Of a DNA stretch of 64,000 bases, positions 1 through 64,000 are shown piece after piece (within the stretch, counting starts at the first letter, position 1; each line of letters begins with the position of its first letter). The notes beneath the pieces were generated by a model, which was not told the DNA's origin, made no database searches, and was given only the letters and a program-made list of their open reading frames with translations. Made by a program: the position numbers and the translations under genes. Source of the stretch: Mariniflexile litorale (GTDB lineage: Bacteria > Bacteroidota > Bacteroidia > Flavobacteriales > Flavobacteriaceae); NCBI RefSeq assembly GCF_031128465.2, contig NZ_CP155618.1, positions 124,001 through 188,000 on the forward strand, read 5' to 3'.

Positions 1-1001
1 AAACATATGGTCCTGTTAAAAACCCCAATCCCAATCTTAAATGGGAAACAAAAAAAGAATTTAACATAGGTTTAGATTTTGGAACGTTTTCGAACAGATT
101 AACTGGTTCCATAGATATATACTCAAGAAAAACAGAAGATTTACTTTTAAACTATGATGTGCCACAACCTCCATTTGTTCAAAGTAGTATTTATACAAAC
201 GTAGGTGATATAAAAAACAAAGGGTTAGAATTAAGTCTTAGTTATCGTATTATTAACAAAGGAGATTTTTCATGGACTGCTGATTTTGTAGGAAGTTATC
301 AAACCAATGAGTTGAGTAAATTATCTAATCAGATTTTTGCTGCTGAGGAATTATTTGGTGGAAACATTGGAAACCCAGGGAACTTAGGCAATGCTATTAG
401 AAACACAGAAGGTGGTCCTATCGGAAATTTTTATGGCAAACGCTTTGCTGGATTTACAGCGGATGGCAAATGGTTATTTCATAAGGCAGATGGAACTATT
501 GGAGGTGTGAGTGATATGGTAGATGAAGACAAAGAAATAATAGGCAATGGTTTACCTAAATACTACGCTTCTTTCACAAACACTTTTAAATATAAAAACT
601 TGGATTTAACTATTTTCTTTAGAGGTAAATTCAAGTATGATATCTTAAATACTGTAGATATGTTTTATGGTAACCAAAATCTGAAGCCAGGCATACTCAC
701 TTCAGCATTAGGGCAATATAGCCAGATTAGCCAAGCACCTCAATATTCAGATTATTATTTGGAAAGTGGTGATTTCATCAAATTAGATAATATAACCTTA
801 GGTTACAATTTTAATTTACCAGACAAAAGTCCAATTACTGGTCTGCGTATTTTTGGTAGTGCAAGGAACTTAGCAACTTTTACTGGATATACTGGTAGAG
901 ATCCTGAAGTTCAAGATACAGGTCTATATCCAGGGATAGATGATAGAGATTTTTATCCACGTACTACTACCATAACGGCAGGAATTAATATCAATTTTTA
1001 A
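1..1001 (+). CDS. SusC/RagA-family TonB-dependent outer-membrane transporter, C-terminal part (5' end outside window)
   Basis: The reading frame is open from base 3 (the first in-frame codon) to the stop at 999-1001, so this is the last 332 or so residues of a larger gene cut by the window edge. No start in the window should be taken as real. The residues encoded around bases 33-75 (PNLKWETKKEFNIGLDF) are a hallmark of the SusC beta-barrel. The rest shows alternating barrel strands, a late SxARNLATFTGY segment and a C-terminal Phe (GININF), the usual outer-membrane insertion signal. A full protein would have about 1000 residues and form a lidded channel with the SusD encoded 11 bases downstream, importing oligosaccharides with TonB energy. 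Position at the head of the mannosidase array suggests alpha-manno-oligosaccharides as cargo, which is inference. Confidence 0.95.
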   Translation, partial: TYGPVKNPNPNLKWETKKEFNIGLDFGTFSNRLTGSIDIYSRKTEDLLLNYDVPQPPFVQSSIYTNVGDIKNKGLELSLSYRIINKGDFSWTADFVGSYQTNELSKLSNQIFAAEELFGGNIGNPGNLGNAIRNTEGGPIGNFYGKRFAGFTADGKWLFHKADGTIGGVSDMVDEDKEIIGNGLPKYYASFTNTFKYKNLDLTIFFRGKFKYDILNTVDMFYGNQNLKPGILTSALGQYSQISQAPQYSDYYLESGDFIKLDNITLGYNFNLPDKSPITGLRIFGSARNLATFTGYTGRDPEVQDTGLYPGIDDRDFYPRTTTITAGININF

Positions 1002-1012
1002 TATTTATTGAC

Positions 1013-2632
1013 ATGAAAAAAACAAACTTATATAAAATAAAAGGTCTTCTTTTACTCGTAATCACGTTTGGGTGCACAAATTTAGATGAAACGACGTATT
1101 CGGAATTATCAGCAAGCAATTTTTATAAAACCGAATTAGAACTCATACAAGCAAACTTAAGACCATTTACCCACATGCAAGCATGGCTAGCTTGGTCAGG
1201 ACAAAGTGCCTACTATTATCATAGTGAACTTTCTGCCGACCAAACTGCTTGGCCTCAGAAAGGAAGGCATGCGTATGATAACGGAGACCATATCCGGCAA
1301 CACTACCATACATGGACTGATCAAGAAAGCCGTTTAAACAACACTTGGAGATTAATGTGGACTGGTTTAGGCTATGTCAATACAGCTATAGAAAATATAG
1401 AAGCAGTAAATCCCCTAGCTATAGGAGTTGCCCCAGAACGACTGGCATCAATAGTAGCAGAAGCGAAGGTACTTAGAGCATATCACTACATGAAAATTAT
1501 GGATTTGTGGGGTAATGTGCCAATTGTTACAACAGTAGGTATACCCAACGATCCTCCAACCGCTGATCGTAAAGAAGTATTTGCTTTTATTGAGCAAGAA
1601 CTTCTTGATAATGTTGAAAAGTTACAACTATTATCTCCGAAGCTAATTGGAAGAATGTCAAGAGCTGTAGGATATTCAATGCTTTCAGAACTTTATCTCA
1701 ATGCTGAAATATGGTCTGGAACACCCCGCTGGGAAGACTGCATTACTTATTCCGATAAAATTATTAATGGAGAGGGAGGTGCGTTAACAGGAAACATAGT
1801 CCTTGATCAAGATCCTTTAGGCCCATTTAATAATACAAACCATAAATCTCCAGAGAATATATTTCAATTTCCGTTTAGCCGTAAAAATGATTTTGGGTAT
1901 GATTGGAGGTCTTTCTATATGGGCTTCTCAAACATGACTGCTGCATTAGATGTTAACTTTTCTGGCAATAACGCTTTTGTAGTGATACCAACGGCATTTA
2001 ATGCATATAAAGAAAATGACATTCGTAAACAAGAATGGTTTCTATTTGGACCTCAGTTTAAAATAGATACTAATGAGCCAATCTTAGGTTCAGAAGAGTA
2101 TCGTGGACAACCTTTTGTTTATGTTAATAATATAAGAAGAAATACAGAAGGTCAAACTGGTGAAGGCTCTATGACAGATGGCGAAGAAAATAGTGGTGCA
2201 AGATTTTATAAATACAGAGCCGGTAGACAAGATGACGAGAACTACTTGGAAGGGGATTATGTGATATATAGATTAACTGAAATCTATTTCAACAAAGCTG
2301 AAGCTATTATACGTTCAAACGAAGGTGTTGCTACACAGGAAGCTGTTGATCTAATCAACGAAAGTAAAATACGTTATTTTACACCCGCTGATTGGGTAAG
2401 TGAAATGTATACCACAACTACTTTAACTACCGATGAATTGCTTGCAGAGCGAGGTAGAGAGTTTATATTCGAAGGAAAGAGACGTACCGATTTAATTCGC
2501 TTCGGCAAATTCACTACAGCTTCATGGTGGGATCATGAACCTACAGGTGATTTAACACGGACGCTATACCCAATACCATTGAAACAATTACAAGCTAACC
2601 CAAATCTAGATCAAAACCCTGGATACAACTAA
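1013..2632 (+). CDS. SusD/RagB-family surface glycan-binding lipoprotein
   Basis: The protein has 539 residues, within the usual SusD size. It starts with a lipoprotein signal peptide whose lipobox is ITFGC (Cys21), so it should be lipidated and sit on the cell surface as the lid of the SusC channel. The N-terminal part follows the SusD pattern (ETTYSELSASNFYKTELE), helical TPR-like repeats follow, and the C-terminal region has the typical RGREFIFEGKRRTDLIRFG and a closing NPNLDQNPGYN. It begins 11 bases after the SusC stop, so the two are certainly co-transcribed. The substrate cannot be read from SusD sequence. Neighbouring GH92 genes point to alpha-mannosides. Confidence 0.95.
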   Translation: MKKTNLYKIKGLLLLVITFGCTNLDETTYSELSASNFYKTELELIQANLRPFTHMQAWLAWSGQSAYYYHSELSADQTAWPQKGRHAYDNGDHIRQHYHTWTDQESRLNNTWRLMWTGLGYVNTAIENIEAVNPLAIGVAPERLASIVAEAKVLRAYHYMKIMDLWGNVPIVTTVGIPNDPPTADRKEVFAFIEQELLDNVEKLQLLSPKLIGRMSRAVGYSMLSELYLNAEIWSGTPRWEDCITYSDKIINGEGGALTGNIVLDQDPLGPFNNTNHKSPENIFQFPFSRKNDFGYDWRSFYMGFSNMTAALDVNFSGNNAFVVIPTAFNAYKENDIRKQEWFLFGPQFKIDTNEPILGSEEYRGQPFVYVNNIRRNTEGQTGEGSMTDGEENSGARFYKYRAGRQDDENYLEGDYVIYRLTEIYFNKAEAIIRSNEGVATQEAVDLINESKIRYFTPADWVSEMYTTTTLTTDELLAERGREFIFEGKRRTDLIRFGKFTTASWWDHEPTGDLTRTLYPIPLKQLQANPNLDQNPGYN

Positions 2633-2643
2633 TAATTAAAATA

Positions 2644-3447
2644 ATGAAAACATATTTTTTAAAATTGAACAACATCGTCTATTTAGCTTTTCTGATTTCT
2701 CTGTTTTCCTGTGATGGAAGACGTGATTTTCCAGACTTGGTAGAGAGTGATGTTAATCTTGATAATTATGATATTATTCTATTAATATCAGGAGACAGTC
2801 AAAATGTTACTGCCTCTTTTGAACCAAATATTGTACCTAATAGAGATTACGTATGGGCTGTTGATGATCCTAATGTTGCTGATTTGGTAGTAAACGAAGA
2901 TAAATCCGTATCTCTTACTGCTACAGGGTCAGGAAGCACTACGCTACGTATTACTGCTGCTGATGACGATTCTATAACCGCATCGGTGCCTTTAAAAGTA
3001 ATATCTGGAGCTCCAGTCGATATTACAGATCAAAGCACTATTACTGTGAACAGGGAATATAATGGTGGGGCTAATGGATCGGAAGGATCATTAAAGTTAA
3101 TCGATAACAATTTAGATACAAAATACTTATCTGGATATGTGGCGCCATTTTGGATAAACCTAGAGTTTGATACTCCGGTAATTGCTGGATATTATTCGTT
3201 TACATCAGGAAATGATGCCCCAAGCAGAGATCCACGTGATTGGGAAATTCAAGGCTCATTGGATGGAACAACTTGGGATACTTTAGACACAAGAACTGAA
3301 TACAGTTTTCCTGACAGGAAATTGACACGAGAGTTCTACTTTGAAAACAGCACTGCTTATAAGTATTATAGATTTGATGTTTTGAAAAATAATGGTAACA
3401 GTTTGTTTCAAATGCAAGAATGGCGTTTATTTTCTTTACCCAATTAA
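2644..3447 (+). CDS. Surface glycan-binding lipoprotein with Ig-like and F5/8 type C (discoidin-like) domains
   Basis: This 267-residue lipoprotein (lipobox LFSC, Cys23) starts 11 bases after susD. Residues of about 45-120 look like a bacterial Ig-like (BIG2-type) domain: an alternating-strand region with DDPNVADLVV and a terminal TTLRITAADD. Residues of about 130-265 form an F5/8 type C or CBM32-like jelly roll, with LIDNNLDTKYLSG early, RDWEIQGSLDGTTWDTLD in the middle and a closing MQEWRLFS. It lacks any catalytic signature. Third place in a SusC-SusD-X operon is the standard position of a surface glycan-binding protein that helps hold polysaccharide at the cell surface. Ligand is unknown; mannan is inferred from the neighbours. 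Confidence 0.8.
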   Translation: MKTYFLKLNNIVYLAFLISLFSCDGRRDFPDLVESDVNLDNYDIILLISGDSQNVTASFEPNIVPNRDYVWAVDDPNVADLVVNEDKSVSLTATGSGSTTLRITAADDDSITASVPLKVISGAPVDITDQSTITVNREYNGGANGSEGSLKLIDNNLDTKYLSGYVAPFWINLEFDTPVIAGYYSFTSGNDAPSRDPRDWEIQGSLDGTTWDTLDTRTEYSFPDRKLTREFYFENSTAYKYYRFDVLKNNGNSLFQMQEWRLFSLPN

Positions 3448-3470
3448 TTTAATAGTTTATTCATAACATG

Positions 3471-3508
3471 GAAACACTCCAATCATTTCAAAAATATATA
3501 AGTGTTTC
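3471..3508 (+). terminator. Weak stem-loop after the SusCD-binding-protein genes
   Basis: GAAACACT at 3471-3478 pairs with AGTGTTTC at 3501-3508 across a 22-base loop, followed by AT-rich sequence without a clear T-run. It lies in the 136-base gap between the binding-protein gene and the metallopeptidase gene. It could be a leaky terminator or an mRNA-processing site that lowers expression of the downstream enzymes relative to susCD. An 8-base stem in AT-rich DNA is not strong evidence. Confidence 0.25.
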
Positions 3509-3583
3509 ATATTAAATTACAATCATAAAGAACAAGTTATTATTAATAAGCTTAATAGTTTTACATGTTTAAAAAAAATACAG

Positions 3584-4255
3584 ATGATAATTTTAAAAAA
3601 AATAATATTTCCCACAATACTTTTATTAGTATTAACCTCTTTTGTTAAAATAAATAATAAAGTTTCAGTTGATTATATTGATAAAAATAAAGCCCTTGAT
3701 GAAAATACCGAAAAAGCATTTAAGGAAATTATTTATAAAACATATCCAAAACTGATGAGAAAATATAATCCACATGCAATCACGGACTTAAAAGTAATTA
3801 TTAAATCTAATAATGAAAATAATGGAGCATTCGTAGCATACGCAAGCGGGAATACTGTTACTGTAAGCACAGACTGGATGCTTAAAAATCCTCATGATTT
3901 TGACCTTATGACACATGAAATCATGCATCTCATTCAAGCTTATCCTAATGGAGCTGGTCCGGGATGGCTTACTGAGGGAATTGCAGACTATGTACGCGAT
4001 AAATATGGGTTAAACAATGAAAAAGCGGGGTGGAAACTAACTAATTATAATTCAAATCAACATTACACTAATAGTTATCGAATTACAGCTCGTTTTCTAA
4101 AATGGATTGAAAATCAATATAATAAAAATCTTGTAAAAAAGCTTGATAATTCATTAAGAAAAAATCAATATTCAACAATTCTATGGGGACAATTAACAGG
4201 TAAAAATCTAGATGAACTATGGAGTGTATATTCAGCAAATCCAATAATAAATTAA
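3584..4255 (+). CDS. Secreted BSP-family (basic secretory protein) zinc metallopeptidase
   Basis: A 223-residue protein with an N-terminal hydrophobic export segment (residues about 4-20) and no obvious lipobox. Its centre carries HEIMH (111-115), a zincin HExxH motif, followed by GPGWLTEGIADYVRDKYG with Glu131 a candidate third metal ligand region. This arrangement is typical of the 'peptidase of plants and bacteria' (BSP) family, PF04450. Members are putative metallopeptidases, poorly characterised in bacteria. A peptidase inside an alpha-mannosidase PUL suggests that the natural substrate is a mannosylated protein, such as fungal or algal cell-wall glycoprotein, with peptide trimmed alongside glycan; this is inference. 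Spacing to the next gene is 38 bases, same strand, so co-transcription is likely. Confidence 0.8.
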   Translation: MIILKKIIFPTILLLVLTSFVKINNKVSVDYIDKNKALDENTEKAFKEIIYKTYPKLMRKYNPHAITDLKVIIKSNNENNGAFVAYASGNTVTVSTDWMLKNPHDFDLMTHEIMHLIQAYPNGAGPGWLTEGIADYVRDKYGLNNEKAGWKLTNYNSNQHYTNSYRITARFLKWIENQYNKNLVKKLDNSLRKNQYSTILWGQLTGKNLDELWSVYSANPIIN

Positions 4256-4293
4256 AAAAACAACCGTAAAACTAAATAGAAATATTTTACAAA

Positions 4294-6768
4294 ATGATTT
4301 TGAAAAAACAATTTACTTTTTTATGGTTTATAAGTTTTCTTTTTGCGACTTCAGTCAATAATGCACAAGAAGGCTTAAGGGCTCCTGCATACCCTTTAGT
4401 TACCCACAATCCAAACTTTAGTATTTGGTCTATGGACTCTGAGCTCAATGGCTCAGCAACTCAACATTGGACAGAGCAAGATCATTCTTTACTTGGTATT
4501 TTAAAAGTTGACAATGAATATTATCGTTTTTTAGGTGCAGAAACCAAAGTTTATGAATCTATTTTAGCTGCTTCTGATGAAAGTGATTACCAAGTAGATT
4601 ACACTGAAAAAAAACCGAATTCTGGTTGGGAAAAAACAAATTTTAATAGTAGTCATTGGAAAAAAGGAGAAGCTCCATTTTGTGATGTTATTAAGGAAGC
4701 TAAAACCATCTGGAAAAGTAACAATCTTTGGTATAGACGCTCTTTTAATTTAAACAATACGAATCTAAAAAAAACGTATTTAAAACTTCGTCATGATGAT
4801 AATGTTATTGTTTATTTAAACGGCAACAAGATTTATGAAACTGAAGGATGGCAACATAGCTATAAATACATTCCCATAGACCAAAATATTATTAAACAAT
4901 TAAAGTCAAAAGATAATGTACTTGCTATTCATGTAAAAAATACAGCAGGAGGTCAGTGGTTAGACGCTGGTTTAGTTATTGAAGCTCCAACTATGCAAAA
5001 TGTATCTTTAAAAAAGGCAAAACAAATCGATGTCATTCTAAATGCAACTCAAACCATATACACATTTGATTGTGATAATGTTGAACTTACTGCTACATTC
5101 ACTTCTCCATTATTGTTAGATGACTTAGATTTAATGAGTCGTCCAATATCTTATTTATCTGTAAAAGTAAAATCAAAAGATAAAAAAGAGCACCAAGCAA
5201 AATTATATATTGGAGCATCTAGCAACATTGCAGTATATACACCTCAACAAGAAATTGTAGTTACTAAATATACACAAAACAATCTTAATATTCTTAAAGC
5301 TGGTACTGTAGAACAACCCAGATTACAAAAAAAAAGTGATGATATGCGTGTAGATTGGGGGCATGCTTATTTAGCTTCTTCAACTACAAATAGTCAACAC
5401 TACATAAGCACCTCTAACACATCACTCCTACCTTTTGTATCTCATGTCAAAATTGACTCAAAAACAGAAATTACCGGTAAAAATTTAGTATTAAATACTA
5501 TTACCAACTTCGGATCTGTAGGAACAGAAGAAACAGGCACTATCGTAATGCTTGGTTATGATGAAGTATACAGCATCAACTATTTTGGATCCCATTTAAA
5601 ACCTTGGTTTAAAAAAGATGGTATATCTATGGATAGCAGTTTAGCAATAGCTTCAAACAACTATAAAAGCATCATAAAACGTGTGGAAACATTTGACAAA
5701 AAAATATATGAAGATTGTTTAAATGCTGGTGGTAAAAAATATGCAGATTTATGCATTTTAGCTTATAGACAAGCCATTGCTGCACATACATTAGTAGAAA
5801 GTCCAGAAGGTGAAATTCTTTTTCTTTCAAAAGAAAATAATAGTGGAGGTTTTATAAATACAGTAGACGTCACCTACCCTTCTGCCCCATTGTTTTTAAT
5901 TTACAATCCCGATTTATTAAAAGGGATGTTAAACGGCATCTTCTATTATAGTGAAAAAAGCGGAAAATGGAACAAACCTTATCCTACACATGATTTAGGT
6001 GTTTATCCAATTGCTACTGGACATATCTATGGAGAAGATATGCCTGTTGAAGAAGCGGGAAATATGATCATATTAACTGCTGCTATTGCACAACAAGAAG
6101 AAAATGCCGACTATGCAAAAAAACATTGGGAAACATTAACCACATGGGCAAACTATTTAACCGAAGAGGGTTTTGATCCAGGCAATCAATTGTGTACTGA
6201 TGATTTTGCTGGCCATTTAGCCCGAAATGCAAATCTTTCTATAAAAGCTATTATAGGAATTGCTTCTTATGGCAAACTTGCTGGCATGTTAGGTGATAAA
6301 GAAACAGAAAAAAAATACATGTCAACAGCAAAAAAATTAGCGAAAGATTGGATGAAAATTGATGCAGATGGTAGTCATTATAGCTTAGCATTTGAAGCTA
6401 AAGGAACATGGAGTCAGAAGTACAATCTAGTTTGGGATGAGATATTAGATTTGAATATTTTTTCAAAATCTATCATGAAAAAAGAAATCAAATATTACCT
6501 AACCAAACAAAACAAATATGGTTTACCTCTAGATAGTAGAAAAACGTATACAAAATCTGATTGGGTAATTTGGACAGCAACTTTAGCTGAAAACGAAGCC
6601 GATTTTGAAGCCTTAGTTGCCCCCATATGGAAATATGCTAATGAAACTTTAGACCGGGTACCAATAAGTGATTGGCACGAAACCACAAATGCTAAAAAAG
6701 TAGGATTTAAAGCTCGCTCTGTTGTTGGAGGTTATTTTATAAAACTTTTAAAGGTTAAAGAGAAATAA
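4294..6768 (+). CDS. DUF4964/DUF5127/DUF4965/DUF1793 protein (glutaminase A-like, six-hairpin fold)
   Basis: An 824-residue secreted protein with a type I signal peptide ending near NNAQ (residue 25). The N-terminal LRAPAYPLVTHNPNFSIWS is the DUF4964 signature. Residues of about 100-235 form an inserted galactose-binding-like beta-sandwich (LWYRRSFNL, VIVYLNGNKIYETEGWQH, DNVLAIHVKN). DUF5127-like, DUF4965-like (YRQAIAAHTLVESPEGEILF, GGFINTVDVTYPSAPLFL) and DUF1793-like (RNANLSIKAIIGIASYGKLA, WVIWTATLAE) parts follow. Fungal relatives are called glutaminase A, but PUL-encoded bacterial members probably act on glycans; the true reaction is not established. The gene precedes the GH92 series by 18 bases and is very likely in the same operon, so a role in trimming the same glycan is plausible. 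Confidence 0.8.
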   Translation: MILKKQFTFLWFISFLFATSVNNAQEGLRAPAYPLVTHNPNFSIWSMDSELNGSATQHWTEQDHSLLGILKVDNEYYRFLGAETKVYESILAASDESDYQVDYTEKKPNSGWEKTNFNSSHWKKGEAPFCDVIKEAKTIWKSNNLWYRRSFNLNNTNLKKTYLKLRHDDNVIVYLNGNKIYETEGWQHSYKYIPIDQNIIKQLKSKDNVLAIHVKNTAGGQWLDAGLVIEAPTMQNVSLKKAKQIDVILNATQTIYTFDCDNVELTATFTSPLLLDDLDLMSRPISYLSVKVKSKDKKEHQAKLYIGASSNIAVYTPQQEIVVTKYTQNNLNILKAGTVEQPRLQKKSDDMRVDWGHAYLASSTTNSQHYISTSNTSLLPFVSHVKIDSKTEITGKNLVLNTITNFGSVGTEETGTIVMLGYDEVYSINYFGSHLKPWFKKDGISMDSSLAIASNNYKSIIKRVETFDKKIYEDCLNAGGKKYADLCILAYRQAIAAHTLVESPEGEILFLSKENNSGGFINTVDVTYPSAPLFLIYNPDLLKGMLNGIFYYSEKSGKWNKPYPTHDLGVYPIATGHIYGEDMPVEEAGNMIILTAAIAQQEENADYAKKHWETLTTWANYLTEEGFDPGNQLCTDDFAGHLARNANLSIKAIIGIASYGKLAGMLGDKETEKKYMSTAKKLAKDWMKIDADGSHYSLAFEAKGTWSQKYNLVWDEILDLNIFSKSIMKKEIKYYLTKQNKYGLPLDSRKTYTKSDWVIWTATLAENEADFEALVAPIWKYANETLDRVPISDWHETTNAKKVGFKARSVVGGYFIKLLKVKEK

Positions 6769-6786
6769 TAATTTAAAAGAAACTTA

Positions 6787-9000
6787 ATGAAAATCCTTTT
6801 GAAATCCTTTATTTTATTTCTTGTGTCTACTACATTTTTTTGTTGTAAACCAATTGAAAAACATAACTTAACTAAATACGTTAATCCTTTTATTGGAACT
6901 GGTGGTCACGGACATACATTTCCAGGAGTTAGTGCTTCTTTTGGAATGATACAGCTAAGCCCAAACAATGGACAAGGCGGTTGGGATTGGTGTTCAGGTT
7001 ACCATTATTCAGATTCAATTGTAATAGGCTTTAGTCATTTAAACTTGAGTGGTACTGGTGGAAGCGATTTGAAAGATATTCTATTTATGCCTATAAATAA
7101 AAAAGTTGACTTAACCACTTCGTTCTCAGCTCGAGATGCTCCTTACAGATCCCAATACTCACACCAGAATGAATCTGCAACTTCAGGATATTATAGTGTT
7201 TTTTTGAAAGACCATAATATTAATGTGGAGTTAACCGCAAATTTAAGAACTGCTTTTCACAAATACACGTATAAAAAAAACGATCTTCAGTCTGTAGTAA
7301 TAGATTTAGAAACAACTACTGCTTCTCATATTAGAATCGAAAATAAATTTACTGTATCAGGATATAGATATAGCGAAGGATGGGCAAAAAATCAAAAAGT
7401 GTTTTTTGTTGCAAAATTTTCAAAACCTATAAGTAGAAAACAATTAATTGCAAATGGGAAAATAATTGATTCAGACTATGTAGAAGGTACTAAAACAGCC
7501 ACTCAGTTATTTTTTGAAGAAGAAAATGGATCAACCTTAGAAGCCAGAGTCGCTTATTCCTCAGTAAGTATAGAAAATGCAAAAGAAAATTTAGATTATG
7601 ATAAGAATTTTGATGAAGCTAAAAAAAAAGCTATTAAAAACTGGGATAAAGAACTTAATGATATAGTTGTTGAAACAAAAGTAGATTCACTTAAAACAAT
7701 ATTCTATACATCACTTTATCATGCTAAACTTGCACCCACAACTTTTAGCGATGTAAATGGAGAATTTCGTTTAGAAAATGATAAGATAGCAACTAACAAT
7801 AATTACACAACATATAGTACACTTTCACTTTGGGATACATTTAGGGCAGAACATCCCTTACTTACATTAATAAATCCTGAAAAAGTGGGTGATATGATCA
7901 GTTCTATGCTAGCTTATTTTGATGAACGGAATAAACTTCCGGTTTGGAATCTTTATGCCAATGAAACTAATACGATGACGGGTTACCATTCCATACCAGT
8001 AATCGTTGAAGCTTATATGAAAGGCATACGCAATTTTGATACTGAAAAGGCATTTCAGGCCATTAAAACAACAATGATGCAAAATGAAAGAGGTTTAGAT
8101 CATTATAAAAAATATGGTTATGTTCCTTTTGATTTATTAGATGAATCTGTAACTATTACCTTAGAATATGCTTATGACGACTGGTGTGCGGCTCAAATGG
8201 CGAAAGCTTTAGGTTACAAAGAAGATTACAATTATTTTTTAAATAGAGCTAATAATGCTTATAAATATGTTTTTGATCCTGAAACAAAATTCATGAGAGG
8301 AAAATCTTCAGATGGAGTTAGTTGGAATGAACCTTTTGATCCTTATCGTTCAAAACATCGTAGAGATACCGACTATACCGAAGGCAATGCATGGCAACAT
8401 AGTTGGTTTGTGCTTCATGATACCGAAAACTTTATTAAGATGCATGGTGGCTCTGATAAATTTACCGATATGCTTGGTCAACTATTTGTGCAACCAACAG
8501 AAATCACTGGTGAACATACTTCTCCAGATATTTCGGGTATGGTAGGCCAATATGCTCATGGTAATGAACCTAGTCATCATATTGCATACCTTTTTAATAA
8601 AGCGGGGAAACCTTGGCTTACACAATATTGGGTGAAAAAAATTCTCGATACCCAATACAACACAACACCTAATGGATTAAGTGGTAATGAAGATTGTGGG
8701 CAAATGTCTGCTTGGTATGTTTTTAGTTCAATGGGTATCTATCCTTTTAATCCTGCAAGTGCAACGTATGAAATAGGAACACCACTTTTTGATAAATCAA
8801 CTATTAATTTAGAGAATGGTAAACAATTTATTATAGAAGCCAAAAATGTATCTGATAAAAATTTCTATATACAGGCTATTAAACTTAACGGAGAAAACTA
8901 CAACAAAACCTTTATTACTCACGATCAAATAATTGTAGGTGGTGTTTTAACGTTTGTGATGGGGAGTCAACCAAATAAAAATTGGGGTCTAAAAAACTAA
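6787..9000 (+). CDS. GH92 alpha-mannosidase, lipoprotein (paralog 1)
   Basis: A 737-residue lipoprotein (Cys19 or Cys20 after TTFF). The mature N-terminus begins with YVNPFIGTGGHGHTFPGVS, the classic start of the GH92 N-terminal beta-sandwich, followed by the (alpha/alpha)6 catalytic domain. GH92 enzymes are calcium-dependent inverting exo-alpha-mannosidases. Visible active-site blocks are TEGNAW (Glu532 in the general-acid position, matching Glu533 of Bt3990 as I recall), AHGNEPSHH, and GNEDCGQMSAWY (634-636 Asn-Glu-Asp in the base region). The HGNEPSHH form is the one I associate with alpha-1,2-type GH92 enzymes, but linkage cannot be fixed by eye. It lies 18 bases after the DUF4965 gene. 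Confidence 0.95.
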   Translation: MKILLKSFILFLVSTTFFCCKPIEKHNLTKYVNPFIGTGGHGHTFPGVSASFGMIQLSPNNGQGGWDWCSGYHYSDSIVIGFSHLNLSGTGGSDLKDILFMPINKKVDLTTSFSARDAPYRSQYSHQNESATSGYYSVFLKDHNINVELTANLRTAFHKYTYKKNDLQSVVIDLETTTASHIRIENKFTVSGYRYSEGWAKNQKVFFVAKFSKPISRKQLIANGKIIDSDYVEGTKTATQLFFEEENGSTLEARVAYSSVSIENAKENLDYDKNFDEAKKKAIKNWDKELNDIVVETKVDSLKTIFYTSLYHAKLAPTTFSDVNGEFRLENDKIATNNNYTTYSTLSLWDTFRAEHPLLTLINPEKVGDMISSMLAYFDERNKLPVWNLYANETNTMTGYHSIPVIVEAYMKGIRNFDTEKAFQAIKTTMMQNERGLDHYKKYGYVPFDLLDESVTITLEYAYDDWCAAQMAKALGYKEDYNYFLNRANNAYKYVFDPETKFMRGKSSDGVSWNEPFDPYRSKHRRDTDYTEGNAWQHSWFVLHDTENFIKMHGGSDKFTDMLGQLFVQPTEITGEHTSPDISGMVGQYAHGNEPSHHIAYLFNKAGKPWLTQYWVKKILDTQYNTTPNGLSGNEDCGQMSAWYVFSSMGIYPFNPASATYEIGTPLFDKSTINLENGKQFIIEAKNVSDKNFYIQAIKLNGENYNKTFITHDQIIVGGVLTFVMGSQPNKNWGLKN

Positions 9001-9062
9001 AGACATCTAATTACAAAATTTTTAATAATGTCAATATTATATATTACAATTTAATGAATAGA

Positions 9063-11153
9063 ATGAAGAAACAAATTTTTATTTTAAGTACGTTAAGCTT
9101 TTTCTTAATTTGCTGTAGTACAACTTCTCAAATCAATACAAACGCTGTATCTCCTCCAGCCAAAAAAGTTAATGTCTTTTTAGGTAGCTCTGGAGATCAT
9201 GGGCAAATGTCTCCATCTGCATCATCTCCATTTAATATGCTAAGTATTGGTCCGCAAACTTATTCGCATAATCATACTGGTTATGAATATTACGCTGAAA
9301 GATATGAAGGTTTTACGCATACGCATTTAGAAGGTGTAGGCTGTACAGGAAGTGGAGGAAATATTCTAATAAAACCTGTATTAAACAAAGATATTGATAC
9401 CAAGTTACTCAAAAAAGAGCAGCAAGCAAGCCCTGGTTATTACGAGGTTTCTTTTGAAAATGGGGTACATGCTGCTATGAGTGTAAACCATAATTTTGGA
9501 TTAGAAAGTTATACTTTCCCAAAGGATACCTATGAAAAAGGTTTATACATAGACCTTTCTTTTGCTCTAGCTAACAGATTTATTTCTGAAGAACATACTA
9601 TTAACAACAATGTAATCTCTGGTTGGATAGATACACACACCACTTGTCATAGAGGTGTATATAGGATTTACTATGCATTAGCAGTTTCTAATCTAAACAA
9701 ATTTGAAAAATTAAGTGACCACAAATATTATGCTGGCTTAAATCCGAATACAGATAATACAACAGTACAAATTAGTTTTTCTTCGGTAAATGTTGAATAT
9801 GCTAAAAATAAATTAAGTGATATAAACTTAGAAACGGTAAAAAAAGCTTCAAATCAAGAATGGAATTCACTACTATCATACGTAAAAGTACAAGGTGAAG
9901 ACGATCGTGAAAATTTATTTTACTCACTTTTATATAGAGGTTTACAATCTCCTTACAAAATAAGTGAAAAGGATGGTACTTACAGCGCCATCAATGGAAC
10001 CACTCAAAAAGCTGATTTTGAGGTTTACAATGGATGGGCTATTTGGGACAATTATAGAGAACAATTACCTATGTTGTCTTTATTATACCCAGATAAATAT
10101 GCAGACATTTCAAAATCTATTGCTAACCTCTATAAATATGGAAAAAAAGATTGGTCTACAAGACATGAACCTTCACCTACGGTACGTACTGAACATGCAC
10201 TTGTTGTTTTATTGGATGCATATGAAAAAAAGTATCCGTTAGATTTTCTTCCTATTAAAGATTCTATCATTGCGGAAGTAAACAAATTGAATTTTGGTGC
10301 GCCAGACAAAGCATTAGAATCTTCATATGATTTTTGGGCTGCATCAAAAATAATGGAAATTTTAAAAGATGACAAACTAGCAAAAGCATACCATAATAAA
10401 TCTCTAGATTATAAAAAATACTGGAAAAAAGATTTTGCAGATTTAACTAAAAATGATGTTGACAAAATGCAAGCTAGAGGTTTATATCAAGGAACTATTT
10501 GGCAATATCGCTGGTTTGTTCCTTATGATATTGATGGACTTAAAAATTTAGCTGGTGATGAAAAACAATTCATAAAAGAACTGGATCAGTTTTTTGAGGA
10601 AAATAATTACAATCACGCCAATCAACCAGATTTACAAGTTCCAGGACTCTATAATGCTACTAAACAACCATGGAAATCTCAAAAATTATTTAGAAACATA
10701 TTGTTAGATACTGTTGTTCAAAATTATTTTAATGATAATAGTAAAGGGACAGATCCTTATATAGGAAAAATATACAAAAATCAACCCAGAGCATATCTAA
10801 GAACCATGGATGATGATGCTGGAACCATGTCGTCATGGTTTGTAATGCGAAGTATCGGTTTATCACCTGTAAATATTGGCACCCCTGTTTATTATCTAAC
10901 TGCACCAATCTTCAAAAAAGTGAGTATCAGTTATCCTAATGGCAAAAAATTTGAAATTGAAGTGAAAAACTACCATAAAGACCATTTTTATATAAAATCC
11001 GCCACTTTAAACGGAAAACCATTAAATCAAAATTGGTTACACCATAAAGACATCATAAAGGGTGGTAAATTAATTATTGAAACCTCTGAAACTCCTAATA
11101 CTAAATGGGGTATTGAAAACACATTTGTTACAAAAATAAAATCATCAAATTAA
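9063..11153 (+). CDS. GH92-family protein with Gln replacing the catalytic acid; candidate mannosyl-phosphate (phosphodiester) mannosidase
   Basis: I place the start at 9063 (696 residues) because it gives a clean lipoprotein signal peptide (MKKQIFILST..FLICC, Cys17 or Cys18). An ATG at 9054 is possible, and the frame is open further upstream into the previous gene. The protein has the GH92 two-domain layout (GSSGDHGQMSPSASSPF near the N-terminus, DDDAGTMSSWFV at 583-594), so the base region with Asp583-585 is kept. At the general-acid position it reads LYQGTIW, with Gln476 where the other six paralogs here have Glu. From memory, the Cellulosimicrobium GH92 that hydrolyses mannose-alpha-1-phospho-6-mannose likewise has Gln there, since a phosphate leaving group needs no protonation. 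The PhoA-type phosphatase starting 5 bases downstream fits that role. Activity is inferred; an inactive binding protein is the alternative. Confidence 0.85.
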   Translation: MKKQIFILSTLSFFLICCSTTSQINTNAVSPPAKKVNVFLGSSGDHGQMSPSASSPFNMLSIGPQTYSHNHTGYEYYAERYEGFTHTHLEGVGCTGSGGNILIKPVLNKDIDTKLLKKEQQASPGYYEVSFENGVHAAMSVNHNFGLESYTFPKDTYEKGLYIDLSFALANRFISEEHTINNNVISGWIDTHTTCHRGVYRIYYALAVSNLNKFEKLSDHKYYAGLNPNTDNTTVQISFSSVNVEYAKNKLSDINLETVKKASNQEWNSLLSYVKVQGEDDRENLFYSLLYRGLQSPYKISEKDGTYSAINGTTQKADFEVYNGWAIWDNYREQLPMLSLLYPDKYADISKSIANLYKYGKKDWSTRHEPSPTVRTEHALVVLLDAYEKKYPLDFLPIKDSIIAEVNKLNFGAPDKALESSYDFWAASKIMEILKDDKLAKAYHNKSLDYKKYWKKDFADLTKNDVDKMQARGLYQGTIWQYRWFVPYDIDGLKNLAGDEKQFIKELDQFFEENNYNHANQPDLQVPGLYNATKQPWKSQKLFRNILLDTVVQNYFNDNSKGTDPYIGKIYKNQPRAYLRTMDDDAGTMSSWFVMRSIGLSPVNIGTPVYYLTAPIFKKVSISYPNGKKFEIEVKNYHKDHFYIKSATLNGKPLNQNWLHHKDIIKGGKLIIETSETPNTKWGIENTFVTKIKSSN

Positions 11154-11158
11154 AAATT

Positions 11159-12280
11159 ATGAACTTAAAAAAAATTGTTATTCCTTTTATCGTACTAGGT
11201 TTGACTTCATGCAAATCTACAACCTCAGTTAACAAAGAAATTAATAATACTCCTAAAAACGTTATCCTATTAATTAGTGATGGTACAGGATTATCGCAAA
11301 TTTCCTCTGCTTATTATTACAAAGATTCTACTCCAAATTATAGCCGATTTGAAAACATAGGACTCATCAAAACATCTTCTTCGCAACAAGATATAACTGA
11401 TTCTGCTGCAGGCGCGACTGCTTTTTCTTGTGGAGTCAAAACATATAATGGAGCCATAGGCGTTGCAAATGATTCAACAAACGTAGAAAATATAATAGAG
11501 TTAGTTTCATCCAAAAATATAAAAACAGGAGTAATTGCTACTTTAGCCATAACTCATGCAACACCTGCTAGTTTCTATGGTCATACTTTAAGCAGGGATT
11601 CTCAAGAAAAAATCGCATTGCAATTAACACAATCAAGAGTCGACTTTTTTGCAGGAGGTGGTTTAAAATATTTTAATGATCGTAAGGATGGACAAAATTT
11701 ACTTAAAACTTTCGAAGAAAATGAATTTGATGTTAATACCAATGCTTTAAGTGATTTTAGCACAATTGAATCAAGTAAAAAAGTTGGTTTCCTATTATCA
11801 AAAGAAGGAATGCCCACTATGGAAGAAGGCCGAGGAGATTTCTTATCTAATGCCACTGAACTTGGTATTCAATTTTTAAACAAAGATAATTCAAGTTTTT
11901 TTTTAATGAGTGAAGGGTCCCAAATAGATTGGGGTGGTCACGCTAATAATGCTTCATGGTTAATATCAGAACTTATTGACTTTGATAATCTAATTGGGAA
12001 AGTATTGGATTTTGCTGAAAAAGATGGTAATACTTTGGTAGTTGTAACTTCTGACCATGAAACAGGTGGTTTTACTTTAGCCGCAAAAAAGAAAAAAAGA
12101 GAAGATGGCAGTGAATATCGAGATTACAGTGAAATTGACCCTACTTTTTCAACAGGGGGGCATTCGGCTACCTTAATCCCTGTATTTGCTTATGGTCCAG
12201 GTTCTGAAGAATTTAAAGGAGTTTATGAAAATAATGCTATTTTTCATAAAATACTTAAAGTTACCAACTGGGGAAATTAA
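11159..12280 (+). CDS. Alkaline phosphatase (PhoA superfamily), lipoprotein
   Basis: A 373-residue lipoprotein (lipobox LTSC, Cys18). The PhoA signature is complete to the eye: NVILLISDGTG with metal-binding Asp41, DSAAGATA with Asp81 and nucleophile Ser82, HATPASFYGH, SEGSQIDWGGHANN, TSDHETGGFT and GGHSATL, which supply the Asp, His and Glu ligands of the zinc and magnesium sites. It should hydrolyse phosphomonoesters in the periplasm or on the surface. It begins 5 bases after the Gln-variant GH92, the tightest spacing in the array, which argues for a joint job: removing the phosphate that remains on mannose once a mannosyl-1-phosphate cap has been cleaved. A general phosphate-scavenging role is less likely in this context but not excluded. 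Confidence 0.93.
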   Translation: MNLKKIVIPFIVLGLTSCKSTTSVNKEINNTPKNVILLISDGTGLSQISSAYYYKDSTPNYSRFENIGLIKTSSSQQDITDSAAGATAFSCGVKTYNGAIGVANDSTNVENIIELVSSKNIKTGVIATLAITHATPASFYGHTLSRDSQEKIALQLTQSRVDFFAGGGLKYFNDRKDGQNLLKTFEENEFDVNTNALSDFSTIESSKKVGFLLSKEGMPTMEEGRGDFLSNATELGIQFLNKDNSSFFLMSEGSQIDWGGHANNASWLISELIDFDNLIGKVLDFAEKDGNTLVVVTSDHETGGFTLAAKKKKREDGSEYRDYSEIDPTFSTGGHSATLIPVFAYGPGSEEFKGVYENNAIFHKILKVTNWGN

Positions 12281-12343
12281 AACTAATGGTACATAATATT
12301 CAATATTCACAATAACTATCACTTTTTACAAAGATCAAGTCTA

Positions 12344-14608
12344 ATGAGTAACACTAAAAATTTGTTTAAAACTGCTTTAAGCATTGTTTTATTTATAATA
12401 TGCACAAATACATGGTCACAAAAACTTAAACCGGTAGACTATGTAAATACACATATGGGAAATATAAGCCATCTTTTAGTGCCTACTTTTCCTACCATAC
12501 ATTTACCAAATAGTATGTTAAGGGTGTATCCTGAACGTGGTGATTATACAGGAGATTTATTACATGGCTTACCACTTATTGTTACGAGCCACCGTGGAAG
12601 TTCTGCTTTTAATTTAAGCCCATTTCAAGGTACCGAAAATGACATAAAATCGGTTTTAAATTATAGTTACGATTTGGAAAAATCGACTCCATACTCCTAT
12701 TTTGTCTACTTAGATGATTTACAAATTTCAGTGAATTATGGCATATCACATCAAGCAGCTCGTTACGAAATAGAATTTGAAAACAATAAAGAATCGTACC
12801 TTATCTTAAATTCTCGCAATGGTGAAATACAATGGAACGGAAAAGCTATTTCTGGTTACCAAAATTTAGATAACAATACCAAGGTCTACCTTTATTTAGA
12901 ACCTGAGCAAAAACCAGAATCTGTCTCCACATTCAGTAATGATGGTTTAATTAAGAGTAACATTTCACAAGGCAAGAATGCTTCATTAATTTTAAAATAT
13001 GCCAAAGGGAAGCGAACTACTTCTATTAATTACGGTGTTTCTTTTATTGATGAAAAACAAGCACAGCAAAACATGAAACGTGAAGTACTAAAGAAAACGG
13101 TTGCTGATTTACAAAAAGAAGGAATGGAAATATGGAATAAAGCTCTCGGGAAAATCTCTGTTGAAGGAGGTAGTCATGATGATAAAACAGTGTTTTACTC
13201 ATCCTTGTATCGTAGTTATGAAAGGCCTGTTTGTATCTCAGAAGAAGGCAGATATTTTAGTGCTTTTGATGAAAAAGTTCATGATGATATAGGTCGTGAT
13301 TTTTATACTGATGATTGGATTTGGGATTCGTACCGAGCACATCACCCATTACGTATTTTAACAGATCCAAGCAAGGAAGAAGATATCTTGCATTCTTTTT
13401 TATTAATGGCTGAACAAATGGACAATCATTGGATGCCCACTTTTCCAGAAATTACAGGAGATAGTCGCCGAATGAATTCCAACCATGCCGTAGCATCTTT
13501 TATCGATGCCTATAGAAAAGGACTAAAAAAATTCGATTTAAACAATGCCTTTCTAGCTTCAAAAAATGCAATCACTCAAAAAACGTTAGCACCTTGGTCT
13601 GGAAAACCCGCAGGAGAATTGGATTTATTTTATAAAAATCACGGTTACATTCCTGCATTAAAAGATGGAGAAAAAGAAACAATTCCTGAGGTATCTTCTT
13701 TTGAAAAACGTCAACCTGTAGCTGTAACCTTGGGTACATCTTATGATGAGTGGTGTTTATCTGAAATAGCCGAGGAGTTAGGAAAGAAAGAAGAACGTGA
13801 TTATTTCAGACAGAAATCATTCAATTACCGAAATCTATTCAATTCTAAAACTCAGTTTTTTCACCCTAAAGATAACGAAGGTCATTTTATAGAACCCTTT
13901 GATTATCGTTTTTCTGGAGGTATCGGTGCACGTGATTCTTATGGTGAAAATAATGGATGGACTTACCGCTGGGATGTGCAACACAATATTGCAGACTTAA
14001 TAGTACTTATGGGTGGAAGAGAAAATTTTATTCAGAATCTCAATGATCTATTTTCAACGCCTATGGGTCGAGGTAAACGTGAGTTTTACACGCAGCTTCC
14101 AGATCAAACAGGTAATGTTGGTCAATTTTCTATGGCAAACGAACCTTCCTTGCATATTCCGTACCTGTACAATTATGCAGGACAGCCATGGAAAACTCAA
14201 AAACGAATTAGAAAACTGTTAAAAGATTGGTTTAGAAATGATTTAATGGGTGTGCCTGGTGATGAAGATGGAGGAGGCATGTCGTCTTTTGTGGTATTCT
14301 CTCAATTAGGTTTTTACCCTGTAACTCCAGGTTTACCAATATATAATATAGGAAGTCCTGTTTTCGAAAAATCTGTAGTTCATTTAGAAAATGGAAAGAA
14401 ATTCACCATTATCGCAAAAAACACTTCTGAAGAAAATAAATATATCCAATCGGCAAAACTAAATAACAAAACATGGAACAAGCCATGGTTTACCCATGAT
14501 GACATAATTAACGGAGGTACTTTGGAACTTGAAATGGGTGATAAAGCAAATAAAAAATGGGGGAGTTTATCTAAAGATACCCCGCCTTCTTTTACACTTA
14601 AAAAATAA
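12344..14608 (+). CDS. GH92 alpha-mannosidase, divergent subtype (paralog 3)
   Basis: 754 residues with a type I signal peptide (cleavage near NTWSQ). The N-terminus, VDYVNTHMGNISHLLVPTFP, departs from the PFIGTGGHGHTFPG form of other GH92s, and the +1 region is replaced with a RGDYTGDLLHGLPLIV-like stretch. The acid block reads GENNGW with Glu535 at the correct four-residue distance from Trp. The usual HGNEPSHH block is MANEPSLHIPYLY, lacking the first His, and the base block is GDEDGGGMSSF (Asp640-Glu641-Asp642). Catalysis is therefore plausible but the leaving-group subsite differs, suggesting another linkage or decoration. It lies 63 bases after the phosphatase on the same strand. Confidence 0.92.
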   Translation: MSNTKNLFKTALSIVLFIICTNTWSQKLKPVDYVNTHMGNISHLLVPTFPTIHLPNSMLRVYPERGDYTGDLLHGLPLIVTSHRGSSAFNLSPFQGTENDIKSVLNYSYDLEKSTPYSYFVYLDDLQISVNYGISHQAARYEIEFENNKESYLILNSRNGEIQWNGKAISGYQNLDNNTKVYLYLEPEQKPESVSTFSNDGLIKSNISQGKNASLILKYAKGKRTTSINYGVSFIDEKQAQQNMKREVLKKTVADLQKEGMEIWNKALGKISVEGGSHDDKTVFYSSLYRSYERPVCISEEGRYFSAFDEKVHDDIGRDFYTDDWIWDSYRAHHPLRILTDPSKEEDILHSFLLMAEQMDNHWMPTFPEITGDSRRMNSNHAVASFIDAYRKGLKKFDLNNAFLASKNAITQKTLAPWSGKPAGELDLFYKNHGYIPALKDGEKETIPEVSSFEKRQPVAVTLGTSYDEWCLSEIAEELGKKEERDYFRQKSFNYRNLFNSKTQFFHPKDNEGHFIEPFDYRFSGGIGARDSYGENNGWTYRWDVQHNIADLIVLMGGRENFIQNLNDLFSTPMGRGKREFYTQLPDQTGNVGQFSMANEPSLHIPYLYNYAGQPWKTQKRIRKLLKDWFRNDLMGVPGDEDGGGMSSFVVFSQLGFYPVTPGLPIYNIGSPVFEKSVVHLENGKKFTIIAKNTSEENKYIQSAKLNNKTWNKPWFTHDDIINGGTLELEMGDKANKKWGSLSKDTPPSFTLKK

Positions 14609-14609
14609 A

Positions 14610-14624
14610 CTTAAAACGATAAAA
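14610..14624. promoter_or_regulatory. Candidate LacI-family operator (CTTAAAACGATAAAA)
   Basis: The 15-mer CTTAAAACGATAAAA sits in the 31-base gap before the GH92 gene that starts at 14640. The same 15-mer recurs exactly at 40553-40567, just upstream of the GH78-like gene. It shares the AAAACGAT core with the longer palindromes at 16944, 28945 and 46149. Binding by the LacI regulators encoded at 46242-48396 is inferred. Confidence 0.5.
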
Positions 14625-14639
14625 AACAATTCAATCCGT

Positions 14640-16928
14640 ATGAACATTAAATTATTAATTGTCATTTTATTTTTTTCTTCTTTTTCTGTAGTTGCTCAAC
14701 CAAAATTAAAAAACCTAGTAGATTATGTTAACACACTACAAGGAACGAATTCTAAACACGAATTAACTAGAGGAAACACCTACCCTACTACGGCGCTTCC
14801 TTTTGGAATGCATACATGGACACCCCAAACAGGAAATAATGGAGATGGTTGGAAGTATCAATATTTTAAGAAAACAATAAGAGGTTTTCAACAAGCACAT
14901 CAATGTAGTTCTTGGAGTAATGATTATGCCGTTTTTTCTTTAATGCCTGTCACTGAAAAGCTAACCTTGAATGAAAATGAAAGAGCTTCAAAATTTAGCC
15001 ATGAAAATGAAATAGCTAAACCGCACTACTACAGAGTATTATTAGATAATGGTATTACTACTGAAATAGCTCCAACAGAACGTGGTGCACATTTACGGTT
15101 TAAATTTCCCAAAAAACAAGATGCCTATCTTGTATTAGATGGTTATACAGGGGTTAGCGAAGTAAACATAGACGTTAAAAAGCATCGCATTACAGGCTAT
15201 GTAAATAACGGACGTGGTATGCAACGCTTCAATGGAAATTTTAAAAACTATTTTGTAATTCAGTTTGATAAACCTTTCAGCGCACAAGGTATTTGGGACA
15301 ATAATTCAAATAAAAAATGGGACAATAAACTTTCCGGAAAAGGAAAAGGCATTGGAGCTTATCTCAAATTTAAACAAGGACAATCTGTACAAGTAAAAGT
15401 AGCCTCGTCATACATTAATTTAGAGCAAGCTGAATTAAATTTAAATTCAGAACTAGAAAACCATAAAAATCTAGAATCAACAAAGAGAGCTGCAAAAAAT
15501 GTATGGAACCAACAACTCAATAAAATAGTTGTTGAAGGAGGTACCGAAGAACAGTTCAAAACGTTTTATTCTTGTTTTTTTAGAGCGAGTTTATTTTCCC
15601 GTAAGTTCTATGAGTTAAATGAAAAAGGGGAACCTTATTATTACAGTCCGTATGATGGTAAAATCCATGATGGTTATATGTATACTGACACGGGTTTTTG
15701 GGACACTTTTAGAGGTCAATTTCCACTAAACGCTTTAATGGAGCCCACGATGCATGGGCAATATGTAGCTGCATTATTAGACGCTTACGACCAATGCGGA
15801 TGGCTACCCTCTTGGTCTTTTCCTAGTGAAGCTGGAAGTATGATTGGTAATCATGCTATTTCATTATTAGCTGATGCATGGGCAAAGGATTTAAAAACAT
15901 TTGATCCTCAAAAAGCCTTAGATGCATATTTTCATGAAGCTACTAATAAAGGCCCTTGGGGTCCCGCCAATGGCCGTGGTAATTGGAAAGATTATTTTAC
16001 TTTAGGATACATACCTTATCCTGATGTTGGAGAAGCAACGGCCAAAACTTTAGAATATGCTTATGATGATTTTTGCGGATATGCGTTAGCAGAAATGACA
16101 AACAATAACTTTTATAAAGATATTTTCTCAAAACAAATGTACAATTACAAAAATGTGTACGATCCTAAAGTTGGATTTATGAGAGGAAAACAAAAAGATG
16201 GAAATTGGGTGCCTAATTTTGATCCTTATGAATGGGGTGGTCCATTTACCGAAGGGAATGCCTGGCATTATGTATGGTCTGTTTTTCAAGATCCAAAAGG
16301 ACTGATTGATCTTATGGGAGGTGAAGAAAATTTTAATAAAAAATTAGATTCCGTTTTTACCGTTCCAAATACCGTACATGTGGGAACCTATGGTGGTAAA
16401 ATACATGAAATGACCGAAATGGAAATGGCAAACATGGGGCAGTATGCACACGGCAACCAGCCTATACAACATATGCCTTACCTCTATAATTATTCTGGGC
16501 AACCATGGAAAGCACAAGCCAGAACTAGAGATATTATGGAAAAATTATATAATTCAACTGAAAATGGATACCCTGGTGATGAAGACCAAGGACAAACCTC
16601 CTCATGGTATGTACTCAGCGCTATGGGATTTTATAGTGTTTGTCCTGGAACTAATGAATATGTTATGGGAAGTCCCGTTTTTGAAAAAACAACCATCCAT
16701 CTTGAAAATGGAAAAACATTTGTAATCCATGCCAATGGAAATTCTAAAGAAAATGTGTACATAGACTCCGCCCAATTAAATAATAAAAACTTCACTCGTA
16801 GTTATATAACGTACCAAGAATTGGTTGCTGGTGGTATTCTAAATTTGGAAATGAGTAAAACTCCAAATATAATAAGAGGAAGTAAGGATGCAGACAAACC
16901 TTTTTCCTTATCAGATTCTAAAAAGTAA
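14640..16928 (+). CDS. GH92 alpha-mannosidase (paralog 4)
   Basis: The start at 14640 (762 residues) is chosen because it yields a proper signal peptide (MNIKLLIVILFF..SVVAQ); the frame is open upstream, overlapping the previous gene. The mature protein starts LVDYVNTLQGTNSKHELTRGNTYPT, a variant GH92 beginning, and continues with LPFGMHTWTPQTGNNGDGW. Active-site blocks are FTEGNAWHYVW (Glu538, general-acid position), AHGNQPIQHMPYLYNY and GDEDQGQTSSWY (Asp647-Glu648-Asp649). The NQPIQHM form instead of NEPSHH is shared with the paralog at 17998 and marks a different leaving-group subsite from paralogs 1 and 6. This should be an exported, calcium-dependent exo-alpha-mannosidase of unknown linkage preference. 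Confidence 0.95.
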   Translation: MNIKLLIVILFFSSFSVVAQPKLKNLVDYVNTLQGTNSKHELTRGNTYPTTALPFGMHTWTPQTGNNGDGWKYQYFKKTIRGFQQAHQCSSWSNDYAVFSLMPVTEKLTLNENERASKFSHENEIAKPHYYRVLLDNGITTEIAPTERGAHLRFKFPKKQDAYLVLDGYTGVSEVNIDVKKHRITGYVNNGRGMQRFNGNFKNYFVIQFDKPFSAQGIWDNNSNKKWDNKLSGKGKGIGAYLKFKQGQSVQVKVASSYINLEQAELNLNSELENHKNLESTKRAAKNVWNQQLNKIVVEGGTEEQFKTFYSCFFRASLFSRKFYELNEKGEPYYYSPYDGKIHDGYMYTDTGFWDTFRGQFPLNALMEPTMHGQYVAALLDAYDQCGWLPSWSFPSEAGSMIGNHAISLLADAWAKDLKTFDPQKALDAYFHEATNKGPWGPANGRGNWKDYFTLGYIPYPDVGEATAKTLEYAYDDFCGYALAEMTNNNFYKDIFSKQMYNYKNVYDPKVGFMRGKQKDGNWVPNFDPYEWGGPFTEGNAWHYVWSVFQDPKGLIDLMGGEENFNKKLDSVFTVPNTVHVGTYGGKIHEMTEMEMANMGQYAHGNQPIQHMPYLYNYSGQPWKAQARTRDIMEKLYNSTENGYPGDEDQGQTSSWYVLSAMGFYSVCPGTNEYVMGSPVFEKTTIHLENGKTFVIHANGNSKENVYIDSAQLNNKNFTRSYITYQELVAGGILNLEMSKTPNIIRGSKDADKPFSLSDSKK

Positions 16929-16943
16929 CTATTTTAAACAAAA

Positions 16944-16961
16944 ACTAAATCGTTTTACTTA
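16944..16961. promoter_or_regulatory. Candidate LacI-family operator (ACTAAATCGTTTTACTTA)
   Basis: An 18-mer palindrome-like site in the 67-base gap upstream of the GH43-like gene. Its exact reverse complement occurs at 46149-46166 upstream of the GH125 gene, and near-copies lie at 28908-28925 (one difference) and 28945-28962 (two differences). The central TAAAxCGxTTTA dyad is what LacI-family proteins bind. Two such regulator genes lie at 46242-48396. Confidence 0.7.
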
Positions 16962-16995
16962 AATTATTATTATATTTAGTCCAATATATTAAAGA

Positions 16996-17976
16996 ATGAA
17001 AAAAACGCTTATCTTATTATTTATCATTAGCATATTAAATTCTTGTGACGAGTCAAAAAAAAAGCAGTCATTATCTGGAAACCCCATATTTTCAGGATGG
17101 TATGCTGACCCTGAAGGGATTATATTTGAAAATAAATATTGGGTTTACCCTACTTATTCTGCTCCTTATGAAAAACAAGTTTTTTTAGATGCATTTTCTT
17201 CTAAGGACCTTACTAATTGGAATAAGCATGAAAAAATAATAGATACTAGTACTGTAAAATGGGCACATAAAGCTATGTGGGCGCCTTCTATTATAAAAAA
17301 AGACAATAAATACTTTCTCTTTTTTGGAGCAAACGATATTCAGAATGATCATGAAATTGGAGGCATTGGTGTCGCAATTTCAACTACTCCAGAAGGTCCT
17401 TATAAAGATTATTTAGGAAAACCTTTAATAAATAAGTTTCATAATGGAGCACAACCTATAGATCAGTTTATATTTAAAGATAATAATGATCAGCACTATC
17501 TTATATATGGAGGTTGGGGACATTGTAATATTGCCAAGCTTAATGATGATTTCTCCGGCTTTTTTCCCTTTGATACTGGTGAAACATTTAGGGAGATTAC
17601 TCCAGAAGGTTATATTGAAGGGCCTTTTATGTTTATTCGAAACGGAAAATATTATTTTATGTGGTCCGAAGGCGGATGGACTGGTCCCGATTATAGTGTT
17701 GCCTATGCCATAGCTGATTCGCCTATGGGTCCGTTTAAACGGATTGGAAAAATATTAGAACAAAATAAAGAAATAGCTACTGGAGCTGGGCATCATTCTG
17801 TAATTATAACTCCTACAGATGATAAATACTATATAGTATACCATCGTCGACCATTAACCGAAACTGATGAAAATTCCAGAGTAATCTGTATGGATGAAAT
17901 GCTTTTTGATGAAAATGGATACATCATTCCCGTAGTCATTACAAATGAAGGTGTTAAACTAAATAAATTAAATTAA
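16996..17976 (+). CDS. GH43-like five-bladed beta-propeller glycosidase, lipoprotein
   Basis: A 326-residue lipoprotein (Cys17 after ILNS). The GH43 catalytic set is recognisable: WYADPEG with Asp38 (base), AQPIDQFIF with Asp156 (pKa modulator) and YIEGPFMF with Glu208 (acid). Repeated propeller-blade phrases such as DNKYFLFFGAND, DQHYLIYGGW and NGKYYFMWSEGG support the fold. Known GH43 activities include arabinofuranosidase, xylosidase and galactosidase; which applies here cannot be told. Its place between two GH92 genes, with its own operator upstream at 16944, suggests that it removes a side-chain sugar such as an arabinose, xylose or galactose decoration from the mannan. Assignment to a subfamily needs a search. 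Confidence 0.85.
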   Translation: MKKTLILLFIISILNSCDESKKKQSLSGNPIFSGWYADPEGIIFENKYWVYPTYSAPYEKQVFLDAFSSKDLTNWNKHEKIIDTSTVKWAHKAMWAPSIIKKDNKYFLFFGANDIQNDHEIGGIGVAISTTPEGPYKDYLGKPLINKFHNGAQPIDQFIFKDNNDQHYLIYGGWGHCNIAKLNDDFSGFFPFDTGETFREITPEGYIEGPFMFIRNGKYYFMWSEGGWTGPDYSVAYAIADSPMGPFKRIGKILEQNKEIATGAGHHSVIITPTDDKYYIVYHRRPLTETDENSRVICMDEMLFDENGYIIPVVITNEGVKLNKLN

Positions 17977-17997
17977 AAATATCATTAAACAATTCGC

Positions 17998-20292
17998 ATG
18001 AAAAAACCATTATCAACACTCATTGCATTTATTGCATTTTTTCAATTTTTACAAGCTCAAAACAATCAAATAGCTAAAATTGACAATCCCGTAGATTGGG
18101 TAAATCCATTAATGGGAACGGATTCTGACCCAGGCTTATCGAATGGTAACACCTACCCTGTAATAGCGATGCCTTGGGGTATGAATTTTTGGACTCCTCA
18201 AACGGGTAAAATGGGAGATGGATGGGCTTATACATATAATGCTCATAAAATAAAAGGCTTTAAACAAACTCACCAACCATCACCTTGGATGAACGATTAT
18301 GGTCAATTTTCAATCATGCCAATTAGTGGAAAATTACGGTTTAAGCAAGAGGAACGTGAAAGTTGGTTTTCACATAAGGCTGAAACAGTTTCTCCCTATT
18401 ATTATAGTGTTTATTTGGCTGACCATGATATTACTACTGAAATTACTCCAACAGAAAGAGCAGCAAGATTCCGTTTTACCTTTCCCGAAAACAAAGAATC
18501 ATATATCATTGTTGATGCTTTTGACAGAGATTCTTACGTAAAAATAATTCCTGAAGAGAGAAAGATAATTGGTTATACGACTCGTAATAGCGGTGGTGTC
18601 CCAGATAATTTTAAAAATTATTTCGTAATTACATTCGATACAGAATTTGAAATATCAAAAACATTTAGTGAAGCTAAATTGACGGATTCTTTAGAATCTA
18701 ATTCCAAACATGCTGGCGCAGCCATTGGTTTTAAAACCAAAAAAGGACAAATCGTAAATGCCCAAGTAGCTTCCTCTTTTATTAGCTACGAACAAGCTGA
18801 AAGAAACCTTAAAGAAATTGGTAATAATGATTTTGATCAATTAAAAGAAAAAGGAAAAAAAATATGGAATCATGAGTTAAGTAAAATTGAAATTGAAGGA
18901 GCGACCCCAAACCAAATTGGAACTTTTTATTCTTGTTTATACCGTTCTTTACTGTTCCCTAGAAAGTTTTTTGAATACGATGCTAATGGAAAAGTAATAC
19001 ATTACAGTCCATACAATGGTGAAATTCGTGACGGATATATGTTTACGGATACGGGATTTTGGGATACATTCAGATCTTTATTCCCTTTCTTAAATTTAAT
19101 GTATCCAGAATTAAGTGCACAAATGCAAGAAGGTTTGTCTAATGCATACGATGAAAGTGGATGGTTACCAGAATGGGCAAGTCCTGGTTTACGTAATATT
19201 ATGGTTGGTAATAATTCAGCTTCTGTAGTTTCCGATGCATATTTAAAAAATAATGGATCATACAAATATGATATTGATAATCTATATCAAGCATTAATTC
19301 ACGGTGCAAATAATGCAGGCCCTATGACAGCTGTTGGTCGTGCAGGAGCTCCATCATATAACAAATTAGGATATGTTCCTTTTGATATTGGACTTAATGA
19401 AACTGCTGCAAGAACTTTAGAGTATGCGTATGACGATTTTGCTATTTATCAATTGGCTAAAGCTTTAAAAAAGCCTCAAAAAGAAATTAACCTATATAAA
19501 GAACGCAGTTTAAATTATAAAAATTTATATGATTCTGAACACAAATTAATGCGCGGCAAAGATAGTAAAGGCCAATGGAGAACACCTTTTAGCCCCTTTG
19601 ATTGGGGTGGTGATTTTACGGAAGGAAATAGCTGGCATTACTCCTGGTCTGTTTTCCATGATATGCAAGGTTTAATTGATTTAATGGGTGGTCAAGAAGC
19701 ATTTGTTTCTCAATTAGATGAAGTTTTTTCATTACCGCCTGTTTTTGGTGATAAATATTATGGCGGAGTTATTCATGAAATTCGCGAAATGCAAATTGCT
19801 GACATGGGACAATATGCACATGGTAACCAACCAATTCAGCACATGATTTATTTGTATAATTATGCAGGACAACCTTGGAAAACACAATATTGGGTTCGTG
19901 AAACTATGAATAGAATGTACAACCCCAATCCAGATGGTTATTGTGGCGATGAAGATAATGGACAAACATCTGCTTGGTATGTATTCTCTGCTATGGGATT
20001 CTATCCTGTAGCACCTGCAACAGACCAATATGTGCTTGGAGCACCATTATTTAAAAAGACAACTATTCACCTTGAAAATGGTAAAAAAGTGGTTATTAAT
20101 GCTGAAAATAATAACGCTGATAACCGTTATATAAAAACGATGAAATTTAATGGGAAAAATCATTCTAAAAACTGGATAAGCTATAAAGAGTTAATAAAAG
20201 GAGCTGTTTTAGATTTTGAAATGACCGACAAACCAAATAAAGAAAGAGGAATTTCTAAAAAAGATTACCCCTACTCGCTTTCTAATGATTAA
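17998..20292 (+). CDS. GH92 alpha-mannosidase (paralog 5)
   Basis: 764 residues with a type I signal peptide (MKKPLSTLIAF..LQAQ, cleavage near residue 21). GH92 start is VDWVNPLMGTDSDPGLSNGNTYP. Blocks: FTEGNSWHYSW with Glu542 as the candidate acid, AHGNQPIQHMIYLYNY, and GDEDNGQTSAWY with Asp651-Glu652-Asp653 in the base region. It is the closest relative of paralog 4 within the window (shared PWGM/PFGM..FWTPQTG, NQPIQHM, and GYMxTDTGFWDTFR). The pair probably arose by duplication, with the GH43-like gene between them. It is 21 bases from the GH43-like gene and ends the first segment of the array, before a strong terminator. Confidence 0.95.
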   Translation: MKKPLSTLIAFIAFFQFLQAQNNQIAKIDNPVDWVNPLMGTDSDPGLSNGNTYPVIAMPWGMNFWTPQTGKMGDGWAYTYNAHKIKGFKQTHQPSPWMNDYGQFSIMPISGKLRFKQEERESWFSHKAETVSPYYYSVYLADHDITTEITPTERAARFRFTFPENKESYIIVDAFDRDSYVKIIPEERKIIGYTTRNSGGVPDNFKNYFVITFDTEFEISKTFSEAKLTDSLESNSKHAGAAIGFKTKKGQIVNAQVASSFISYEQAERNLKEIGNNDFDQLKEKGKKIWNHELSKIEIEGATPNQIGTFYSCLYRSLLFPRKFFEYDANGKVIHYSPYNGEIRDGYMFTDTGFWDTFRSLFPFLNLMYPELSAQMQEGLSNAYDESGWLPEWASPGLRNIMVGNNSASVVSDAYLKNNGSYKYDIDNLYQALIHGANNAGPMTAVGRAGAPSYNKLGYVPFDIGLNETAARTLEYAYDDFAIYQLAKALKKPQKEINLYKERSLNYKNLYDSEHKLMRGKDSKGQWRTPFSPFDWGGDFTEGNSWHYSWSVFHDMQGLIDLMGGQEAFVSQLDEVFSLPPVFGDKYYGGVIHEIREMQIADMGQYAHGNQPIQHMIYLYNYAGQPWKTQYWVRETMNRMYNPNPDGYCGDEDNGQTSAWYVFSAMGFYPVAPATDQYVLGAPLFKKTTIHLENGKKVVINAENNNADNRYIKTMKFNGKNHSKNWISYKELIKGAVLDFEMTDKPNKERGISKKDYPYSLSND

Positions 20293-20316
20293 ATATAATT
20301 AAATCTAGTTAATAGT

Positions 20317-20366
20317 ATCTTGGGTTCTTATCGTTTATCATAATCTAGAACCCAAGATTTTTTTTA
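20317..20366 (+). terminator. Rho-independent terminator
   Basis: ATCTTGGGTTCT at 20317-20328 pairs perfectly with AGAACCCAAGAT at 20347-20358, an 18-base loop lies between, and a run of T follows (20358-20365). It should end most transcription from the upstream GH92 genes and so separates the array from the GH92/GH78 genes beginning at 20385. The loop contains TTATCGTTTAT, weakly like the operator core. Confidence 0.85.
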
Positions 20367-20384
20367 CTTATCAAAATAAATATT

Positions 20385-22718
20385 GTGCAAAAAGATATCC
20401 TTAAAAGTACCCTAGTAATTATAACGATACTTATGTTTAGCTGTCAAAATAATGAAAATAAAGAGTCCTCTAATAACTTAGAAGATTATGCAAAATTTGT
20501 AGACCCCATGATTGGTACTGCAAAAATGGGTCATACGTATCCAGGAGCTACAGTTCCTTTTGGTAGTGTACAATTAAGTCCAGATACAGACACCATTCCT
20601 TATGCCGTAAATGGCCGTTACAATCCAGACGTATATAAATATTGTGCTGGATATCAATATGAAGATAGTACTATTGTAGGCTTTAGTCATACACATTTCA
20701 GCGGAACTGGACACTCCGATTTGGGTGATTTTTTAATTATGCCTACAACAGGAGATTTAAAACTAAATCCTGGTACTCAAGCAAATCCAGATAGTGGTTA
20801 CCGATCTCGCTTTTCTCATAAAAATGAACAAGCTTCTCCGGGGTATTACAGCGTTTTATTAGACGATTATAACATTAAAGCAGAAATGACTGCTACTACT
20901 CGTGTAGGAATGCATCAATATACATTCAACAAAAACGAAAAAACACATATTATTTTAGATTTAATGTCTGGAATTTACAATTATGATGATAAAAATGTAT
21001 GGACATTTGTTAGAGTAGAAAATGACACCTTAGTAACAGGTTATCGCCAAACCAATGGTTGGGCAAGAACAAGACGTGTATATTTCGCCATGTCATTTAA
21101 TAAACCTATTATAAACTATGGTAGAGCTCGTTACGACAAACAACCGTATAATGGCTTTTGGGGACGATTTAACCAATCTGAAAATTTCCCTGAAATTGCA
21201 GGCGAAAAAATTAGAATGTATTTTGATTTCGACTTAAAAAAGGAAGAAAAACTACAAATAAAATTTGCCTTATCACCAGTTAGCTCTAAAGGGGCTCTGG
21301 CTAATATGAAAAAAGAAACTCCTAATTGGAATTTTGAAGAAGTTCATAAAAACGCCAAATTAGCATGGAATAAAGAACTAAATAAAATCCAAATTAAATC
21401 AGACGACACTGAAGAAAAAACAAATTTCTATACGGCAATGTATCATGCGTTTTTAGGGCCAACAGAATATATGGATACTGACAACAACTATACGGGCTTA
21501 GACATGAATACACACCAGGCCGAAAACTTCACTAATTATACTAGTTTTTCTCTTTGGGACACTTACAGGGCTTTACACCCACTATTTAATATTCTGCAAC
21601 CAGAAAGAAATTCAGATATGATAGCTTCCATGATAGCCCATCAAGAACAAAGCGTGCATGCTATGTTACCCATATGGTCGCATTATGCAAATGAAAACTG
21701 GTGTATGATTGGGTATCACAGTGTTTCTGTTATCGCAGATGCCATTGTAAAAGGAAACACCAATTTCAACACAGATAAAGCGCTTGATGCTTGTGTACAA
21801 ACAGCAAGAACTAGGTATTTTGATGGTATTAGATATTATATGGATATGGGTTATGTACCGGAAGATAAAAATGGGGCTTCTGTTTCTAAAACATTAGAAT
21901 ATGCTTATGATGACTGGGCCATTGCTCAAGCTGCTAAAAAATTAGGAAAAGAAGCTATTTACAACGAGTTTATAGAGCGTTCTAAGAACTATAAAAATGT
22001 CTTTGATGCAAAGTCGGGATTTATGCGCCCTAAACTAAGTGATGGTAGTTTTAAAGAAAATTTTGATCCTTTAAATACACATGGACAAGGATTTATTGAA
22101 GGAAATTCTTGGAACTATAGCTTATACGTTCCTCATGATCCAACAGGCATGATTAAACTGATGGGCGGCAATGAACGTTTTACAACTTATTTGGATTCTT
22201 TATTTACAATGGAACTACCAGACAAATATTTTGAGCATACTGAAGACATCTCTCGTGAAGGTATTATTGGAAATTATGTTCATGGTAATGAACCATCACA
22301 TCATGTGGCGTATTTATATAATTGGACAAATACTCCATGGAAATCACAAGACAAAATACGGATGATTTTAGATGAAAAGTATAAAACAGGTGCTGATGGA
22401 TTGAGTGGCAATGATGATTTCGGACAAATGAGTGCTTGGTATATATTTAGCTCATTAGGTTTTTACCCTGTAGCTCCTGGGTCTGTTGACTATGCATTAG
22501 GGAGTCCGTCTATTTCAAATGCTGTGATAAATTTGGATAATGGTAACACTTTTCAAATCACTGCAAAAAATCAATCTGCAAAAAATGTATATGTCGAAAA
22601 AGTAGAATTAAATGGAAAAGTTTTAAAAAGACCATTTATAACACATGATGTATTAATGTCGGGTGGCAATTTAATTTTTTATATGTCTGAAAAACCAAAC
22701 TTAAAATTATATAAATAA
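20385..22718 (+). CDS. GH92 alpha-mannosidase, lipoprotein, GTG start (paralog 6)
   Basis: 777 residues. The GTG at 20385 is the only start that preserves the lipoprotein signal peptide (LMFSC, Cys20), and it lies only 18 bases beyond the terminator's T-run. The mature N-terminus FVDPMIGTAKMGHTYPGATVPFG is canonical GH92. Blocks: FIEGNSWNYSL with Glu572 as the candidate acid, VHGNEPSHHVAYLYNW, and GNDDFGQMSAWY with Asn676-Asp677-Asp678. It belongs to the same NEPSHH class as paralog 1 but is not its closest duplicate, with a longer insert (TIPYAVNGRYNPDVYKY) near residue 70. Transcription either reads through the terminator or starts from a promoter hidden within it. An exo-alpha-mannosidase role is firm by family, linkage unknown. 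Confidence 0.95.
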   Translation: MQKDILKSTLVIITILMFSCQNNENKESSNNLEDYAKFVDPMIGTAKMGHTYPGATVPFGSVQLSPDTDTIPYAVNGRYNPDVYKYCAGYQYEDSTIVGFSHTHFSGTGHSDLGDFLIMPTTGDLKLNPGTQANPDSGYRSRFSHKNEQASPGYYSVLLDDYNIKAEMTATTRVGMHQYTFNKNEKTHIILDLMSGIYNYDDKNVWTFVRVENDTLVTGYRQTNGWARTRRVYFAMSFNKPIINYGRARYDKQPYNGFWGRFNQSENFPEIAGEKIRMYFDFDLKKEEKLQIKFALSPVSSKGALANMKKETPNWNFEEVHKNAKLAWNKELNKIQIKSDDTEEKTNFYTAMYHAFLGPTEYMDTDNNYTGLDMNTHQAENFTNYTSFSLWDTYRALHPLFNILQPERNSDMIASMIAHQEQSVHAMLPIWSHYANENWCMIGYHSVSVIADAIVKGNTNFNTDKALDACVQTARTRYFDGIRYYMDMGYVPEDKNGASVSKTLEYAYDDWAIAQAAKKLGKEAIYNEFIERSKNYKNVFDAKSGFMRPKLSDGSFKENFDPLNTHGQGFIEGNSWNYSLYVPHDPTGMIKLMGGNERFTTYLDSLFTMELPDKYFEHTEDISREGIIGNYVHGNEPSHHVAYLYNWTNTPWKSQDKIRMILDEKYKTGADGLSGNDDFGQMSAWYIFSSLGFYPVAPGSVDYALGSPSISNAVINLDNGNTFQITAKNQSAKNVYVEKVELNGKVLKRPFITHDVLMSGGNLIFYMSEKPNLKLYK

Positions 22719-22760
22719 ACCTAATACATACTGTTTATACTTCCAAATAAAAAAATTAAA

Positions 22761-25583
22761 ATGCAATTACTCCATGTAATAAAAGTTATATATCAAAAAG
22801 CACATTTTATTAATCCACAGAAGTTGCTTTCCTTTTTCTGTTTTTTTTTTACCATTAACCTTATAAGTGCTCAACAAATAGAAGTCACTAAAAGTTTATG
22901 TGAAAACAAAATAAATCCCATTGGAATAGAAACAGATGCTCCAAGGCTTACTTGGATACTTGCGTCTAGTAAAAGAAACGTAAAACAATCGGCATATCAA
23001 ATTCAAGTTAGTGAAAAAGAAAAGTCCTTAAAAAATACTATTTTATGGGATAGTGGTAAAATAATTACAGACCAATCTGTACATGTAAATTATAACGGAC
23101 CAAAATTAATTTCATTAAAAAAATATTATTGGAGGGTTAGAGTATGGAATCAAAATAATAAGGTTTCTAAATGGAGTACTATTAACACATGGCAAATGGG
23201 GCTTTTAAATATTTTTGATTGGCAGGCTGAATGGATTGAAGTAAGCTCAGAAAAAAGTGAGAATCGTCCAAGCCCTTTATTTAGAAATAAATTTAAAGTT
23301 ACTAAAGAGATAGAATCTGCAACTGCTATTATTACTTCTCATGGTTTATATATCGCTTACATAAATGGAAAAAAAATTGGCGATTCATATTTTACTCCAG
23401 GCTGGACCAGTTATAATAAAAGATTACAATATCAAACCTACGACGTTACAAGTTTACTACAAAAAGGAGATAATGCCATAGGAGCTATATTAGGAAGTGG
23501 TTGGTATAGAGGAACTTTAGCCTGGGAAGGAAATAAAGATTTATATGGTAAAAATTTAGCGTTGCTTTTACAAATAAATTTAAAATATGCTGATGGTACA
23601 TCAGAGACTGTTGGAACAAATAAAAACTGGAAAACTACTACGGGTGAAATACTAACTTCTGAGATTTACAATGGTGAGTTAATTGATGCGAGGCATAAAA
23701 AAAAAGGTTGGAATCTTCCAGATTACAATGATCAAGATTGGAAGTTAGTTCATGTGGTAAGTCTTGATAAAAATTATTTGGTTGCAACTATTAATGAACC
23801 TATCCGAAAACAAGAAACCTTTAAACCTATTGATGTTATTATTACTCCAGAAGGTGATCACGTATTAGATTTTGGACAAAACTTAGTTGGGTTCGTACAA
23901 ATAAAAGTGAAAGGTAAAAAAGGAGATGAAATTACCCTAAAGCATGCCGAAATTTTAGATAAAAATGGTAATTTTTATACAGAAAACTTAAGAGCCGCCA
24001 AACAAGAAAATAAGTACATTTTAAATGGAGAAAATGTAGAAACATTTGAACCTCATTTTACCTGGCAAGGTTTCAGGTATGTTAGTGTAAAAGGCATATC
24101 TGGTAAAATAAATCCTGAAAATTTCACAGCCGTAGCACTTTACTCTGATATGCAGCAAACAGGAAGTTTCACTACATCAAATGAATTAATCAATAAATTG
24201 CAACATAATATTGAATGGGGCCAAAAAGGCAATTTTTTAGATGTTCCTACAGATTGTCCTCAAAGAGATGAACGTTTAGGATGGACAGGCGATGCTCAAG
24301 TATTTTTTAATACAGCATCCTTCAACATGCAAGTCGATAATTTTTTTGCTAAATGGATGAAAGATGTGGAGGCAGATCAATTAAAAAACGGAAGTGTTCC
24401 ACATGTAATCCCTAATGTACTAAACTCTAATGATTCTGGTTCAGCAGGTTGGGCAGATGTTGCCACAATCATTCCTTGGGATATGTATCTTAACTATGGC
24501 GATAAAAAAATCTTAAAAGATCAATATAACAGTATGAAAGCGTGGGTAGACTATATAACGAGTCAAAGTAAGGATTTTTTATGGAATAGTGGAACCCATT
24601 TTGGAGATTGGCTTTATTATATCCCCGAGAAAAATGATACTGAAACTCGTTCTGCTGAAACAGATAAATTTTTAATCGCACAATGTTTTTATGCCAATTC
24701 TACACAAATAATGATTAACACCTCTCTGTTATTAAACAAACCTGATGATTTCGAAAGATACACAACTTTATTAAAAAATATTAAGCAAGCTTTTATAAAA
24801 AAATATACTTCTCCAGATGGAGTTCTTTCTTCTAACTCACAAACAGCTTATGTTTTAGCGTTGCAGTTTGATATGCTTCCAGAAAATATGAGAGCACAAG
24901 CAGCGAAACATTTAGCCGATAATATTAAGAGTTATGATTATCACTTAACCACAGGGTTTTTAGGAACTCCTTATTTATGTCATGTTCTTACAAGGTTTGG
25001 ATATCATGATTTAGCATACACATTGTTAATGCAAAAAACATATCCTTCATGGCTTTATCCTGTAACGATGGGAGCTACCACTATTTGGGAACGATGGGAT
25101 GGACAAAAACCTAACGGCGATTTTCAAACCCCAGCTATGAATTCTTTCAATCATTATGCATATGGAGCGATTGGAGACTGGATGTACAAAACACTTGGCG
25201 GTATAAAAAGCAGTACCAGCATTAGTGAAGTTGGTTATAAAAAAAGTATTATTAAACCATACATATACAATAAGTTAGTCTCAAAAAATGAAAATGAACA
25301 AACTAAAGATGAACAACTAACCATGATACAATCAAATTTAGAGACCTATTACGGAAAAATTAGTTCTCATTGGCAAAACAATGAAAACCAAATTTATATG
25401 GATATTACTATTCCTGTAAATACTAGTGCTGAACTTCATATCCCAAGCAATAATATTGAAAGTGTTATTGAAGGAGATTCTAAACTATCAAAAAGTGAAA
25501 ATGTAAAAATTATAGAAACAACTTCTACTGAAATAATTGTCGCGTTGGGGTCTGGAAGCTATCATTTCACAATCAAAAAATAA
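22761..25583 (+). CDS. GH78 alpha-L-rhamnosidase
   Basis: A 940-residue protein with a long basic N-terminus before the signal peptide (hydrophobic LLSFFCFFF, cleavage near LISAQ, residue 38). Domains in order: fibronectin-like domain (LCENKINPIGIETDAPRL, about 45-150), Bac_rhamnosid_N (AIITSHGLYIAYINGKKIG, about 185-345), a concanavalin-like domain (about 350-455), the (alpha/alpha)6 catalytic domain (about 460-810) and a C-terminal beta-sandwich. The catalytic block DCPQRDERLGWTGD (498-511, Glu504 candidate acid) and ATTIWERWDG (Glu777 candidate base) match characterised GH78 enzymes. It should release terminal alpha-L-rhamnose outside the cytoplasm. It is 42 bases from the GH92 gene upstream and 5 bases from a second GH78. 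Confidence 0.95.
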   Translation: MQLLHVIKVIYQKAHFINPQKLLSFFCFFFTINLISAQQIEVTKSLCENKINPIGIETDAPRLTWILASSKRNVKQSAYQIQVSEKEKSLKNTILWDSGKIITDQSVHVNYNGPKLISLKKYYWRVRVWNQNNKVSKWSTINTWQMGLLNIFDWQAEWIEVSSEKSENRPSPLFRNKFKVTKEIESATAIITSHGLYIAYINGKKIGDSYFTPGWTSYNKRLQYQTYDVTSLLQKGDNAIGAILGSGWYRGTLAWEGNKDLYGKNLALLLQINLKYADGTSETVGTNKNWKTTTGEILTSEIYNGELIDARHKKKGWNLPDYNDQDWKLVHVVSLDKNYLVATINEPIRKQETFKPIDVIITPEGDHVLDFGQNLVGFVQIKVKGKKGDEITLKHAEILDKNGNFYTENLRAAKQENKYILNGENVETFEPHFTWQGFRYVSVKGISGKINPENFTAVALYSDMQQTGSFTTSNELINKLQHNIEWGQKGNFLDVPTDCPQRDERLGWTGDAQVFFNTASFNMQVDNFFAKWMKDVEADQLKNGSVPHVIPNVLNSNDSGSAGWADVATIIPWDMYLNYGDKKILKDQYNSMKAWVDYITSQSKDFLWNSGTHFGDWLYYIPEKNDTETRSAETDKFLIAQCFYANSTQIMINTSLLLNKPDDFERYTTLLKNIKQAFIKKYTSPDGVLSSNSQTAYVLALQFDMLPENMRAQAAKHLADNIKSYDYHLTTGFLGTPYLCHVLTRFGYHDLAYTLLMQKTYPSWLYPVTMGATTIWERWDGQKPNGDFQTPAMNSFNHYAYGAIGDWMYKTLGGIKSSTSISEVGYKKSIIKPYIYNKLVSKNENEQTKDEQLTMIQSNLETYYGKISSHWQNNENQIYMDITIPVNTSAELHIPSNNIESVIEGDSKLSKSENVKIIETTSTEIIVALGSGSYHFTIKK

Positions 25584-25588
25584 TTACA

Positions 25589-28285
25589 ATGCTATTAAAA
25601 AACAAAACTATTCTTATAATTTTATCGATTTTTCTCTTAGTATTTTTTCTTTCTAACAAAAAAATAAATTCGGAAATTAAAGTTCAAAATTTACTTTGTG
25701 AATATTTAAAAAATCCAATAGGTCTAGATACTGAATCTCCTCGCTTTAGATGGAGTATGATTTCTAATAGAGCTGCAGCAAAACAAAAAAACTATTTTAT
25801 ATCTGTGGGAATAGATTCTGTAAAAGTATCCCGAGGAAAAGGTGAAATGTGGAGATATAATGGCAAAAACAATACTAATTCTTTAGTGATATATAATGGG
25901 GAAAAATTACTTCCTTTTACAAAATATTATTGGGGAGTAAGAATTGTAGATGATAAAAATACAAAAAGTGATTTAGTTATATCAAGTTTTGAAACAGGAA
26001 TGATGCAGCAAAAAAACTGGACAGGTTCATGGATTACAGATCATAACGACACCTCTGTAAAACCCGCCCCCTATTTTAGAAAAACATATCCTGTTCAAAA
26101 AAAAGTAAAAAAAGCAGTTGCTTATATAACAGCAGCAGGGTTGTATGAATTATATATTAATGGAGAGAAAATAGGAAACCATCGTTTGGATCCAATGTAC
26201 ACTAAATTTGATAAGAGAAATTTGTATGTAACGTACGATGTTACAAATAAATTTAAGCAAGAAACAATTGCCTTGGGTGTCCTTTTAGGGAATGGTTGGT
26301 ATAATCATCAATCTACAGCTGTTTGGAATTTTGACAAAGCAGGATGGAGAAATCGCCCCCGATTTTTATTGAATATAAGAATTACCTATGAAGATGGTAC
26401 AACTACTATTTTATATACGGATGAAAGTTGGAAAACATCTTTAAGTCCAATTATTTTTAATAGTATTTATACGGCAGAACATTACGATGCGAGAAAAGAA
26501 CAATTAGGATGGAATACTCCTGAATTTAACGATGAAGATTGGAAAAATTCATTAGTGGTAAATGCTCCTTCAAACAATATAGTTGCACAGGCACTAAAAC
26601 CAATTAGAAATATTGAAGAAATAAAACCAGTAAGCCTACGTAAAATTTCTGATAAAAAATATATTTACGATTTAGGAAGAAATATTTCTGGTGTTACTCA
26701 ATTAAGAGTTAAAGGAAGTAAAGGAACTGTTCTGCGTTTAACACACTCAGAGCAATTAAATGATTCAGGAGAAATAGACTTGTCTAATATAGATTTACAT
26801 TATAGACCAACAGATGATTTAGACCCTTTTCAAACAGACATCTACACCTTAAACGGCAATAGAATAGAAACCTTTATGCCTAAATTTAACTATAAAGGTT
26901 TTCAGTATGTTGAAGTGATAAGCAATAAGCCAATTGAATTGACAAAAGAAAGTTTAGTTGGACAATTTATGCATAGTGGTGTTATTCCAGTAGGAAAAAT
27001 AGAAAGTTCAAATGAAATCATAAATAAAATTTGGGAAGCTACTAATGCTTCATATGTGTCTAATCTATTTGGATATCCTACCGATTGTCCTCAACGTGAA
27101 AAAAATGGTTGGACTGGAGATGCGCATATTAACATTGAAACGGCTTTATATAATTTTGATGGTATTACTATTTATGAAAAATGGCTTGCAGACCATAGAG
27201 ACGAACAAAAAGAAAATGGCGTCTTACCATCGATAATACCAACTTGGGGTTGGGGTTATGATTGGGGTAATGGACCTGATTGGACCAGTACCATTGCTAT
27301 TATTCCGTGGGAAATTTATCAATTTTATGGAGACACCAGAGCCCTAGAAGTAAATTACCCAAATATTAAGAGATATGTAGATCATATCACTAAGATGAGT
27401 CCCTACGGAATTACAGATTGGGGCTTAGGTGATTGGGTACCAGTAAAAGATAAAACTCCGAAAGAGCTTACTTCTTCCATATATTATTTTGTTGATGCTA
27501 CAATTTTAGCTAAAACGGCTAAATTATTAGGTAAACAGGATGACTACTTACACTATTCGCAATTAGCTGATAAAATAAAAAGAGCCATTAATAATAAATA
27601 TTTAAACAAAGAAACGGCAATATACGGTTCTGGTTTTCAAACAGAATTAAGTGCCCCTTTATATTGGGGAATAGTTCCAGAGGGATTAAAATCAAAAGTA
27701 GCAGACAATCTCGCTAACAAAGTACTACAAGATAATAAACATTTAAATGTAGGGCTTCTAGGAACAAAATCAATATTAAATGCTTTAAGCGAAAATGGTT
27801 ATGCAGATTTAGCTTATGAAATAGCTTCACAAGAAACATTCCCTTCATGGGGCTGGTGGATTAAAAATGGAGCAACGACACTTTATGAAAACTGGGATAT
27901 TAAATCCAAAAGAGATATTTCAAAAAATCATATCATGTTTGGTGAAATTGGAGCATGGTTATTTAAAGGAATTGGAGGTATTTTTCCAGACCCAACTGCT
28001 CCTGGATTTAAAAATGTAATTCTGAAGCCTCATTTTGTAAAAGGTTTAGAATATTTTACTGCTAGTCATATAGGTCCTTATGGTAAAATTGAGTCTAATT
28101 GGACAAGACAAAACGAAAAAAATATTGATTATTACATTATTATACCTCCTAATAGTACAGCAACTGTATCTCTTAACGCTAAGTTTATCAAGTTAAAAGA
28201 GAAGCTTATCAAACGTTCTAATAGAGGTGGTTTTAGTATCCATTTAACTTCCGGAAAGCATCATTTAAGCATTACTGAATTCTAG
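25589..28285 (+). CDS. GH78 alpha-L-rhamnosidase (second copy, divergent)
   Basis: 898 residues, with a hydrophobic N-terminal export signal or anchor (TILIILSIFLLVFFLS) and no lipobox. It has the same domain series as the gene before it, but identity is modest, so this is an old duplication or independent recruitment. The catalytic block is TDCPQREKNGWTGDAH with Glu504, and GATTLYENWD supplies Glu767 as candidate base. The signature differs (EKNGW for ERLGW, ENWD for ERWD), which suggests a different rhamnose linkage or aglycone. The start lies 5 bases after the previous stop, so the two are translationally close. It is the last gene before a terminator at 28307. Confidence 0.93.
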   Translation: MLLKNKTILIILSIFLLVFFLSNKKINSEIKVQNLLCEYLKNPIGLDTESPRFRWSMISNRAAAKQKNYFISVGIDSVKVSRGKGEMWRYNGKNNTNSLVIYNGEKLLPFTKYYWGVRIVDDKNTKSDLVISSFETGMMQQKNWTGSWITDHNDTSVKPAPYFRKTYPVQKKVKKAVAYITAAGLYELYINGEKIGNHRLDPMYTKFDKRNLYVTYDVTNKFKQETIALGVLLGNGWYNHQSTAVWNFDKAGWRNRPRFLLNIRITYEDGTTTILYTDESWKTSLSPIIFNSIYTAEHYDARKEQLGWNTPEFNDEDWKNSLVVNAPSNNIVAQALKPIRNIEEIKPVSLRKISDKKYIYDLGRNISGVTQLRVKGSKGTVLRLTHSEQLNDSGEIDLSNIDLHYRPTDDLDPFQTDIYTLNGNRIETFMPKFNYKGFQYVEVISNKPIELTKESLVGQFMHSGVIPVGKIESSNEIINKIWEATNASYVSNLFGYPTDCPQREKNGWTGDAHINIETALYNFDGITIYEKWLADHRDEQKENGVLPSIIPTWGWGYDWGNGPDWTSTIAIIPWEIYQFYGDTRALEVNYPNIKRYVDHITKMSPYGITDWGLGDWVPVKDKTPKELTSSIYYFVDATILAKTAKLLGKQDDYLHYSQLADKIKRAINNKYLNKETAIYGSGFQTELSAPLYWGIVPEGLKSKVADNLANKVLQDNKHLNVGLLGTKSILNALSENGYADLAYEIASQETFPSWGWWIKNGATTLYENWDIKSKRDISKNHIMFGEIGAWLFKGIGGIFPDPTAPGFKNVILKPHFVKGLEYFTASHIGPYGKIESNWTRQNEKNIDYYIIIPPNSTATVSLNAKFIKLKEKLIKRSNRGGFSIHLTSGKHHLSITEF

Positions 28286-28306
28286 TTATTCTAAAAAATA
28301 TTAAAA

Positions 28307-28352
28307 TTAGCAGTTAAGAATGAAACTTAAAAGCTTAATTCTTAACTGCTAA
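28307..28352 (+). terminator. Stem-loop terminator after the rhamnosidase pair
   Basis: TTAGCAGTTAAGAAT (28307-28321) pairs perfectly with ATTCTTAACTGCTAA (28338-28352) across a 16-base loop, followed by TTTATTTA. The 15-bp perfect stem just after the last GH78 stop (28285) makes this the probable end of the plus-strand enzyme operon. Confidence 0.8.
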
Positions 28353-28464
28353 TTTATTTAAACTAAAAAACACATAAATACCTTATTTTCAGATAAAAGA
28401 TCCATGTAATAACCAAAATGACATCTAGTTAGTCGTATTATAAACAATTTGAAAAATGTAATTT

Positions 28465-28795
28465 ATGACCATTAGAGGTAAAACATTACAAGAAACTGAA
28501 ATAAGTGCAGATGTTTTTTTTATTGATATTAATGAAAGCATTAATTAACAAATACTTATACGCATATTAAAAAAGACCTCAATATAAATATTCGTCCAAA
28601 CAAATGTAACAGGTATAATAATTTAGACTATTATTTTGATGAAAAATTATTTGAAGAATTTTATACTCTTGTACGACTAAATGCTTGGATTGGCTGTCTT
28701 CCTTAACTTTTAAATCGATTCGAAACAACATTAATAAGCTAGAAGGGCATAATTTAATAGCTTTATTATCCATTGGAATTAAGAAATTCTCCATA
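28465..28795 (+). pseudogene. Decayed DDE transposase remnant (3' end)
   Basis: No intact reading frame exists, but three frames read in turn give an IS transposase C-terminus. The stretch from 28575 reads DLNINIRPNKCNRYNNLDYY, then FDEKLFEEFYTLVRLNAWIG; after a frame change comes LLNRFETTLIS, then an in-frame TAG where Trp is expected, then KG, and after another change HNLIALLSIGIKKF up to 28789. This resembles the FDEELY-ERTNAWMD-LLNRFDTTVSSWKGFNYLAFIVI-KKF tail of Bacteroidota DDE transposases. At least two frameshifts and several stops show long decay. The 5' half, including the first catalytic Asp, is absent. The exact IS family is not assigned. Confidence 0.65.
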
Positions 28796-28858
28796 GTATA
28801 AAAATCAAAATAACTTTTATATTATGAAGAACAGGTATGTACAGGATAGTTATATCAT

Positions 28859-28870
28859 TTAATCGTTTTA
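28859..28870. promoter_or_regulatory. Candidate LacI-family operator, copy 1 of 3 before susC
   Basis: TTAATCGTTTTA differs at one base from the TAAATCGTTTTA core found at 16944 and 46149. It is the outermost of three sites within about 105 bases upstream of the second susC. It is the weakest of the three. Confidence 0.4.
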
Positions 28871-28907
28871 ATTTTAAATATTAATTTCACTTTTTTTTAC
28901 AAACTTA

Positions 28908-28925
28908 ACTAAATCGTTTTATTTA
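28908..28925. promoter_or_regulatory. Candidate LacI-family operator, copy 2 of 3 before susC
   Basis: ACTAAATCGTTTTATTTA differs at one of 18 positions from the site at 16944. It lies 37 bases, centre to centre, from copy 3, in a region about 240 bases upstream of the susC start. Paired sites of this kind would allow cooperative binding by LacI dimers. Confidence 0.7.
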
Positions 28926-28944
28926 ATTAACATTTGGATAATCA

Positions 28945-28962
28945 ACTAAAACGATTTACTTA
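28945..28962. promoter_or_regulatory. Candidate LacI-family operator, copy 3 of 3 before susC
   Basis: ACTAAAACGATTTACTTA differs from the 16944 site only at the two positions flanking the central CG, so the outer dyad is fully conserved. The symmetric change at both flanking positions is what a palindrome-binding dimer would tolerate. Confidence 0.7.
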
Positions 28963-29106
28963 ATAGATTTACCATTATTTAAATAGGTTTAATTCAATTA
29001 AGAGCACTAACCAACCACACAAACTAAATTATAAATGACTAAATATAAACTATGAAGAAAAACAACTAAAAAACTTAACAACTAAACCAACACTTATTAT
29101 TAAACC

Positions 29107-29149
29107 TGAATCTCTATATCAAATTGTGTACTTAAAAAATAGGGATTCA
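29107..29149 (+). other. Stem-loop in the susC leader
   Basis: TGAATCTCTAT (29107-29117) can pair with ATAGGGATTCA (29139-29149) over 11 positions with one G-U pair and a 21-base loop. It ends 17 bases before the susC start at 29167, so it could mask or shape the ribosome-binding region. The function is unknown. Confidence 0.4.
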
Positions 29150-29166
29150 TTAAACAAACCAACTTT

Positions 29167-32100
29167 ATGAATATAAAAATTACCCAACTACACATAAGTA
29201 GTAGGTATCTTGAGAAAATAAATTATTTTTTTAAGGTTCTAGCATTATGTTGTATTACCCATTTAAATACATATGCAAGTGAGGAGCTTTTACTAGACTC
29301 AAAACGTATAAACAATTCAAAAAAAATAAACTCATTAAAAAATGATAATGATATATTTAGCTCACACTATTTGCTTGACTTTACAAGCATTAACGATCAA
29401 AAAAATGACATTAATGGAATAATTTATGATGAATTTGGAACACCTTTACCTGGTGCAACTATAATAATTGTTGGCACTAAAGGAGGCGTAATCACAGATT
29501 TTGACGGTAAATTTACTGTTAAATTGAAAATGGGTGATAAAGTACAAGTATCTTATTTAGGGTATAAATCTGTAACTATTGAATATAATGGACAAAAAGA
29601 GCTCACAATTCACATGGAATCAGATGTTAGCGCACTGGATGATGTTACTGTTGTTGCGTTTTCAAAACAGAAAAAAGCAAGTGTTATTGGGGCTATTACC
29701 ACTGTAAAACCATCTGATCTTAAAATTCCATCTAGTAATTTAACAACGTCGTTTGCAGGTCGTATTCCAGGTATGGTTTCTTATCAAAGAAGTGGGGAAC
29801 CTGGTCAAAATACTGCAGAATTTTACATTCGAGGAATAACTTCATTTGGATACAATAAGGGACCTTTAATTTTAGTGGATAACAACGAAGTTACAACAGA
29901 AGAATTATCTCGCTTGCATCCAGATGACATTGCAAGTTTTTCAGTTATGAAGGATGCCACAGCCACAGCACTTTACGGGTCTAGAGGGGCTAATGGTGTT
30001 ATTTTAGTCACTACAAAAGAAGGTGTTATTGGTAAGGCAAAGATAAGTGTTAGAATGGAGCAAGCATCTTCTAGCCCTACCCAAACTGTAGACCTAGCGG
30101 ATCCTATCACTTACATGAGATTACATAATGAAGCCGTTAGAACCAGAGATCCCCTAGGCAATACGCCTTATTCACCACAAAAAATTAATAATACCATTGC
30201 GGGAAATAATCCTGCTGTTTATCCAGCAAATGATTGGAGAAAGATGTTATTTAAAAATGAGGCTATTAATAGACAAGTTAATCTAAATGTAAGCGGTGGT
30301 GGTAAAGTCGCTAGATACTACGTAGCGGGTAGTTATTCTAACGATACGGGTTTGCTAAAGGTTGATGGAACAAATAATTTCAATAATAATATCAAATTAG
30401 ATCGTTACATGATACGTTCAAATATTAATATTGATATTACAGAAACAACGGAAGCAAAAGTTCGTTTACAAGGTGCTTTTGATCAATACTCCGGTCCAAT
30501 TGATAGTGGATCAGATTTGTATAAAAAGGTTATGCGAACCAACCCAGTCCTTTTCCCTGCTACTTTTGAGCCAGACGAAGCTAATCAAAATACAAAACAT
30601 ATACTTTTTGGAAATGCTGATACAGGTGGTTTTTTAAATCCATACGCAGATATGGTTAGAGGCTATAAAGAATATTACACATCTCAAGTATCTGCACAGT
30701 TTGAATTAAAACAGGATTTATCCGTTTTACTAAAAGGACTTTCTTTAAGAGGAATGTTTAATACAAACAGGCATTCTCATTACAATATAAGTCGTGGTTA
30801 CAATCCTTTTTATTATAAAATAGGTATGTATGATAAAGCAGCTGACGAATATACATTGAATGTATTAAATGAAGATACAGGTACCGAATATTTAGGGTAT
30901 GGTGAAGGACCAAAAGAGATAAAATCTACAACTTATTATGAAACCGCACTAAATTGGAATGATACTTTTAATGAAAAACATGAAGTAAGCGGATTATTAG
31001 TTGCAACTGCCCGAGAAAGAGTCGAAGCCAATGCTGGAGATCTTCAACGTTCTTTGCCTTACCGAAATTTAGGATATGCGGGTCGTGCTACATATGCTTT
31101 TGATTCTCGCTATTTGTTTGAATTTAATTTTGGGTATAATGGTTCCGAACGATTTTCAGAAAAAGAACGTTTTGGTTTTTTCCCTTCTGTAGGTTATGGT
31201 TGGATTGTATCTAATGAAAAGTTTTGGCAAGGAAAAATAGCCAACACTATTAATAAATTAAAACTAAGATATACCTATGGGATTGTAGGTAATGATGCTA
31301 TTGGAAGTAGAGATGACAGGTTTTTCTATCTGTCTAATGTAAACTTAAATGATGGTAGTAATGGCGCTAATTTTGGAACTTATGGAAATGATTATTCACG
31401 AAATGGCGTGTCTATTTCACGATATGCAAATGACGAGATTACTTGGGAAGTAGCAGAAAAATATAACATAGGTCTTGAGATTGGTTTATGGAATAAATTG
31501 GATATAGACGTTGATGTTTTTTCTGAAAATCGAACGAATGTTTTAATGAATCGTTCGGCTATACCTTCCACTATGGGACTCCAAGCTAATGTACAAGCAA
31601 ATGTGGGAGAAGCGTCTAGTAAAGGTCTTGAATTTTCATTTAATTTCAACCACTCCTTTAATAAAGATTTTTGGATAACCGCTATGGGAAATTTTACATA
31701 TGCTACTAGTCAATATGAAGTATATGAAGAACCCGATTATCCCAATGAGCCATGGAAATCTAGAATAGGTGATCCTATCGCTCAATATTATGGCTATGTG
31801 GCTGAACGCCTTTTTGTTGATGATGATGAAGTTAAGAATTCGCCCACCCAATTTGGGGATTATAGAGGAGGTGATATTAAATATAAGGATTTGAATGGTG
31901 ATGGTAAAATAACCGATTTAGATATAGTGCCTTTAGGGAATCCTCATAGTCCGGAAATTGTGTATGGTTTTGGTTTTTCAGGAGGCTGGAAAGGAATTGA
32001 TTTTTCAACTTTCTTTCAAGGCTTAGGAAGAACATCTCTTTTTATAGACCCATATTCAACGTCTCCTTTTATTAATCAGCAAAGTGCACTATTACAAGTA

Positions 32101-32454
32101 TATGCCGATAATCATTGGTCTGAAGACAACCGAAATGTATATGCATTATGGCCAAGGCTTTCAGAAACTATCGTAGGCAATAATATGCAAACATCAAGTT
32201 GGTGGGTAAGAGATGGATCTTTCTTGCGTTTGAAAGCTATTGAATTAGGATATACTATTCCAAGTAAAATAACTTTAAAGGCTAATATAGAAAAATTTCG
32301 TTTTTATATGAACGGAACCAACCTTCTAACCTTTAGTAAATTTAAATTATGGGATCCAGAAATGGGAGGTGATGAGCCTGGTGATGGTCGTGGTAATGGT
32401 CTGGGATATCCAATTCAAAAGGTCATTAATTTTGGTTTACAAATTTCATTTTAA
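29167..32454 (+). CDS. SusC/RagA-family TonB-dependent outer-membrane transporter (full length)
   Basis: 1095 residues. The N-terminal signal (FFKVLALCCITHLNTYA) is preceded by an unusually long leader of about 20 residues and followed by a poorly conserved linker to about residue 80. A carboxypeptidase-regulatory-like domain (GIIYDEFGTPLPGATIIIVG, about 85-160) precedes the TonB-box-like DDVTVVAF and the plug (SFAGRIPGMVSY, EFYIRGITSFG, SVMKDATATALYGSRGANGV). A 22-strand barrel with a C-terminal Phe (LQISF) completes it. No STN domain is present, so regulation through FecR is not expected. Three operator palindromes upstream suggest LacI control instead. Together with the SusD 11 bases downstream it forms an oligosaccharide import complex, most likely for the same mannan. 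Confidence 0.96.
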   Translation: MNIKITQLHISSRYLEKINYFFKVLALCCITHLNTYASEELLLDSKRINNSKKINSLKNDNDIFSSHYLLDFTSINDQKNDINGIIYDEFGTPLPGATIIIVGTKGGVITDFDGKFTVKLKMGDKVQVSYLGYKSVTIEYNGQKELTIHMESDVSALDDVTVVAFSKQKKASVIGAITTVKPSDLKIPSSNLTTSFAGRIPGMVSYQRSGEPGQNTAEFYIRGITSFGYNKGPLILVDNNEVTTEELSRLHPDDIASFSVMKDATATALYGSRGANGVILVTTKEGVIGKAKISVRMEQASSSPTQTVDLADPITYMRLHNEAVRTRDPLGNTPYSPQKINNTIAGNNPAVYPANDWRKMLFKNEAINRQVNLNVSGGGKVARYYVAGSYSNDTGLLKVDGTNNFNNNIKLDRYMIRSNINIDITETTEAKVRLQGAFDQYSGPIDSGSDLYKKVMRTNPVLFPATFEPDEANQNTKHILFGNADTGGFLNPYADMVRGYKEYYTSQVSAQFELKQDLSVLLKGLSLRGMFNTNRHSHYNISRGYNPFYYKIGMYDKAADEYTLNVLNEDTGTEYLGYGEGPKEIKSTTYYETALNWNDTFNEKHEVSGLLVATARERVEANAGDLQRSLPYRNLGYAGRATYAFDSRYLFEFNFGYNGSERFSEKERFGFFPSVGYGWIVSNEKFWQGKIANTINKLKLRYTYGIVGNDAIGSRDDRFFYLSNVNLNDGSNGANFGTYGNDYSRNGVSISRYANDEITWEVAEKYNIGLEIGLWNKLDIDVDVFSENRTNVLMNRSAIPSTMGLQANVQANVGEASSKGLEFSFNFNHSFNKDFWITAMGNFTYATSQYEVYEEPDYPNEPWKSRIGDPIAQYYGYVAERLFVDDDEVKNSPTQFGDYRGGDIKYKDLNGDGKITDLDIVPLGNPHSPEIVYGFGFSGGWKGIDFSTFFQGLGRTSLFIDPYSTSPFINQQSALLQVYADNHWSEDNRNVYALWPRLSETIVGNNMQTSSWWVRDGSFLRLKAIELGYTIPSKITLKANIEKFRFYMNGTNLLTFSKFKLWDPEMGGDEPGDGRGNGLGYPIQKVINFGLQISF

Positions 32455-32465
32455 AATATAAAATC

Positions 32466-34409
32466 ATGAAAAATATAAATATAATAATAGGAACATTCAT
32501 ACTCTTATTTGGGATGTCATCTTGTAGTGATTATTTAGACGTAGTTCCAGATAATGTTGCAATAATAGACCATGCTTTTCGTAGTAGAAATGAAGCAGAG
32601 AAATTTTTATTTACTTGTTACAGCTACCGGCCTGAAATAGGCTCTGTAGATAAGGATCCTGCCATGGCTTCTGATGAAATTTTCAAACGTTATGGTACTA
32701 ATGGAGGAAGTCGGTTTTGGGAAAATACACGACTACAATTAGGCTTTCAGGAATCTAATAATCCAATTTTAAATGTTTGGGATGGAGAGAGGTCCTCAGA
32801 ATCGGCATGGAAAGGTATTCGAGATTGTAATATTTTTTTAGAAAAAATACATCAAGTAACAGATATGGACGATTATGAAATGAATAGATGGATTTCTGAA
32901 GTAAAATTTTTGAAAGCATATTATCACTATTACCTTTTTAAATGTTATGGCCCCATTCCAATTGTTGATGTAAATATTGAAACGAGTGCTGAAGAAGAGG
33001 ATATGTGGGTTTATAGAGAACCCATCGATGAGGTTATAAAATACATTACAGACCTCATGCTGGAGTCTATTACAGATTTACCTGCTGCAATCGAAATCGT
33101 TGAAGGAACAGAAGCAGGTAGGGTTGATAAACTTATAGCTTATGCTATACGCGCCGAAGCATTAGTTTATGCAGCAAGCCCTCTTTTTAATGGTAATAAA
33201 GATTATGCTAATATGATCGACAATCGAGGGATCCAATTATTTCCTCAATCATATAATGAAAACAAATGGTTATTGGCCGCTAATGCTTGTAAAGAAGCTA
33301 TTGATGTTGCCCATACGCAAGGCAAAGCATTATATGATTTGCTAGACCCTTTTGTTTTAACTGTAGATCCCATATTCCAGTTGCAAACTACCTATCGTGA
33401 GGCTATTTGTGCTAGGTGGAATAAAGAACTTATTTGGGGAAATACAAGATACGATAATGGATATCTTCAAAGAAGTACTCAAGTGAGATTGGTTCGAATG
33501 AATGAATCAACAATAAATAGAGCAACTTCAGAATATGCACCAACTATAAATATGGTAGAGCGCTATTATTCATCAAACGGAGTCCCTATTAATGAAGATC
33601 GCGATTGGGTAGCAACTAATAACTGGTATGGAGATAGATATCAAATTAGAGCAGAAGCTGCCAAAGTAGGAGAAGAAAGGTATGTTGAATTAGGCAAACA
33701 TACAGTTAATTTACATTTTAATCGGGAACCAAGATTTTATGCGAGTGTAGGTTTTGATAAAGGCGTTTATTTTGGAAATGGAAATTATCTGTTTACTGGT
33801 TCAAACCGAGATGTAAAATATGCCGATTTTCTAAAAGGCCAAGTTTCAGGGTTTCAAGGAGGTAGTGGTTATTCTATTACTGGTTATTCCACTAAAAAAA
33901 TGCATAGTTTTAAAAACACTCAAACGAATACACAAACTACAGAAGAGTTTTACCCTTTTCCAATTATGCGATTGGCAGATCTTTATTTATTGTATTCAGA
34001 AGCTTTAAACGAGGCTAATGGATCTGCTGAAGATGTTTTTGAATATGTAGATCTTATTAGAAATCGTGTAGGATTAGAAGGTGTTATAGATTCATGGTCC
34101 CAATATTCTGTTAACCCAACTAAACCAAATTCCAAAGAAGGACGACGCGAAATTATACATCAAGAACGTGGTATAGAATTAGCCTTTGAAGGAAAACGCT
34201 ATTGGGATATTAAACGTTGGAAAAAAATCCCAGTGCTGAACGATCAACCAAAAGGTTGGAATATGCAAGGAACTGTTAAAGAAGATTTTTACAAAGTTCT
34301 TTTATTACCAGAAGTACCCCTTTCTTTTTCAACTAAGGATTACTTCTGGCCTATTAAAGAATCAAATCTATCAAGAAACGCTAACTTAATTCAAAACTAT
34401 GGTTGGTAG
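32466..34409 (+). CDS. SusD/RagB-family surface glycan-binding lipoprotein
   Basis: A 647-residue lipoprotein (lipobox MSSC, Cys20), long for a SusD, with the start CSDYLDVVPDN typical of the family. The C-terminal GIELAFEGKRYWDIKRW and the closing SRNANLIQNYGW are characteristic. The extra length lies in the middle of the protein (about residues 270-480), where loops shaping the glycan-binding face usually sit. It follows susC by 11 bases and should form the hinged lid of the transporter on the cell surface. Confidence 0.95.
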   Translation: MKNINIIIGTFILLFGMSSCSDYLDVVPDNVAIIDHAFRSRNEAEKFLFTCYSYRPEIGSVDKDPAMASDEIFKRYGTNGGSRFWENTRLQLGFQESNNPILNVWDGERSSESAWKGIRDCNIFLEKIHQVTDMDDYEMNRWISEVKFLKAYYHYYLFKCYGPIPIVDVNIETSAEEEDMWVYREPIDEVIKYITDLMLESITDLPAAIEIVEGTEAGRVDKLIAYAIRAEALVYAASPLFNGNKDYANMIDNRGIQLFPQSYNENKWLLAANACKEAIDVAHTQGKALYDLLDPFVLTVDPIFQLQTTYREAICARWNKELIWGNTRYDNGYLQRSTQVRLVRMNESTINRATSEYAPTINMVERYYSSNGVPINEDRDWVATNNWYGDRYQIRAEAAKVGEERYVELGKHTVNLHFNREPRFYASVGFDKGVYFGNGNYLFTGSNRDVKYADFLKGQVSGFQGGSGYSITGYSTKKMHSFKNTQTNTQTTEEFYPFPIMRLADLYLLYSEALNEANGSAEDVFEYVDLIRNRVGLEGVIDSWSQYSVNPTKPNSKEGRREIIHQERGIELAFEGKRYWDIKRWKKIPVLNDQPKGWNMQGTVKEDFYKVLLLPEVPLSFSTKDYFWPIKESNLSRNANLIQNYGW

Positions 34410-34450
34410 CAGTTATAAGACTGTTATTAATTTAACTTAAAATAAAATAA

Positions 34451-35626
34451 ATGAAAAATAGAATAATCTTAATAATTTTCGGGATCTGCATCTCAGCATG
34501 TTCAGAAGAGATCGCTGTAGGGCAGCCGCCTCTAGAAAGTATAGCACCAGGTTTAGTAACCAATTTAAATGCTATAAGCGTACCCGGAGGTGCGTTCATT
34601 ACATTTACACCCCCTATAGATGAAGATCTGCTATATACCAAAGCAGTTTATTCGCGTAGAAAAGGCGAAATTACTGAGTATAGATCTTCCCTATATTCTG
34701 ATACTTTGAAGATTGAAGGGTTTGGCAATACAAACGATCAAGTAATAAAAATAATTGCGGTAGATAGAAGTAGAAATGAATCGGAACCTGTTAGTATTAC
34801 AATAACGCCTCTTGAGCCTGCCGTGAATGTTATTGCACAAACTTTAGATGTTAAACCAGATTTTGGAGGTATTACTAACACTTGGACGAATGAAGGGAAC
34901 GCAGAAATATCTTTAGTTCTTGAGGAAGAAGACCTTCTTCTAGGTGAATTGGCAGAATTGGAAACTTTTTACTCAAAAGCAACTAACGGTAAGTTCTCTG
35001 TTTATGGATTGGATACCATCCCAAAAACAATACAATATCATTTTGAAGACCGTTGGCAGAATCGTTCTGAAATACAGACTTTTACAATAACACCATTTTA
35101 TGAAACTGAGTATGAAAAATCTCGTTTTGCTTTTATAGATTTACCTGGAGATGGTCCGCATCATGGTGGTTGGAAAGGTACCAATATATGGAATGATACT
35201 AATGAAAATCCTGGCTATTCTTCACAGGGAGGTCAGGGAATTTGGCCTCAATCTATAACGATAGATTTAGGCACTGCTGGTTTGATAAGTCGTATGACAG
35301 TATATCAACGTGTTGAAAGCGATAATTATGTTTATGCAGAGGGAAATCTTAAAAAATTCGAGGTTTGGGGAGCAGAAACTTTAGATACTTCTGGAAACTG
35401 GGATAGTTGGACAAAATTGGGAGATTTTGAGTCTATAAAACCATCCGGTTTACCGTTTGGAACATTTTCAGATGAAGATGAATTTATTGCTAAAAATGGT
35501 GAAAATTTCTCTTTTCCTGCCTCTAATCCCAAAGTACGCTATCTAAGAATATTGGTGACTGAAACATGGGCTGGAGGTGATAATTTCCAAATAATGGAGT
35601 TGGATATTTTTGGTGATAATCGCTAG
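34451..35626 (+). CDS. Surface glycan-binding lipoprotein with DUF4959, DUF5126 and DUF5000 (F5/8-like) domains
   Basis: A 391-residue lipoprotein (lipobox ISAC, Cys17). Domain order matches the BT_3984-type proteins of Bacteroides mannan PULs as I recall them: an N-terminal DUF4959 (PGLVTNLNAISVPGGAFITF, about 30-115), a DUF5126 Ig-like middle (about 120-230) and a C-terminal DUF5000 discoidin-like jelly roll (GWKGTNIWNDTNENPGYSSQ, YLRILVTETWAGGDNFQIME, about 250-391). No catalytic residues are evident. As the third gene in a susCD operon it should be a surface-exposed binding protein for the imported glycan. Confidence 0.88.
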   Translation: MKNRIILIIFGICISACSEEIAVGQPPLESIAPGLVTNLNAISVPGGAFITFTPPIDEDLLYTKAVYSRRKGEITEYRSSLYSDTLKIEGFGNTNDQVIKIIAVDRSRNESEPVSITITPLEPAVNVIAQTLDVKPDFGGITNTWTNEGNAEISLVLEEEDLLLGELAELETFYSKATNGKFSVYGLDTIPKTIQYHFEDRWQNRSEIQTFTITPFYETEYEKSRFAFIDLPGDGPHHGGWKGTNIWNDTNENPGYSSQGGQGIWPQSITIDLGTAGLISRMTVYQRVESDNYVYAEGNLKKFEVWGAETLDTSGNWDSWTKLGDFESIKPSGLPFGTFSDEDEFIAKNGENFSFPASNPKVRYLRILVTETWAGGDNFQIMELDIFGDNR

Positions 35627-35652
35627 AATTTTAATTTTTAAAAAATTATATT

Positions 35653-36846
35653 ATGAAATCAATTTTTTATTTTAATACGAATCTGATCAAAAAAATGATT
35701 GAACAGGTTTCTTTTAAAAATCTAACATCTCGTGTTCTTAAAATGATATATATAAATGGATTTATATTGTTTCTACTAGGAATGCAATCGTGTTCGGATA
35801 TGAACGATTTACACAATAAATATTTAGATGAAGGCGAACATATTTATGCAGAAAAAATAGATACTGTAGTTGTTGGATCTGGATTTGAGCGAATTAATCT
35901 AGAAATGCATATCAATACTGAAAGCATAAAAACCGCTAGGATTTTTTGGAATAATGAGAATAATCAGGTGGATTCAGTAGATGTTGATATCAATTTTCAA
36001 AAAGGAGTTTTTAATAAACTAATTACAAACCTTAATGAACAGCAATACATATTCAAATTTATTAATATTGATAGGTATGGGAACAAATCACTTCCCTATG
36101 AAGCATTAGGTCTTGTATATGGTAATAATTACATCAATACAATTGCTAATAGAACCATATTATCTTTAGCAGCTGATATTGATAATGAAGTCTTTATTAA
36201 TTGGGCAGAAAATTTTGACAAAAAACTAGATAACTGTACCTTGATTTATACCGATATAAATGGGACAGAGATTGAAATTATAGTTCCGGCTGATGAATTA
36301 ACGACCTTCTTGCCAGGTTTTGCATCCGATTTAAAATATAATACAGGTTTTGCACCAAATGCTAATGCTATTGATGTTTTTTATACCGATTTTGTTTCTG
36401 TAAATACCTCAAATATTATTTTAGATAACTCTAACTGGAGTATTGATAGTTTTTCAACACAACAAGGTGGAGATGATAATAAGGTTGCTAACATACTTGA
36501 TGGAAATCAAAACACCCGTTGGCACTCAAAAGCTGGAGAATCTAATTACCCACATTGGGTTATTATAGATTTAGGTAGCGAGGCTACTTTTTCTAAAGTA
36601 GAAATTTTAAGATCTACATATGATGGTGGTGGAGATAATAGAGCCCCAGATAAATTTACCTTTGAAGTTAGTAAAGACAAAATAACTTGGGTTGATATGG
36701 GTGAATTTAATTTCAATAGACACACTAATGATGGACAATTTTACTCGATTGTAGTATCAGACCCAACGCGATACGTCCGATTTACCGGCACTGAAGGAGG
36801 AGGAGGTAGCAATATGGTTCTTGGAGCCATCAAACTATTTAAGTAA
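35653..36846 (+). CDS. Surface glycan-binding lipoprotein with DUF4998 and F5/8 type C domain
   Basis: 397 residues from the first ATG; a start at 35743 (MIYINGFILFLLGMQSC) would give a more usual signal peptide, with lipobox Cys47 in the long form. Residues of about 50-150 match the DUF4998 pattern (CSDMNDLHNKYLDEGEHIYA, TARIFWNNENNQVDSVDV). A second Ig-like part follows, then a C-terminal F5/8 type C domain (ILDGNQNTRWHSKAGESNYP, PHWVIIDLGSEATFSKVEIL, TRYVRFTGTEGGG), which is a CBM32-like carbohydrate-binding fold. It is the last gene before the terminator at 36953 and completes a SusC-SusD-SGBP-SGBP operon. Confidence 0.88.
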   Translation: MKSIFYFNTNLIKKMIEQVSFKNLTSRVLKMIYINGFILFLLGMQSCSDMNDLHNKYLDEGEHIYAEKIDTVVVGSGFERINLEMHINTESIKTARIFWNNENNQVDSVDVDINFQKGVFNKLITNLNEQQYIFKFINIDRYGNKSLPYEALGLVYGNNYINTIANRTILSLAADIDNEVFINWAENFDKKLDNCTLIYTDINGTEIEIIVPADELTTFLPGFASDLKYNTGFAPNANAIDVFYTDFVSVNTSNIILDNSNWSIDSFSTQQGGDDNKVANILDGNQNTRWHSKAGESNYPHWVIIDLGSEATFSKVEILRSTYDGGGDNRAPDKFTFEVSKDKITWVDMGEFNFNRHTNDGQFYSIVVSDPTRYVRFTGTEGGGGSNMVLGAIKLFK

Positions 36847-36952
36847 TAAACACACATAAAAGTGAGTGATATAGTATAAATATCATGTGTTAGTATTAGC
36901 ACAGGAACTGTTTTTATAAAATGTTCGAAGATAATATTAGTATCACTGGAAT

Positions 36953-37008
36953 AAAATAGCAGCTAAAAAACTAAACTTAAAGTTAGTTTTTTAGCTGCTA
37001 TTTTTCTT
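36953..37008 (+). terminator. Rho-independent terminator ending the second susCD operon
   Basis: AAAATAGCAGCTAAAAAACTA (36953-36973) pairs with TAGTTTTTTAGCTGCTATTTT (36984-37004), essentially perfectly, over a short loop and runs into T-rich sequence. The rest of the 327-base gap from 36847 to 37173 shows no gene. Confidence 0.88.
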
Positions 37009-37173
37009 TTTTAGAGAAAATAAATCTAAAATTATATCTTGTGAATTTTATCCGCTTGCTAAATTCTCTCTATCAAAAACTTTTAAAAGAATTTAAAAAA
37101 GATAATTTTTAAATGGGAACTTGGTGGAAAACAACAAGAAAATTATAATTAAATTTTAAAAACTTAAACTATA

Positions 37174-37959
37174 GTGAAAACAATTAGCACTTTTCTTTTT
37201 ATATGTACAATTACTTTTTGTAATTCTCAAATTCTAAAAAAACAAATACCTGATAAACTGGTTGTGCTTACCTTTGATGACGCTCCTGCAAGTCATTATT
37301 CTATAGTGGCCCCTTTGCTAAAAGATTATGGTTTTGGGGCTACTTTCTTTGTATGTGAGTTTCCTCCAAATTATAAAGATAGTACACTTTATATGAACTG
37401 GAGACAAATAAAAATGCTTGATAAATTAGGTTTTGAAGTGGCAAATCATACACGAACTCATGCCAATGTTACTAAATTGACCCAAGCGCAATTTAATGAG
37501 GAGTTAGAATACATAGAAAACAAATGTGATTCTTTAAATATTTTAAAGCCAACTAATTTTGCTTACCCCGGATACGGGTTAAATTCTAAAGTTCTAGATT
37601 TTTTAGATAAAAAAAGATATGTTTTCGCTAGAGCTGGAGGCAGTAGGGTTTATGATCCTTTAATAGATCACCCCTACCTCATCCCGAGTTGGGCAATAGA
37701 TGAGAATAATAAAACAGAAATAATGGCTGCTCTTGATAAAGCAAAAAAAGGAAAAATTATAATCCTAACCTTTCATGGAATACCAGATATGGAACATCCT
37801 TGGGTAAATACACCTCCAAGATTATTTAAAGAGTATTTGAAATATTTATCTGATCATAAATTTAAAGTGATCTCGCTTAAAGATTTGAATAATTACATAA
37901 ACACTGATAAGGCTAAAGAAACTATTGTTGTTGACATGAATAAGCCATTAAAAAATTAA
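37174..37959 (+). CDS. NodB-type polysaccharide deacetylase (CE4), exported, GTG start
   Basis: 261 residues from a GTG at 37174, needed to include the signal peptide (TFLFICTITFCNSQ). CE4/NodB motifs are clear: TFDDAP with Asp35 (base) and Asp36 (metal), NHTRTH with His92 and His96 (metal), FAYPGY (motif 3) and ILTFHGI (motif 5). It should remove N- or O-acetyl groups from a polysaccharide in a metal-dependent way. It is isolated between a terminator and a convergent operon, so it has its own promoter. Substrate is unknown: it may deacetylate the mannan, chitin-like material attached to a fungal wall, or the cell's own peptidoglycan. Confidence 0.88.
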   Translation: MKTISTFLFICTITFCNSQILKKQIPDKLVVLTFDDAPASHYSIVAPLLKDYGFGATFFVCEFPPNYKDSTLYMNWRQIKMLDKLGFEVANHTRTHANVTKLTQAQFNEELEYIENKCDSLNILKPTNFAYPGYGLNSKVLDFLDKKRYVFARAGGSRVYDPLIDHPYLIPSWAIDENNKTEIMAALDKAKKGKIIILTFHGIPDMEHPWVNTPPRLFKEYLKYLSDHKFKVISLKDLNNYINTDKAKETIVVDMNKPLKN

Positions 37960-37987
37960 TTAACATCTATAAAACACCTATTTTTTA

Positions 37988-38011
37988 TTAATTTCAACTG
38001 TTTGAAGTTAA
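37988..38011. terminator. Stem-loop between convergent genes
   Basis: TTAATTTCAA (37988-37997) and TTGAAGTTAA (38002-38011) pair over 10 positions with one wobble and a 4-base loop. It lies in the 174-base gap between the deacetylase and the oppositely directed GH78-like gene, where a bidirectional terminator is expected. There is no good T-run on either side. Confidence 0.45.
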
Positions 38012-38133
38012 AAGCTACTGTTTCTGTTTATTGATGCTAATGAAAAAGTATTTACAATAATTTTATCCTTCTATTCCGCTTATTTATTTTATAACTTCAT
38101 CACTATTAAAAAATTATAATACATTTCTATAAC

Positions 38134-40536
38134 TTATTTTCCTATTGTAGTAAAAACCCATGAACCATATTTAACTTTAAAAGAAATATATGCATCATCT
38201 TCTTTGTAAAAATCAAGACCTTTTACAGATTTTGAGGGTTTTCCGTTTTTCCAAATAACTATATTTCCTACTTTAATTTCCTCAATCTTTGTATCACTAA
38301 ATATATGTTTAGGTATACCAACAATTCCTATTGTTTTTGGAGGTGAAATCAAGGTTTGTGTAAAAGTAGAATTAGTAATATTACAAGATGCTTCAATTAC
38401 TCCATAAGGTGTAGGTAACGTACCTGAAACTTGTTTTAAATCTCCCATTTTAGGTAAAAAGTTAAACTCTGAATAGGCAACTTTCGATGGACGTATTCCT
38501 AAAACACCTGTACTTAAGTGAAAGATAGGTCCCGCAGACCAAGCATGGTTATTACTGTTTTTGGCAGGAAATTCTTCCCACAAAGTAGAAGACCAGCTAT
38601 TAATCATTTCCGAATGACGATTTCTCATACGCACAAGCATAGCTTCTGCATCTAGTTCTAATAGCGCCATCTCCACATACATTTCCTGAAAAGGGCTAGA
38701 ATCATATCTTGTTTTTAATACTTTCAAGACATCTTCTCGTTTAGAATCATCAACCATTCCTGCCAACACGGCCCATGCATTGCTTCTATCATCTATTGTT
38801 GAAGATTGTTTATTTCCATTTTTATGAAACACGTATGCATTCGCTTCATCATTCCAAAAATAAGTATTGAAATTATTTTTAACTTTAGTTTGAAGCGTTT
38901 TATAATATAATTTATCAGAATTTTGTCCTACCAAATCTGCAATATTCATTACCGCATCTAAAAGAAGTATATAACTTGCATTTACAACAGTATTGACACT
39001 GCCATTAATAACATCTTTATTATCTCCCCAATCGATCCAATTCCAAACTCCCGATTGTAAAACAAGCATTCCATCCTCATTCGCTGTGCTATTACAATAA
39101 TTAATAAATTTCTTAATCTGAGGATAAAGTTCTTCTAATAAAGCTTTATCTCCAGAGTACATATAATACTTCCATAACATAGCAACAGCGGTTATATTTT
39201 GATCTGGAAGATGGAATTCTATACCTGGAGCTGTAGTATAAAGCGAACCATCTGGCTTTTGAGTATACATAAATTCTCTATATGCTTTTCTACTTAAAAG
39301 ATTACTTTTTGTATCATACAAACAAAAAGAATAAAGAATTTGCTCTGAAACATCTCCCCACCATTGACCTCTTTCTCTATTAGGGCAATCGTAATAAATA
39401 TCACGCATACATACAATAGATGTGTTCTTACATTTTTCCCATAACACATTTAAATCTTTATCATTTGAAGTAAATTCTCCAATAATTTCTGCGTTATAGC
39501 TAGTTTCTCTAAATTGTAAGTCTAATACCTTTACAGGTGCTGTTACATTTGAAATTTCATATTTCACTGTATGACTGCTAGAATTTTGCCATGCAAAACA
39601 CTCAAATTCTTGAACTCCCTTTTTTGTAATATATTCTTGATGATAAAAATCATTTAATACAATCTTTATTCTCACACCAGCAGGAGCATCTACTTTTAAA
39701 TAAGGTGTACCTTGTATATTTATTCCTAAGTCTCCCACCACTGTGCTGTTTTCAGTTATTACAGTGTTTTTCAACTTAAAATTGTTTAAATATGGTTTTA
39801 ATCCATAATCTTTCCAAAAGGGTATGGTGCGGTGTACTAAATTATTCCATGGTGCTACAGGCACACGACCTTTAGTAATAGCATTTACCCATGAAGTATC
39901 ATCATAATTATATGTTATCCAGTTTCCTATCTCGTTTTGAGCATCATACAAAACGGGCCATGCAACCCATTTATATGAACCATCAGGATTTCTTAATTGT
40001 TCTGTTTTGATAAAAGCTGGATTGATTTTCATTTTCCATGATTCATCTGAAATAATGGATGACACACCAGCTCCCTTTAAATCAGACTGAAATAAAAACC
40101 CTCCTTGGTCTACCGTTATTTGTGAATAACTATTTACACCACCTTTATACCATACAAGAGCCGCAATACAATTGTCTCCCTTATTTAGATAAGGCGCTAA
40201 ATCTATTTCATCATAATATGTATTAGTTAAATCTGGACGACCATCTAGCCCTCCATCTCTGATGACCAATGAATCGTTAACATATAACCAATATTTATTT
40301 TCTGCAGCAATTCTGGTTATTGCCTTTTTAGGTTTTGATTTTAAGCTTACCTTTTTTCTTAATGACAACCAACTATTATTAGGACCTTTATCAGTTGCCC
40401 ATATCCAATCTGCAGTCCAATTAACTGAAGGTTTTGCTTTTTGAGAACTAGCCGTTTTTGGATAAAAACTTATTAAAATAAAAAAGAAGGCAAAAATAAT
40501 TGAGGTTCCTTGTATAGGTTTTTGTGTATATTTCAT
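38134..40536 (-). CDS. GH78-like alpha-L-rhamnosidase family protein
   Basis: 800 residues with a signal peptide (TSIIFAFFFILISFY, cleavage near TASSQ). An N-terminal Bac_rhamnosid_N-like sandwich (WTADWIWATDKGPNNSW, KYWLYVNDSLVIRDGGLDG) leads into a six-hairpin catalytic domain with DCPNRERGQWWGD (383-395, Glu388 candidate acid) and LWEEFPAKNSNNHAWSAGP (candidate base Glu). It lacks the first fibronectin-like domain of the two GH78 proteins at 22761-28285 and its RERGQWW signature differs, so it belongs to another GH78 branch. It is the last gene of the minus-strand GH125 operon and has an operator-like site 17 bases before its start. True rhamnose specificity is likely but not certain. Confidence 0.88.
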   Translation of the reverse strand: MKYTQKPIQGTSIIFAFFFILISFYPKTASSQKAKPSVNWTADWIWATDKGPNNSWLSLRKKVSLKSKPKKAITRIAAENKYWLYVNDSLVIRDGGLDGRPDLTNTYYDEIDLAPYLNKGDNCIAALVWYKGGVNSYSQITVDQGGFLFQSDLKGAGVSSIISDESWKMKINPAFIKTEQLRNPDGSYKWVAWPVLYDAQNEIGNWITYNYDDTSWVNAITKGRVPVAPWNNLVHRTIPFWKDYGLKPYLNNFKLKNTVITENSTVVGDLGINIQGTPYLKVDAPAGVRIKIVLNDFYHQEYITKKGVQEFECFAWQNSSSHTVKYEISNVTAPVKVLDLQFRETSYNAEIIGEFTSNDKDLNVLWEKCKNTSIVCMRDIYYDCPNRERGQWWGDVSEQILYSFCLYDTKSNLLSRKAYREFMYTQKPDGSLYTTAPGIEFHLPDQNITAVAMLWKYYMYSGDKALLEELYPQIKKFINYCNSTANEDGMLVLQSGVWNWIDWGDNKDVINGSVNTVVNASYILLLDAVMNIADLVGQNSDKLYYKTLQTKVKNNFNTYFWNDEANAYVFHKNGNKQSSTIDDRSNAWAVLAGMVDDSKREDVLKVLKTRYDSSPFQEMYVEMALLELDAEAMLVRMRNRHSEMINSWSSTLWEEFPAKNSNNHAWSAGPIFHLSTGVLGIRPSKVAYSEFNFLPKMGDLKQVSGTLPTPYGVIEASCNITNSTFTQTLISPPKTIGIVGIPKHIFSDTKIEEIKVGNIVIWKNGKPSKSVKGLDFYKEDDAYISFKVKYGSWVFTTIGK

Positions 40537-40552
40537 TATTAAAAATTTAATG

Positions 40553-40567
40553 CTTAAAACGATAAAA
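40553..40567. promoter_or_regulatory. Candidate LacI-family operator (CTTAAAACGATAAAA)
   Basis: The 15-mer is identical to the one at 14610-14624 and contains the AAAACGAT core of the longer palindromes. It lies 17 bases upstream of the GH78-like gene on the minus strand, in a 51-base gap, and could give that gene its own control or tune read-through from the ROK kinase gene. Confidence 0.5.
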
Positions 40568-40587
40568 CTATCTAACTTATATTATGA

Positions 40588-41511
40588 TTATAATGCGGGT
40601 AATTCATCTTTTATAGTTTCCCAAAAAGTTTCATTAAAAAGATAAGATGCGCCTATGAGATTAGCCTCCTCCGACTTTTGTATTATCCGTACGGGAATCT
40701 TAAATCCCTGCTTATTCCATAAGTCTATAACCATTGGAAGAAACAATTGATGAGATCTAGTAATATTACCTCCTATCAAAAGTAAATCTGTATTAAAATC
40801 TAATAAATAAGGCAACATAAACTCTGCTAGGTTATTAGAAAATTCCTGAAAGACTTGATGAGTATATTCATTATTAAAATTAACAATGTCTTTAACTCCA
40901 TTAATTCCTTCTTTACCTGATAATAAAGAATATCTAGCTATAAACCAACGGGTTGAAAAATAGTCATCTGCAATACCTTTTTTATAATTTTTATCCCAAA
41001 GACATCCACCTTGAGGTACTAAATCATCATCTGCTATAGGAAAATTATCTTTTAAAAAAGCAGCTCCAAAACCTGTTCCAATGGTAATTGCTACTACCCT
41101 ACTATTCTCTTTAAATTCATTGGTTAATTTACCTCCAAGACCAAAAGAAGAAGCATCATTTAAAAAACGTAATTCAACTTTTTTATGATCTAAATAATGT
41201 ATTAGTTCATTAACAACAGAGACTTGATAAAGTGATTCATATTTATCATTTTTTTCAAACATAGCCTTCCCTATTTTATATTGAAAAGGTCCGGGCATTG
41301 CAAAACCAATACCTATTGTTTCATTAGAATTTATTGAATTCAAAGTTTTATTGATAACTCTCGCCCAATCTTTAAAAATTAGATCTTTACTTGCTTTACT
41401 GTTTACTGGCCCCCTATAATAGGTGCCAGAAATAATTTCAGAAGTAGTTATATCTACTGCTGCACTTGTGATATGACTTCCGCCTATATCCACTCCAATG
41501 GTTATGGTCAT
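40588..41511 (-). CDS. ROK-family sugar kinase (no zinc motif)
   Basis: A 307-residue cytoplasmic protein without signal peptide. The ROK phosphate-binding loop GVDIGGSHI is at residues 6-14, LNDASSFGLGG carries the catalytic Asp, and IGTGFGAAF and LLLIGGNI form the second nucleotide-binding strand-turns. The usual ROK zinc-binding CxCGxxGCxE block is missing; the equivalent region reads PQGGCLWDKNYKKG. It is the only clearly cytoplasmic sugar-metabolising enzyme in the window. In the setting of GH92 and GH125 enzymes, mannokinase activity forming mannose 6-phosphate is the natural guess; glucose or N-acetylmannosamine are alternatives. Confidence 0.88.
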   Translation of the reverse strand: MTITIGVDIGGSHITSAAVDITTSEIISGTYYRGPVNSKASKDLIFKDWARVINKTLNSINSNETIGIGFAMPGPFQYKIGKAMFEKNDKYESLYQVSVVNELIHYLDHKKVELRFLNDASSFGLGGKLTNEFKENSRVVAITIGTGFGAAFLKDNFPIADDDLVPQGGCLWDKNYKKGIADDYFSTRWFIARYSLLSGKEGINGVKDIVNFNNEYTHQVFQEFSNNLAEFMLPYLLDFNTDLLLIGGNITRSHQLFLPMVIDLWNKQGFKIPVRIIQKSEEANLIGASYLFNETFWETIKDELPAL

Positions 41512-41532
41512 TAAAAATATATTTACTTAATA

Positions 41533-42360
41533 TTAATCTCTCTTTTTAGTTTTATTTGCTACAAAATTCAGCAATAATGGATATGCAGGATCTGCCATAT
41601 TATGACCATAGCCATCCATTTCATAAAGCGTAATATCTTCATGACCTGAAACTTTCATCATTCTATAGAAGTAAGCATTCTCCTCATACCTACCCAACAT
41701 TTCAAGTTCTCGATCTCCAGTTATCAACAAAGTGGGAGGTGCATTTTTACGAACATAAAATAATGGCGCGAATTCGTCTACAATAGGTTGTTCTCCAGAT
41801 ATTCCTCTTTCTGCTCGAATTGTAAAATGGGTAATAGTGTGGCCACTAAAAGGAACTAACCCTGCTACTTTGTTGGCTTCAATTTTATGTTTCTGTAATA
41901 ATTCTTGCTTCATTACCGCCATTAATGCAAGATATCCACCAGCTGAATGTCCTGAAATAAAAATGGAATTAGGGTCGCCATTGTAGTTTTTAATATTTTT
42001 AAAAATCCAAGCAATGGCAGCGGCAGCATCAGAAATACATACTTCGGCTGTTACATTTGGTGATAAACGATACCCTACTCCAACGATAATATATCCTTTG
42101 TTTTTTAATGCTTCAGGAATTTCTCTTGTCCCTCCTGTTAAGCCACCTCCGTGAAACCAAACAATTGTAGGTACATTTTCTTTATTCTTTGGATAGTAAA
42201 TATCTAATAAGCACTTTTTTTTCTGATACTCTGATACACTTTCTGTTGTTAAATCGGAATAAGAAATAGCATTAGAGCGTTTATAATCAATATTTTGAGC
42301 ACCAATCCATAACGAAAATAAAAATGTAAAAAAATAAATAAAGTTTTTTTTCATAGCCAA
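41533..42360 (-). CDS. Exported alpha/beta-hydrolase esterase (acetyl esterase-like, abhydrolase_3)
   Basis: 275 residues with a type I signal peptide (FIYFFTFLFSLWIGAQ). It shows the hormone-sensitive-lipase-type set: oxyanion HGGG at 70-73, nucleophile GHSAGG with Ser139, acid in ITGDRE, and His in GYGHNM near the C-terminus. Relatives include carbohydrate acetyl- and feruloyl-type esterases of PULs. Encoded between GH92 and the ROK kinase with 21- and 35-base gaps, it probably removes O-acyl groups that would block the mannosidases. The acyl group is unknown. Confidence 0.88.
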   Translation of the reverse strand: MAMKKNFIYFFTFLFSLWIGAQNIDYKRSNAISYSDLTTESVSEYQKKKCLLDIYYPKNKENVPTIVWFHGGGLTGGTREIPEALKNKGYIIVGVGYRLSPNVTAEVCISDAAAAIAWIFKNIKNYNGDPNSIFISGHSAGGYLALMAVMKQELLQKHKIEANKVAGLVPFSGHTITHFTIRAERGISGEQPIVDEFAPLFYVRKNAPPTLLITGDRELEMLGRYEENAYFYRMMKVSGHEDITLYEMDGYGHNMADPAYPLLLNFVANKTKKRD

Positions 42361-42395
42361 TAGCCTTTAATCATAAATAGATTCATCGTGATTTT

Positions 42396-44600
42396 TTATT
42401 TTTCTATTTCTGTTTTAATTTCCATTATTCCACCTTTTTCAAAAATTGAATAAGGAACAAAATAGCCAGCTATTTTGTCTCCATTAGTTTCTATAGATTT
42501 TAATTTCCGAGAGTCCCCTGTTCGTTTGATTGTTAGTGTTTTACCATTATTCAAATCCCAATTAATTTCATCGAAAATTGGAATTGTAGTTATGTATTCA
42601 TTATCTGCAGTAGATAATGGATATAAACCTAATGCCGAAAACACATACCAAGATGACATTTCACCTGCATCATCCATTCCTGATAATGCCCGACCATACT
42701 TTCCAACACCATAATAATTTTTAAGAAGCTTATCAATCACTGCTTGTGATTTTTCGGGTTTATCTACGAAATAATATGAAAAGGGTGCTTCATGATCTGG
42801 TTGATTCCCATGACAATATTGTCCCATAAAACCAGAAACATTTCTAGCTATATGATTGGGGTTCCATGGTAACGTAAACAAAGAATCTAGCTTGCTTTCA
42901 AATTGTTTTTTTCCTCCATATAAATCAACCAAACCGGGCATATTATGAGGTACATAAAAAGATAATTGCCATGCATTTGCTTCTCTATACATATATTCAT
43001 AATATGGGTATTGAGGATTAAAAGGAGTAACCCAATCATCATTTTGAAGTTTTCCTCTCATGAAATTGGTTTTACTATCAAACACGTTCTTATAATTCTC
43101 TGATCGCTTCATTAAATCTTTATAATGCGTTGTATCTCCCAATTTATTTGCCAAAAGTGCCAATGCATAATCGTCGTGGGCAAACTCAAGAGTTTTTGAT
43201 ACTCCTGCACTTCCGATTGTTTCAACATGTGGATTTTCAATAATCGCTTCTGATATGTACCCTTTTTTTATATACTCAGCAATATGAGGTCTTATTCCGC
43301 CTTCTTTATATGCATTATTCAATAAAAGTTCATAAGCCTTGACTATATTAAAATTGTTAATGCCTTTAAAATAAGAGCTCGTAATGAATGGTGCTGCATG
43401 ATCACCGTGAAAAAAAGTAGGCATAAACCCTGTAATTGTACCGCGATCTACCATACTTTGAATAACATTGCCTGTTAATTTAGGCCTTAACATGCTTAAC
43501 AATACCAATTTGTTTCTATAAGTATCCCATAAAGAAGGTAACGTATAGTATTCAAAATTTTCATTTCTAATATTACCTACTTCATCAGAAAACTCACCAT
43601 TAATATCACTCCTTAAGGCGGGCCATAAAAATGACCTATATAAACAACTATAAAAAAGTTCTTTTTCTCTTTTAGTACCTCCTTTTACTTTAATTCGGGA
43701 CAAAAGCGTATTCCATTCATGCTCACCACTTTTAAATACATCATCAAAAGATTTAGCACCTATTTCTGCTTCAAGATTTTCTTTCGCATTTTTGGTGCTC
43801 ACAAAAGACAATCCTATTTTTAAGATAACAGGTGAGTTTTCATCATTTTTAATATGAACCATCGCATGTGCTCCTATTCCTTTTTCTTCAACATGTAACT
43901 CTTCTATTACTTGATTTAAAACAACATAAAAAAAGACTTTATCTTTTCCCATGTTTTGAACACCTTCTAATTCATGAGAATTTACTTTTTTAATTTCCCA
44001 GTCTGTAACATGATTATTAGATTTATTCAAATCAAACAGAATGCTTCTATCTTCACTATTTTCAAACGTATATTCATGAATACCACATCGTAATGTAGAA
44101 CTCAAGCGCACATCAACCTTAAAATCTGATAAATACACTTGATAGTATGCAGGTGAAGCAGATTCATTACCATGTGAAAATTTTGATTTATATGGATACT
44201 TTTTTGAACCGGAAACAGGTAAAATTGGTATATTACATAAATTCCAATGCCCCTTATTAGTATGCGTAAATCCTAAAATTTCTGTGTCTTCATATTCATA
44301 ACCAGCACCAGTATGATATTCTGTAATTGGACTGAGCTGTACCATAGCATTAGGTAGAGAAACCCCTGGAAAGACTAATCCTGCCCATACCCTCCAATCT
44401 TTTGGCGGCGTATATCCAATTAACGCAGTATCTCGTAAAGGTTCTGTACCTAAAAAAGGATCTACATATATAGATGGGTTTTCCATAAAGGATTCCACAA
44501 CTTTTAATGGCTGATTTACCTTACTTGCTCTTTGTCCTTGGCAGGAAACTATAAAACTAATTACCATTAACAAAATCGCATTATTGCATTTGTTCTTCAT
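42396..44600 (-). CDS. GH92 alpha-mannosidase, lipoprotein (paralog 7)
   Basis: 734 residues, lipobox IVSC (Cys20). The start YVDPFLGTEPLRDTALIGYT carries a long insert before WAGLVFPGVSLPNAMVQLSP, so the substrate-proximal N-terminal loop differs from the others. The acid block is MYREANAWQLSF with Glu540; the middle block CHGNQPDHEAPFSYYF keeps His but differs from both NEPSHH and NQPIQHM; the base block is SGMDDAGEMSSWY. It is predicted to be a functional calcium-dependent alpha-mannosidase with a further linkage specificity. It follows the GH125 gene by 37 bases on the minus strand, a pairing seen in alpha-mannan loci. Confidence 0.94.
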   Translation of the reverse strand: MKNKCNNAILLMVISFIVSCQGQRASKVNQPLKVVESFMENPSIYVDPFLGTEPLRDTALIGYTPPKDWRVWAGLVFPGVSLPNAMVQLSPITEYHTGAGYEYEDTEILGFTHTNKGHWNLCNIPILPVSGSKKYPYKSKFSHGNESASPAYYQVYLSDFKVDVRLSSTLRCGIHEYTFENSEDRSILFDLNKSNNHVTDWEIKKVNSHELEGVQNMGKDKVFFYVVLNQVIEELHVEEKGIGAHAMVHIKNDENSPVILKIGLSFVSTKNAKENLEAEIGAKSFDDVFKSGEHEWNTLLSRIKVKGGTKREKELFYSCLYRSFLWPALRSDINGEFSDEVGNIRNENFEYYTLPSLWDTYRNKLVLLSMLRPKLTGNVIQSMVDRGTITGFMPTFFHGDHAAPFITSSYFKGINNFNIVKAYELLLNNAYKEGGIRPHIAEYIKKGYISEAIIENPHVETIGSAGVSKTLEFAHDDYALALLANKLGDTTHYKDLMKRSENYKNVFDSKTNFMRGKLQNDDWVTPFNPQYPYYEYMYREANAWQLSFYVPHNMPGLVDLYGGKKQFESKLDSLFTLPWNPNHIARNVSGFMGQYCHGNQPDHEAPFSYYFVDKPEKSQAVIDKLLKNYYGVGKYGRALSGMDDAGEMSSWYVFSALGLYPLSTADNEYITTIPIFDEINWDLNNGKTLTIKRTGDSRKLKSIETNGDKIAGYFVPYSIFEKGGIMEIKTEIEK

Positions 44601-44637
44601 TTTATAATGAAATTTTTCTTTCTAAAAAATAAAGGAA

Positions 44638-46062
44638 TTAAGACAATAGTTTAGGGTTTTGTTGATAGGTTTTCCATAAAAATTCTCCAAAAAGTGTATT
44701 TGCCCATGCGAACCAAGATCTTGTAAAATCATTTGGATTGTCTTTATGAAAAGTTTCATGCATAAAACCTGTACCAGCATGAGTCGCTTTTAGCATTGCG
44801 ATGCATTCTTTAATTTCTTTTGGTTTATTACTGGTTAATCCTTGCATGATGATTGCCATTGGCCAAATCATGTCTAGACCTACATGAGGCCCACCAATAC
44901 CTTCGGCTGCTTTTCCTTTAAAGAAAAAAGGATTATCTAATGATAGTACAAATTTTCTTGTATTTTGATATATTGTATCATTACTATCAATTGCGTCTAA
45001 ATAAGGAAGCGATAATAAACTAGGCACATTTGCATCATCCATTAATAAATGATTTCCATAACCATCAACTTCAAAAGCATAAATATCACCATATTTAGGA
45101 TGATTAACAATGGCGTAATCTTGTAATGCTTCTTTAACTTCGGTGCTTAATGCTCTCAACTCTTTTGCTGTTTTTACATCATGAGCTATTTCTTCCATCA
45201 TTTCAGCAGCTTGATCTAAACTAACAACTGCGAAAAAATTAGAAGGAATTAAAAACGAAAATACCGTTGCATCATCACTGGGTCTAAATGCTGAACAAAT
45301 TAATCCAACAGGATTTACAGGATAACCATAACCTTTAAGAGGTCTTGTATCTGTTCCTTTGGGTGTTTCTCTTTGAAAATGATATGGATTTTTTCCGTTT
45401 TTTTCTTGTTGATCAATAAAAACTTTTAATGTAGCCTTTATTGCTTTTTGCCAATCGGCATCAAAAGGGGATGTATCGCCCGTGGTTTTCCAATAATTAT
45501 ACCCTAACCTAATTGGATAGCATAAAGAATCTATTTCATATTTACGTTCATGAACACCTGGTAACATGTCAGTATAATCTGTAGTCCACTCACCCTTTTT
45601 ATTAGGATCTTCGTAAAATGCATTCGCATATGGGTCTTTAAGAATATACGCTGTTTGTGTATTTATTACACCTGCTATTAAATCTTTTAGATCTTTATCT
45701 TTATCAACAAAAGCCATATAAGGCCATACTTGGGCCGAACTATCTCGCAACCACATAGCATCGATGTCTCCTGTAATAACATAAGTATGAGGTTTACCAT
45801 TTTTTTTACTAAAAGTAACTGTGGTATCAAGAGTATTAGGAAAACAATTGTTAAATAGCCAAACGAGTTCTTCATCCTTTATGTTTTTTTGAAATTCTTT
45901 AATAGCTTTCTCTATTTCCGTGCTATTGAAATTCCTTTCGCCTTTAGGCAATCTAACTACTGGAAATTTACCCGTAACGTTTGAGGCCATTAAATGGTTT
46001 GGATTCACCATTGTTAAACCTCCAAACATCACTGTATTCTGTATAAATTTTCTTCTTTGCAT
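44638..46062 (-). CDS. GH125 exo-alpha-1,6-mannosidase with Tat-like signal
   Basis: The start is set at 46062 (474 residues) because it begins MQRRKFIQNTVMFGG, a twin-arginine-type signal; an ATG 21 codons upstream would bury it. The GH125 (formerly DUF1237) signatures are strong: GDIDAMWLRDSSAQVWPY, MLPGVHERKYEIDSLCYP with Asp178 (candidate acid), GLICSAFRPSDDA, GGPHVGLDMIWPM and FMHETFHKDN with Glu436 (candidate base). Characterised GH125 enzymes are inverting exo-alpha-1,6-mannosidases that cut the backbone after GH92 enzymes have removed side chains. Export through Tat implies folding in the cytoplasm. It heads the minus-strand enzyme operon, below an operator at 46149. Confidence 0.95.
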   Translation of the reverse strand: MQRRKFIQNTVMFGGLTMVNPNHLMASNVTGKFPVVRLPKGERNFNSTEIEKAIKEFQKNIKDEELVWLFNNCFPNTLDTTVTFSKKNGKPHTYVITGDIDAMWLRDSSAQVWPYMAFVDKDKDLKDLIAGVINTQTAYILKDPYANAFYEDPNKKGEWTTDYTDMLPGVHERKYEIDSLCYPIRLGYNYWKTTGDTSPFDADWQKAIKATLKVFIDQQEKNGKNPYHFQRETPKGTDTRPLKGYGYPVNPVGLICSAFRPSDDATVFSFLIPSNFFAVVSLDQAAEMMEEIAHDVKTAKELRALSTEVKEALQDYAIVNHPKYGDIYAFEVDGYGNHLLMDDANVPSLLSLPYLDAIDSNDTIYQNTRKFVLSLDNPFFFKGKAAEGIGGPHVGLDMIWPMAIIMQGLTSNKPKEIKECIAMLKATHAGTGFMHETFHKDNPNDFTRSWFAWANTLFGEFLWKTYQQNPKLLS

Positions 46063-46148
46063 AAGTATTCTATTTATTATTTTAAAAGACTTGAAATATG
46101 TTTCACTATTATTTAACTTTAACACGCATTAATTTATCTTTACAATAT

Positions 46149-46166
46149 TAAGTAAAACGATTTAGT
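46149..46166. promoter_or_regulatory. Candidate LacI-family operator (TAAGTAAAACGATTTAGT)
   Basis: This 18-mer is the exact reverse complement of the site at 16944-16961, more than 29 kb away. It sits 87 bases upstream of the GH125 start and 76 bases downstream of the LacI gene that ends at 46242, which is where a regulator-controlled promoter for the minus-strand enzyme operon should be. Confidence 0.75.
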
Positions 46167-46241
46167 AAAAAAATAAAAATATAATTAAATTATGTTATTT
46201 CTTAAATAATGTGTCTAATAAATTAATAATTGTTAAGCTAA

Positions 46242-47267
46242 CTACCTTTTTTGAGAGGAGCTTCTAACAACAAGATTTGTTTTTAACTTAATTTGAGTGA
46301 TTGGAGAACCCTTTATGTCATTTTTAAGCAGAGATAGCATTAAATTCATAAGTGTTTGAGCAATTTCAGAAAATGGTTGAGATATAGCAGAAATAGTTGG
46401 TCTGTATATCCCGAAAAAATCTAAATCATCAAAAGTTATAATTCCTAATTTGTTTATGTAATGAGGAAAGTTTTCATTTAAAACCTTCAAACCACTTAAG
46501 GCTAGATAGTTTGTAGCAAAATATAAGGCATCTAATTTAGGTGTTTTCTCTAAAAATTCCTGAATACTATTTTCACCGCCATAATTAGTTAAATCTTGAA
46601 GAGATATTTTTAGTATATTTTCATTAAAACCCGCTTCGGTAATCGCTTCTTTATAACCATTCAATCGATCTATCATTTGAGTTTGCTGAACATCTATTGT
46701 TACAAATCCAATATGTTGAAAATTATTATCAATGAGATGTTTTGTTGCATTGTATGATGCTTCTTTATTATTTACAACAACGTAATTAGTATCTAACTCG
46801 GGAAAATAACGGTCAAAAAGTATTACGGGAAACCCTTCCTCTATGAGCTCTTCAATTTTTGATTTTATTCCTGCTGATGGAATAATAATATAGCCATCAA
46901 CCTGCCTGTCTTTAAATAAATTTATTAAATCTATTGATTTTTCATCATTATTTTCATTGCTGCAAAACAAAACCTTATATCCCTTTTTATAAGCGATATC
47001 TTCCATAATTCTTGCAAGTTTTGCGAAAAAATAATTAGAAATATCTTCAACCATAAAAACGATAATCTTAGATTTACCCGTTCTTAAACTTTGAGCTGTT
47101 TGATTAGGTTTGTATTTAATTTTTTCAACATACTTTAAAATTTTATCTGTAACAACTTTTGATATTTTTTTTTCTTCAGCTTTACCATTAAGCACAAATG
47201 ATACTGTAGTAACAGAGACTCCTATAACTGCTGCAATGTCTTTAATGGAATGACGTTTATTCTTCAT
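46242..47267 (-). CDS. LacI-family transcriptional regulator (copy A)
   Basis: 341 residues. The N-terminal HTH (KRHSIKDIAAVIGVSVTTVS, then FVLNGKAEEKKIS) and hinge (YKPNQTAQSLRTGKSKIIVFM) are typical of LacI/GalR. A periplasmic-binding-protein-like effector domain follows (VDGYIIIP, PVILFDRYFPELD, IGFVTID, LGIITFDDLDFF). It should bind palindromic DNA as a dimer and respond to a sugar or sugar phosphate. It lies directly upstream of the GH125 operon on the same strand, and the only repeated LacI-type palindromes in the window lie before PUL genes, so it is the probable local regulator. It is a close paralog of the next gene upstream. Confidence 0.95.
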   Translation of the reverse strand: MKNKRHSIKDIAAVIGVSVTTVSFVLNGKAEEKKISKVVTDKILKYVEKIKYKPNQTAQSLRTGKSKIIVFMVEDISNYFFAKLARIMEDIAYKKGYKVLFCSNENNDEKSIDLINLFKDRQVDGYIIIPSAGIKSKIEELIEEGFPVILFDRYFPELDTNYVVVNNKEASYNATKHLIDNNFQHIGFVTIDVQQTQMIDRLNGYKEAITEAGFNENILKISLQDLTNYGGENSIQEFLEKTPKLDALYFATNYLALSGLKVLNENFPHYINKLGIITFDDLDFFGIYRPTISAISQPFSEIAQTLMNLMLSLLKNDIKGSPITQIKLKTNLVVRSSSQKR

Positions 47268-47367
47268 TTAAGATTGTATTCAAATTCTTATATTAGAGTA
47301 TTTAAATTAGAATTACCCTGCTAAAATGACTTTGTAAAATTATAAAATCATTCTTTAATTGAATTAA

Positions 47368-48396
47368 TCACCTTGAAAGAGTTGAATTTCTTATTTCAAG
47401 GTTCGTTTTTAATTTTATTCTTGTTGTTCCTCCATTTTTCTTTCCATCCTTAAGTAAATTGAGCATCAAATCCATCAGAGATTGAGCTATTTCAAAATAA
47501 GGTTGGCTCACTGCTGTAATGGTTGGCGTATAAAATTCAAAAAAGTCAAGGTCATCAAAACTCATAATACCCAACTCATCCATATAATGAGGAAAATTCT
47601 TTTTTATTACATTAAGACCACTTATTGCTAAATAATTAGTTGCAAAATAAATAGCATCTAATTGAGGCATTTCTTCAATAAATTTCTTTATATTATCTTC
47701 TAATTTATTCCTAGTTAGAGTATATTCATCAAAAGGTATTGTTATTACATGTGTACTTAAATTGCTTTCTTCAATAGCTTCTTTATATCCATTAAGCCGA
47801 TCCAACATTTGAGTTTGCTCTATATCATTAGTAACAAACCCTATGTTTTTAAAATTATTAGTTATAAGATGCTTTGTAGCCCTATAAGAAGCTTCTTTAT
47901 TGTCAATAACAACATAATTACTATCTAATTCAGGGAAATAACGATCGGTAAGTATTACAGGAAGCCCCTCATCGATTAACTCTTTAATTTTAGGCATTAA
48001 TCCTGGAGAAGGTATAATTATATACCCATCAACCTTTATGTTTCTATATAAATCAATTAGCTCTATGGATTTATTATCTTTATTTTCATTAGTACAAAAA
48101 ATAACTTTATAGCCCTTTTTATATGCTAAATCTTCAATAATTGTTGCGAGCTTTGCGAAAAAAAAGTAAAAATCTTCGACCATAAAAACTATGATCTTAG
48201 ATTTACCAGTTCTTAAACCTTGAGCAAATTGATTGGGTTTATATTCTATTTTTTCAACATAATCTAGAATTTTTTTAGTAACAGCTTTAGAAATTTTTTT
48301 CTCCTCTGCTTTCCCATTCAAAACAAAGGAAACAGTTGTTACGGAAACTCCCATGCTTTTTGCAATATCTTTTATTGAATGCCGCTTATTTTTCAT
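47368..48396 (-). CDS. LacI-family transcriptional regulator (copy B)
   Basis: 342 residues, closely similar to copy A throughout. The HTH differs only around the first helix (AKSMGV for AAVIGV), while the recognition stretch VSVTTVSFVLNGKAEEKKIS is identical, so both should read the same operator. The effector domain differs more, including SPGLMPKIKELIDEGLPVIL and the segment after SNLSTHVITI, so the two may sense different ligands or form heterodimers. It is separated from copy A by a 100-base gap with no visible operator palindrome. Tandem duplication is the simplest origin. Confidence 0.95.
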   Translation of the reverse strand: MKNKRHSIKDIAKSMGVSVTTVSFVLNGKAEEKKISKAVTKKILDYVEKIEYKPNQFAQGLRTGKSKIIVFMVEDFYFFFAKLATIIEDLAYKKGYKVIFCTNENKDNKSIELIDLYRNIKVDGYIIIPSPGLMPKIKELIDEGLPVILTDRYFPELDSNYVVIDNKEASYRATKHLITNNFKNIGFVTNDIEQTQMLDRLNGYKEAIEESNLSTHVITIPFDEYTLTRNKLEDNIKKFIEEMPQLDAIYFATNYLAISGLNVIKKNFPHYMDELGIMSFDDLDFFEFYTPTITAVSQPYFEIAQSLMDLMLNLLKDGKKNGGTTRIKLKTNLEIRNSTLSR

Positions 48397-48530
48397 TAAA
48401 ATTATACTAACTTCTAAAGTTTACTTAAAATGTTAAAAATACAGCAATCACAATTTAATAAAAAGCTTTAGATGAAATTATTTATTATATAACTCTCTTT
48501 TACTTATTAAATAGTTTTAAAACTAGTCTT

Positions 48531-48945
48531 TTACTTGATAAACAAGTGCCTTATTCTTTTTGTGTTTGAGTACTTAATTTTCTGGTATCGTTTTATTTTT
48601 TTTGAAACTATTAATATATACCAAGCAATATAAACAAAAGAATGTAATGGAATTATATATGAGAATTTAATTTCTGTTACTTTAAGAATAGTTGTGTCTA
48701 CACCCTTCCCTGAGATATCTGTAAAAGTCGCAGCGGCACCTACTGAAGATACCTAAGAAAAATATGTTCATAAGATGAATGAACTTGTCTATTTCTTTAA
48801 CAAAGCTTCTTTACTTTGAATTTAAATTTTTCTAACACTTCCTGTTTCTCCTGTACATTTATTTCAGGAAGTTTTGCAGAAAAGTATAACACAAATAGAA
48901 TACTTAAAACTCAAATTCTAATAATATGTTTCTGTAAAATACATT
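48531..48945 (-). pseudogene. Degraded FucP-like MFS sugar permease
   Basis: The gap 48397-48995 has no intact gene, but the minus strand holds fragments in shifting frames. From about 48910 downwards one reads VLSILFVLYFSAKLPEINVQ and then a charged stretch (EKQEVLEKFKFKVKK), which looks like transmembrane helix 6 plus the cytoplasmic loop of FucP-type permeases. Another frame then gives ILGIFSVGAAATF-like sequence, and the last fragment is VTEIKFSYIIPLHSFVYIAW then YILIV, resembling the final helix, stopping at 48531. Stops and a large internal deletion rule out function. Such permeases normally import the monosaccharide released by a PUL. Identification is by eye only. Confidence 0.5.
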
Positions 48946-48995
48946 CATTAGAATCTTAGTTTTTTAAAATTTTGTCATTAGGCTTAATTTTATTT

Positions 48996-50354
48996 CTATT
49001 TTCTTGTCGTTAGATGATTCACCACAAAACCTCCCACTTTTCTTCCCTGACTTACACCATTTTTAATTGCAGGCATATAATGTATACCACCATAAAGTCG
49101 ACTAATTGCAGCCTCTTCAGCAGCGTCATTAAAAGAGTTAAATTGACGTGTTGGTAAACCAAATTCTACTTCGCTAGTATCGTTAAAATAAAAATCATCA
49201 CCAAATAAATCTGTAAGCACCACGGAAGCTGCACCTGAAACAACACTATGTCCGCTAGTATATTCTGGAAATGGAGGGGTTTGTAAAAGTGGCATCCAAT
49301 TGGCATCTATATATTGATTAATTAACGTTTCTGGACGTATTAAAACACTTCTGTATTTTTCATCCCAACAGCTAATAAATGCATCTGCTAATGCAACCGA
49401 CACTCTCGTGTAGGCTTCAACAGCTTCCTGAAAATTCAATCCCTGTTTTTTAATTGCAATGGAAGTAATTCCTATCCAATGTCCCCCTGGTGTGATTTTT
49501 TTTGTAGCAAACATGGCATGCCCCTGATGATGTGATACAAACGGATTACAATCCCAAAATTTAGCTATTGCATCCTCCTCTTTATTGAGGTTTTTACCTG
49601 TGTTATACACCTCCATTATTTCTTTATAAAACACACTGCCTTTTTTTAAATTAAATGGTGTAGGTGGATCTGGAATAAATTGAGAAGCTGAATCAATAAT
49701 AAATGTTCTGATCTTATTCCAATCTGGTTCAATACCATCCATATAATCAGGTGGTGTAGGTCGCCAAGACGCATCATCTTCACTTACTGGATATTTTGAC
49801 ATGGTTCTTGTCTGCTTGTAATTATCCTTATCTACCCATTCTAGAATATGAAGAGCTACCAACTCTCCATATTTTAAAGACCTTTTTAAAATCGCTTTAT
49901 CTAATCCATCATTCTTTATTTTATCAAACAATTCCTTTTCGTAAGGATCAAATTTCTCTTCAGAAAAAACCAAACTTTTACCAACATCTATATAGGCCTT
50001 TAAGGCTGCTACTTCAAAATTATATACCTCTTCTTTTTTAGGCTTGGGAATTGGATTAAGACCATTCAACTGACCTGCCATAGACATAAAATTACCATTT
50101 CCAAAGATTAAACATTCGTAGGCAGCAATACTTGGATAAGCATATATTCTACTAGCAACCGGAGGAGAAAAAACATCGTGAACAATAATATCTGTAAGTT
50201 GCTTGACAGTTTCATTAAAGTAAGTCCCATTTTTTAATGAATCAATCTGTAGAACAGGTTCTTTTTTACATCCAACTAAAAACAGAAAAGCTACTAGAAT
50301 ACTTGCTGATTTAATTCTAATCAAATCATTCTTATAAATTTTGTTTTTTAACAT
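48996..50354 (-). CDS. PAP2-superfamily, vanadium-haloperoxidase-like lipoprotein
   Basis: A 452-residue lipoprotein (lipobox LVGC, Cys29). The PAP2/vanadate-site set is visible: KYRSVLIRP (KX6RP), PEYTSGHSVV (SGH) and SRLYGGIHY (SRX5H), which bind phosphate or vanadate. The Asp that usually follows the last His by four residues is Ala here (HYMPAI). The family includes vanadium-dependent haloperoxidases and acid phosphatases, and which activity applies is open. It follows the two FG-GAP genes by 99 bases on the same strand, an association I recall from other Flavobacteria near SusCD genes. The function of that association is not known to me. Confidence 0.85.
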   Translation of the reverse strand: MLKNKIYKNDLIRIKSASILVAFLFLVGCKKEPVLQIDSLKNGTYFNETVKQLTDIIVHDVFSPPVASRIYAYPSIAAYECLIFGNGNFMSMAGQLNGLNPIPKPKKEEVYNFEVAALKAYIDVGKSLVFSEEKFDPYEKELFDKIKNDGLDKAILKRSLKYGELVALHILEWVDKDNYKQTRTMSKYPVSEDDASWRPTPPDYMDGIEPDWNKIRTFIIDSASQFIPDPPTPFNLKKGSVFYKEIMEVYNTGKNLNKEEDAIAKFWDCNPFVSHHQGHAMFATKKITPGGHWIGITSIAIKKQGLNFQEAVEAYTRVSVALADAFISCWDEKYRSVLIRPETLINQYIDANWMPLLQTPPFPEYTSGHSVVSGAASVVLTDLFGDDFYFNDTSEVEFGLPTRQFNSFNDAAEEAAISRLYGGIHYMPAIKNGVSQGRKVGGFVVNHLTTRK

Positions 50355-50453
50355 TTGGTTAATGGTTATATACTTTATTTGTAGTTGTTCTCTCTTTTAT
50401 GAAAAATACAGACCACATATTGAAAGTTTTAGTCAATAGAAATACTTTTTAAA

Positions 50454-53400
50454 CTATTCTTTACTTTTAATAAATAGCTTCACATTTTCGTTGTTTTTAG
50501 CTACTAATATGCCTTCTTGATTATCTGACAACTGAATTGATTGTAAATCTCTTACCTGATTATTCAAAAGGAAACCCATTTTTTGTTGATCTTCTACAAC
50601 AAATGTACCATCACCTAAACCTTTAAGTAAATACCCATAACCAGCATCATATCTTCCAAACTGAACATTTACCTCATAGAAATTACCTCCAACCAACACA
50701 TCTTTGTGTCCATCATTATTATAATCTAAAGGTAATAGCGCATTAGATGTGGTAAACTGCACTTGATTAGGTAGCGGTTTCATTTTAAACTTTCCGTTAC
50801 CCAGATTCTCAATATACATTGATCTCAATTCTTGTACTTCAAAATGTTTTGCCTTTAGCAATTGTTCTTTAGGAAAAATATCATTCAATTTTGCTGTTGA
50901 ATATTGTGCGTAAGTATTGAACTTTTTACTTAAGTAGCTTAACTGTTTTTGCAATTCATCTATTCTGGCAAATGGAAATTCTTCACCATTTACATAATGC
51001 GTAATAATTGGTTCTTTCCAGGTATTATGATCAAAATCATCAACATACATTTGAACAGGTTCAGATACTGAAGCTCTCAGCTTTGAATTTAATCCTAAAT
51101 TTCCAGCTATTAAATCTAAATCGCCATCTCCATCAAAATCTTCTGCAACTACTGTATTCCACAACCCACTACTAATATCTAAGCCTATATTTTCTGGTGC
51201 TTGTTTGATTAAACGCCCTTCCTTATTGATAAATATGGTAATAGGCATCCATTCCCCTACAATTACTAAATCTGTCCATTGATCTCCATTTAAATCTGTC
51301 CATATAGCCTCTGTAACCATTCCAACATCCTGTAAACTGGTGTTTTGCACTTCTTCAAAATCACCTTTACCGTTATTGTTAAGTAAATAACTTTTGGGTA
51401 TACCTCCATAATTGACAGGAATCGCTCTACCACCAATAAAGGCATCTACATCCCCATCCTTATCATAATCACATGCTTTTACACAAGATGCTGTTACATG
51501 TATTTCTGGAAGATTTTTAGATTTTGAAAAATTACCTTTTCCATCGTTCATATATAATCGAGGCATCATTTGTGGGATATTTTTAAAATCCTGGTTGCCA
51601 CCAGTAACTACTAAAAGATCAACATCTTTATCGCCATCTGCATCGAAAAAAGCAGCACCCACATCTTCTGAAAGACTATCCTTAGCAAAAACAGTTTGAT
51701 TTAGATCTACAAACTTATTGGTATTGGTTTGCTTATAAATTGTTGAAGCCTGTCCTCTAGCACCCGTAACAAAAAAGTCTTCTTTTCCATCATTATTTAC
51801 ATCGGCAACAACTATACTAGGACCTTCGGCAGACACCATATGGGGCATAAGACGCTCTCTGTTAAACTCGAAAAATCGATTTTCCTGATGTTTGTAATGA
51901 ATATCAGACTTATTTGTAATGTCTTTAAAAAGTGTCTGTTTTTCTATTTTCTCTTCAATGATTTCAGAGGCTTCGTCTTCTGTAATTTGAATTTTTTGAT
52001 TTACAGCGACATCAGTTAGCACTTGTCGCTTTTTACCCATCCATTCTACAATAACACTGTCTACTTTTTGAGCTGACCCTAAACCAAAAGTAAGATACGC
52101 TGGTGGTGAAGACATATATCCACGAACAGACATCATTTCTTGAAATTGGATGTTTCCTTGATATTTTAAATATACTTTAGTTCCTATTCCAAACAAATTT
52201 TGTTTGTTTCCCTTTAAAGCTATTTTTAAATAATTAGGCGATTCTATTTCATCCTTATTATTATTTCTTATTCGATTTTCATAGACTTGAGCTGTTTCAT
52301 TTAAATTATTAATCACTAAATCTAAATCACCATCATTATCTAAATCTGTATGAATAGAGCCATTAGAAAATGTTGCCGCATCTAACCCCCATTCGGAAGC
52401 TTTATTTTTAAAAGTAAAATCATTTTGGTTTTGATATAAGTAATTACCCAATCGGTCGCTTGGCATTTTAGAAACGATATCTTTATAAATATTTTTTTCG
52501 CCACTTTTAATGTTTTTTTTGACGGAATTATTAGATATGTATTTCATATAATCCATATCATTACTTCTTCTGTAAATTCCGTTGGCTATAAAAATATCTT
52601 TACTACCATCCAAATCGTAATCGTTTATCAATACCGACCAACTCCAATCTGTAGCTGCAACTCCAGAAAACAAGGCAATATCACTAAACGTTTCATTACC
52701 GTTATTAAGCTGCAAAGCATTTCTAGCATATTGGTATCCGTAACCAAATTTTAATTTATAATGAAATATAGGATACGAATCTTCTCCTTGTGAAGTTCTA
52801 AGTTTTTGCGGGTCTTCGGCCAACATATCTAAAGACATAATATCTGGCAGGCCGTCATTATTAATATCAGCAATATCAGTACCCATCGAAAAGCGACTTG
52901 TATGCCCCATGTATTTTTCTAAACTTTCGCTAAAGGTTCCATCTTGATTATTTATGTATAAATAATCATCTTCGTGAAAATCATTACCTACATAAATATC
53001 GGGGTAACCATCATCATTTATGTCTGCAACGCTAATCCCTAAGCCGTAGCCTATAAGGCTACTATACAAACCAGATTCTTCAGTAACATCTACAAAAGTA
53101 TTATTATCATTTCTGAACAATTTATCTCCTATGGGATGAATTACTTTTCTTTGAGTTGCCGGTCCGAAAATACCTTTATTGTAATCAGAGTGGTTCAAAA
53201 AGTAAGCATCTAAATCGCCATCTAAGTCATAATCAAAAAAAGCTGTTTGGGTTGTAGTAGTTGCTAAATTGAGGCCATATTTAGAAGCTTCTTCTTTAAA
53301 TATAGGGTATCCATTTTTATCATTTCCATAATTTATATAGAGCTGATTTCGACCATTGGTGTTTACAAATTCCCCTATCTGACTTAAATAAATATCTAAT

Positions 53401-53786
53401 CGTCCATCGCCATTTATATCTACAAATGTTACACCAGTATACCATGTATCTTTAGAGCCACCCATTTTAGTATATTCTGTAATATCTTCAAATGTTAAAT
53501 CTCCTTTGTTTAAGTAAAGCTTATTCAATTCCATGTTTGCAGTAAAGTAAAGATCATCCAATCCATCACCGTTTAAATCTCCTGCTGCGACACCTGCGCC
53601 ATTATAAAAATAAATATATTTTAAGAAGTTAAATGTATCTGTCTCTTCAACATTATTTTGAAAGTTTATTCCAGATTTACTTGACGGTACTAAAGAAAAC
53701 CCTATGTCTTTTTCTTCTAAATTTGAACATGCCATTGCCAATATGCTTAATAAAAGCATATAAGTAAATCTCTTTAACAATCTCAT
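50454..53786 (-). CDS. FG-GAP/VCBS-repeat lipoprotein with ASPIC/UnbV domain (copy B)
   Basis: 1110 residues, lipobox AMAC (Cys20). Many calcium-binding beta-propeller repeats carry DxDxDG cores (DLNGDGLDDLYF, DYDLDGDLDAYF, DINDDGYPDIYV), giving an integrin-alpha-like N-terminal propeller of about 500 residues. An ASPIC/UnbV domain (YLKIALKGNKQNLFGIGTKV, about 515-600) is followed by a second propeller (DVNNDGKEDFFV, DYDKDGDVDAFI). The layout matches the CRTAC1-like family. Its start overlaps the stop of the upstream gene by 4 bases (ATGA), so translation is coupled. It is probably surface-exposed and binds glycan or protein; no enzyme activity is predicted. Confidence 0.9.
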   Translation of the reverse strand: MRLLKRFTYMLLLSILAMACSNLEEKDIGFSLVPSSKSGINFQNNVEETDTFNFLKYIYFYNGAGVAAGDLNGDGLDDLYFTANMELNKLYLNKGDLTFEDITEYTKMGGSKDTWYTGVTFVDINGDGRLDIYLSQIGEFVNTNGRNQLYINYGNDKNGYPIFKEEASKYGLNLATTTTQTAFFDYDLDGDLDAYFLNHSDYNKGIFGPATQRKVIHPIGDKLFRNDNNTFVDVTEESGLYSSLIGYGLGISVADINDDGYPDIYVGNDFHEDDYLYINNQDGTFSESLEKYMGHTSRFSMGTDIADINNDGLPDIMSLDMLAEDPQKLRTSQGEDSYPIFHYKLKFGYGYQYARNALQLNNGNETFSDIALFSGVAATDWSWSVLINDYDLDGSKDIFIANGIYRRSNDMDYMKYISNNSVKKNIKSGEKNIYKDIVSKMPSDRLGNYLYQNQNDFTFKNKASEWGLDAATFSNGSIHTDLDNDGDLDLVINNLNETAQVYENRIRNNNKDEIESPNYLKIALKGNKQNLFGIGTKVYLKYQGNIQFQEMMSVRGYMSSPPAYLTFGLGSAQKVDSVIVEWMGKKRQVLTDVAVNQKIQITEDEASEIIEEKIEKQTLFKDITNKSDIHYKHQENRFFEFNRERLMPHMVSAEGPSIVVADVNNDGKEDFFVTGARGQASTIYKQTNTNKFVDLNQTVFAKDSLSEDVGAAFFDADGDKDVDLLVVTGGNQDFKNIPQMMPRLYMNDGKGNFSKSKNLPEIHVTASCVKACDYDKDGDVDAFIGGRAIPVNYGGIPKSYLLNNNGKGDFEEVQNTSLQDVGMVTEAIWTDLNGDQWTDLVIVGEWMPITIFINKEGRLIKQAPENIGLDISSGLWNTVVAEDFDGDGDLDLIAGNLGLNSKLRASVSEPVQMYVDDFDHNTWKEPIITHYVNGEEFPFARIDELQKQLSYLSKKFNTYAQYSTAKLNDIFPKEQLLKAKHFEVQELRSMYIENLGNGKFKMKPLPNQVQFTTSNALLPLDYNNDGHKDVLVGGNFYEVNVQFGRYDAGYGYLLKGLGDGTFVVEDQQKMGFLLNNQVRDLQSIQLSDNQEGILVAKNNENVKLFIKSKE

Positions 53787-56700
53787 TTCTTTTCTTTATT
53801 ATTAACTTTTATCGCTATTAACTTATCATCATTGTTCGCTGCTAATATTATATTTCCTTTCTTACTTTTTATAGTAGCCAAGTCTTTAGTGTCACCATTA
53901 ATTAACAATCCTGATTGATGATACGGAATTGGGTTAAAAGCACCCTTTCCATTACCTTTAAGAAAAAGACCATAACTTGCATCGTTTCTGGGAGTTTCTA
54001 CTTCAGATTGATAAAGATTCCCAGCTACAAGTAAATCTAAATAACCATCTTCATCAAAGTCCTCACAGAGGATATCATTAATTGAGGATATTTGAGCTTC
54101 ATTGGGTAAATTGGTTATTTTAAATTGATTATTTCCTAAGTTTTCAATGTAGCTGGAAGCAAAATTTGTGACATCATAATGAATGGCTTCAGATAATAAT
54201 TCTTCTGAATAAACATCTTCTACAGTTGCAATAGCAAACTCATTGTAATCTTTATATTTTTCTGAAATAGCCGGTATTTGTTGGCTAGAGCACTGTTTAC
54301 CTCTTACAGGAAACTGAGTCCCTTCGTTATAATAACTCAATACAATATCTAATTGTCCATTACTGTCAAAATCGTGAGCATAAACACTAAAAGGTTCTTC
54401 AACTGAAGCCTTGTACTTGTAATTAAGTCCAAGGTTACCAACCACAAAATCTAAATCACCGTCCTTATCAAAATCTGCAGCCTCAATGGCATTCCACCAG
54501 CCAACAGAATTACTAAAACCAAATTCTTCAGCACTATCAACGAAATTACCAGATTCATTTTTTAAAAATGTAATAGGCATCCACTCACCAACGACAATTA
54601 AATCTAAATCATTATCATTATCAAAATCAGACCAAATAGCATCAGTTACCATTCCCAAACCATTTAAAACGGGCGCAATATCTTTGGTAACATCTTTAAA
54701 TTCTATATGTCCTTTAGTACTAATGTTTTCTAAAATATAACTATTTGCGGGTAATGGATAACTTCTTGGTACCATCCTGCCTCCTACAAAAAGGTCTAAA
54801 TCACCGTCACCATCATAATCTGCTGAGATAACACGAGAACCACTTGTAAGCATTTTTGGAAGTGCACTTTTTGTCTTTGTAAAAATACCGCTACCATTAT
54901 TTATATAAAGTCTATCTTGTAAAAGCGGAGAGTCTTTTTTAAATTCATTACCGCCACTTACCACATATAAATCCGGAGCACCATCTCCATTAGCATCAAA
55001 AAAGACAGCTCCGATGTCTTCATTAGCTTTATCATATTCCCAAGGTTGAGACATTGCTTTTTCAAAAGTCCCATCAGCCTTTTGATTATAAAGTACCCCA
55101 CTAAATCCTGTAGCACCACCAGTAAAAAAATCTTCTAAGCCATCGTTATTAATATCAGCTACAGCTAACCCAGGACCATAACGAGAAGTTTTATGAGGTA
55201 ATAGTATTTCATAGCTAAAATCATCAAAACGATTTTCTTCATGAATATGCACTAAGCCTAATTCCTGATTTGCTTCTTTAAATAATGTTTCAGACTTTTC
55301 CTTTAAGTTTTTTGTAAGGAATCTAGCATTTGAATAGTTTACTTCAACCATTTTATTAGTTGCAATATTTTTAAGAGCCTCTTCTTTACCATCGGGCCAT
55401 TTAATAGTAACCTCATCAATGGTTGTAGATGCCCCAACCCCAAAATGTAAAAAGTGTTCTACCGACGATTGAAAACCACGTGTTAACGTTAAGTATTGAT
55501 ACTGTGCTTCTCCTTTATTTTCTAGTTTTATTTTCGTTCCTATTCCAAACGGATTTTTTTCAGGTCCTTTCAAATTAAATCTCAGGTAATTATTAAGACC
55601 TTTATCAGAACAAGTATTTTCATATACCATACTCGCATCGTCGGTATTATTAATAATTAAATCCAAATCACCATCATTATCGAGGTCAGCATAACTCGCT
55701 CCATTTGAATAGCCAAAGAAATTTAATCCCCAATCTTTTTGATTACTAAAAGATAGTCCTCCCCGATTTTTCATCACGACATTCGCAACTTTTTCAGAAG
55801 GTATATTTTTACTTAAAGCCAGATAATCTACTTCTTTTGTTTTATTTCCAAAATAGTCTCTTCCAAAGTCTATTTTTTTAAAATAATCCTTATTATTGGT
55901 GTCTTTTCTATTTCCATTAGTAATAAAAACATCTTTGAGCCCATCATTATCTAAATCTACAATAAGTGGTGCCCAGCTCCAGTCGGTTAATGCCAAATCG
56001 GTCATTTGTGCTACATCGCTAAAATGTGGTACACCTTGATTATCCATACCGTTATTTATTTGAAATACATTTTGCATGTATTGATAATGAAGACCTAACG
56101 AAACAGCTTCCCAAAATCTATTAGGATTCATACTAGCCATATTTGCTTTCGATTTACGATTCCCTTTTGGAGTCATGTCCACCTGTATAAAATCGAGTAA
56201 TCCATCATTATTAATGTCGGCGGCATCACTGCCCATTCCGTATAATGCGGTATGATTTGTTGCTAACTCTAACTTATCGGTAAATGTGCCATCACCATTA
56301 TTAAAAAAGAAGTAATCTTTTGATGCAAAATCGTTAGACAGGTATAAATCTGGAAAACCATCGTTATTGTAATCTGCAGCTATAACACCTAGCGTTAATC
56401 CATATTGCATGAGTCCAGATGCCTTGGTTACATCTTCAAATTTACCATTACCATTATTTTTATAAAGTCTATCGCTAGTTTCAGCAGATACTTTATCCAT
56501 ATTATATTTATACTGTCTATTTACTGCATTAAAAGGCGTCATAGGATAATTAGCTACAAACAAATCTAGATCACCATCCATATCATAATCAAAAAAAACG
56601 GCTTGTGTACTATTCCCGCTGTCATCTATACCATATGCTTTGGCCATTTCTTCAAAATGAGGAACGCCATTTTGAATCCCTTTATTAACAAAGAGTAAAT

Positions 56701-57136
56701 TATTCGTTTCTTTCCATTTTCCTGCAACACTAACATATATATCTAAAAGACCGTCATTGTTAATATCTCCCATAGTCACACCCGTTACCCAACGGTCGTC
56801 TCCTGCAACACCTGCTTTTTTAGTAATGTCTTCAAACTGCATATTGCCTTTATTGAGATATAGTTTGTTGGGAACCATATTCCCTGTAAAATAAATATCT
56901 GAGAGACCGTCGTTGTTAATATCTCCAACAGCTACGCCGCCTCCATTGTAGAGGTAATGGTATTTAAAATAGTTAACAGAGTCTGTCTCGGTAAGTTTAT
57001 TAGTAAAATCTATCCCTGAATTGTGAACTATTCTAAATAATGTAGAAGAATCTTCAGAAGATTTTTTTTTACACGCATTCAGACAAACTAATAGTATTAA
57101 ACCACCTATAAAAAATTTATTAATCATAATTATCAC
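53783..57136 (-). CDS. FG-GAP/VCBS-repeat lipoprotein with ASPIC/UnbV domain (copy A)
   Basis: 1117 residues, lipobox LNAC (Cys22); a start three codons later (MINKFF) is equally possible. Same architecture as copy B: propeller repeats (DINNDGLSDIYF, DYDMDGDLDLFV, DYNNDGFPDLYL), ASPIC/UnbV domain (YLRFNLKGPEKNPFGIGTKI, about 520-600) and a second propeller. The two proteins are tandem paralogs, similar over the whole length, and overlap by 4 bases, so they are probably made in equal amounts and may form a pair on the cell surface. The gene follows SusD but is separated from it by a terminator at 57155-57187. Confidence 0.9.
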   Translation of the reverse strand: MIIMINKFFIGGLILLVCLNACKKKSSEDSSTLFRIVHNSGIDFTNKLTETDSVNYFKYHYLYNGGGVAVGDINNDGLSDIYFTGNMVPNKLYLNKGNMQFEDITKKAGVAGDDRWVTGVTMGDINNDGLLDIYVSVAGKWKETNNLLFVNKGIQNGVPHFEEMAKAYGIDDSGNSTQAVFFDYDMDGDLDLFVANYPMTPFNAVNRQYKYNMDKVSAETSDRLYKNNGNGKFEDVTKASGLMQYGLTLGVIAADYNNDGFPDLYLSNDFASKDYFFFNNGDGTFTDKLELATNHTALYGMGSDAADINNDGLLDFIQVDMTPKGNRKSKANMASMNPNRFWEAVSLGLHYQYMQNVFQINNGMDNQGVPHFSDVAQMTDLALTDWSWAPLIVDLDNDGLKDVFITNGNRKDTNNKDYFKKIDFGRDYFGNKTKEVDYLALSKNIPSEKVANVVMKNRGGLSFSNQKDWGLNFFGYSNGASYADLDNDGDLDLIINNTDDASMVYENTCSDKGLNNYLRFNLKGPEKNPFGIGTKIKLENKGEAQYQYLTLTRGFQSSVEHFLHFGVGASTTIDEVTIKWPDGKEEALKNIATNKMVEVNYSNARFLTKNLKEKSETLFKEANQELGLVHIHEENRFDDFSYEILLPHKTSRYGPGLAVADINNDGLEDFFTGGATGFSGVLYNQKADGTFEKAMSQPWEYDKANEDIGAVFFDANGDGAPDLYVVSGGNEFKKDSPLLQDRLYINNGSGIFTKTKSALPKMLTSGSRVISADYDGDGDLDLFVGGRMVPRSYPLPANSYILENISTKGHIEFKDVTKDIAPVLNGLGMVTDAIWSDFDNDNDLDLIVVGEWMPITFLKNESGNFVDSAEEFGFSNSVGWWNAIEAADFDKDGDLDFVVGNLGLNYKYKASVEEPFSVYAHDFDSNGQLDIVLSYYNEGTQFPVRGKQCSSQQIPAISEKYKDYNEFAIATVEDVYSEELLSEAIHYDVTNFASSYIENLGNNQFKITNLPNEAQISSINDILCEDFDEDGYLDLLVAGNLYQSEVETPRNDASYGLFLKGNGKGAFNPIPYHQSGLLINGDTKDLATIKSKKGNIILAANNDDKLIAIKVNNKEKK

Positions 57137-57146
57137 ACACTTAATT

Positions 57147-57187
57147 AAAAAAAAAGTACCAACTAAACTAGGAGCTTAGTCGGTACT
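57147..57187 (-). terminator. Terminator downstream of the third SusD gene
   Basis: Read on the minus strand, AGTACCGACTAA (57187-57176) pairs with TTAGTTGGTACT (57166-57155) with one G-U pair and a 9-base loop, followed by nine T residues. It lies 47 bases past the SusD stop, so the SusCD genes and the FG-GAP genes are at least partly separate transcription units. Confidence 0.85.
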
Positions 57188-57233
57188 AGAACTAATTGAA
57201 CTAAACTATTTTTTTATTTAAAATAAATTCAAT

Positions 57234-58778
57234 TTATTTATAATCTGGATTTTGATCTAGATTCTCGTTCTTATCAATTGCCGATTGTGGCAAAGGCAAC
57301 TTCATATGTTTTGGTAGAAAAATACGTTCATTATCCATAAAAGGATCGTAAAGTCCATTTAATACCTGCTCTGCTATACCCCAACGTTTTAAATCAAAAT
57401 AACGCAGTCCCTCAAGACCAAACTCATGTCTTCTTTCATTTCTGATGATGGTTCTTAATTCTGCTTGATTTGTTGTTGTAATCGCTGGATAATTACCTAC
57501 ATCAGATACAGCAACACCATATGCTCGCGCTCTTACCTGATTAATCGCGTCTAAAACAGAAGCGTCAATATTATTCGACTCTATTTTACCCTCAGCATAC
57601 ATTAATAAAGCATCGGCATATCTAATAATAATAGCATCTGTTCCGTTTGTAGCAGGTGGGTTTTTAGGGTCAACTATGGTTGCTGGTGATAGCCACTTAA
57701 TCCAAGAAAATCCTTCTAGAGGTTGGTTTTCAAAATCAGGGTTCAAGCTTCCTTCTACAACATATTTAGACAATCTAGGATCTCTATTTTCCATAGGATT
57801 ATTTTCATCATAGTATGGAGACGAAGTAATTGGCAGACCATCAATAGCTTCAAAAGAATCTACAAAATCTTTTGTTGGATGTATTGCCCCCCAACCAGCT
57901 ATCATCGCTTCAAGGCTACCACCCCAAGCGTGAGTTTCACCAGTAGTATGGTTCGTCTTTATAGAAAACATAACTTCATTGTTATTTTCTTGAGTTGCAT
58001 CAGCGAACATGGCAGAATAATCATCAGTAAGACTAAAGGATCCTCCTAAAATTGCTTCCTCAGCAGCATCTGCTGCTTCAGCATATTTACCTTGATATAA
58101 TAACGCACGTGCTAATAAGGCATTGGCTGCTGCTTTATTTGCATGACCATCATCAAAATTTCGTTCAGCCAAATTGGTAATAGCAATTCCTAAATCTGTT
58201 TCAACCTGAGCAAAAATTTGTGCCTGTGTAGATTTTTCTATATCCTGATTCTCGACAGAAGACGGTTCTATTCGTAAAGGCACATCACCATAAGTAACAG
58301 CTAGTGTATAGTACCAAAATGCTCTAATAAAATGCACCTCTCCTTTCCATTGATTTACTAGATCTGTACTTACACCATTTTCTGATAGTCTGTCCGCATT
58401 CGCTAGAAATGTATTAGCTGTCGCAATACCATTGTAACATATGCCGTACAACAAACCAACAGTACCACCTGTTGAAGGAGTCATAGTACCATCAATAATT
58501 TGACGCCATCCGTAATCATATGTCTGATATGCATCATCTGTTGCTGCATCCCAAGCAATATAATTTCTTGGCCGATCTGATACTGCAAATGCAACTATTC
58601 TTTCCTGAAGCCTTCCATAGACTCCTGTTAAAGCCAATTCACCATCAGATTCACTAGCCCAAAAAGTTTCTGACGATAACGCATCTGTAGGTTGCTTGTC
58701 TAAAAATTCATCAGAACAAGCCCATAACCCTATCGCTAATACAACTATTAAAACTGTTTTATATATATATTTATTCAT
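57234..58778 (-). CDS. SusD/RagB-family surface glycan-binding lipoprotein (third pair)
   Basis: The start is placed at 58778 (514 residues), giving MNKYIYKTVLIVVLAIGLWAC with a clean lipobox (LWAC, Cys21); an ATG nine codons upstream lengthens the N-terminus without benefit. CSDEFLDKQPTDALSSETFW is the classic mature SusD start, and EFGLEGLRYFDLKRWG and the closing NENLDQNPDYK are typical of the C-terminus. It follows susC by 29 bases. Substrate cannot be inferred from sequence; no glycosidase gene lies in this operon inside the window. Confidence 0.95.
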   Translation of the reverse strand: MNKYIYKTVLIVVLAIGLWACSDEFLDKQPTDALSSETFWASESDGELALTGVYGRLQERIVAFAVSDRPRNYIAWDAATDDAYQTYDYGWRQIIDGTMTPSTGGTVGLLYGICYNGIATANTFLANADRLSENGVSTDLVNQWKGEVHFIRAFWYYTLAVTYGDVPLRIEPSSVENQDIEKSTQAQIFAQVETDLGIAITNLAERNFDDGHANKAAANALLARALLYQGKYAEAADAAEEAILGGSFSLTDDYSAMFADATQENNNEVMFSIKTNHTTGETHAWGGSLEAMIAGWGAIHPTKDFVDSFEAIDGLPITSSPYYDENNPMENRDPRLSKYVVEGSLNPDFENQPLEGFSWIKWLSPATIVDPKNPPATNGTDAIIIRYADALLMYAEGKIESNNIDASVLDAINQVRARAYGVAVSDVGNYPAITTTNQAELRTIIRNERRHEFGLEGLRYFDLKRWGIAEQVLNGLYDPFMDNERIFLPKHMKLPLPQSAIDKNENLDQNPDYK

Positions 58779-58807
58779 TGTCTTAAATTTATAATTAGAT
58801 AGCATTT

Positions 58808-61800
58808 TTAAAATGTTATATTTAACCCAAATGTGAAGGCTTTACGCTGTGGGTAGTTTTGTGGATCACCGCCTACTGCTCGCTCTGGATCAAAATTGAA
58901 AATATCATTATTAAAAGTAAAAAGGTTTTCTCCAGAGAAATAAACTCTTAGATTACTTGCTGATATTTTATTTGCTATTTCTTCAGGAAATGTATACCCT
59001 AAAGTCATATTTTTTATTCTTGCATATGATGCATCTCTTAACCAAAATGAATTTCTTAAATTTTGAGAACTTCTTGCATCAGCGGTTGACCAAGCTATTT
59101 TAGGTAATTCTGCATTAGGATTTTCAGGTGTCCAAGCATGTGTTTCCCAAACTTTAGGAATGGCTCCATCCTGAAATCCAGGATCTATACCTGGACCCGA
59201 TAGATATCTCTTAATACCAGATACACCTTGTAAAAAAGTACTAAAATCAAATCCTTTCCAATTCATTGAAAGATTAAGTCCGTAAGAGAAATCTGGATGT
59301 CTACCATCAATACGCACTCTATCATCTCCATCTATAACACCAAAGCCTTCTTCTCCTTCAACTTGTTGATCCTTAATTCTTATGTGGCCCAATTCTGGGT
59401 TAGCTACGGGTTGTGTTGCTGCATTATCTAAATCTTCTTGTGTTCTAAAGATTCCATCAGCTTCCCACATGTACCAATCTTCGTAAGCATACCCTGTTTC
59501 ATTAATTTTTTGACTACCTATTTCGGTTTCACCAAAATCCGTTAATTTATTTTTATACCATGATAGATTACCAGAAATACTATATCCTACTTCTCCAATT
59601 CTGTTCCTGTGGGTTAAAGCAATATCCCATCCTTTATTGGTCATTTCACCTCCATTAATAGTTGGCGAACTCAAACCTGTACTTGAATTGATTTGTAACT
59701 CTCTTAAAATATCATAAGTACGCTTACTGTAATAATCAATAGAACCAGATAATTTACGGTTAAGGATTGAAAAATCAATTCCTATGTCGGTAATTTCAGT
59801 TGTTTCCCAAGTTATAGAAGGATCTACTAAACGAGAAGCAACCACACCTGAGGAAAGCGCGTCGCCACTAAACGGATAGGCAAAATTTCCAAAATCAATC
59901 AATGATTGATATGGATATAAAGAATTAATATTTTGGTTTCCTAATTCACCCCAAGACCCTCTTATTTTTAACTGATTTAAGAAATCTGAATCTTTTAGAA
60001 AATCTTCTTTATCAATTCTCCACCCTGCAGAAAATGAAGGAAAAATTCCTAATCTATTACCTTTCGCAAATCTAGAACTTTCATCTGCTCTAATGTTAGC
60101 CTCAAATAAGTATTTTTCATCATAGTTATAATTTACTCTACCAAACCAACTTCTCAATGCCCAGGCTTGTGTAGCCCCTGTTGTTTCCTGTCCTGCAGCA
60201 GAAGCGCCATCTAAATCTGTTATAACGGTAGAAGCCAACCCTCTTCTGAGTGAACTTGTTACATTATTCTCTAATTCTTCCTGACTGTAACCAGCTAATA
60301 TACCTAGGTTATGCTTCTTAAAGCTTTTATCATACTTAAGTGTTGAATAAAGTGTCTTTTGTTTAGACCAATAATTATCAATATTAAGTTGCCCATCAGA
60401 AACACCTCCTACAGCACTAGTTCTCAAGAATTCTCCACTCCTAAAACTATACTCATCAACACCAAAAAGTTGAGCTCTTATAAAATCATAATCAAATTTA
60501 AAAGCTCCTTTTGTGCTCCATACTAAACCATCTATTAACTCAATGTCAACAAATATATTTGCATTAAAGTTATAGCTAGATTGTTCCCTTCCATTAAGAA
60601 CTGTAAGGTTACCCAATGGATTCGCTCTTGTAAACCCTTCATCAAATCCAGGAAAATCAGGATCATTAGGATCACCTGTAAAGGCTTTACCAGCATAATG
60701 CCCTGTGCCATCTAAGGTATAAGGTCCGAAATTTGGTTTCGAATTAAATGCGTTAAGCAAAGCTCTATCTGTTTCTTCAGATCCATGACGTACAGAAGTT
60801 AAACCTAAAATACTTCCTCCAACTTTTATACGATCGTTAAAGTTTGTTGTAAAACCTGTAAATAAATTAGTTTTTTCAAAATCGGTACCCACAATAACAC
60901 CTTCCTGATCCCAATGCCCAATAGAAACATTTATTGATGTTTTTCCTGTGGTTCCACTTAATGCCACATTATGCTGATTAACAAATGCATCTCTTGAAAG
61001 GACATCAACCCAATCCGTATTGGGGTAAAGTGGATTTCCGTTAGCATTTCTATATGCATTTATAATTTCTTGAGGATACGTATTAACTGAAGCTCCAGGT
61101 GTATTTGCTACGGCCTGATTTAGAGCCTCCATATAATCAGCAGAATTGGTAATCATTTCTCCTAAATTAGTGATGGAATGTACTGAAACATTTCCACTAT
61201 AAGTAATGGCCAATTTATTGTTGCTTCCTTTTTTTGTTTCAACCAATATCACCCCATTAGCGGCTCTAGATCCATAAATAGAAGCTGAAGAAGCATCTTT
61301 TAATACCGATATAGATTTAATAAGTGATGGATCTAAATCTTGAAGATTTCCTTCAACGCCATCAATAAGTATTAAAGGGTTATTACTACTTCCAAAGGAA
61401 TTAAGCCCCCTAATGTTTATATTAAATGATTCATCACCAGGATTGGCAGTACCTTGAATAATGTTTAAACCTGGTACTTGTCCTTGTATGGCTTGAATTA
61501 CGTTTTGTACAGGTCTGTCTTCAACTTGTTCAAGATCAACAGTAGAAACAGCTCCCGTTAAATTTACTTTTTTCTGAGTTCCATAACCAACAACTACGAC
61601 TTGTTCTAAACTTGCTGCAGATTCTTCTAAAGAAATGGTAATACTAGTTTGTCCATTAACAGCAATTTCTTGAGAAGCAAACCCTAAATACGAAACTACT
61701 AAAACGGCATTTGGTTTTGATAAATTTAATAAAAACTTACCGTCAAAATCTGTTTGTGCTCCATTTGCAGTCCCTTTTTCTAAAATATTTGCTCCAGGTA

Positions 61801-62230
61801 GAGGTTGACCAGTCATATCATTAACAATTCCATTAATCACGAAGCCCTGCTGCACTTTAATTTTTGGATTTTTCTTGATTATAATGGTATTATTATCTGT
61901 TAATTCAAACCCTAAATTCTTGTTTGATAAACTTTGCTGTAACAAATCATCTATTTTTATTTCCCCTTTTTTTAACTGTACTTTAGGAGCTTCTTTAAAC
62001 GCCTTTTTAGGATAAATAAAATGATAATCAGTTTGGTTCTTGATAATTTCAAATACCTGATCGACAGTAGCCAATTGGTCTTGGTCTATCATTACTTTTT
62101 CTTGAGAAAACAAGTTTGATGGAGTCAAACTAAAAACTGTTGTACACAAAAAAAAGATAAAAGTTCTCATAATAAAAATTAGCGACCGTTTCCTAATAAG
62201 GAAACACGCATTTAGTAATTTAATTTTCAT
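58808..62230 (-). CDS. SusC-family TonB-dependent transporter with STN signalling domain
   Basis: The start is placed at 62230 (1140 residues). After the signal (RTFIFFLCTTVFSLTPSNLFSQ) comes an STN (secretin/TonB short N-terminal) domain (ATVDQVFEIIKNQTDYHFIY to ELTDNNTIIIKK, about 45-125). A carboxypeptidase-regulatory-like domain (GIVNDMTGQPLPGANILEKG), TonB-box-like LEQVVVVGYG, plug (SISVLKDASSASIYGSRAAN) and barrel ending in Phe (FGLNITF) follow. The STN domain contacts FecR in the periplasm, so this transporter senses its substrate and signals to the ECF sigma factor encoded upstream. That distinguishes it from the second susC (29167), which lacks STN and sits behind LacI operators. Confidence 0.96.
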   Translation of the reverse strand: MKIKLLNACFLIRKRSLIFIMRTFIFFLCTTVFSLTPSNLFSQEKVMIDQDQLATVDQVFEIIKNQTDYHFIYPKKAFKEAPKVQLKKGEIKIDDLLQQSLSNKNLGFELTDNNTIIIKKNPKIKVQQGFVINGIVNDMTGQPLPGANILEKGTANGAQTDFDGKFLLNLSKPNAVLVVSYLGFASQEIAVNGQTSITISLEESAASLEQVVVVGYGTQKKVNLTGAVSTVDLEQVEDRPVQNVIQAIQGQVPGLNIIQGTANPGDESFNINIRGLNSFGSSNNPLILIDGVEGNLQDLDPSLIKSISVLKDASSASIYGSRAANGVILVETKKGSNNKLAITYSGNVSVHSITNLGEMITNSADYMEALNQAVANTPGASVNTYPQEIINAYRNANGNPLYPNTDWVDVLSRDAFVNQHNVALSGTTGKTSINVSIGHWDQEGVIVGTDFEKTNLFTGFTTNFNDRIKVGGSILGLTSVRHGSEETDRALLNAFNSKPNFGPYTLDGTGHYAGKAFTGDPNDPDFPGFDEGFTRANPLGNLTVLNGREQSSYNFNANIFVDIELIDGLVWSTKGAFKFDYDFIRAQLFGVDEYSFRSGEFLRTSAVGGVSDGQLNIDNYWSKQKTLYSTLKYDKSFKKHNLGILAGYSQEELENNVTSSLRRGLASTVITDLDGASAAGQETTGATQAWALRSWFGRVNYNYDEKYLFEANIRADESSRFAKGNRLGIFPSFSAGWRIDKEDFLKDSDFLNQLKIRGSWGELGNQNINSLYPYQSLIDFGNFAYPFSGDALSSGVVASRLVDPSITWETTEITDIGIDFSILNRKLSGSIDYYSKRTYDILRELQINSSTGLSSPTINGGEMTNKGWDIALTHRNRIGEVGYSISGNLSWYKNKLTDFGETEIGSQKINETGYAYEDWYMWEADGIFRTQEDLDNAATQPVANPELGHIRIKDQQVEGEEGFGVIDGDDRVRIDGRHPDFSYGLNLSMNWKGFDFSTFLQGVSGIKRYLSGPGIDPGFQDGAIPKVWETHAWTPENPNAELPKIAWSTADARSSQNLRNSFWLRDASYARIKNMTLGYTFPEEIANKISASNLRVYFSGENLFTFNNDIFNFDPERAVGGDPQNYPQRKAFTFGLNITF

Positions 62231-62281
62231 AAATTTGCTTGGTGTTAGTTGGTTATACAATTAATTAATACTGTAGTTATT

Positions 62282-62330
62282 GGGACCGAAGTACGATGCT
62301 GGAAAATATCTAAACGAGGTCCCTTTTTTT
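62282..62330 (+). other. GC-rich stem with T-run between fecR and susC (antisense terminator or leader element)
   Basis: GGGACC (62282-62287) pairs with GGTCCC (62318-62323) and a run of seven T (62324-62330) follows on the plus strand, antisense to the flanking genes. On the minus strand the same stem begins the susC leader region, about 50 bases before the start. It may end an antisense RNA running against the susC 5' end, or be a leader structure. Stem is only 6 bp, so this is tentative. Confidence 0.35.
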
Positions 62331-63468
62331 ATTCTAATACTACATTTCTATCTGTTATTTTAAATTCATTTATTATTCCAAAATTTTTAATATTTATTAG
62401 TATATCTTCAATGCTTTGTTTTTTTCCAAGACGTCCTATAAATGCTTCTTTTTCAAGTGATTTATTTTCAAAGTAAACTTCCATATCATACCAACGTGAC
62501 AATACCTTCATGATCTCTTTAAGAGATTTGTCATCAAAACTAAAGACACCGTCTTTCCAAGATATTTCATTATAGACATCAACAGTTTTTGTAAATACTT
62601 GATTGTTTTCAATGTTGATGTTTGATTGTTGATTAGGTAGCAAGCTTAGTTTTTTATCTTCATAACTTAAAGCTACTTTACCTTCTACAAGCGTTGTGTA
62701 AATATTAACTTCGTCTTTATAGGCTTTAATATTGAATTCTGTACCCAAGACGTGTATTTCCTGTTTATTATTATAAACTTTAAAATCTGCACCGTGATGG
62801 TCTGAACTTGGTGACACATCAAAATAAGCTTCACCATAAACCAACTCTACTTTTCTAATTTCTCCTTTTTTAAAATTTACTGGAAACTTTAACTGAGATT
62901 CAGAATTTAACCATACTTGAGTTCCATCTGATAGTTTTACAAAAAACTGTCCTCCTCTTGGAATTGTTAAATAATTATAAGCGATTTTTGAATCTTCAAT
63001 CTCCTCATTTCTATCATATACTAACTGTTCCCCATTACTATTTAAATTTTTACTTTGGAAAGAGGCTCCTTTTTCTAAAGCAATTTGCGACCCGTCTTCC
63101 AATGTAAGTACAGCCTTATCTGTACCTGTATGAATAACATTTTTGTTTACAATAGTAGGTCTGTTTTCAGTAGAATCACTAAATATATTATCTTTTAAAA
63201 AATAGACTGATGTCAATAACCCTATTGCAATTGAAGCCACTGCAAATTTCCAATACCTTTTACGCGTTTTTGGTGTATCAATTCTATTAACTATTTTTCG
63301 CCAAGCTTCTTCAATATCTATAACATTAATAGTATTGCTATAATTTGCCTTTACTTTATCGAAAAATTGTTTATGCTCCTTTTTCTCTAGACACCAAGCC
63401 TTGAAAATTAATTCCTCTTTTGAAGAAATTGTATTGTTAAGTTTTTTTAAGATTAATTTAAACTCCAT
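62329..63468 (-). CDS. FecR-family anti-sigma factor
   Basis: 379 residues. A cytoplasmic N-terminal domain of about 70 residues is followed by one transmembrane segment (WKFAVASIAIGLLTSVYFL, 73-91) and a periplasmic part with the FecR domain (about 105-205: LPRGGQFFVKLSDGTQVWLN, VELVYGEAYFDV, FKVYNNKQEIHVLGTEFNIK) and a C-terminal DUF4974-type domain (ISWKDGVFSFDDKSLKEIMK). It should hold the ECF sigma factor inactive until the STN domain of the SusC encoded downstream reports substrate. Order sigma, fecR, susC, susD with gaps of 131, 98 and 29 bases is the standard arrangement. Confidence 0.95.
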   Translation of the reverse strand: MEFKLILKKLNNTISSKEELIFKAWCLEKKEHKQFFDKVKANYSNTINVIDIEEAWRKIVNRIDTPKTRKRYWKFAVASIAIGLLTSVYFLKDNIFSDSTENRPTIVNKNVIHTGTDKAVLTLEDGSQIALEKGASFQSKNLNSNGEQLVYDRNEEIEDSKIAYNYLTIPRGGQFFVKLSDGTQVWLNSESQLKFPVNFKKGEIRKVELVYGEAYFDVSPSSDHHGADFKVYNNKQEIHVLGTEFNIKAYKDEVNIYTTLVEGKVALSYEDKKLSLLPNQQSNINIENNQVFTKTVDVYNEISWKDGVFSFDDKSLKEIMKVLSRWYDMEVYFENKSLEKEAFIGRLGKKQSIEDILINIKNFGIINEFKITDRNVVLE

Positions 63469-63599
63469 TTAACTTGCTTCTATTTTAAATCCGCGATTTT
63501 TAAGAACAAATAATAGGTTCTCTTTCTAACGACAAAAAAAAACATAAAAGGGGTGACAAAAAATCATAAAAATTGTTAAAATAATAAAGAACACTCCTT

Positions 63600-64000
63600 T
63601 TATTGATGTAATTCTAAAAGAATTAATATAGAAGTTATAAGTTCGGTAATTTTAGATTTAGCTCGCTTTAATTGTGTTTTAACAGTATTAACTGAAATAC
63701 CAAGCTCTTCGGCTATTTCACTATATTTAAAATTATGTAAAAATTTTAATTTTACTATCTGCTGCATTCTGTCGGGCAACGTATCCACTATTTTAAGTAT
63801 TTGATGATATACTATTTTTTTATTTTCTTCCGAAGTTGAATCAAAAACATGTTCAGTAATTAAATTAACATTAAATTCTAGTGCATTAAAACTATCTGTT
63901 AATTTTAATGACTTCAAAAAATTTAGACATCGATTTCTCACCATGGTATAGACATATCCATGTAAGGAAGATTCTATTTCAATTTTATATGATTTTTCCC
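63600..64000 (-). CDS. ECF-type RNA polymerase sigma factor (FecI/RpoE-like), 5' end outside window
   Basis: The frame is open from the window edge (first complete codon ends at 63998) to the stop at 63600, covering about 132 residues of a protein usually near 180-200. An internal ATG at 63944 is not the real start, since upstream codons (ESSLHGYVYTMVRNRCLNFL) are typical end-of-region-2 sequence. Region 4 is complete: LPDRMQQIVKLKFLHNFKYS leads into EIAEELGISVNTVKTQLKRA, the -35-binding helix-turn-helix. It should direct transcription of the following susCD genes when released by FecR. Confidence 0.93.
   Translation of the reverse strand, partial: EKSYKIEIESSLHGYVYTMVRNRCLNFLKSLKLTDSFNALEFNVNLITEHVFDSTSEENKKIVYHQILKIVDTLPDRMQQIVKLKFLHNFKYSEIAEELGISVNTVKTQLKRAKSKITELITSILILLELHQ

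Follow-up and report, generated by a model that had tools for sequence, protein, structure and literature searches.

The window analysed here is a stretch of 64,000 nucleotides from Mariniflexile litorale (contig NZ_CP155618.1, positions 124,001 to 188,000). It has the makeup of a polysaccharide utilization locus: a SusD gene (1013-2632) follows the end of a SusC-like gene, whose product shares 79.6% identity over 333 aa with a SusC-cluster protein of a related locus (L014); a further SusC-like and SusD pair lies at 29167-34409; and the glycosidases include seven GH92 enzymes (PF07971, PF17678) and a GH125 at 44638-46125 (Table 1). Several GH92 genes with a GH125 nearby also characterize the yeast alpha-mannan loci of Bacteroides and Salegentibacter, as described in PMC9213526, in whose text no word beginning with 'phosph' occurs. 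In contrast to those loci, the window has GH78 and GH43 genes and no GH76 above the family cut-off. As the only GH76 match in the genome falls below that cut-off and outside the window, a yeast-mannan reading is not supported, despite the GH125. The diatom sulfated-mannan locus described in PMC13063451 resembles the window in combining GH92 with enzymes that take off a charged C6 group, which is sulfate, removed by sulfatases, in the diatom case and would be phosphate, removed by a phosphatase, here.

Table 1. Features of the locus, in window coordinates.
Feature	Position	Strand	Basis
SusC-like receptor end (cut by the window) and SusD	159..2632	+	Pfam SusD
GtaA-type six-hairpin protein	4294..6768	+	Pfam PF16335
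Ordinary Glu-type GH92 upstream of the Gln-type GH92	6787..9000	+	Pfam, TEGNAW
Gln-type GH92 of the CcMan5 clade, a likely lipoprotein of 696 aa	9063..11153	+	Pfam, PDB relatives, trees; lipobox by eye
Gln476 codon CAA, general-acid position	10488..10490	+	alignment, opposite CcMan5 Gln536
Base block Thr581-Met582-Asp583-Asp584-Asp585	10803..10817	+	MD(D/N)DA common to CcMan5
PhoA-type alkaline phosphatase like TAB5, a likely lipoprotein of 373 aa	11159..12280	+	PF00245; identity to TAB5 alkaline phosphatase
Predicted nucleophile Ser82 of the phosphatase	11402..11404	+	TDSAAGATAFSCG aligned to TAB5 alkaline phosphatase TDSASGATAFSCG
Ordinary Glu-type GH92, third gene of a conserved triad	12344..14608	+	orthologues in relatives
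Ordinary Glu-type GH92, whose start may lie near 14640	14529..16928	+	Pfam, TEGNAW
GH43 glycosidase	16996..17976	+	Pfam
Two ordinary Glu-type GH92 (17998-20292, 20385-22718)	17998..22718	+	Pfam
Two GH78-type rhamnosidases (22761-25583, 25589-28285)	22761..28285	+	Pfam

The product of the Gln-type gene matches both GH92 domains (PF17678, 118 bits; PF07971, 290 bits); we took the ATG at 9063 as its start, and the ORF list gives a longer frame from a TTG at 8982. A preliminary description of this DNA had reported Glu at the general-acid position in six of the window's GH92 proteins and Gln476 in this one, with the Asp583-585 base region kept. Our alignment agrees: the column opposite Gln476 holds Glu in 31/31 rows of ordinary GH92 and in 9/9 rows of a set of Glu-type sisters, and the three Asp residues lie in the context RTMDDDAG. 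Across the genome (4.52 Mb, one contig), 12 match rows, two of them from the Gln gene, correspond to 11 GH92 genes; Gln is found only in this one and Glu in the other ten. The same departure from the family's Glu general acid is made by CcMan5 (CcGH92_5) of Cellulosimicrobium cellulans (PDB 2xsg, 4aq0), whose Gln536, numbered by its index in the 2xsg sequence, lies opposite Gln476. The motif first described, Gln with a Trp four residues on, held in its first half, as Y475-Q476-G477-T478 is invariant in 25/25 aligned relatives, together with the base block and many further positions; the Trp varies. Because the 87 Gln rows of the wider alignment had been selected for containing YQGT, the figure of 87/87 follows from the selection; independently of it, an ORF of 600-760 aa with YQGT is present in every one of the 80 loci retrieved by similarity (the best 80 of 146).

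The suggestion that this protein is akin to a phosphodiester-specific GH92 was borne out by alignment and trees. Gln-type proteins cluster with CcMan5 and the Glu-type sisters, separately from ordinary GH92, in a 73-row tree (SH-aLRT 99), and again in a 46-row tree (UFBoot 100, SH-aLRT 99) built without Persicobacter, three Glu-type sisters and eight ordinary rows; the general-acid column was left out of both trees, which hold 29 and 14 of the 87 Gln rows, respectively. CcMan5 (4aq0/2xsg) is also the best PDB match by sequence, and the predicted fold superposes on it with a TM of 0.85-0.86, compared to 0.73-0.81 for other GH92 structures. The two proteins have the YQGT, DLQ/DIQ and MD(D/N)DA blocks in common and lack the ordinary SHH block. 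CcMan5 acts on the Man-PO4-Man linkage, according to PMC5930347 and PMC9522356, and has been proposed for making mannose-6-phosphate on yeast-produced lysosomal enzymes, going by the title of a work that PMC9522356 cites (Tiels 2012). However, CcMan5 is an Actinomycete enzyme, and the window protein, about 25% identical to it overall, is encoded in a SusC-SusD locus where PhoA is a gene of its own.

The Glu-type sisters, at 38-40% identity, are closer to the window protein than CcMan5 is, and parsimony on the 46-row tree is tied at three changes between one gain of Gln with two losses and three gains, so placement in the clade is by itself no proof of phosphodiester specificity. As the sisters also have R375, E377, W325 and the MD(D/N)DA block, these features are not phosphodiester-specific either. 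Gln476 itself occurs only in Gln-type rows and CcMan5, and most of these have Thr581: 87/87 rows that make up the Bacteroidota-type Gln group, CcMan5 and Streptomyces have Thr here, Novosphingobium has Gly, Persicobacter has Ala, and 9/9 Glu-type sisters have Glu. Thr581 and Arg375 are candidates for a phosphate pocket, chosen from sequence; the active-site loops of the model have pLDDT <50.

Five bases after the stop of the Gln-type gene, as previously described, begins a PF00245 gene, and the genome yielded no other of this family. Its product (PF00245, 239 bits) is 70.7% identical (263/372) to the Antarctic TAB5 alkaline phosphatase (PDB 2iuc, 2w5v, 2w5x) and resembles it in length, start and nucleophile block. 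The Asp-Ser-Ala block is retained, with Ser82 as the predicted nucleophile. The TAB5 enzyme is known to be cold-active, whereas the window gene is located in a mannosidase locus.

The survey of co-occurrence went against the pair as a general arrangement. Of the best 80 of 146 confirmed relatives of the Gln-type GH92, 3 have PhoA within ~10 kb, compared to 0/40 control GH92 loci (Fisher 0.29), in a comparison where 16 of the 80 loci had <9 kb of sequence on one side, the controls lay mostly outside SusC-SusD loci (SusC in 3/40), and the phosphatase scan models, made from few sequences, may miss distant phosphatases. One control match (L192) was discarded as a sulfatase-like ORF scoring 25 bits. 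As adjacency was not significantly above control, we rejected PhoA as a general partner. The three relatives belong to one subclade and share the triad of Gln-type GH92, PhoA and GH92 (L013, L014, L037), with orthologues (80-84%) of the window's third gene after PhoA and with differing genes upstream. PhoA also adjoins a 67% orthologue of that third gene at L154, in a genome whose best match to the Gln-type GH92 reaches only E 3e-29, and at L143 it lies in an orthologous GH92-GH43-GtaA locus, with the Gln-type gene 44 kb away. As both loci have PhoA without the Gln enzyme, PhoA is not dependent on it. Among whole genomes, TAB5-type PhoA is present in 4/8 with a Gln-type GH92 and in 19/389 others (p 5e-4), at a cut of E at most 1e-145 that was set after seeing the list and with a partial DUF218 match (G168) left out; the two genes are regionally linked, at 26.5 and 44 kb, in G143, G144 and G329. 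GH92 genes were found within the stretch in 3 of 15 TAB5-type PhoA loci fetched. The pairing is lineage-restricted.

The commonest partner of the Gln-type GH92 is a DUF218 protein beside SusC-SusD, in 46 of the best 80 of 146 loci and also in one alphaproteobacterium. As the control loci lie mostly outside SusC-SusD loci, the contrast with them partly reflects locus type; eight Glu-type sister loci, seven with SusC, gave no DUF218 match. Bacteroidota loci of this kind (for example, Flavobacterium frigoris L016) resemble the window in their close Gln-type GH92 and SusC-SusD context, but have DUF218 where the window has PhoA, and fewer other glycosidases alongside. Neither PF02698 nor a profile of the locus-type DUF218 matched anywhere in the M. 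litorale genome. A fold search with the DUF218 protein found nothing that reached E 0.001; the third-ranked hit, E. coli YdcF (E 0.035, probability 0.99), fits the Pfam name weakly and gives no clue to function, and a profile search of PDB sequences returned chance-level matches only.

Genes of phosphorus-related enzymes of other families recur as neighbours. A purple acid phosphatase lies directly downstream of the Gln-type GH92 in 4 of the best 80 of 146 loci (L038 and L041, called by Pfam; L042 and L044, by homology), and GDPD occurs in 15 of these 80, always with DUF218; purple acid phosphatases and GDPD surround the DUF218 locus of G236. PI-PLC directly follows the Gln-type gene in Persicobacter (L164) and is found in two Hymenobacter loci (L060, L062) and 6/8 Glu-type sister loci. 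An inositol oxygenase gene lies near the Catenovulum Glu-type sister. PhoA, purple acid phosphatase, DUF218 and GDPD are all missing within ~10 kb in 30 of the best 80 of 146 loci. In Streptomyces sp. NBC_01558, a single 2295-aa protein (WP_326844251.1, L163) joins a Gln-type GH92, 67% identical to CcMan5 over 615 columns, to a class A acid-phosphatase domain with the motifs KX6RP, PSGH and RX5HX3D. It pairs the same GH92 type with a phosphatase as the window does, but in one polypeptide and with a PhoN/PAP2-type enzyme instead of a separate PhoA. A search of a plasmid collection found most of this protein in one record, the query's own. One Glu-type Streptomyces GH92 is encoded in a 1034-aa frame.

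The Gln-type GH92 probably cuts mannose off a phosphate group, which the adjoining phosphatase could take off in turn. What we found on sequence, clade, gene order and co-occurrence, together with the Streptomyces fusion, leads us to favour, with moderate confidence, a model in which the enzyme is a CcMan5-type mannosyl-phosphodiester hydrolase and the adjacent PhoA dephosphorylates afterwards in this lineage. By the chemistry, substrate and order of steps that we infer, the enzyme would take off an alpha-mannose linked to phosphate through its anomeric carbon; since phosphate leaves readily, the Glu that normally serves as general acid may be dispensable, with Gln476 in its place and the Asp base block and GH92 fold retained. 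This would yield either a glycan that bears a phosphomonoester or a free phospho-sugar. In the window's lineage, the PhoA lipoprotein, probably co-transcribed, would then strip the phosphate, after which the neighbouring ordinary GH92 and other glycosidases could proceed. In most relatives, the next step would probably fall to DUF218, to which we provisionally assign this role, to a purple acid phosphatase, or to an acid-phosphatase domain in the same polypeptide. The evidence supports "decap, then dephosphorylate" as a recurrent theme of which the window is one variant. The decapping and phosphatase module originally proposed is supported as to CcMan5 kinship and as to a phosphatase follow-up, for which the Streptomyces fusion and the purple acid phosphatases speak most directly, and is not supported as to PhoA as the general partner.

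PhoA might instead be an older, independent part of GH92 loci, serving phosphate monoesters or phosphate supply, that came to adjoin the Gln-type gene by a merger of clusters with no common pathway. The L143 and L154 loci, the rarity of adjacency among relatives and the few GH92 genes in the fetched PhoA loci are in keeping with this; however, the triad is kept in four genomes with differing upstream genes, the regional linkage recurs in three, and other, unrelated phosphatases adjoin or are fused to Gln-type enzymes, and we consider such a merger unlikely, if a serious contender. Because GDPD and PI-PLC are neighbours, other phosphodiesters are possible substrates, and many of the loci could serve the scavenging of phosphorus or inositol, the mannosyl phosphodiester being part of a lipid or small head group (GPI, phosphoinositide or a glycerophospho-glycan) and not of phosphomannan. 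The G236 surroundings and the Catenovulum inositol oxygenase also fit this idea, which we think rather unlikely, as the window locus is full of glycosidases and its ORFs include no GDPD or PI-PLC that we could find.

It is quite improbable that the Gln-type enzyme, instead of cleaving phosphodiesters, works as an alpha-mannosidase that relies on a different good leaving group or a different proton donor: the residues shared with Glu-type sisters would allow it, but the restriction of Gln476 to Gln-type rows and CcMan5, the Thr581 found in most of these, and the frequent phosphorus-enzyme neighbours argue otherwise. Even less probable, to the point of being hard to credit, is a catalytically dead binding protein. 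The general acid is absent, and the ordinary enzyme Bt3990 is reported to lose much of its activity, but not all, when made as a Gln or Ala variant (PMC10167667); the base block and many other positions are nevertheless invariant among the aligned relatives, and CcMan5, with its Gln, is reported to be active.

In the open-licence full texts, we saw no description of CcMan5-type enzymes in Bacteroidota loci or of a locus pairing Gln-type GH92 with PhoA. Returning to the favoured model of decapping followed by dephosphorylation, we tentatively extend it, while doubting that it holds throughout, to a view of the Gln-type GH92 as a cross-phylum marker of feeding on mannosyl-phosphodiester glycans or glycolipids, in which the decapping enzyme would stay the same while its phosphate-removing counterpart could be exchanged: many Bacteroidota and Novosphingobium would use DUF218, the window's lineage PhoA, others a purple acid phosphatase, and Streptomyces an acid-phosphatase domain fused to the GH92. 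If this is true, DUF218 would gain a function, as a phosphatase or phosphodiesterase on phospho-glycans, and TAB5 phosphatase, a laboratory enzyme, would gain a natural role. Many candidate decapping enzymes would become available, and phosphorylated mannose glycans or lipids would be a food source with dedicated uptake loci.

The preliminary description had singled out one GH92 protein (Gln-GH92) for a Gln, Gln476, at the general-acid position. Across the genome, alignment places Glu in this column in ten of the 11 GH92 proteins and Gln in this one alone, so the substitution is real and the sole case. In sequence, the protein lacks the general acid and retains the base block. A YQGT protein of 600-760 aa was present in all 80 relative loci fetched by similarity, the best 80 of 146.

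Coordinates of features in the window and in other fetched loci (L numbers)
Feature	Location	Strand
Gln-GH92	window 9063-11153	+
PhoA (TAB5-type)	window 11159-12280	+
GH92 following PhoA	window 12344-14608	+
GH125 metal-independent alpha-mannosidase	window 44638-46125	-
Tandem regulator pair	window 46242-48396	-
PAP2-family protein and FG-GAP / ASPIC-UnbV pair	window 48996-57136	-
Fusion of Gln-GH92 and class A acid phosphatase (PAP2), 2295 aa, Streptomyces sp. NBC_01558	L163:6896-13780	+
DUF218 cluster, genome G236	L219:640-19901	
Recurrent protein of ~290 aa	L067:967-1842	
Gln-GH92 neighbourhood protein without Pfam match, 733 aa	L014:7768-9966	
Gln-GH92 neighbourhood protein without Pfam match, 736 aa	L142:5462-7669	
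Ordinary GH92 (GNDDAG block), Asticcacaulis	L227:4896-7193	

Gln-GH92 lies in an operon-like plus-strand run that encodes the end of a SusC, a SusD, a GtaA-type protein, a GH92, Gln-GH92, PhoA, two GH92, a GH43, two GH92, two GH78-type proteins, a SusC-like receptor, a SusD and two proteins with F5/8-type domains. Intergenic gaps across 4294-28285 are 5-92 bases (with 14640 used as one gene start), and Gln-GH92 and PhoA are 5 bases apart. Because both begin like lipoproteins, with LICC and LTSC, respectively (lipoboxes judged by eye), the two may share one compartment. The minus strand carries a GH78-like protein, a ROK protein, an esterase-like protein and a Glu-type GH92 adjoined by the GH125. 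Also on this strand are the two regulators, whose almost identical N-termini are presumably LacI-like, and a PAP2-family protein (28.7 bits) adjoining a tandem pair of FG-GAP / ASPIC-UnbV proteins of 1110 and 1117 aa with SusC-SusD-like genes beside them.

The proposed kinship of Gln-GH92 to phosphodiester-cleaving GH92 enzymes is supported by sequence, profile, model fold and two trees. CcMan5 of Cellulosimicrobium cellulans was its closest solved relative in a single-sequence search (E 1e-67) and the top one in a profile search (E 2e-89), and the predicted model fits the CcMan5 fold with a TM of 0.85-0.86, against 0.73-0.81 for other GH92. In both trees, built with the general-acid column excluded, the Gln-GH92 proteins, CcMan5, Gln-type proteins of Streptomyces and Novosphingobium and a related Glu clade (the Glu-type sisters) cluster together as a group distinct from ordinary GH92 (SH-aLRT 99 with 73 rows, the only tree to include the Persicobacter Gln-type protein; UFBoot 100 / SH-aLRT 99 with 46 rows). 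Asp45, Trp325, Arg375, Glu377, Tyr475, Asp523 and Met582 set this group off from ordinary GH92 in nearly all rows, and within it Gln476 distinguishes CcMan5 and the Gln-type rows from their Glu-type sisters. Thr581 accompanies Gln476 in CcMan5, Streptomyces and 87 close rows chosen by the string YQGT. At position 581 Novosphingobium carries Gly and Persicobacter Ala, and in the nine rows of Glu-type sisters both positions are Glu. We infer that positions 476 and 581 jointly set the leaving group, phosphate versus ordinary alcohol. The window protein is closer to the Glu-type sisters (38-40% identity; YEGT in 8/8) than to CcMan5, and on the tree a single Gln gain plus two losses costs 3 changes, as many as three independent gains, so membership in the CcMan5 group does not settle the substrate.

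Seven Glu-type sister loci (L123-L129) hold further GH92 in 7/7, PI-PLC in 6/7 and GH125 in 5/7; L124 has a GH28 (Pfam), and the Catenovulum sister locus has GH28 with inositol oxygenase. These loci, L123-L129 and L161, are possible glycosyl-inositol-phospholipid loci. Separately, the ordinary GH92 of Asticcacaulis lies within an inositol-catabolism group (iolG, iolC, iolD) with an ABC transporter.

The Streptomyces fusion, the NBC_01558 protein nearest to CcMan5 (67% over 615 columns), is annotated as one coding sequence in its record. It comprises Gln-GH92 (Q560), carbohydrate-binding modules, fn3 and, at 1891-1994, a PAP2 part that matches class A acid phosphatases in the PDB (E 6e-14) and contains KNHYGYQRP, PSGH and NRIVLGFHYPLD, which we take to be the three motifs of that family. 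This one example of a predicted phosphodiester-type mannosidase and a phosphatase in a single chain is the strongest single argument for two-step action.

The pairing with PhoA as a defining feature was not borne out. Among the best 80 of 146 relatives (up to 10 kb covered on each side, with one flank shorter than 9 kb in 16 of the 80), PhoA occurs in 3 loci, DUF218 in 46, GDPD in 15, always alongside DUF218, and purple acid phosphatase in four, three of them with DUF218; no PhoA locus has DUF218. At least one of the four occurs in 50 of these 80 and none in 30. All four were absent from 40 control loci around other GH92 (one false PhoA match removed; SusC in three), giving p 1e-11 for DUF218, 0.001 for GDPD and 0.29 for PhoA. 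A frequent locus layout runs from a putative sigma and anti-sigma gene (assigned by eye and similarity) through SusC, SusD and DUF218 to Gln-GH92. Both Novosphingobium (Alphaproteobacteria) and Persicobacter likewise have DUF218 upstream of Gln-GH92, and Persicobacter has a PI-PLC gene after Gln-GH92. Across 397 genomes of the family, locus-type DUF218 is found in 6/8 with Gln-GH92 versus 2/389 others (p 1.5e-10), and TAB5-type PhoA in 4/8 versus 19/389 (p 5e-4, at a cut of E <=1e-145 chosen afterwards); the eight include two congeneric pairs, so the independent events are fewer. In G143, G144 and G329, DUF218 sits beside its own SusC-SusD, apart from Gln-GH92. DUF218 was not found in two of the eight, the window genome, where PhoA adjoins Gln-GH92, and G301, where a PhoA relative of 48% lies 15 kb off.

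An ARHTTTN block is invariant in the locus DUF218 proteins (24/24 rows), and from their neighbourhood our guess is that they are phosphatases or phosphodiesterases. PMC12176290 describes a putative Thr-His-Glu catalytic triad that is important for the function of E. coli SanA (DUF218), and more enterobacterial common antigen on ElyC loss, chiefly as ECA-PG, which a reference of PMC12419801 names in its title as the phosphoglyceride-linked form. In G236, which has no close Gln-GH92, the genes flanking DUF218 and its SusC-SusD include a pair of purple acid phosphatases, a pair of GDPD-like genes (one Pfam-confirmed) and a second SusC-SusD pair; the whole looks like a phosphorus-scavenging cluster. 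The ~290-aa protein begins with a signal-like stretch and turns up in L067 and 13 other loci of Mucilaginibacter relatives and Hymenobacter, close to SusC-SusD, DUF218 and Gln-GH92 (no Pfam match in two members scanned).

The Gln-GH92, PhoA and GH92 triad is also present in Flavivirga (L013), Maribacter polysiphoniae (L014) and Confluentibacter (L037), with PhoA conserved at 77-83%, the third gene at 80-84% and a variable upstream gene. In G144 (L143), PhoA keeps company with GtaA, GH92 and GH43 orthologues and Gln-GH92 lies in a separate locus 44 kb off; in G169 (L154), with no close Gln-GH92 relative in the genome, PhoA adjoins the orthologue of the GH92 that follows it in the window. These arrangements suggest that PhoA was the earlier resident of the mannosidase locus and that Gln-GH92 came later. 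That order fits a phosphate-handling locus later gaining a decapping step, and it also fits a coincidental placement of PhoA beside Gln-GH92, kept here as a rival reading.

By the two-step scheme, Gln-GH92 would decap the glycan, PhoA would take off the phosphate and the remaining GH92 enzymes would continue. As a theme, this is supported by the Streptomyces fusion and the phosphate-enzyme partners; PhoA as its defining partner is not. In published work, CcMan5 acts on a Man-PO4-Man linkage (PMC5930347, PMC9522356), replacing an ordinary general acid with Gln or Ala costs much activity and leaves some (PMC10167667), and phosphorylated mannose halts an alpha-1,2-mannosidase (PMC5992200). The GDPD and PI-PLC neighbours in relatives leave room for lipid head groups as an alternative substrate. 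For a glycan, the presence of GH92, GH125, GH78 and GH43 with no GH76 above its cut-off suggests a phosphate-bearing substrate with mannose, perhaps rhamnose; fungal rhamnomannan or an algal glycan would be our guesses.
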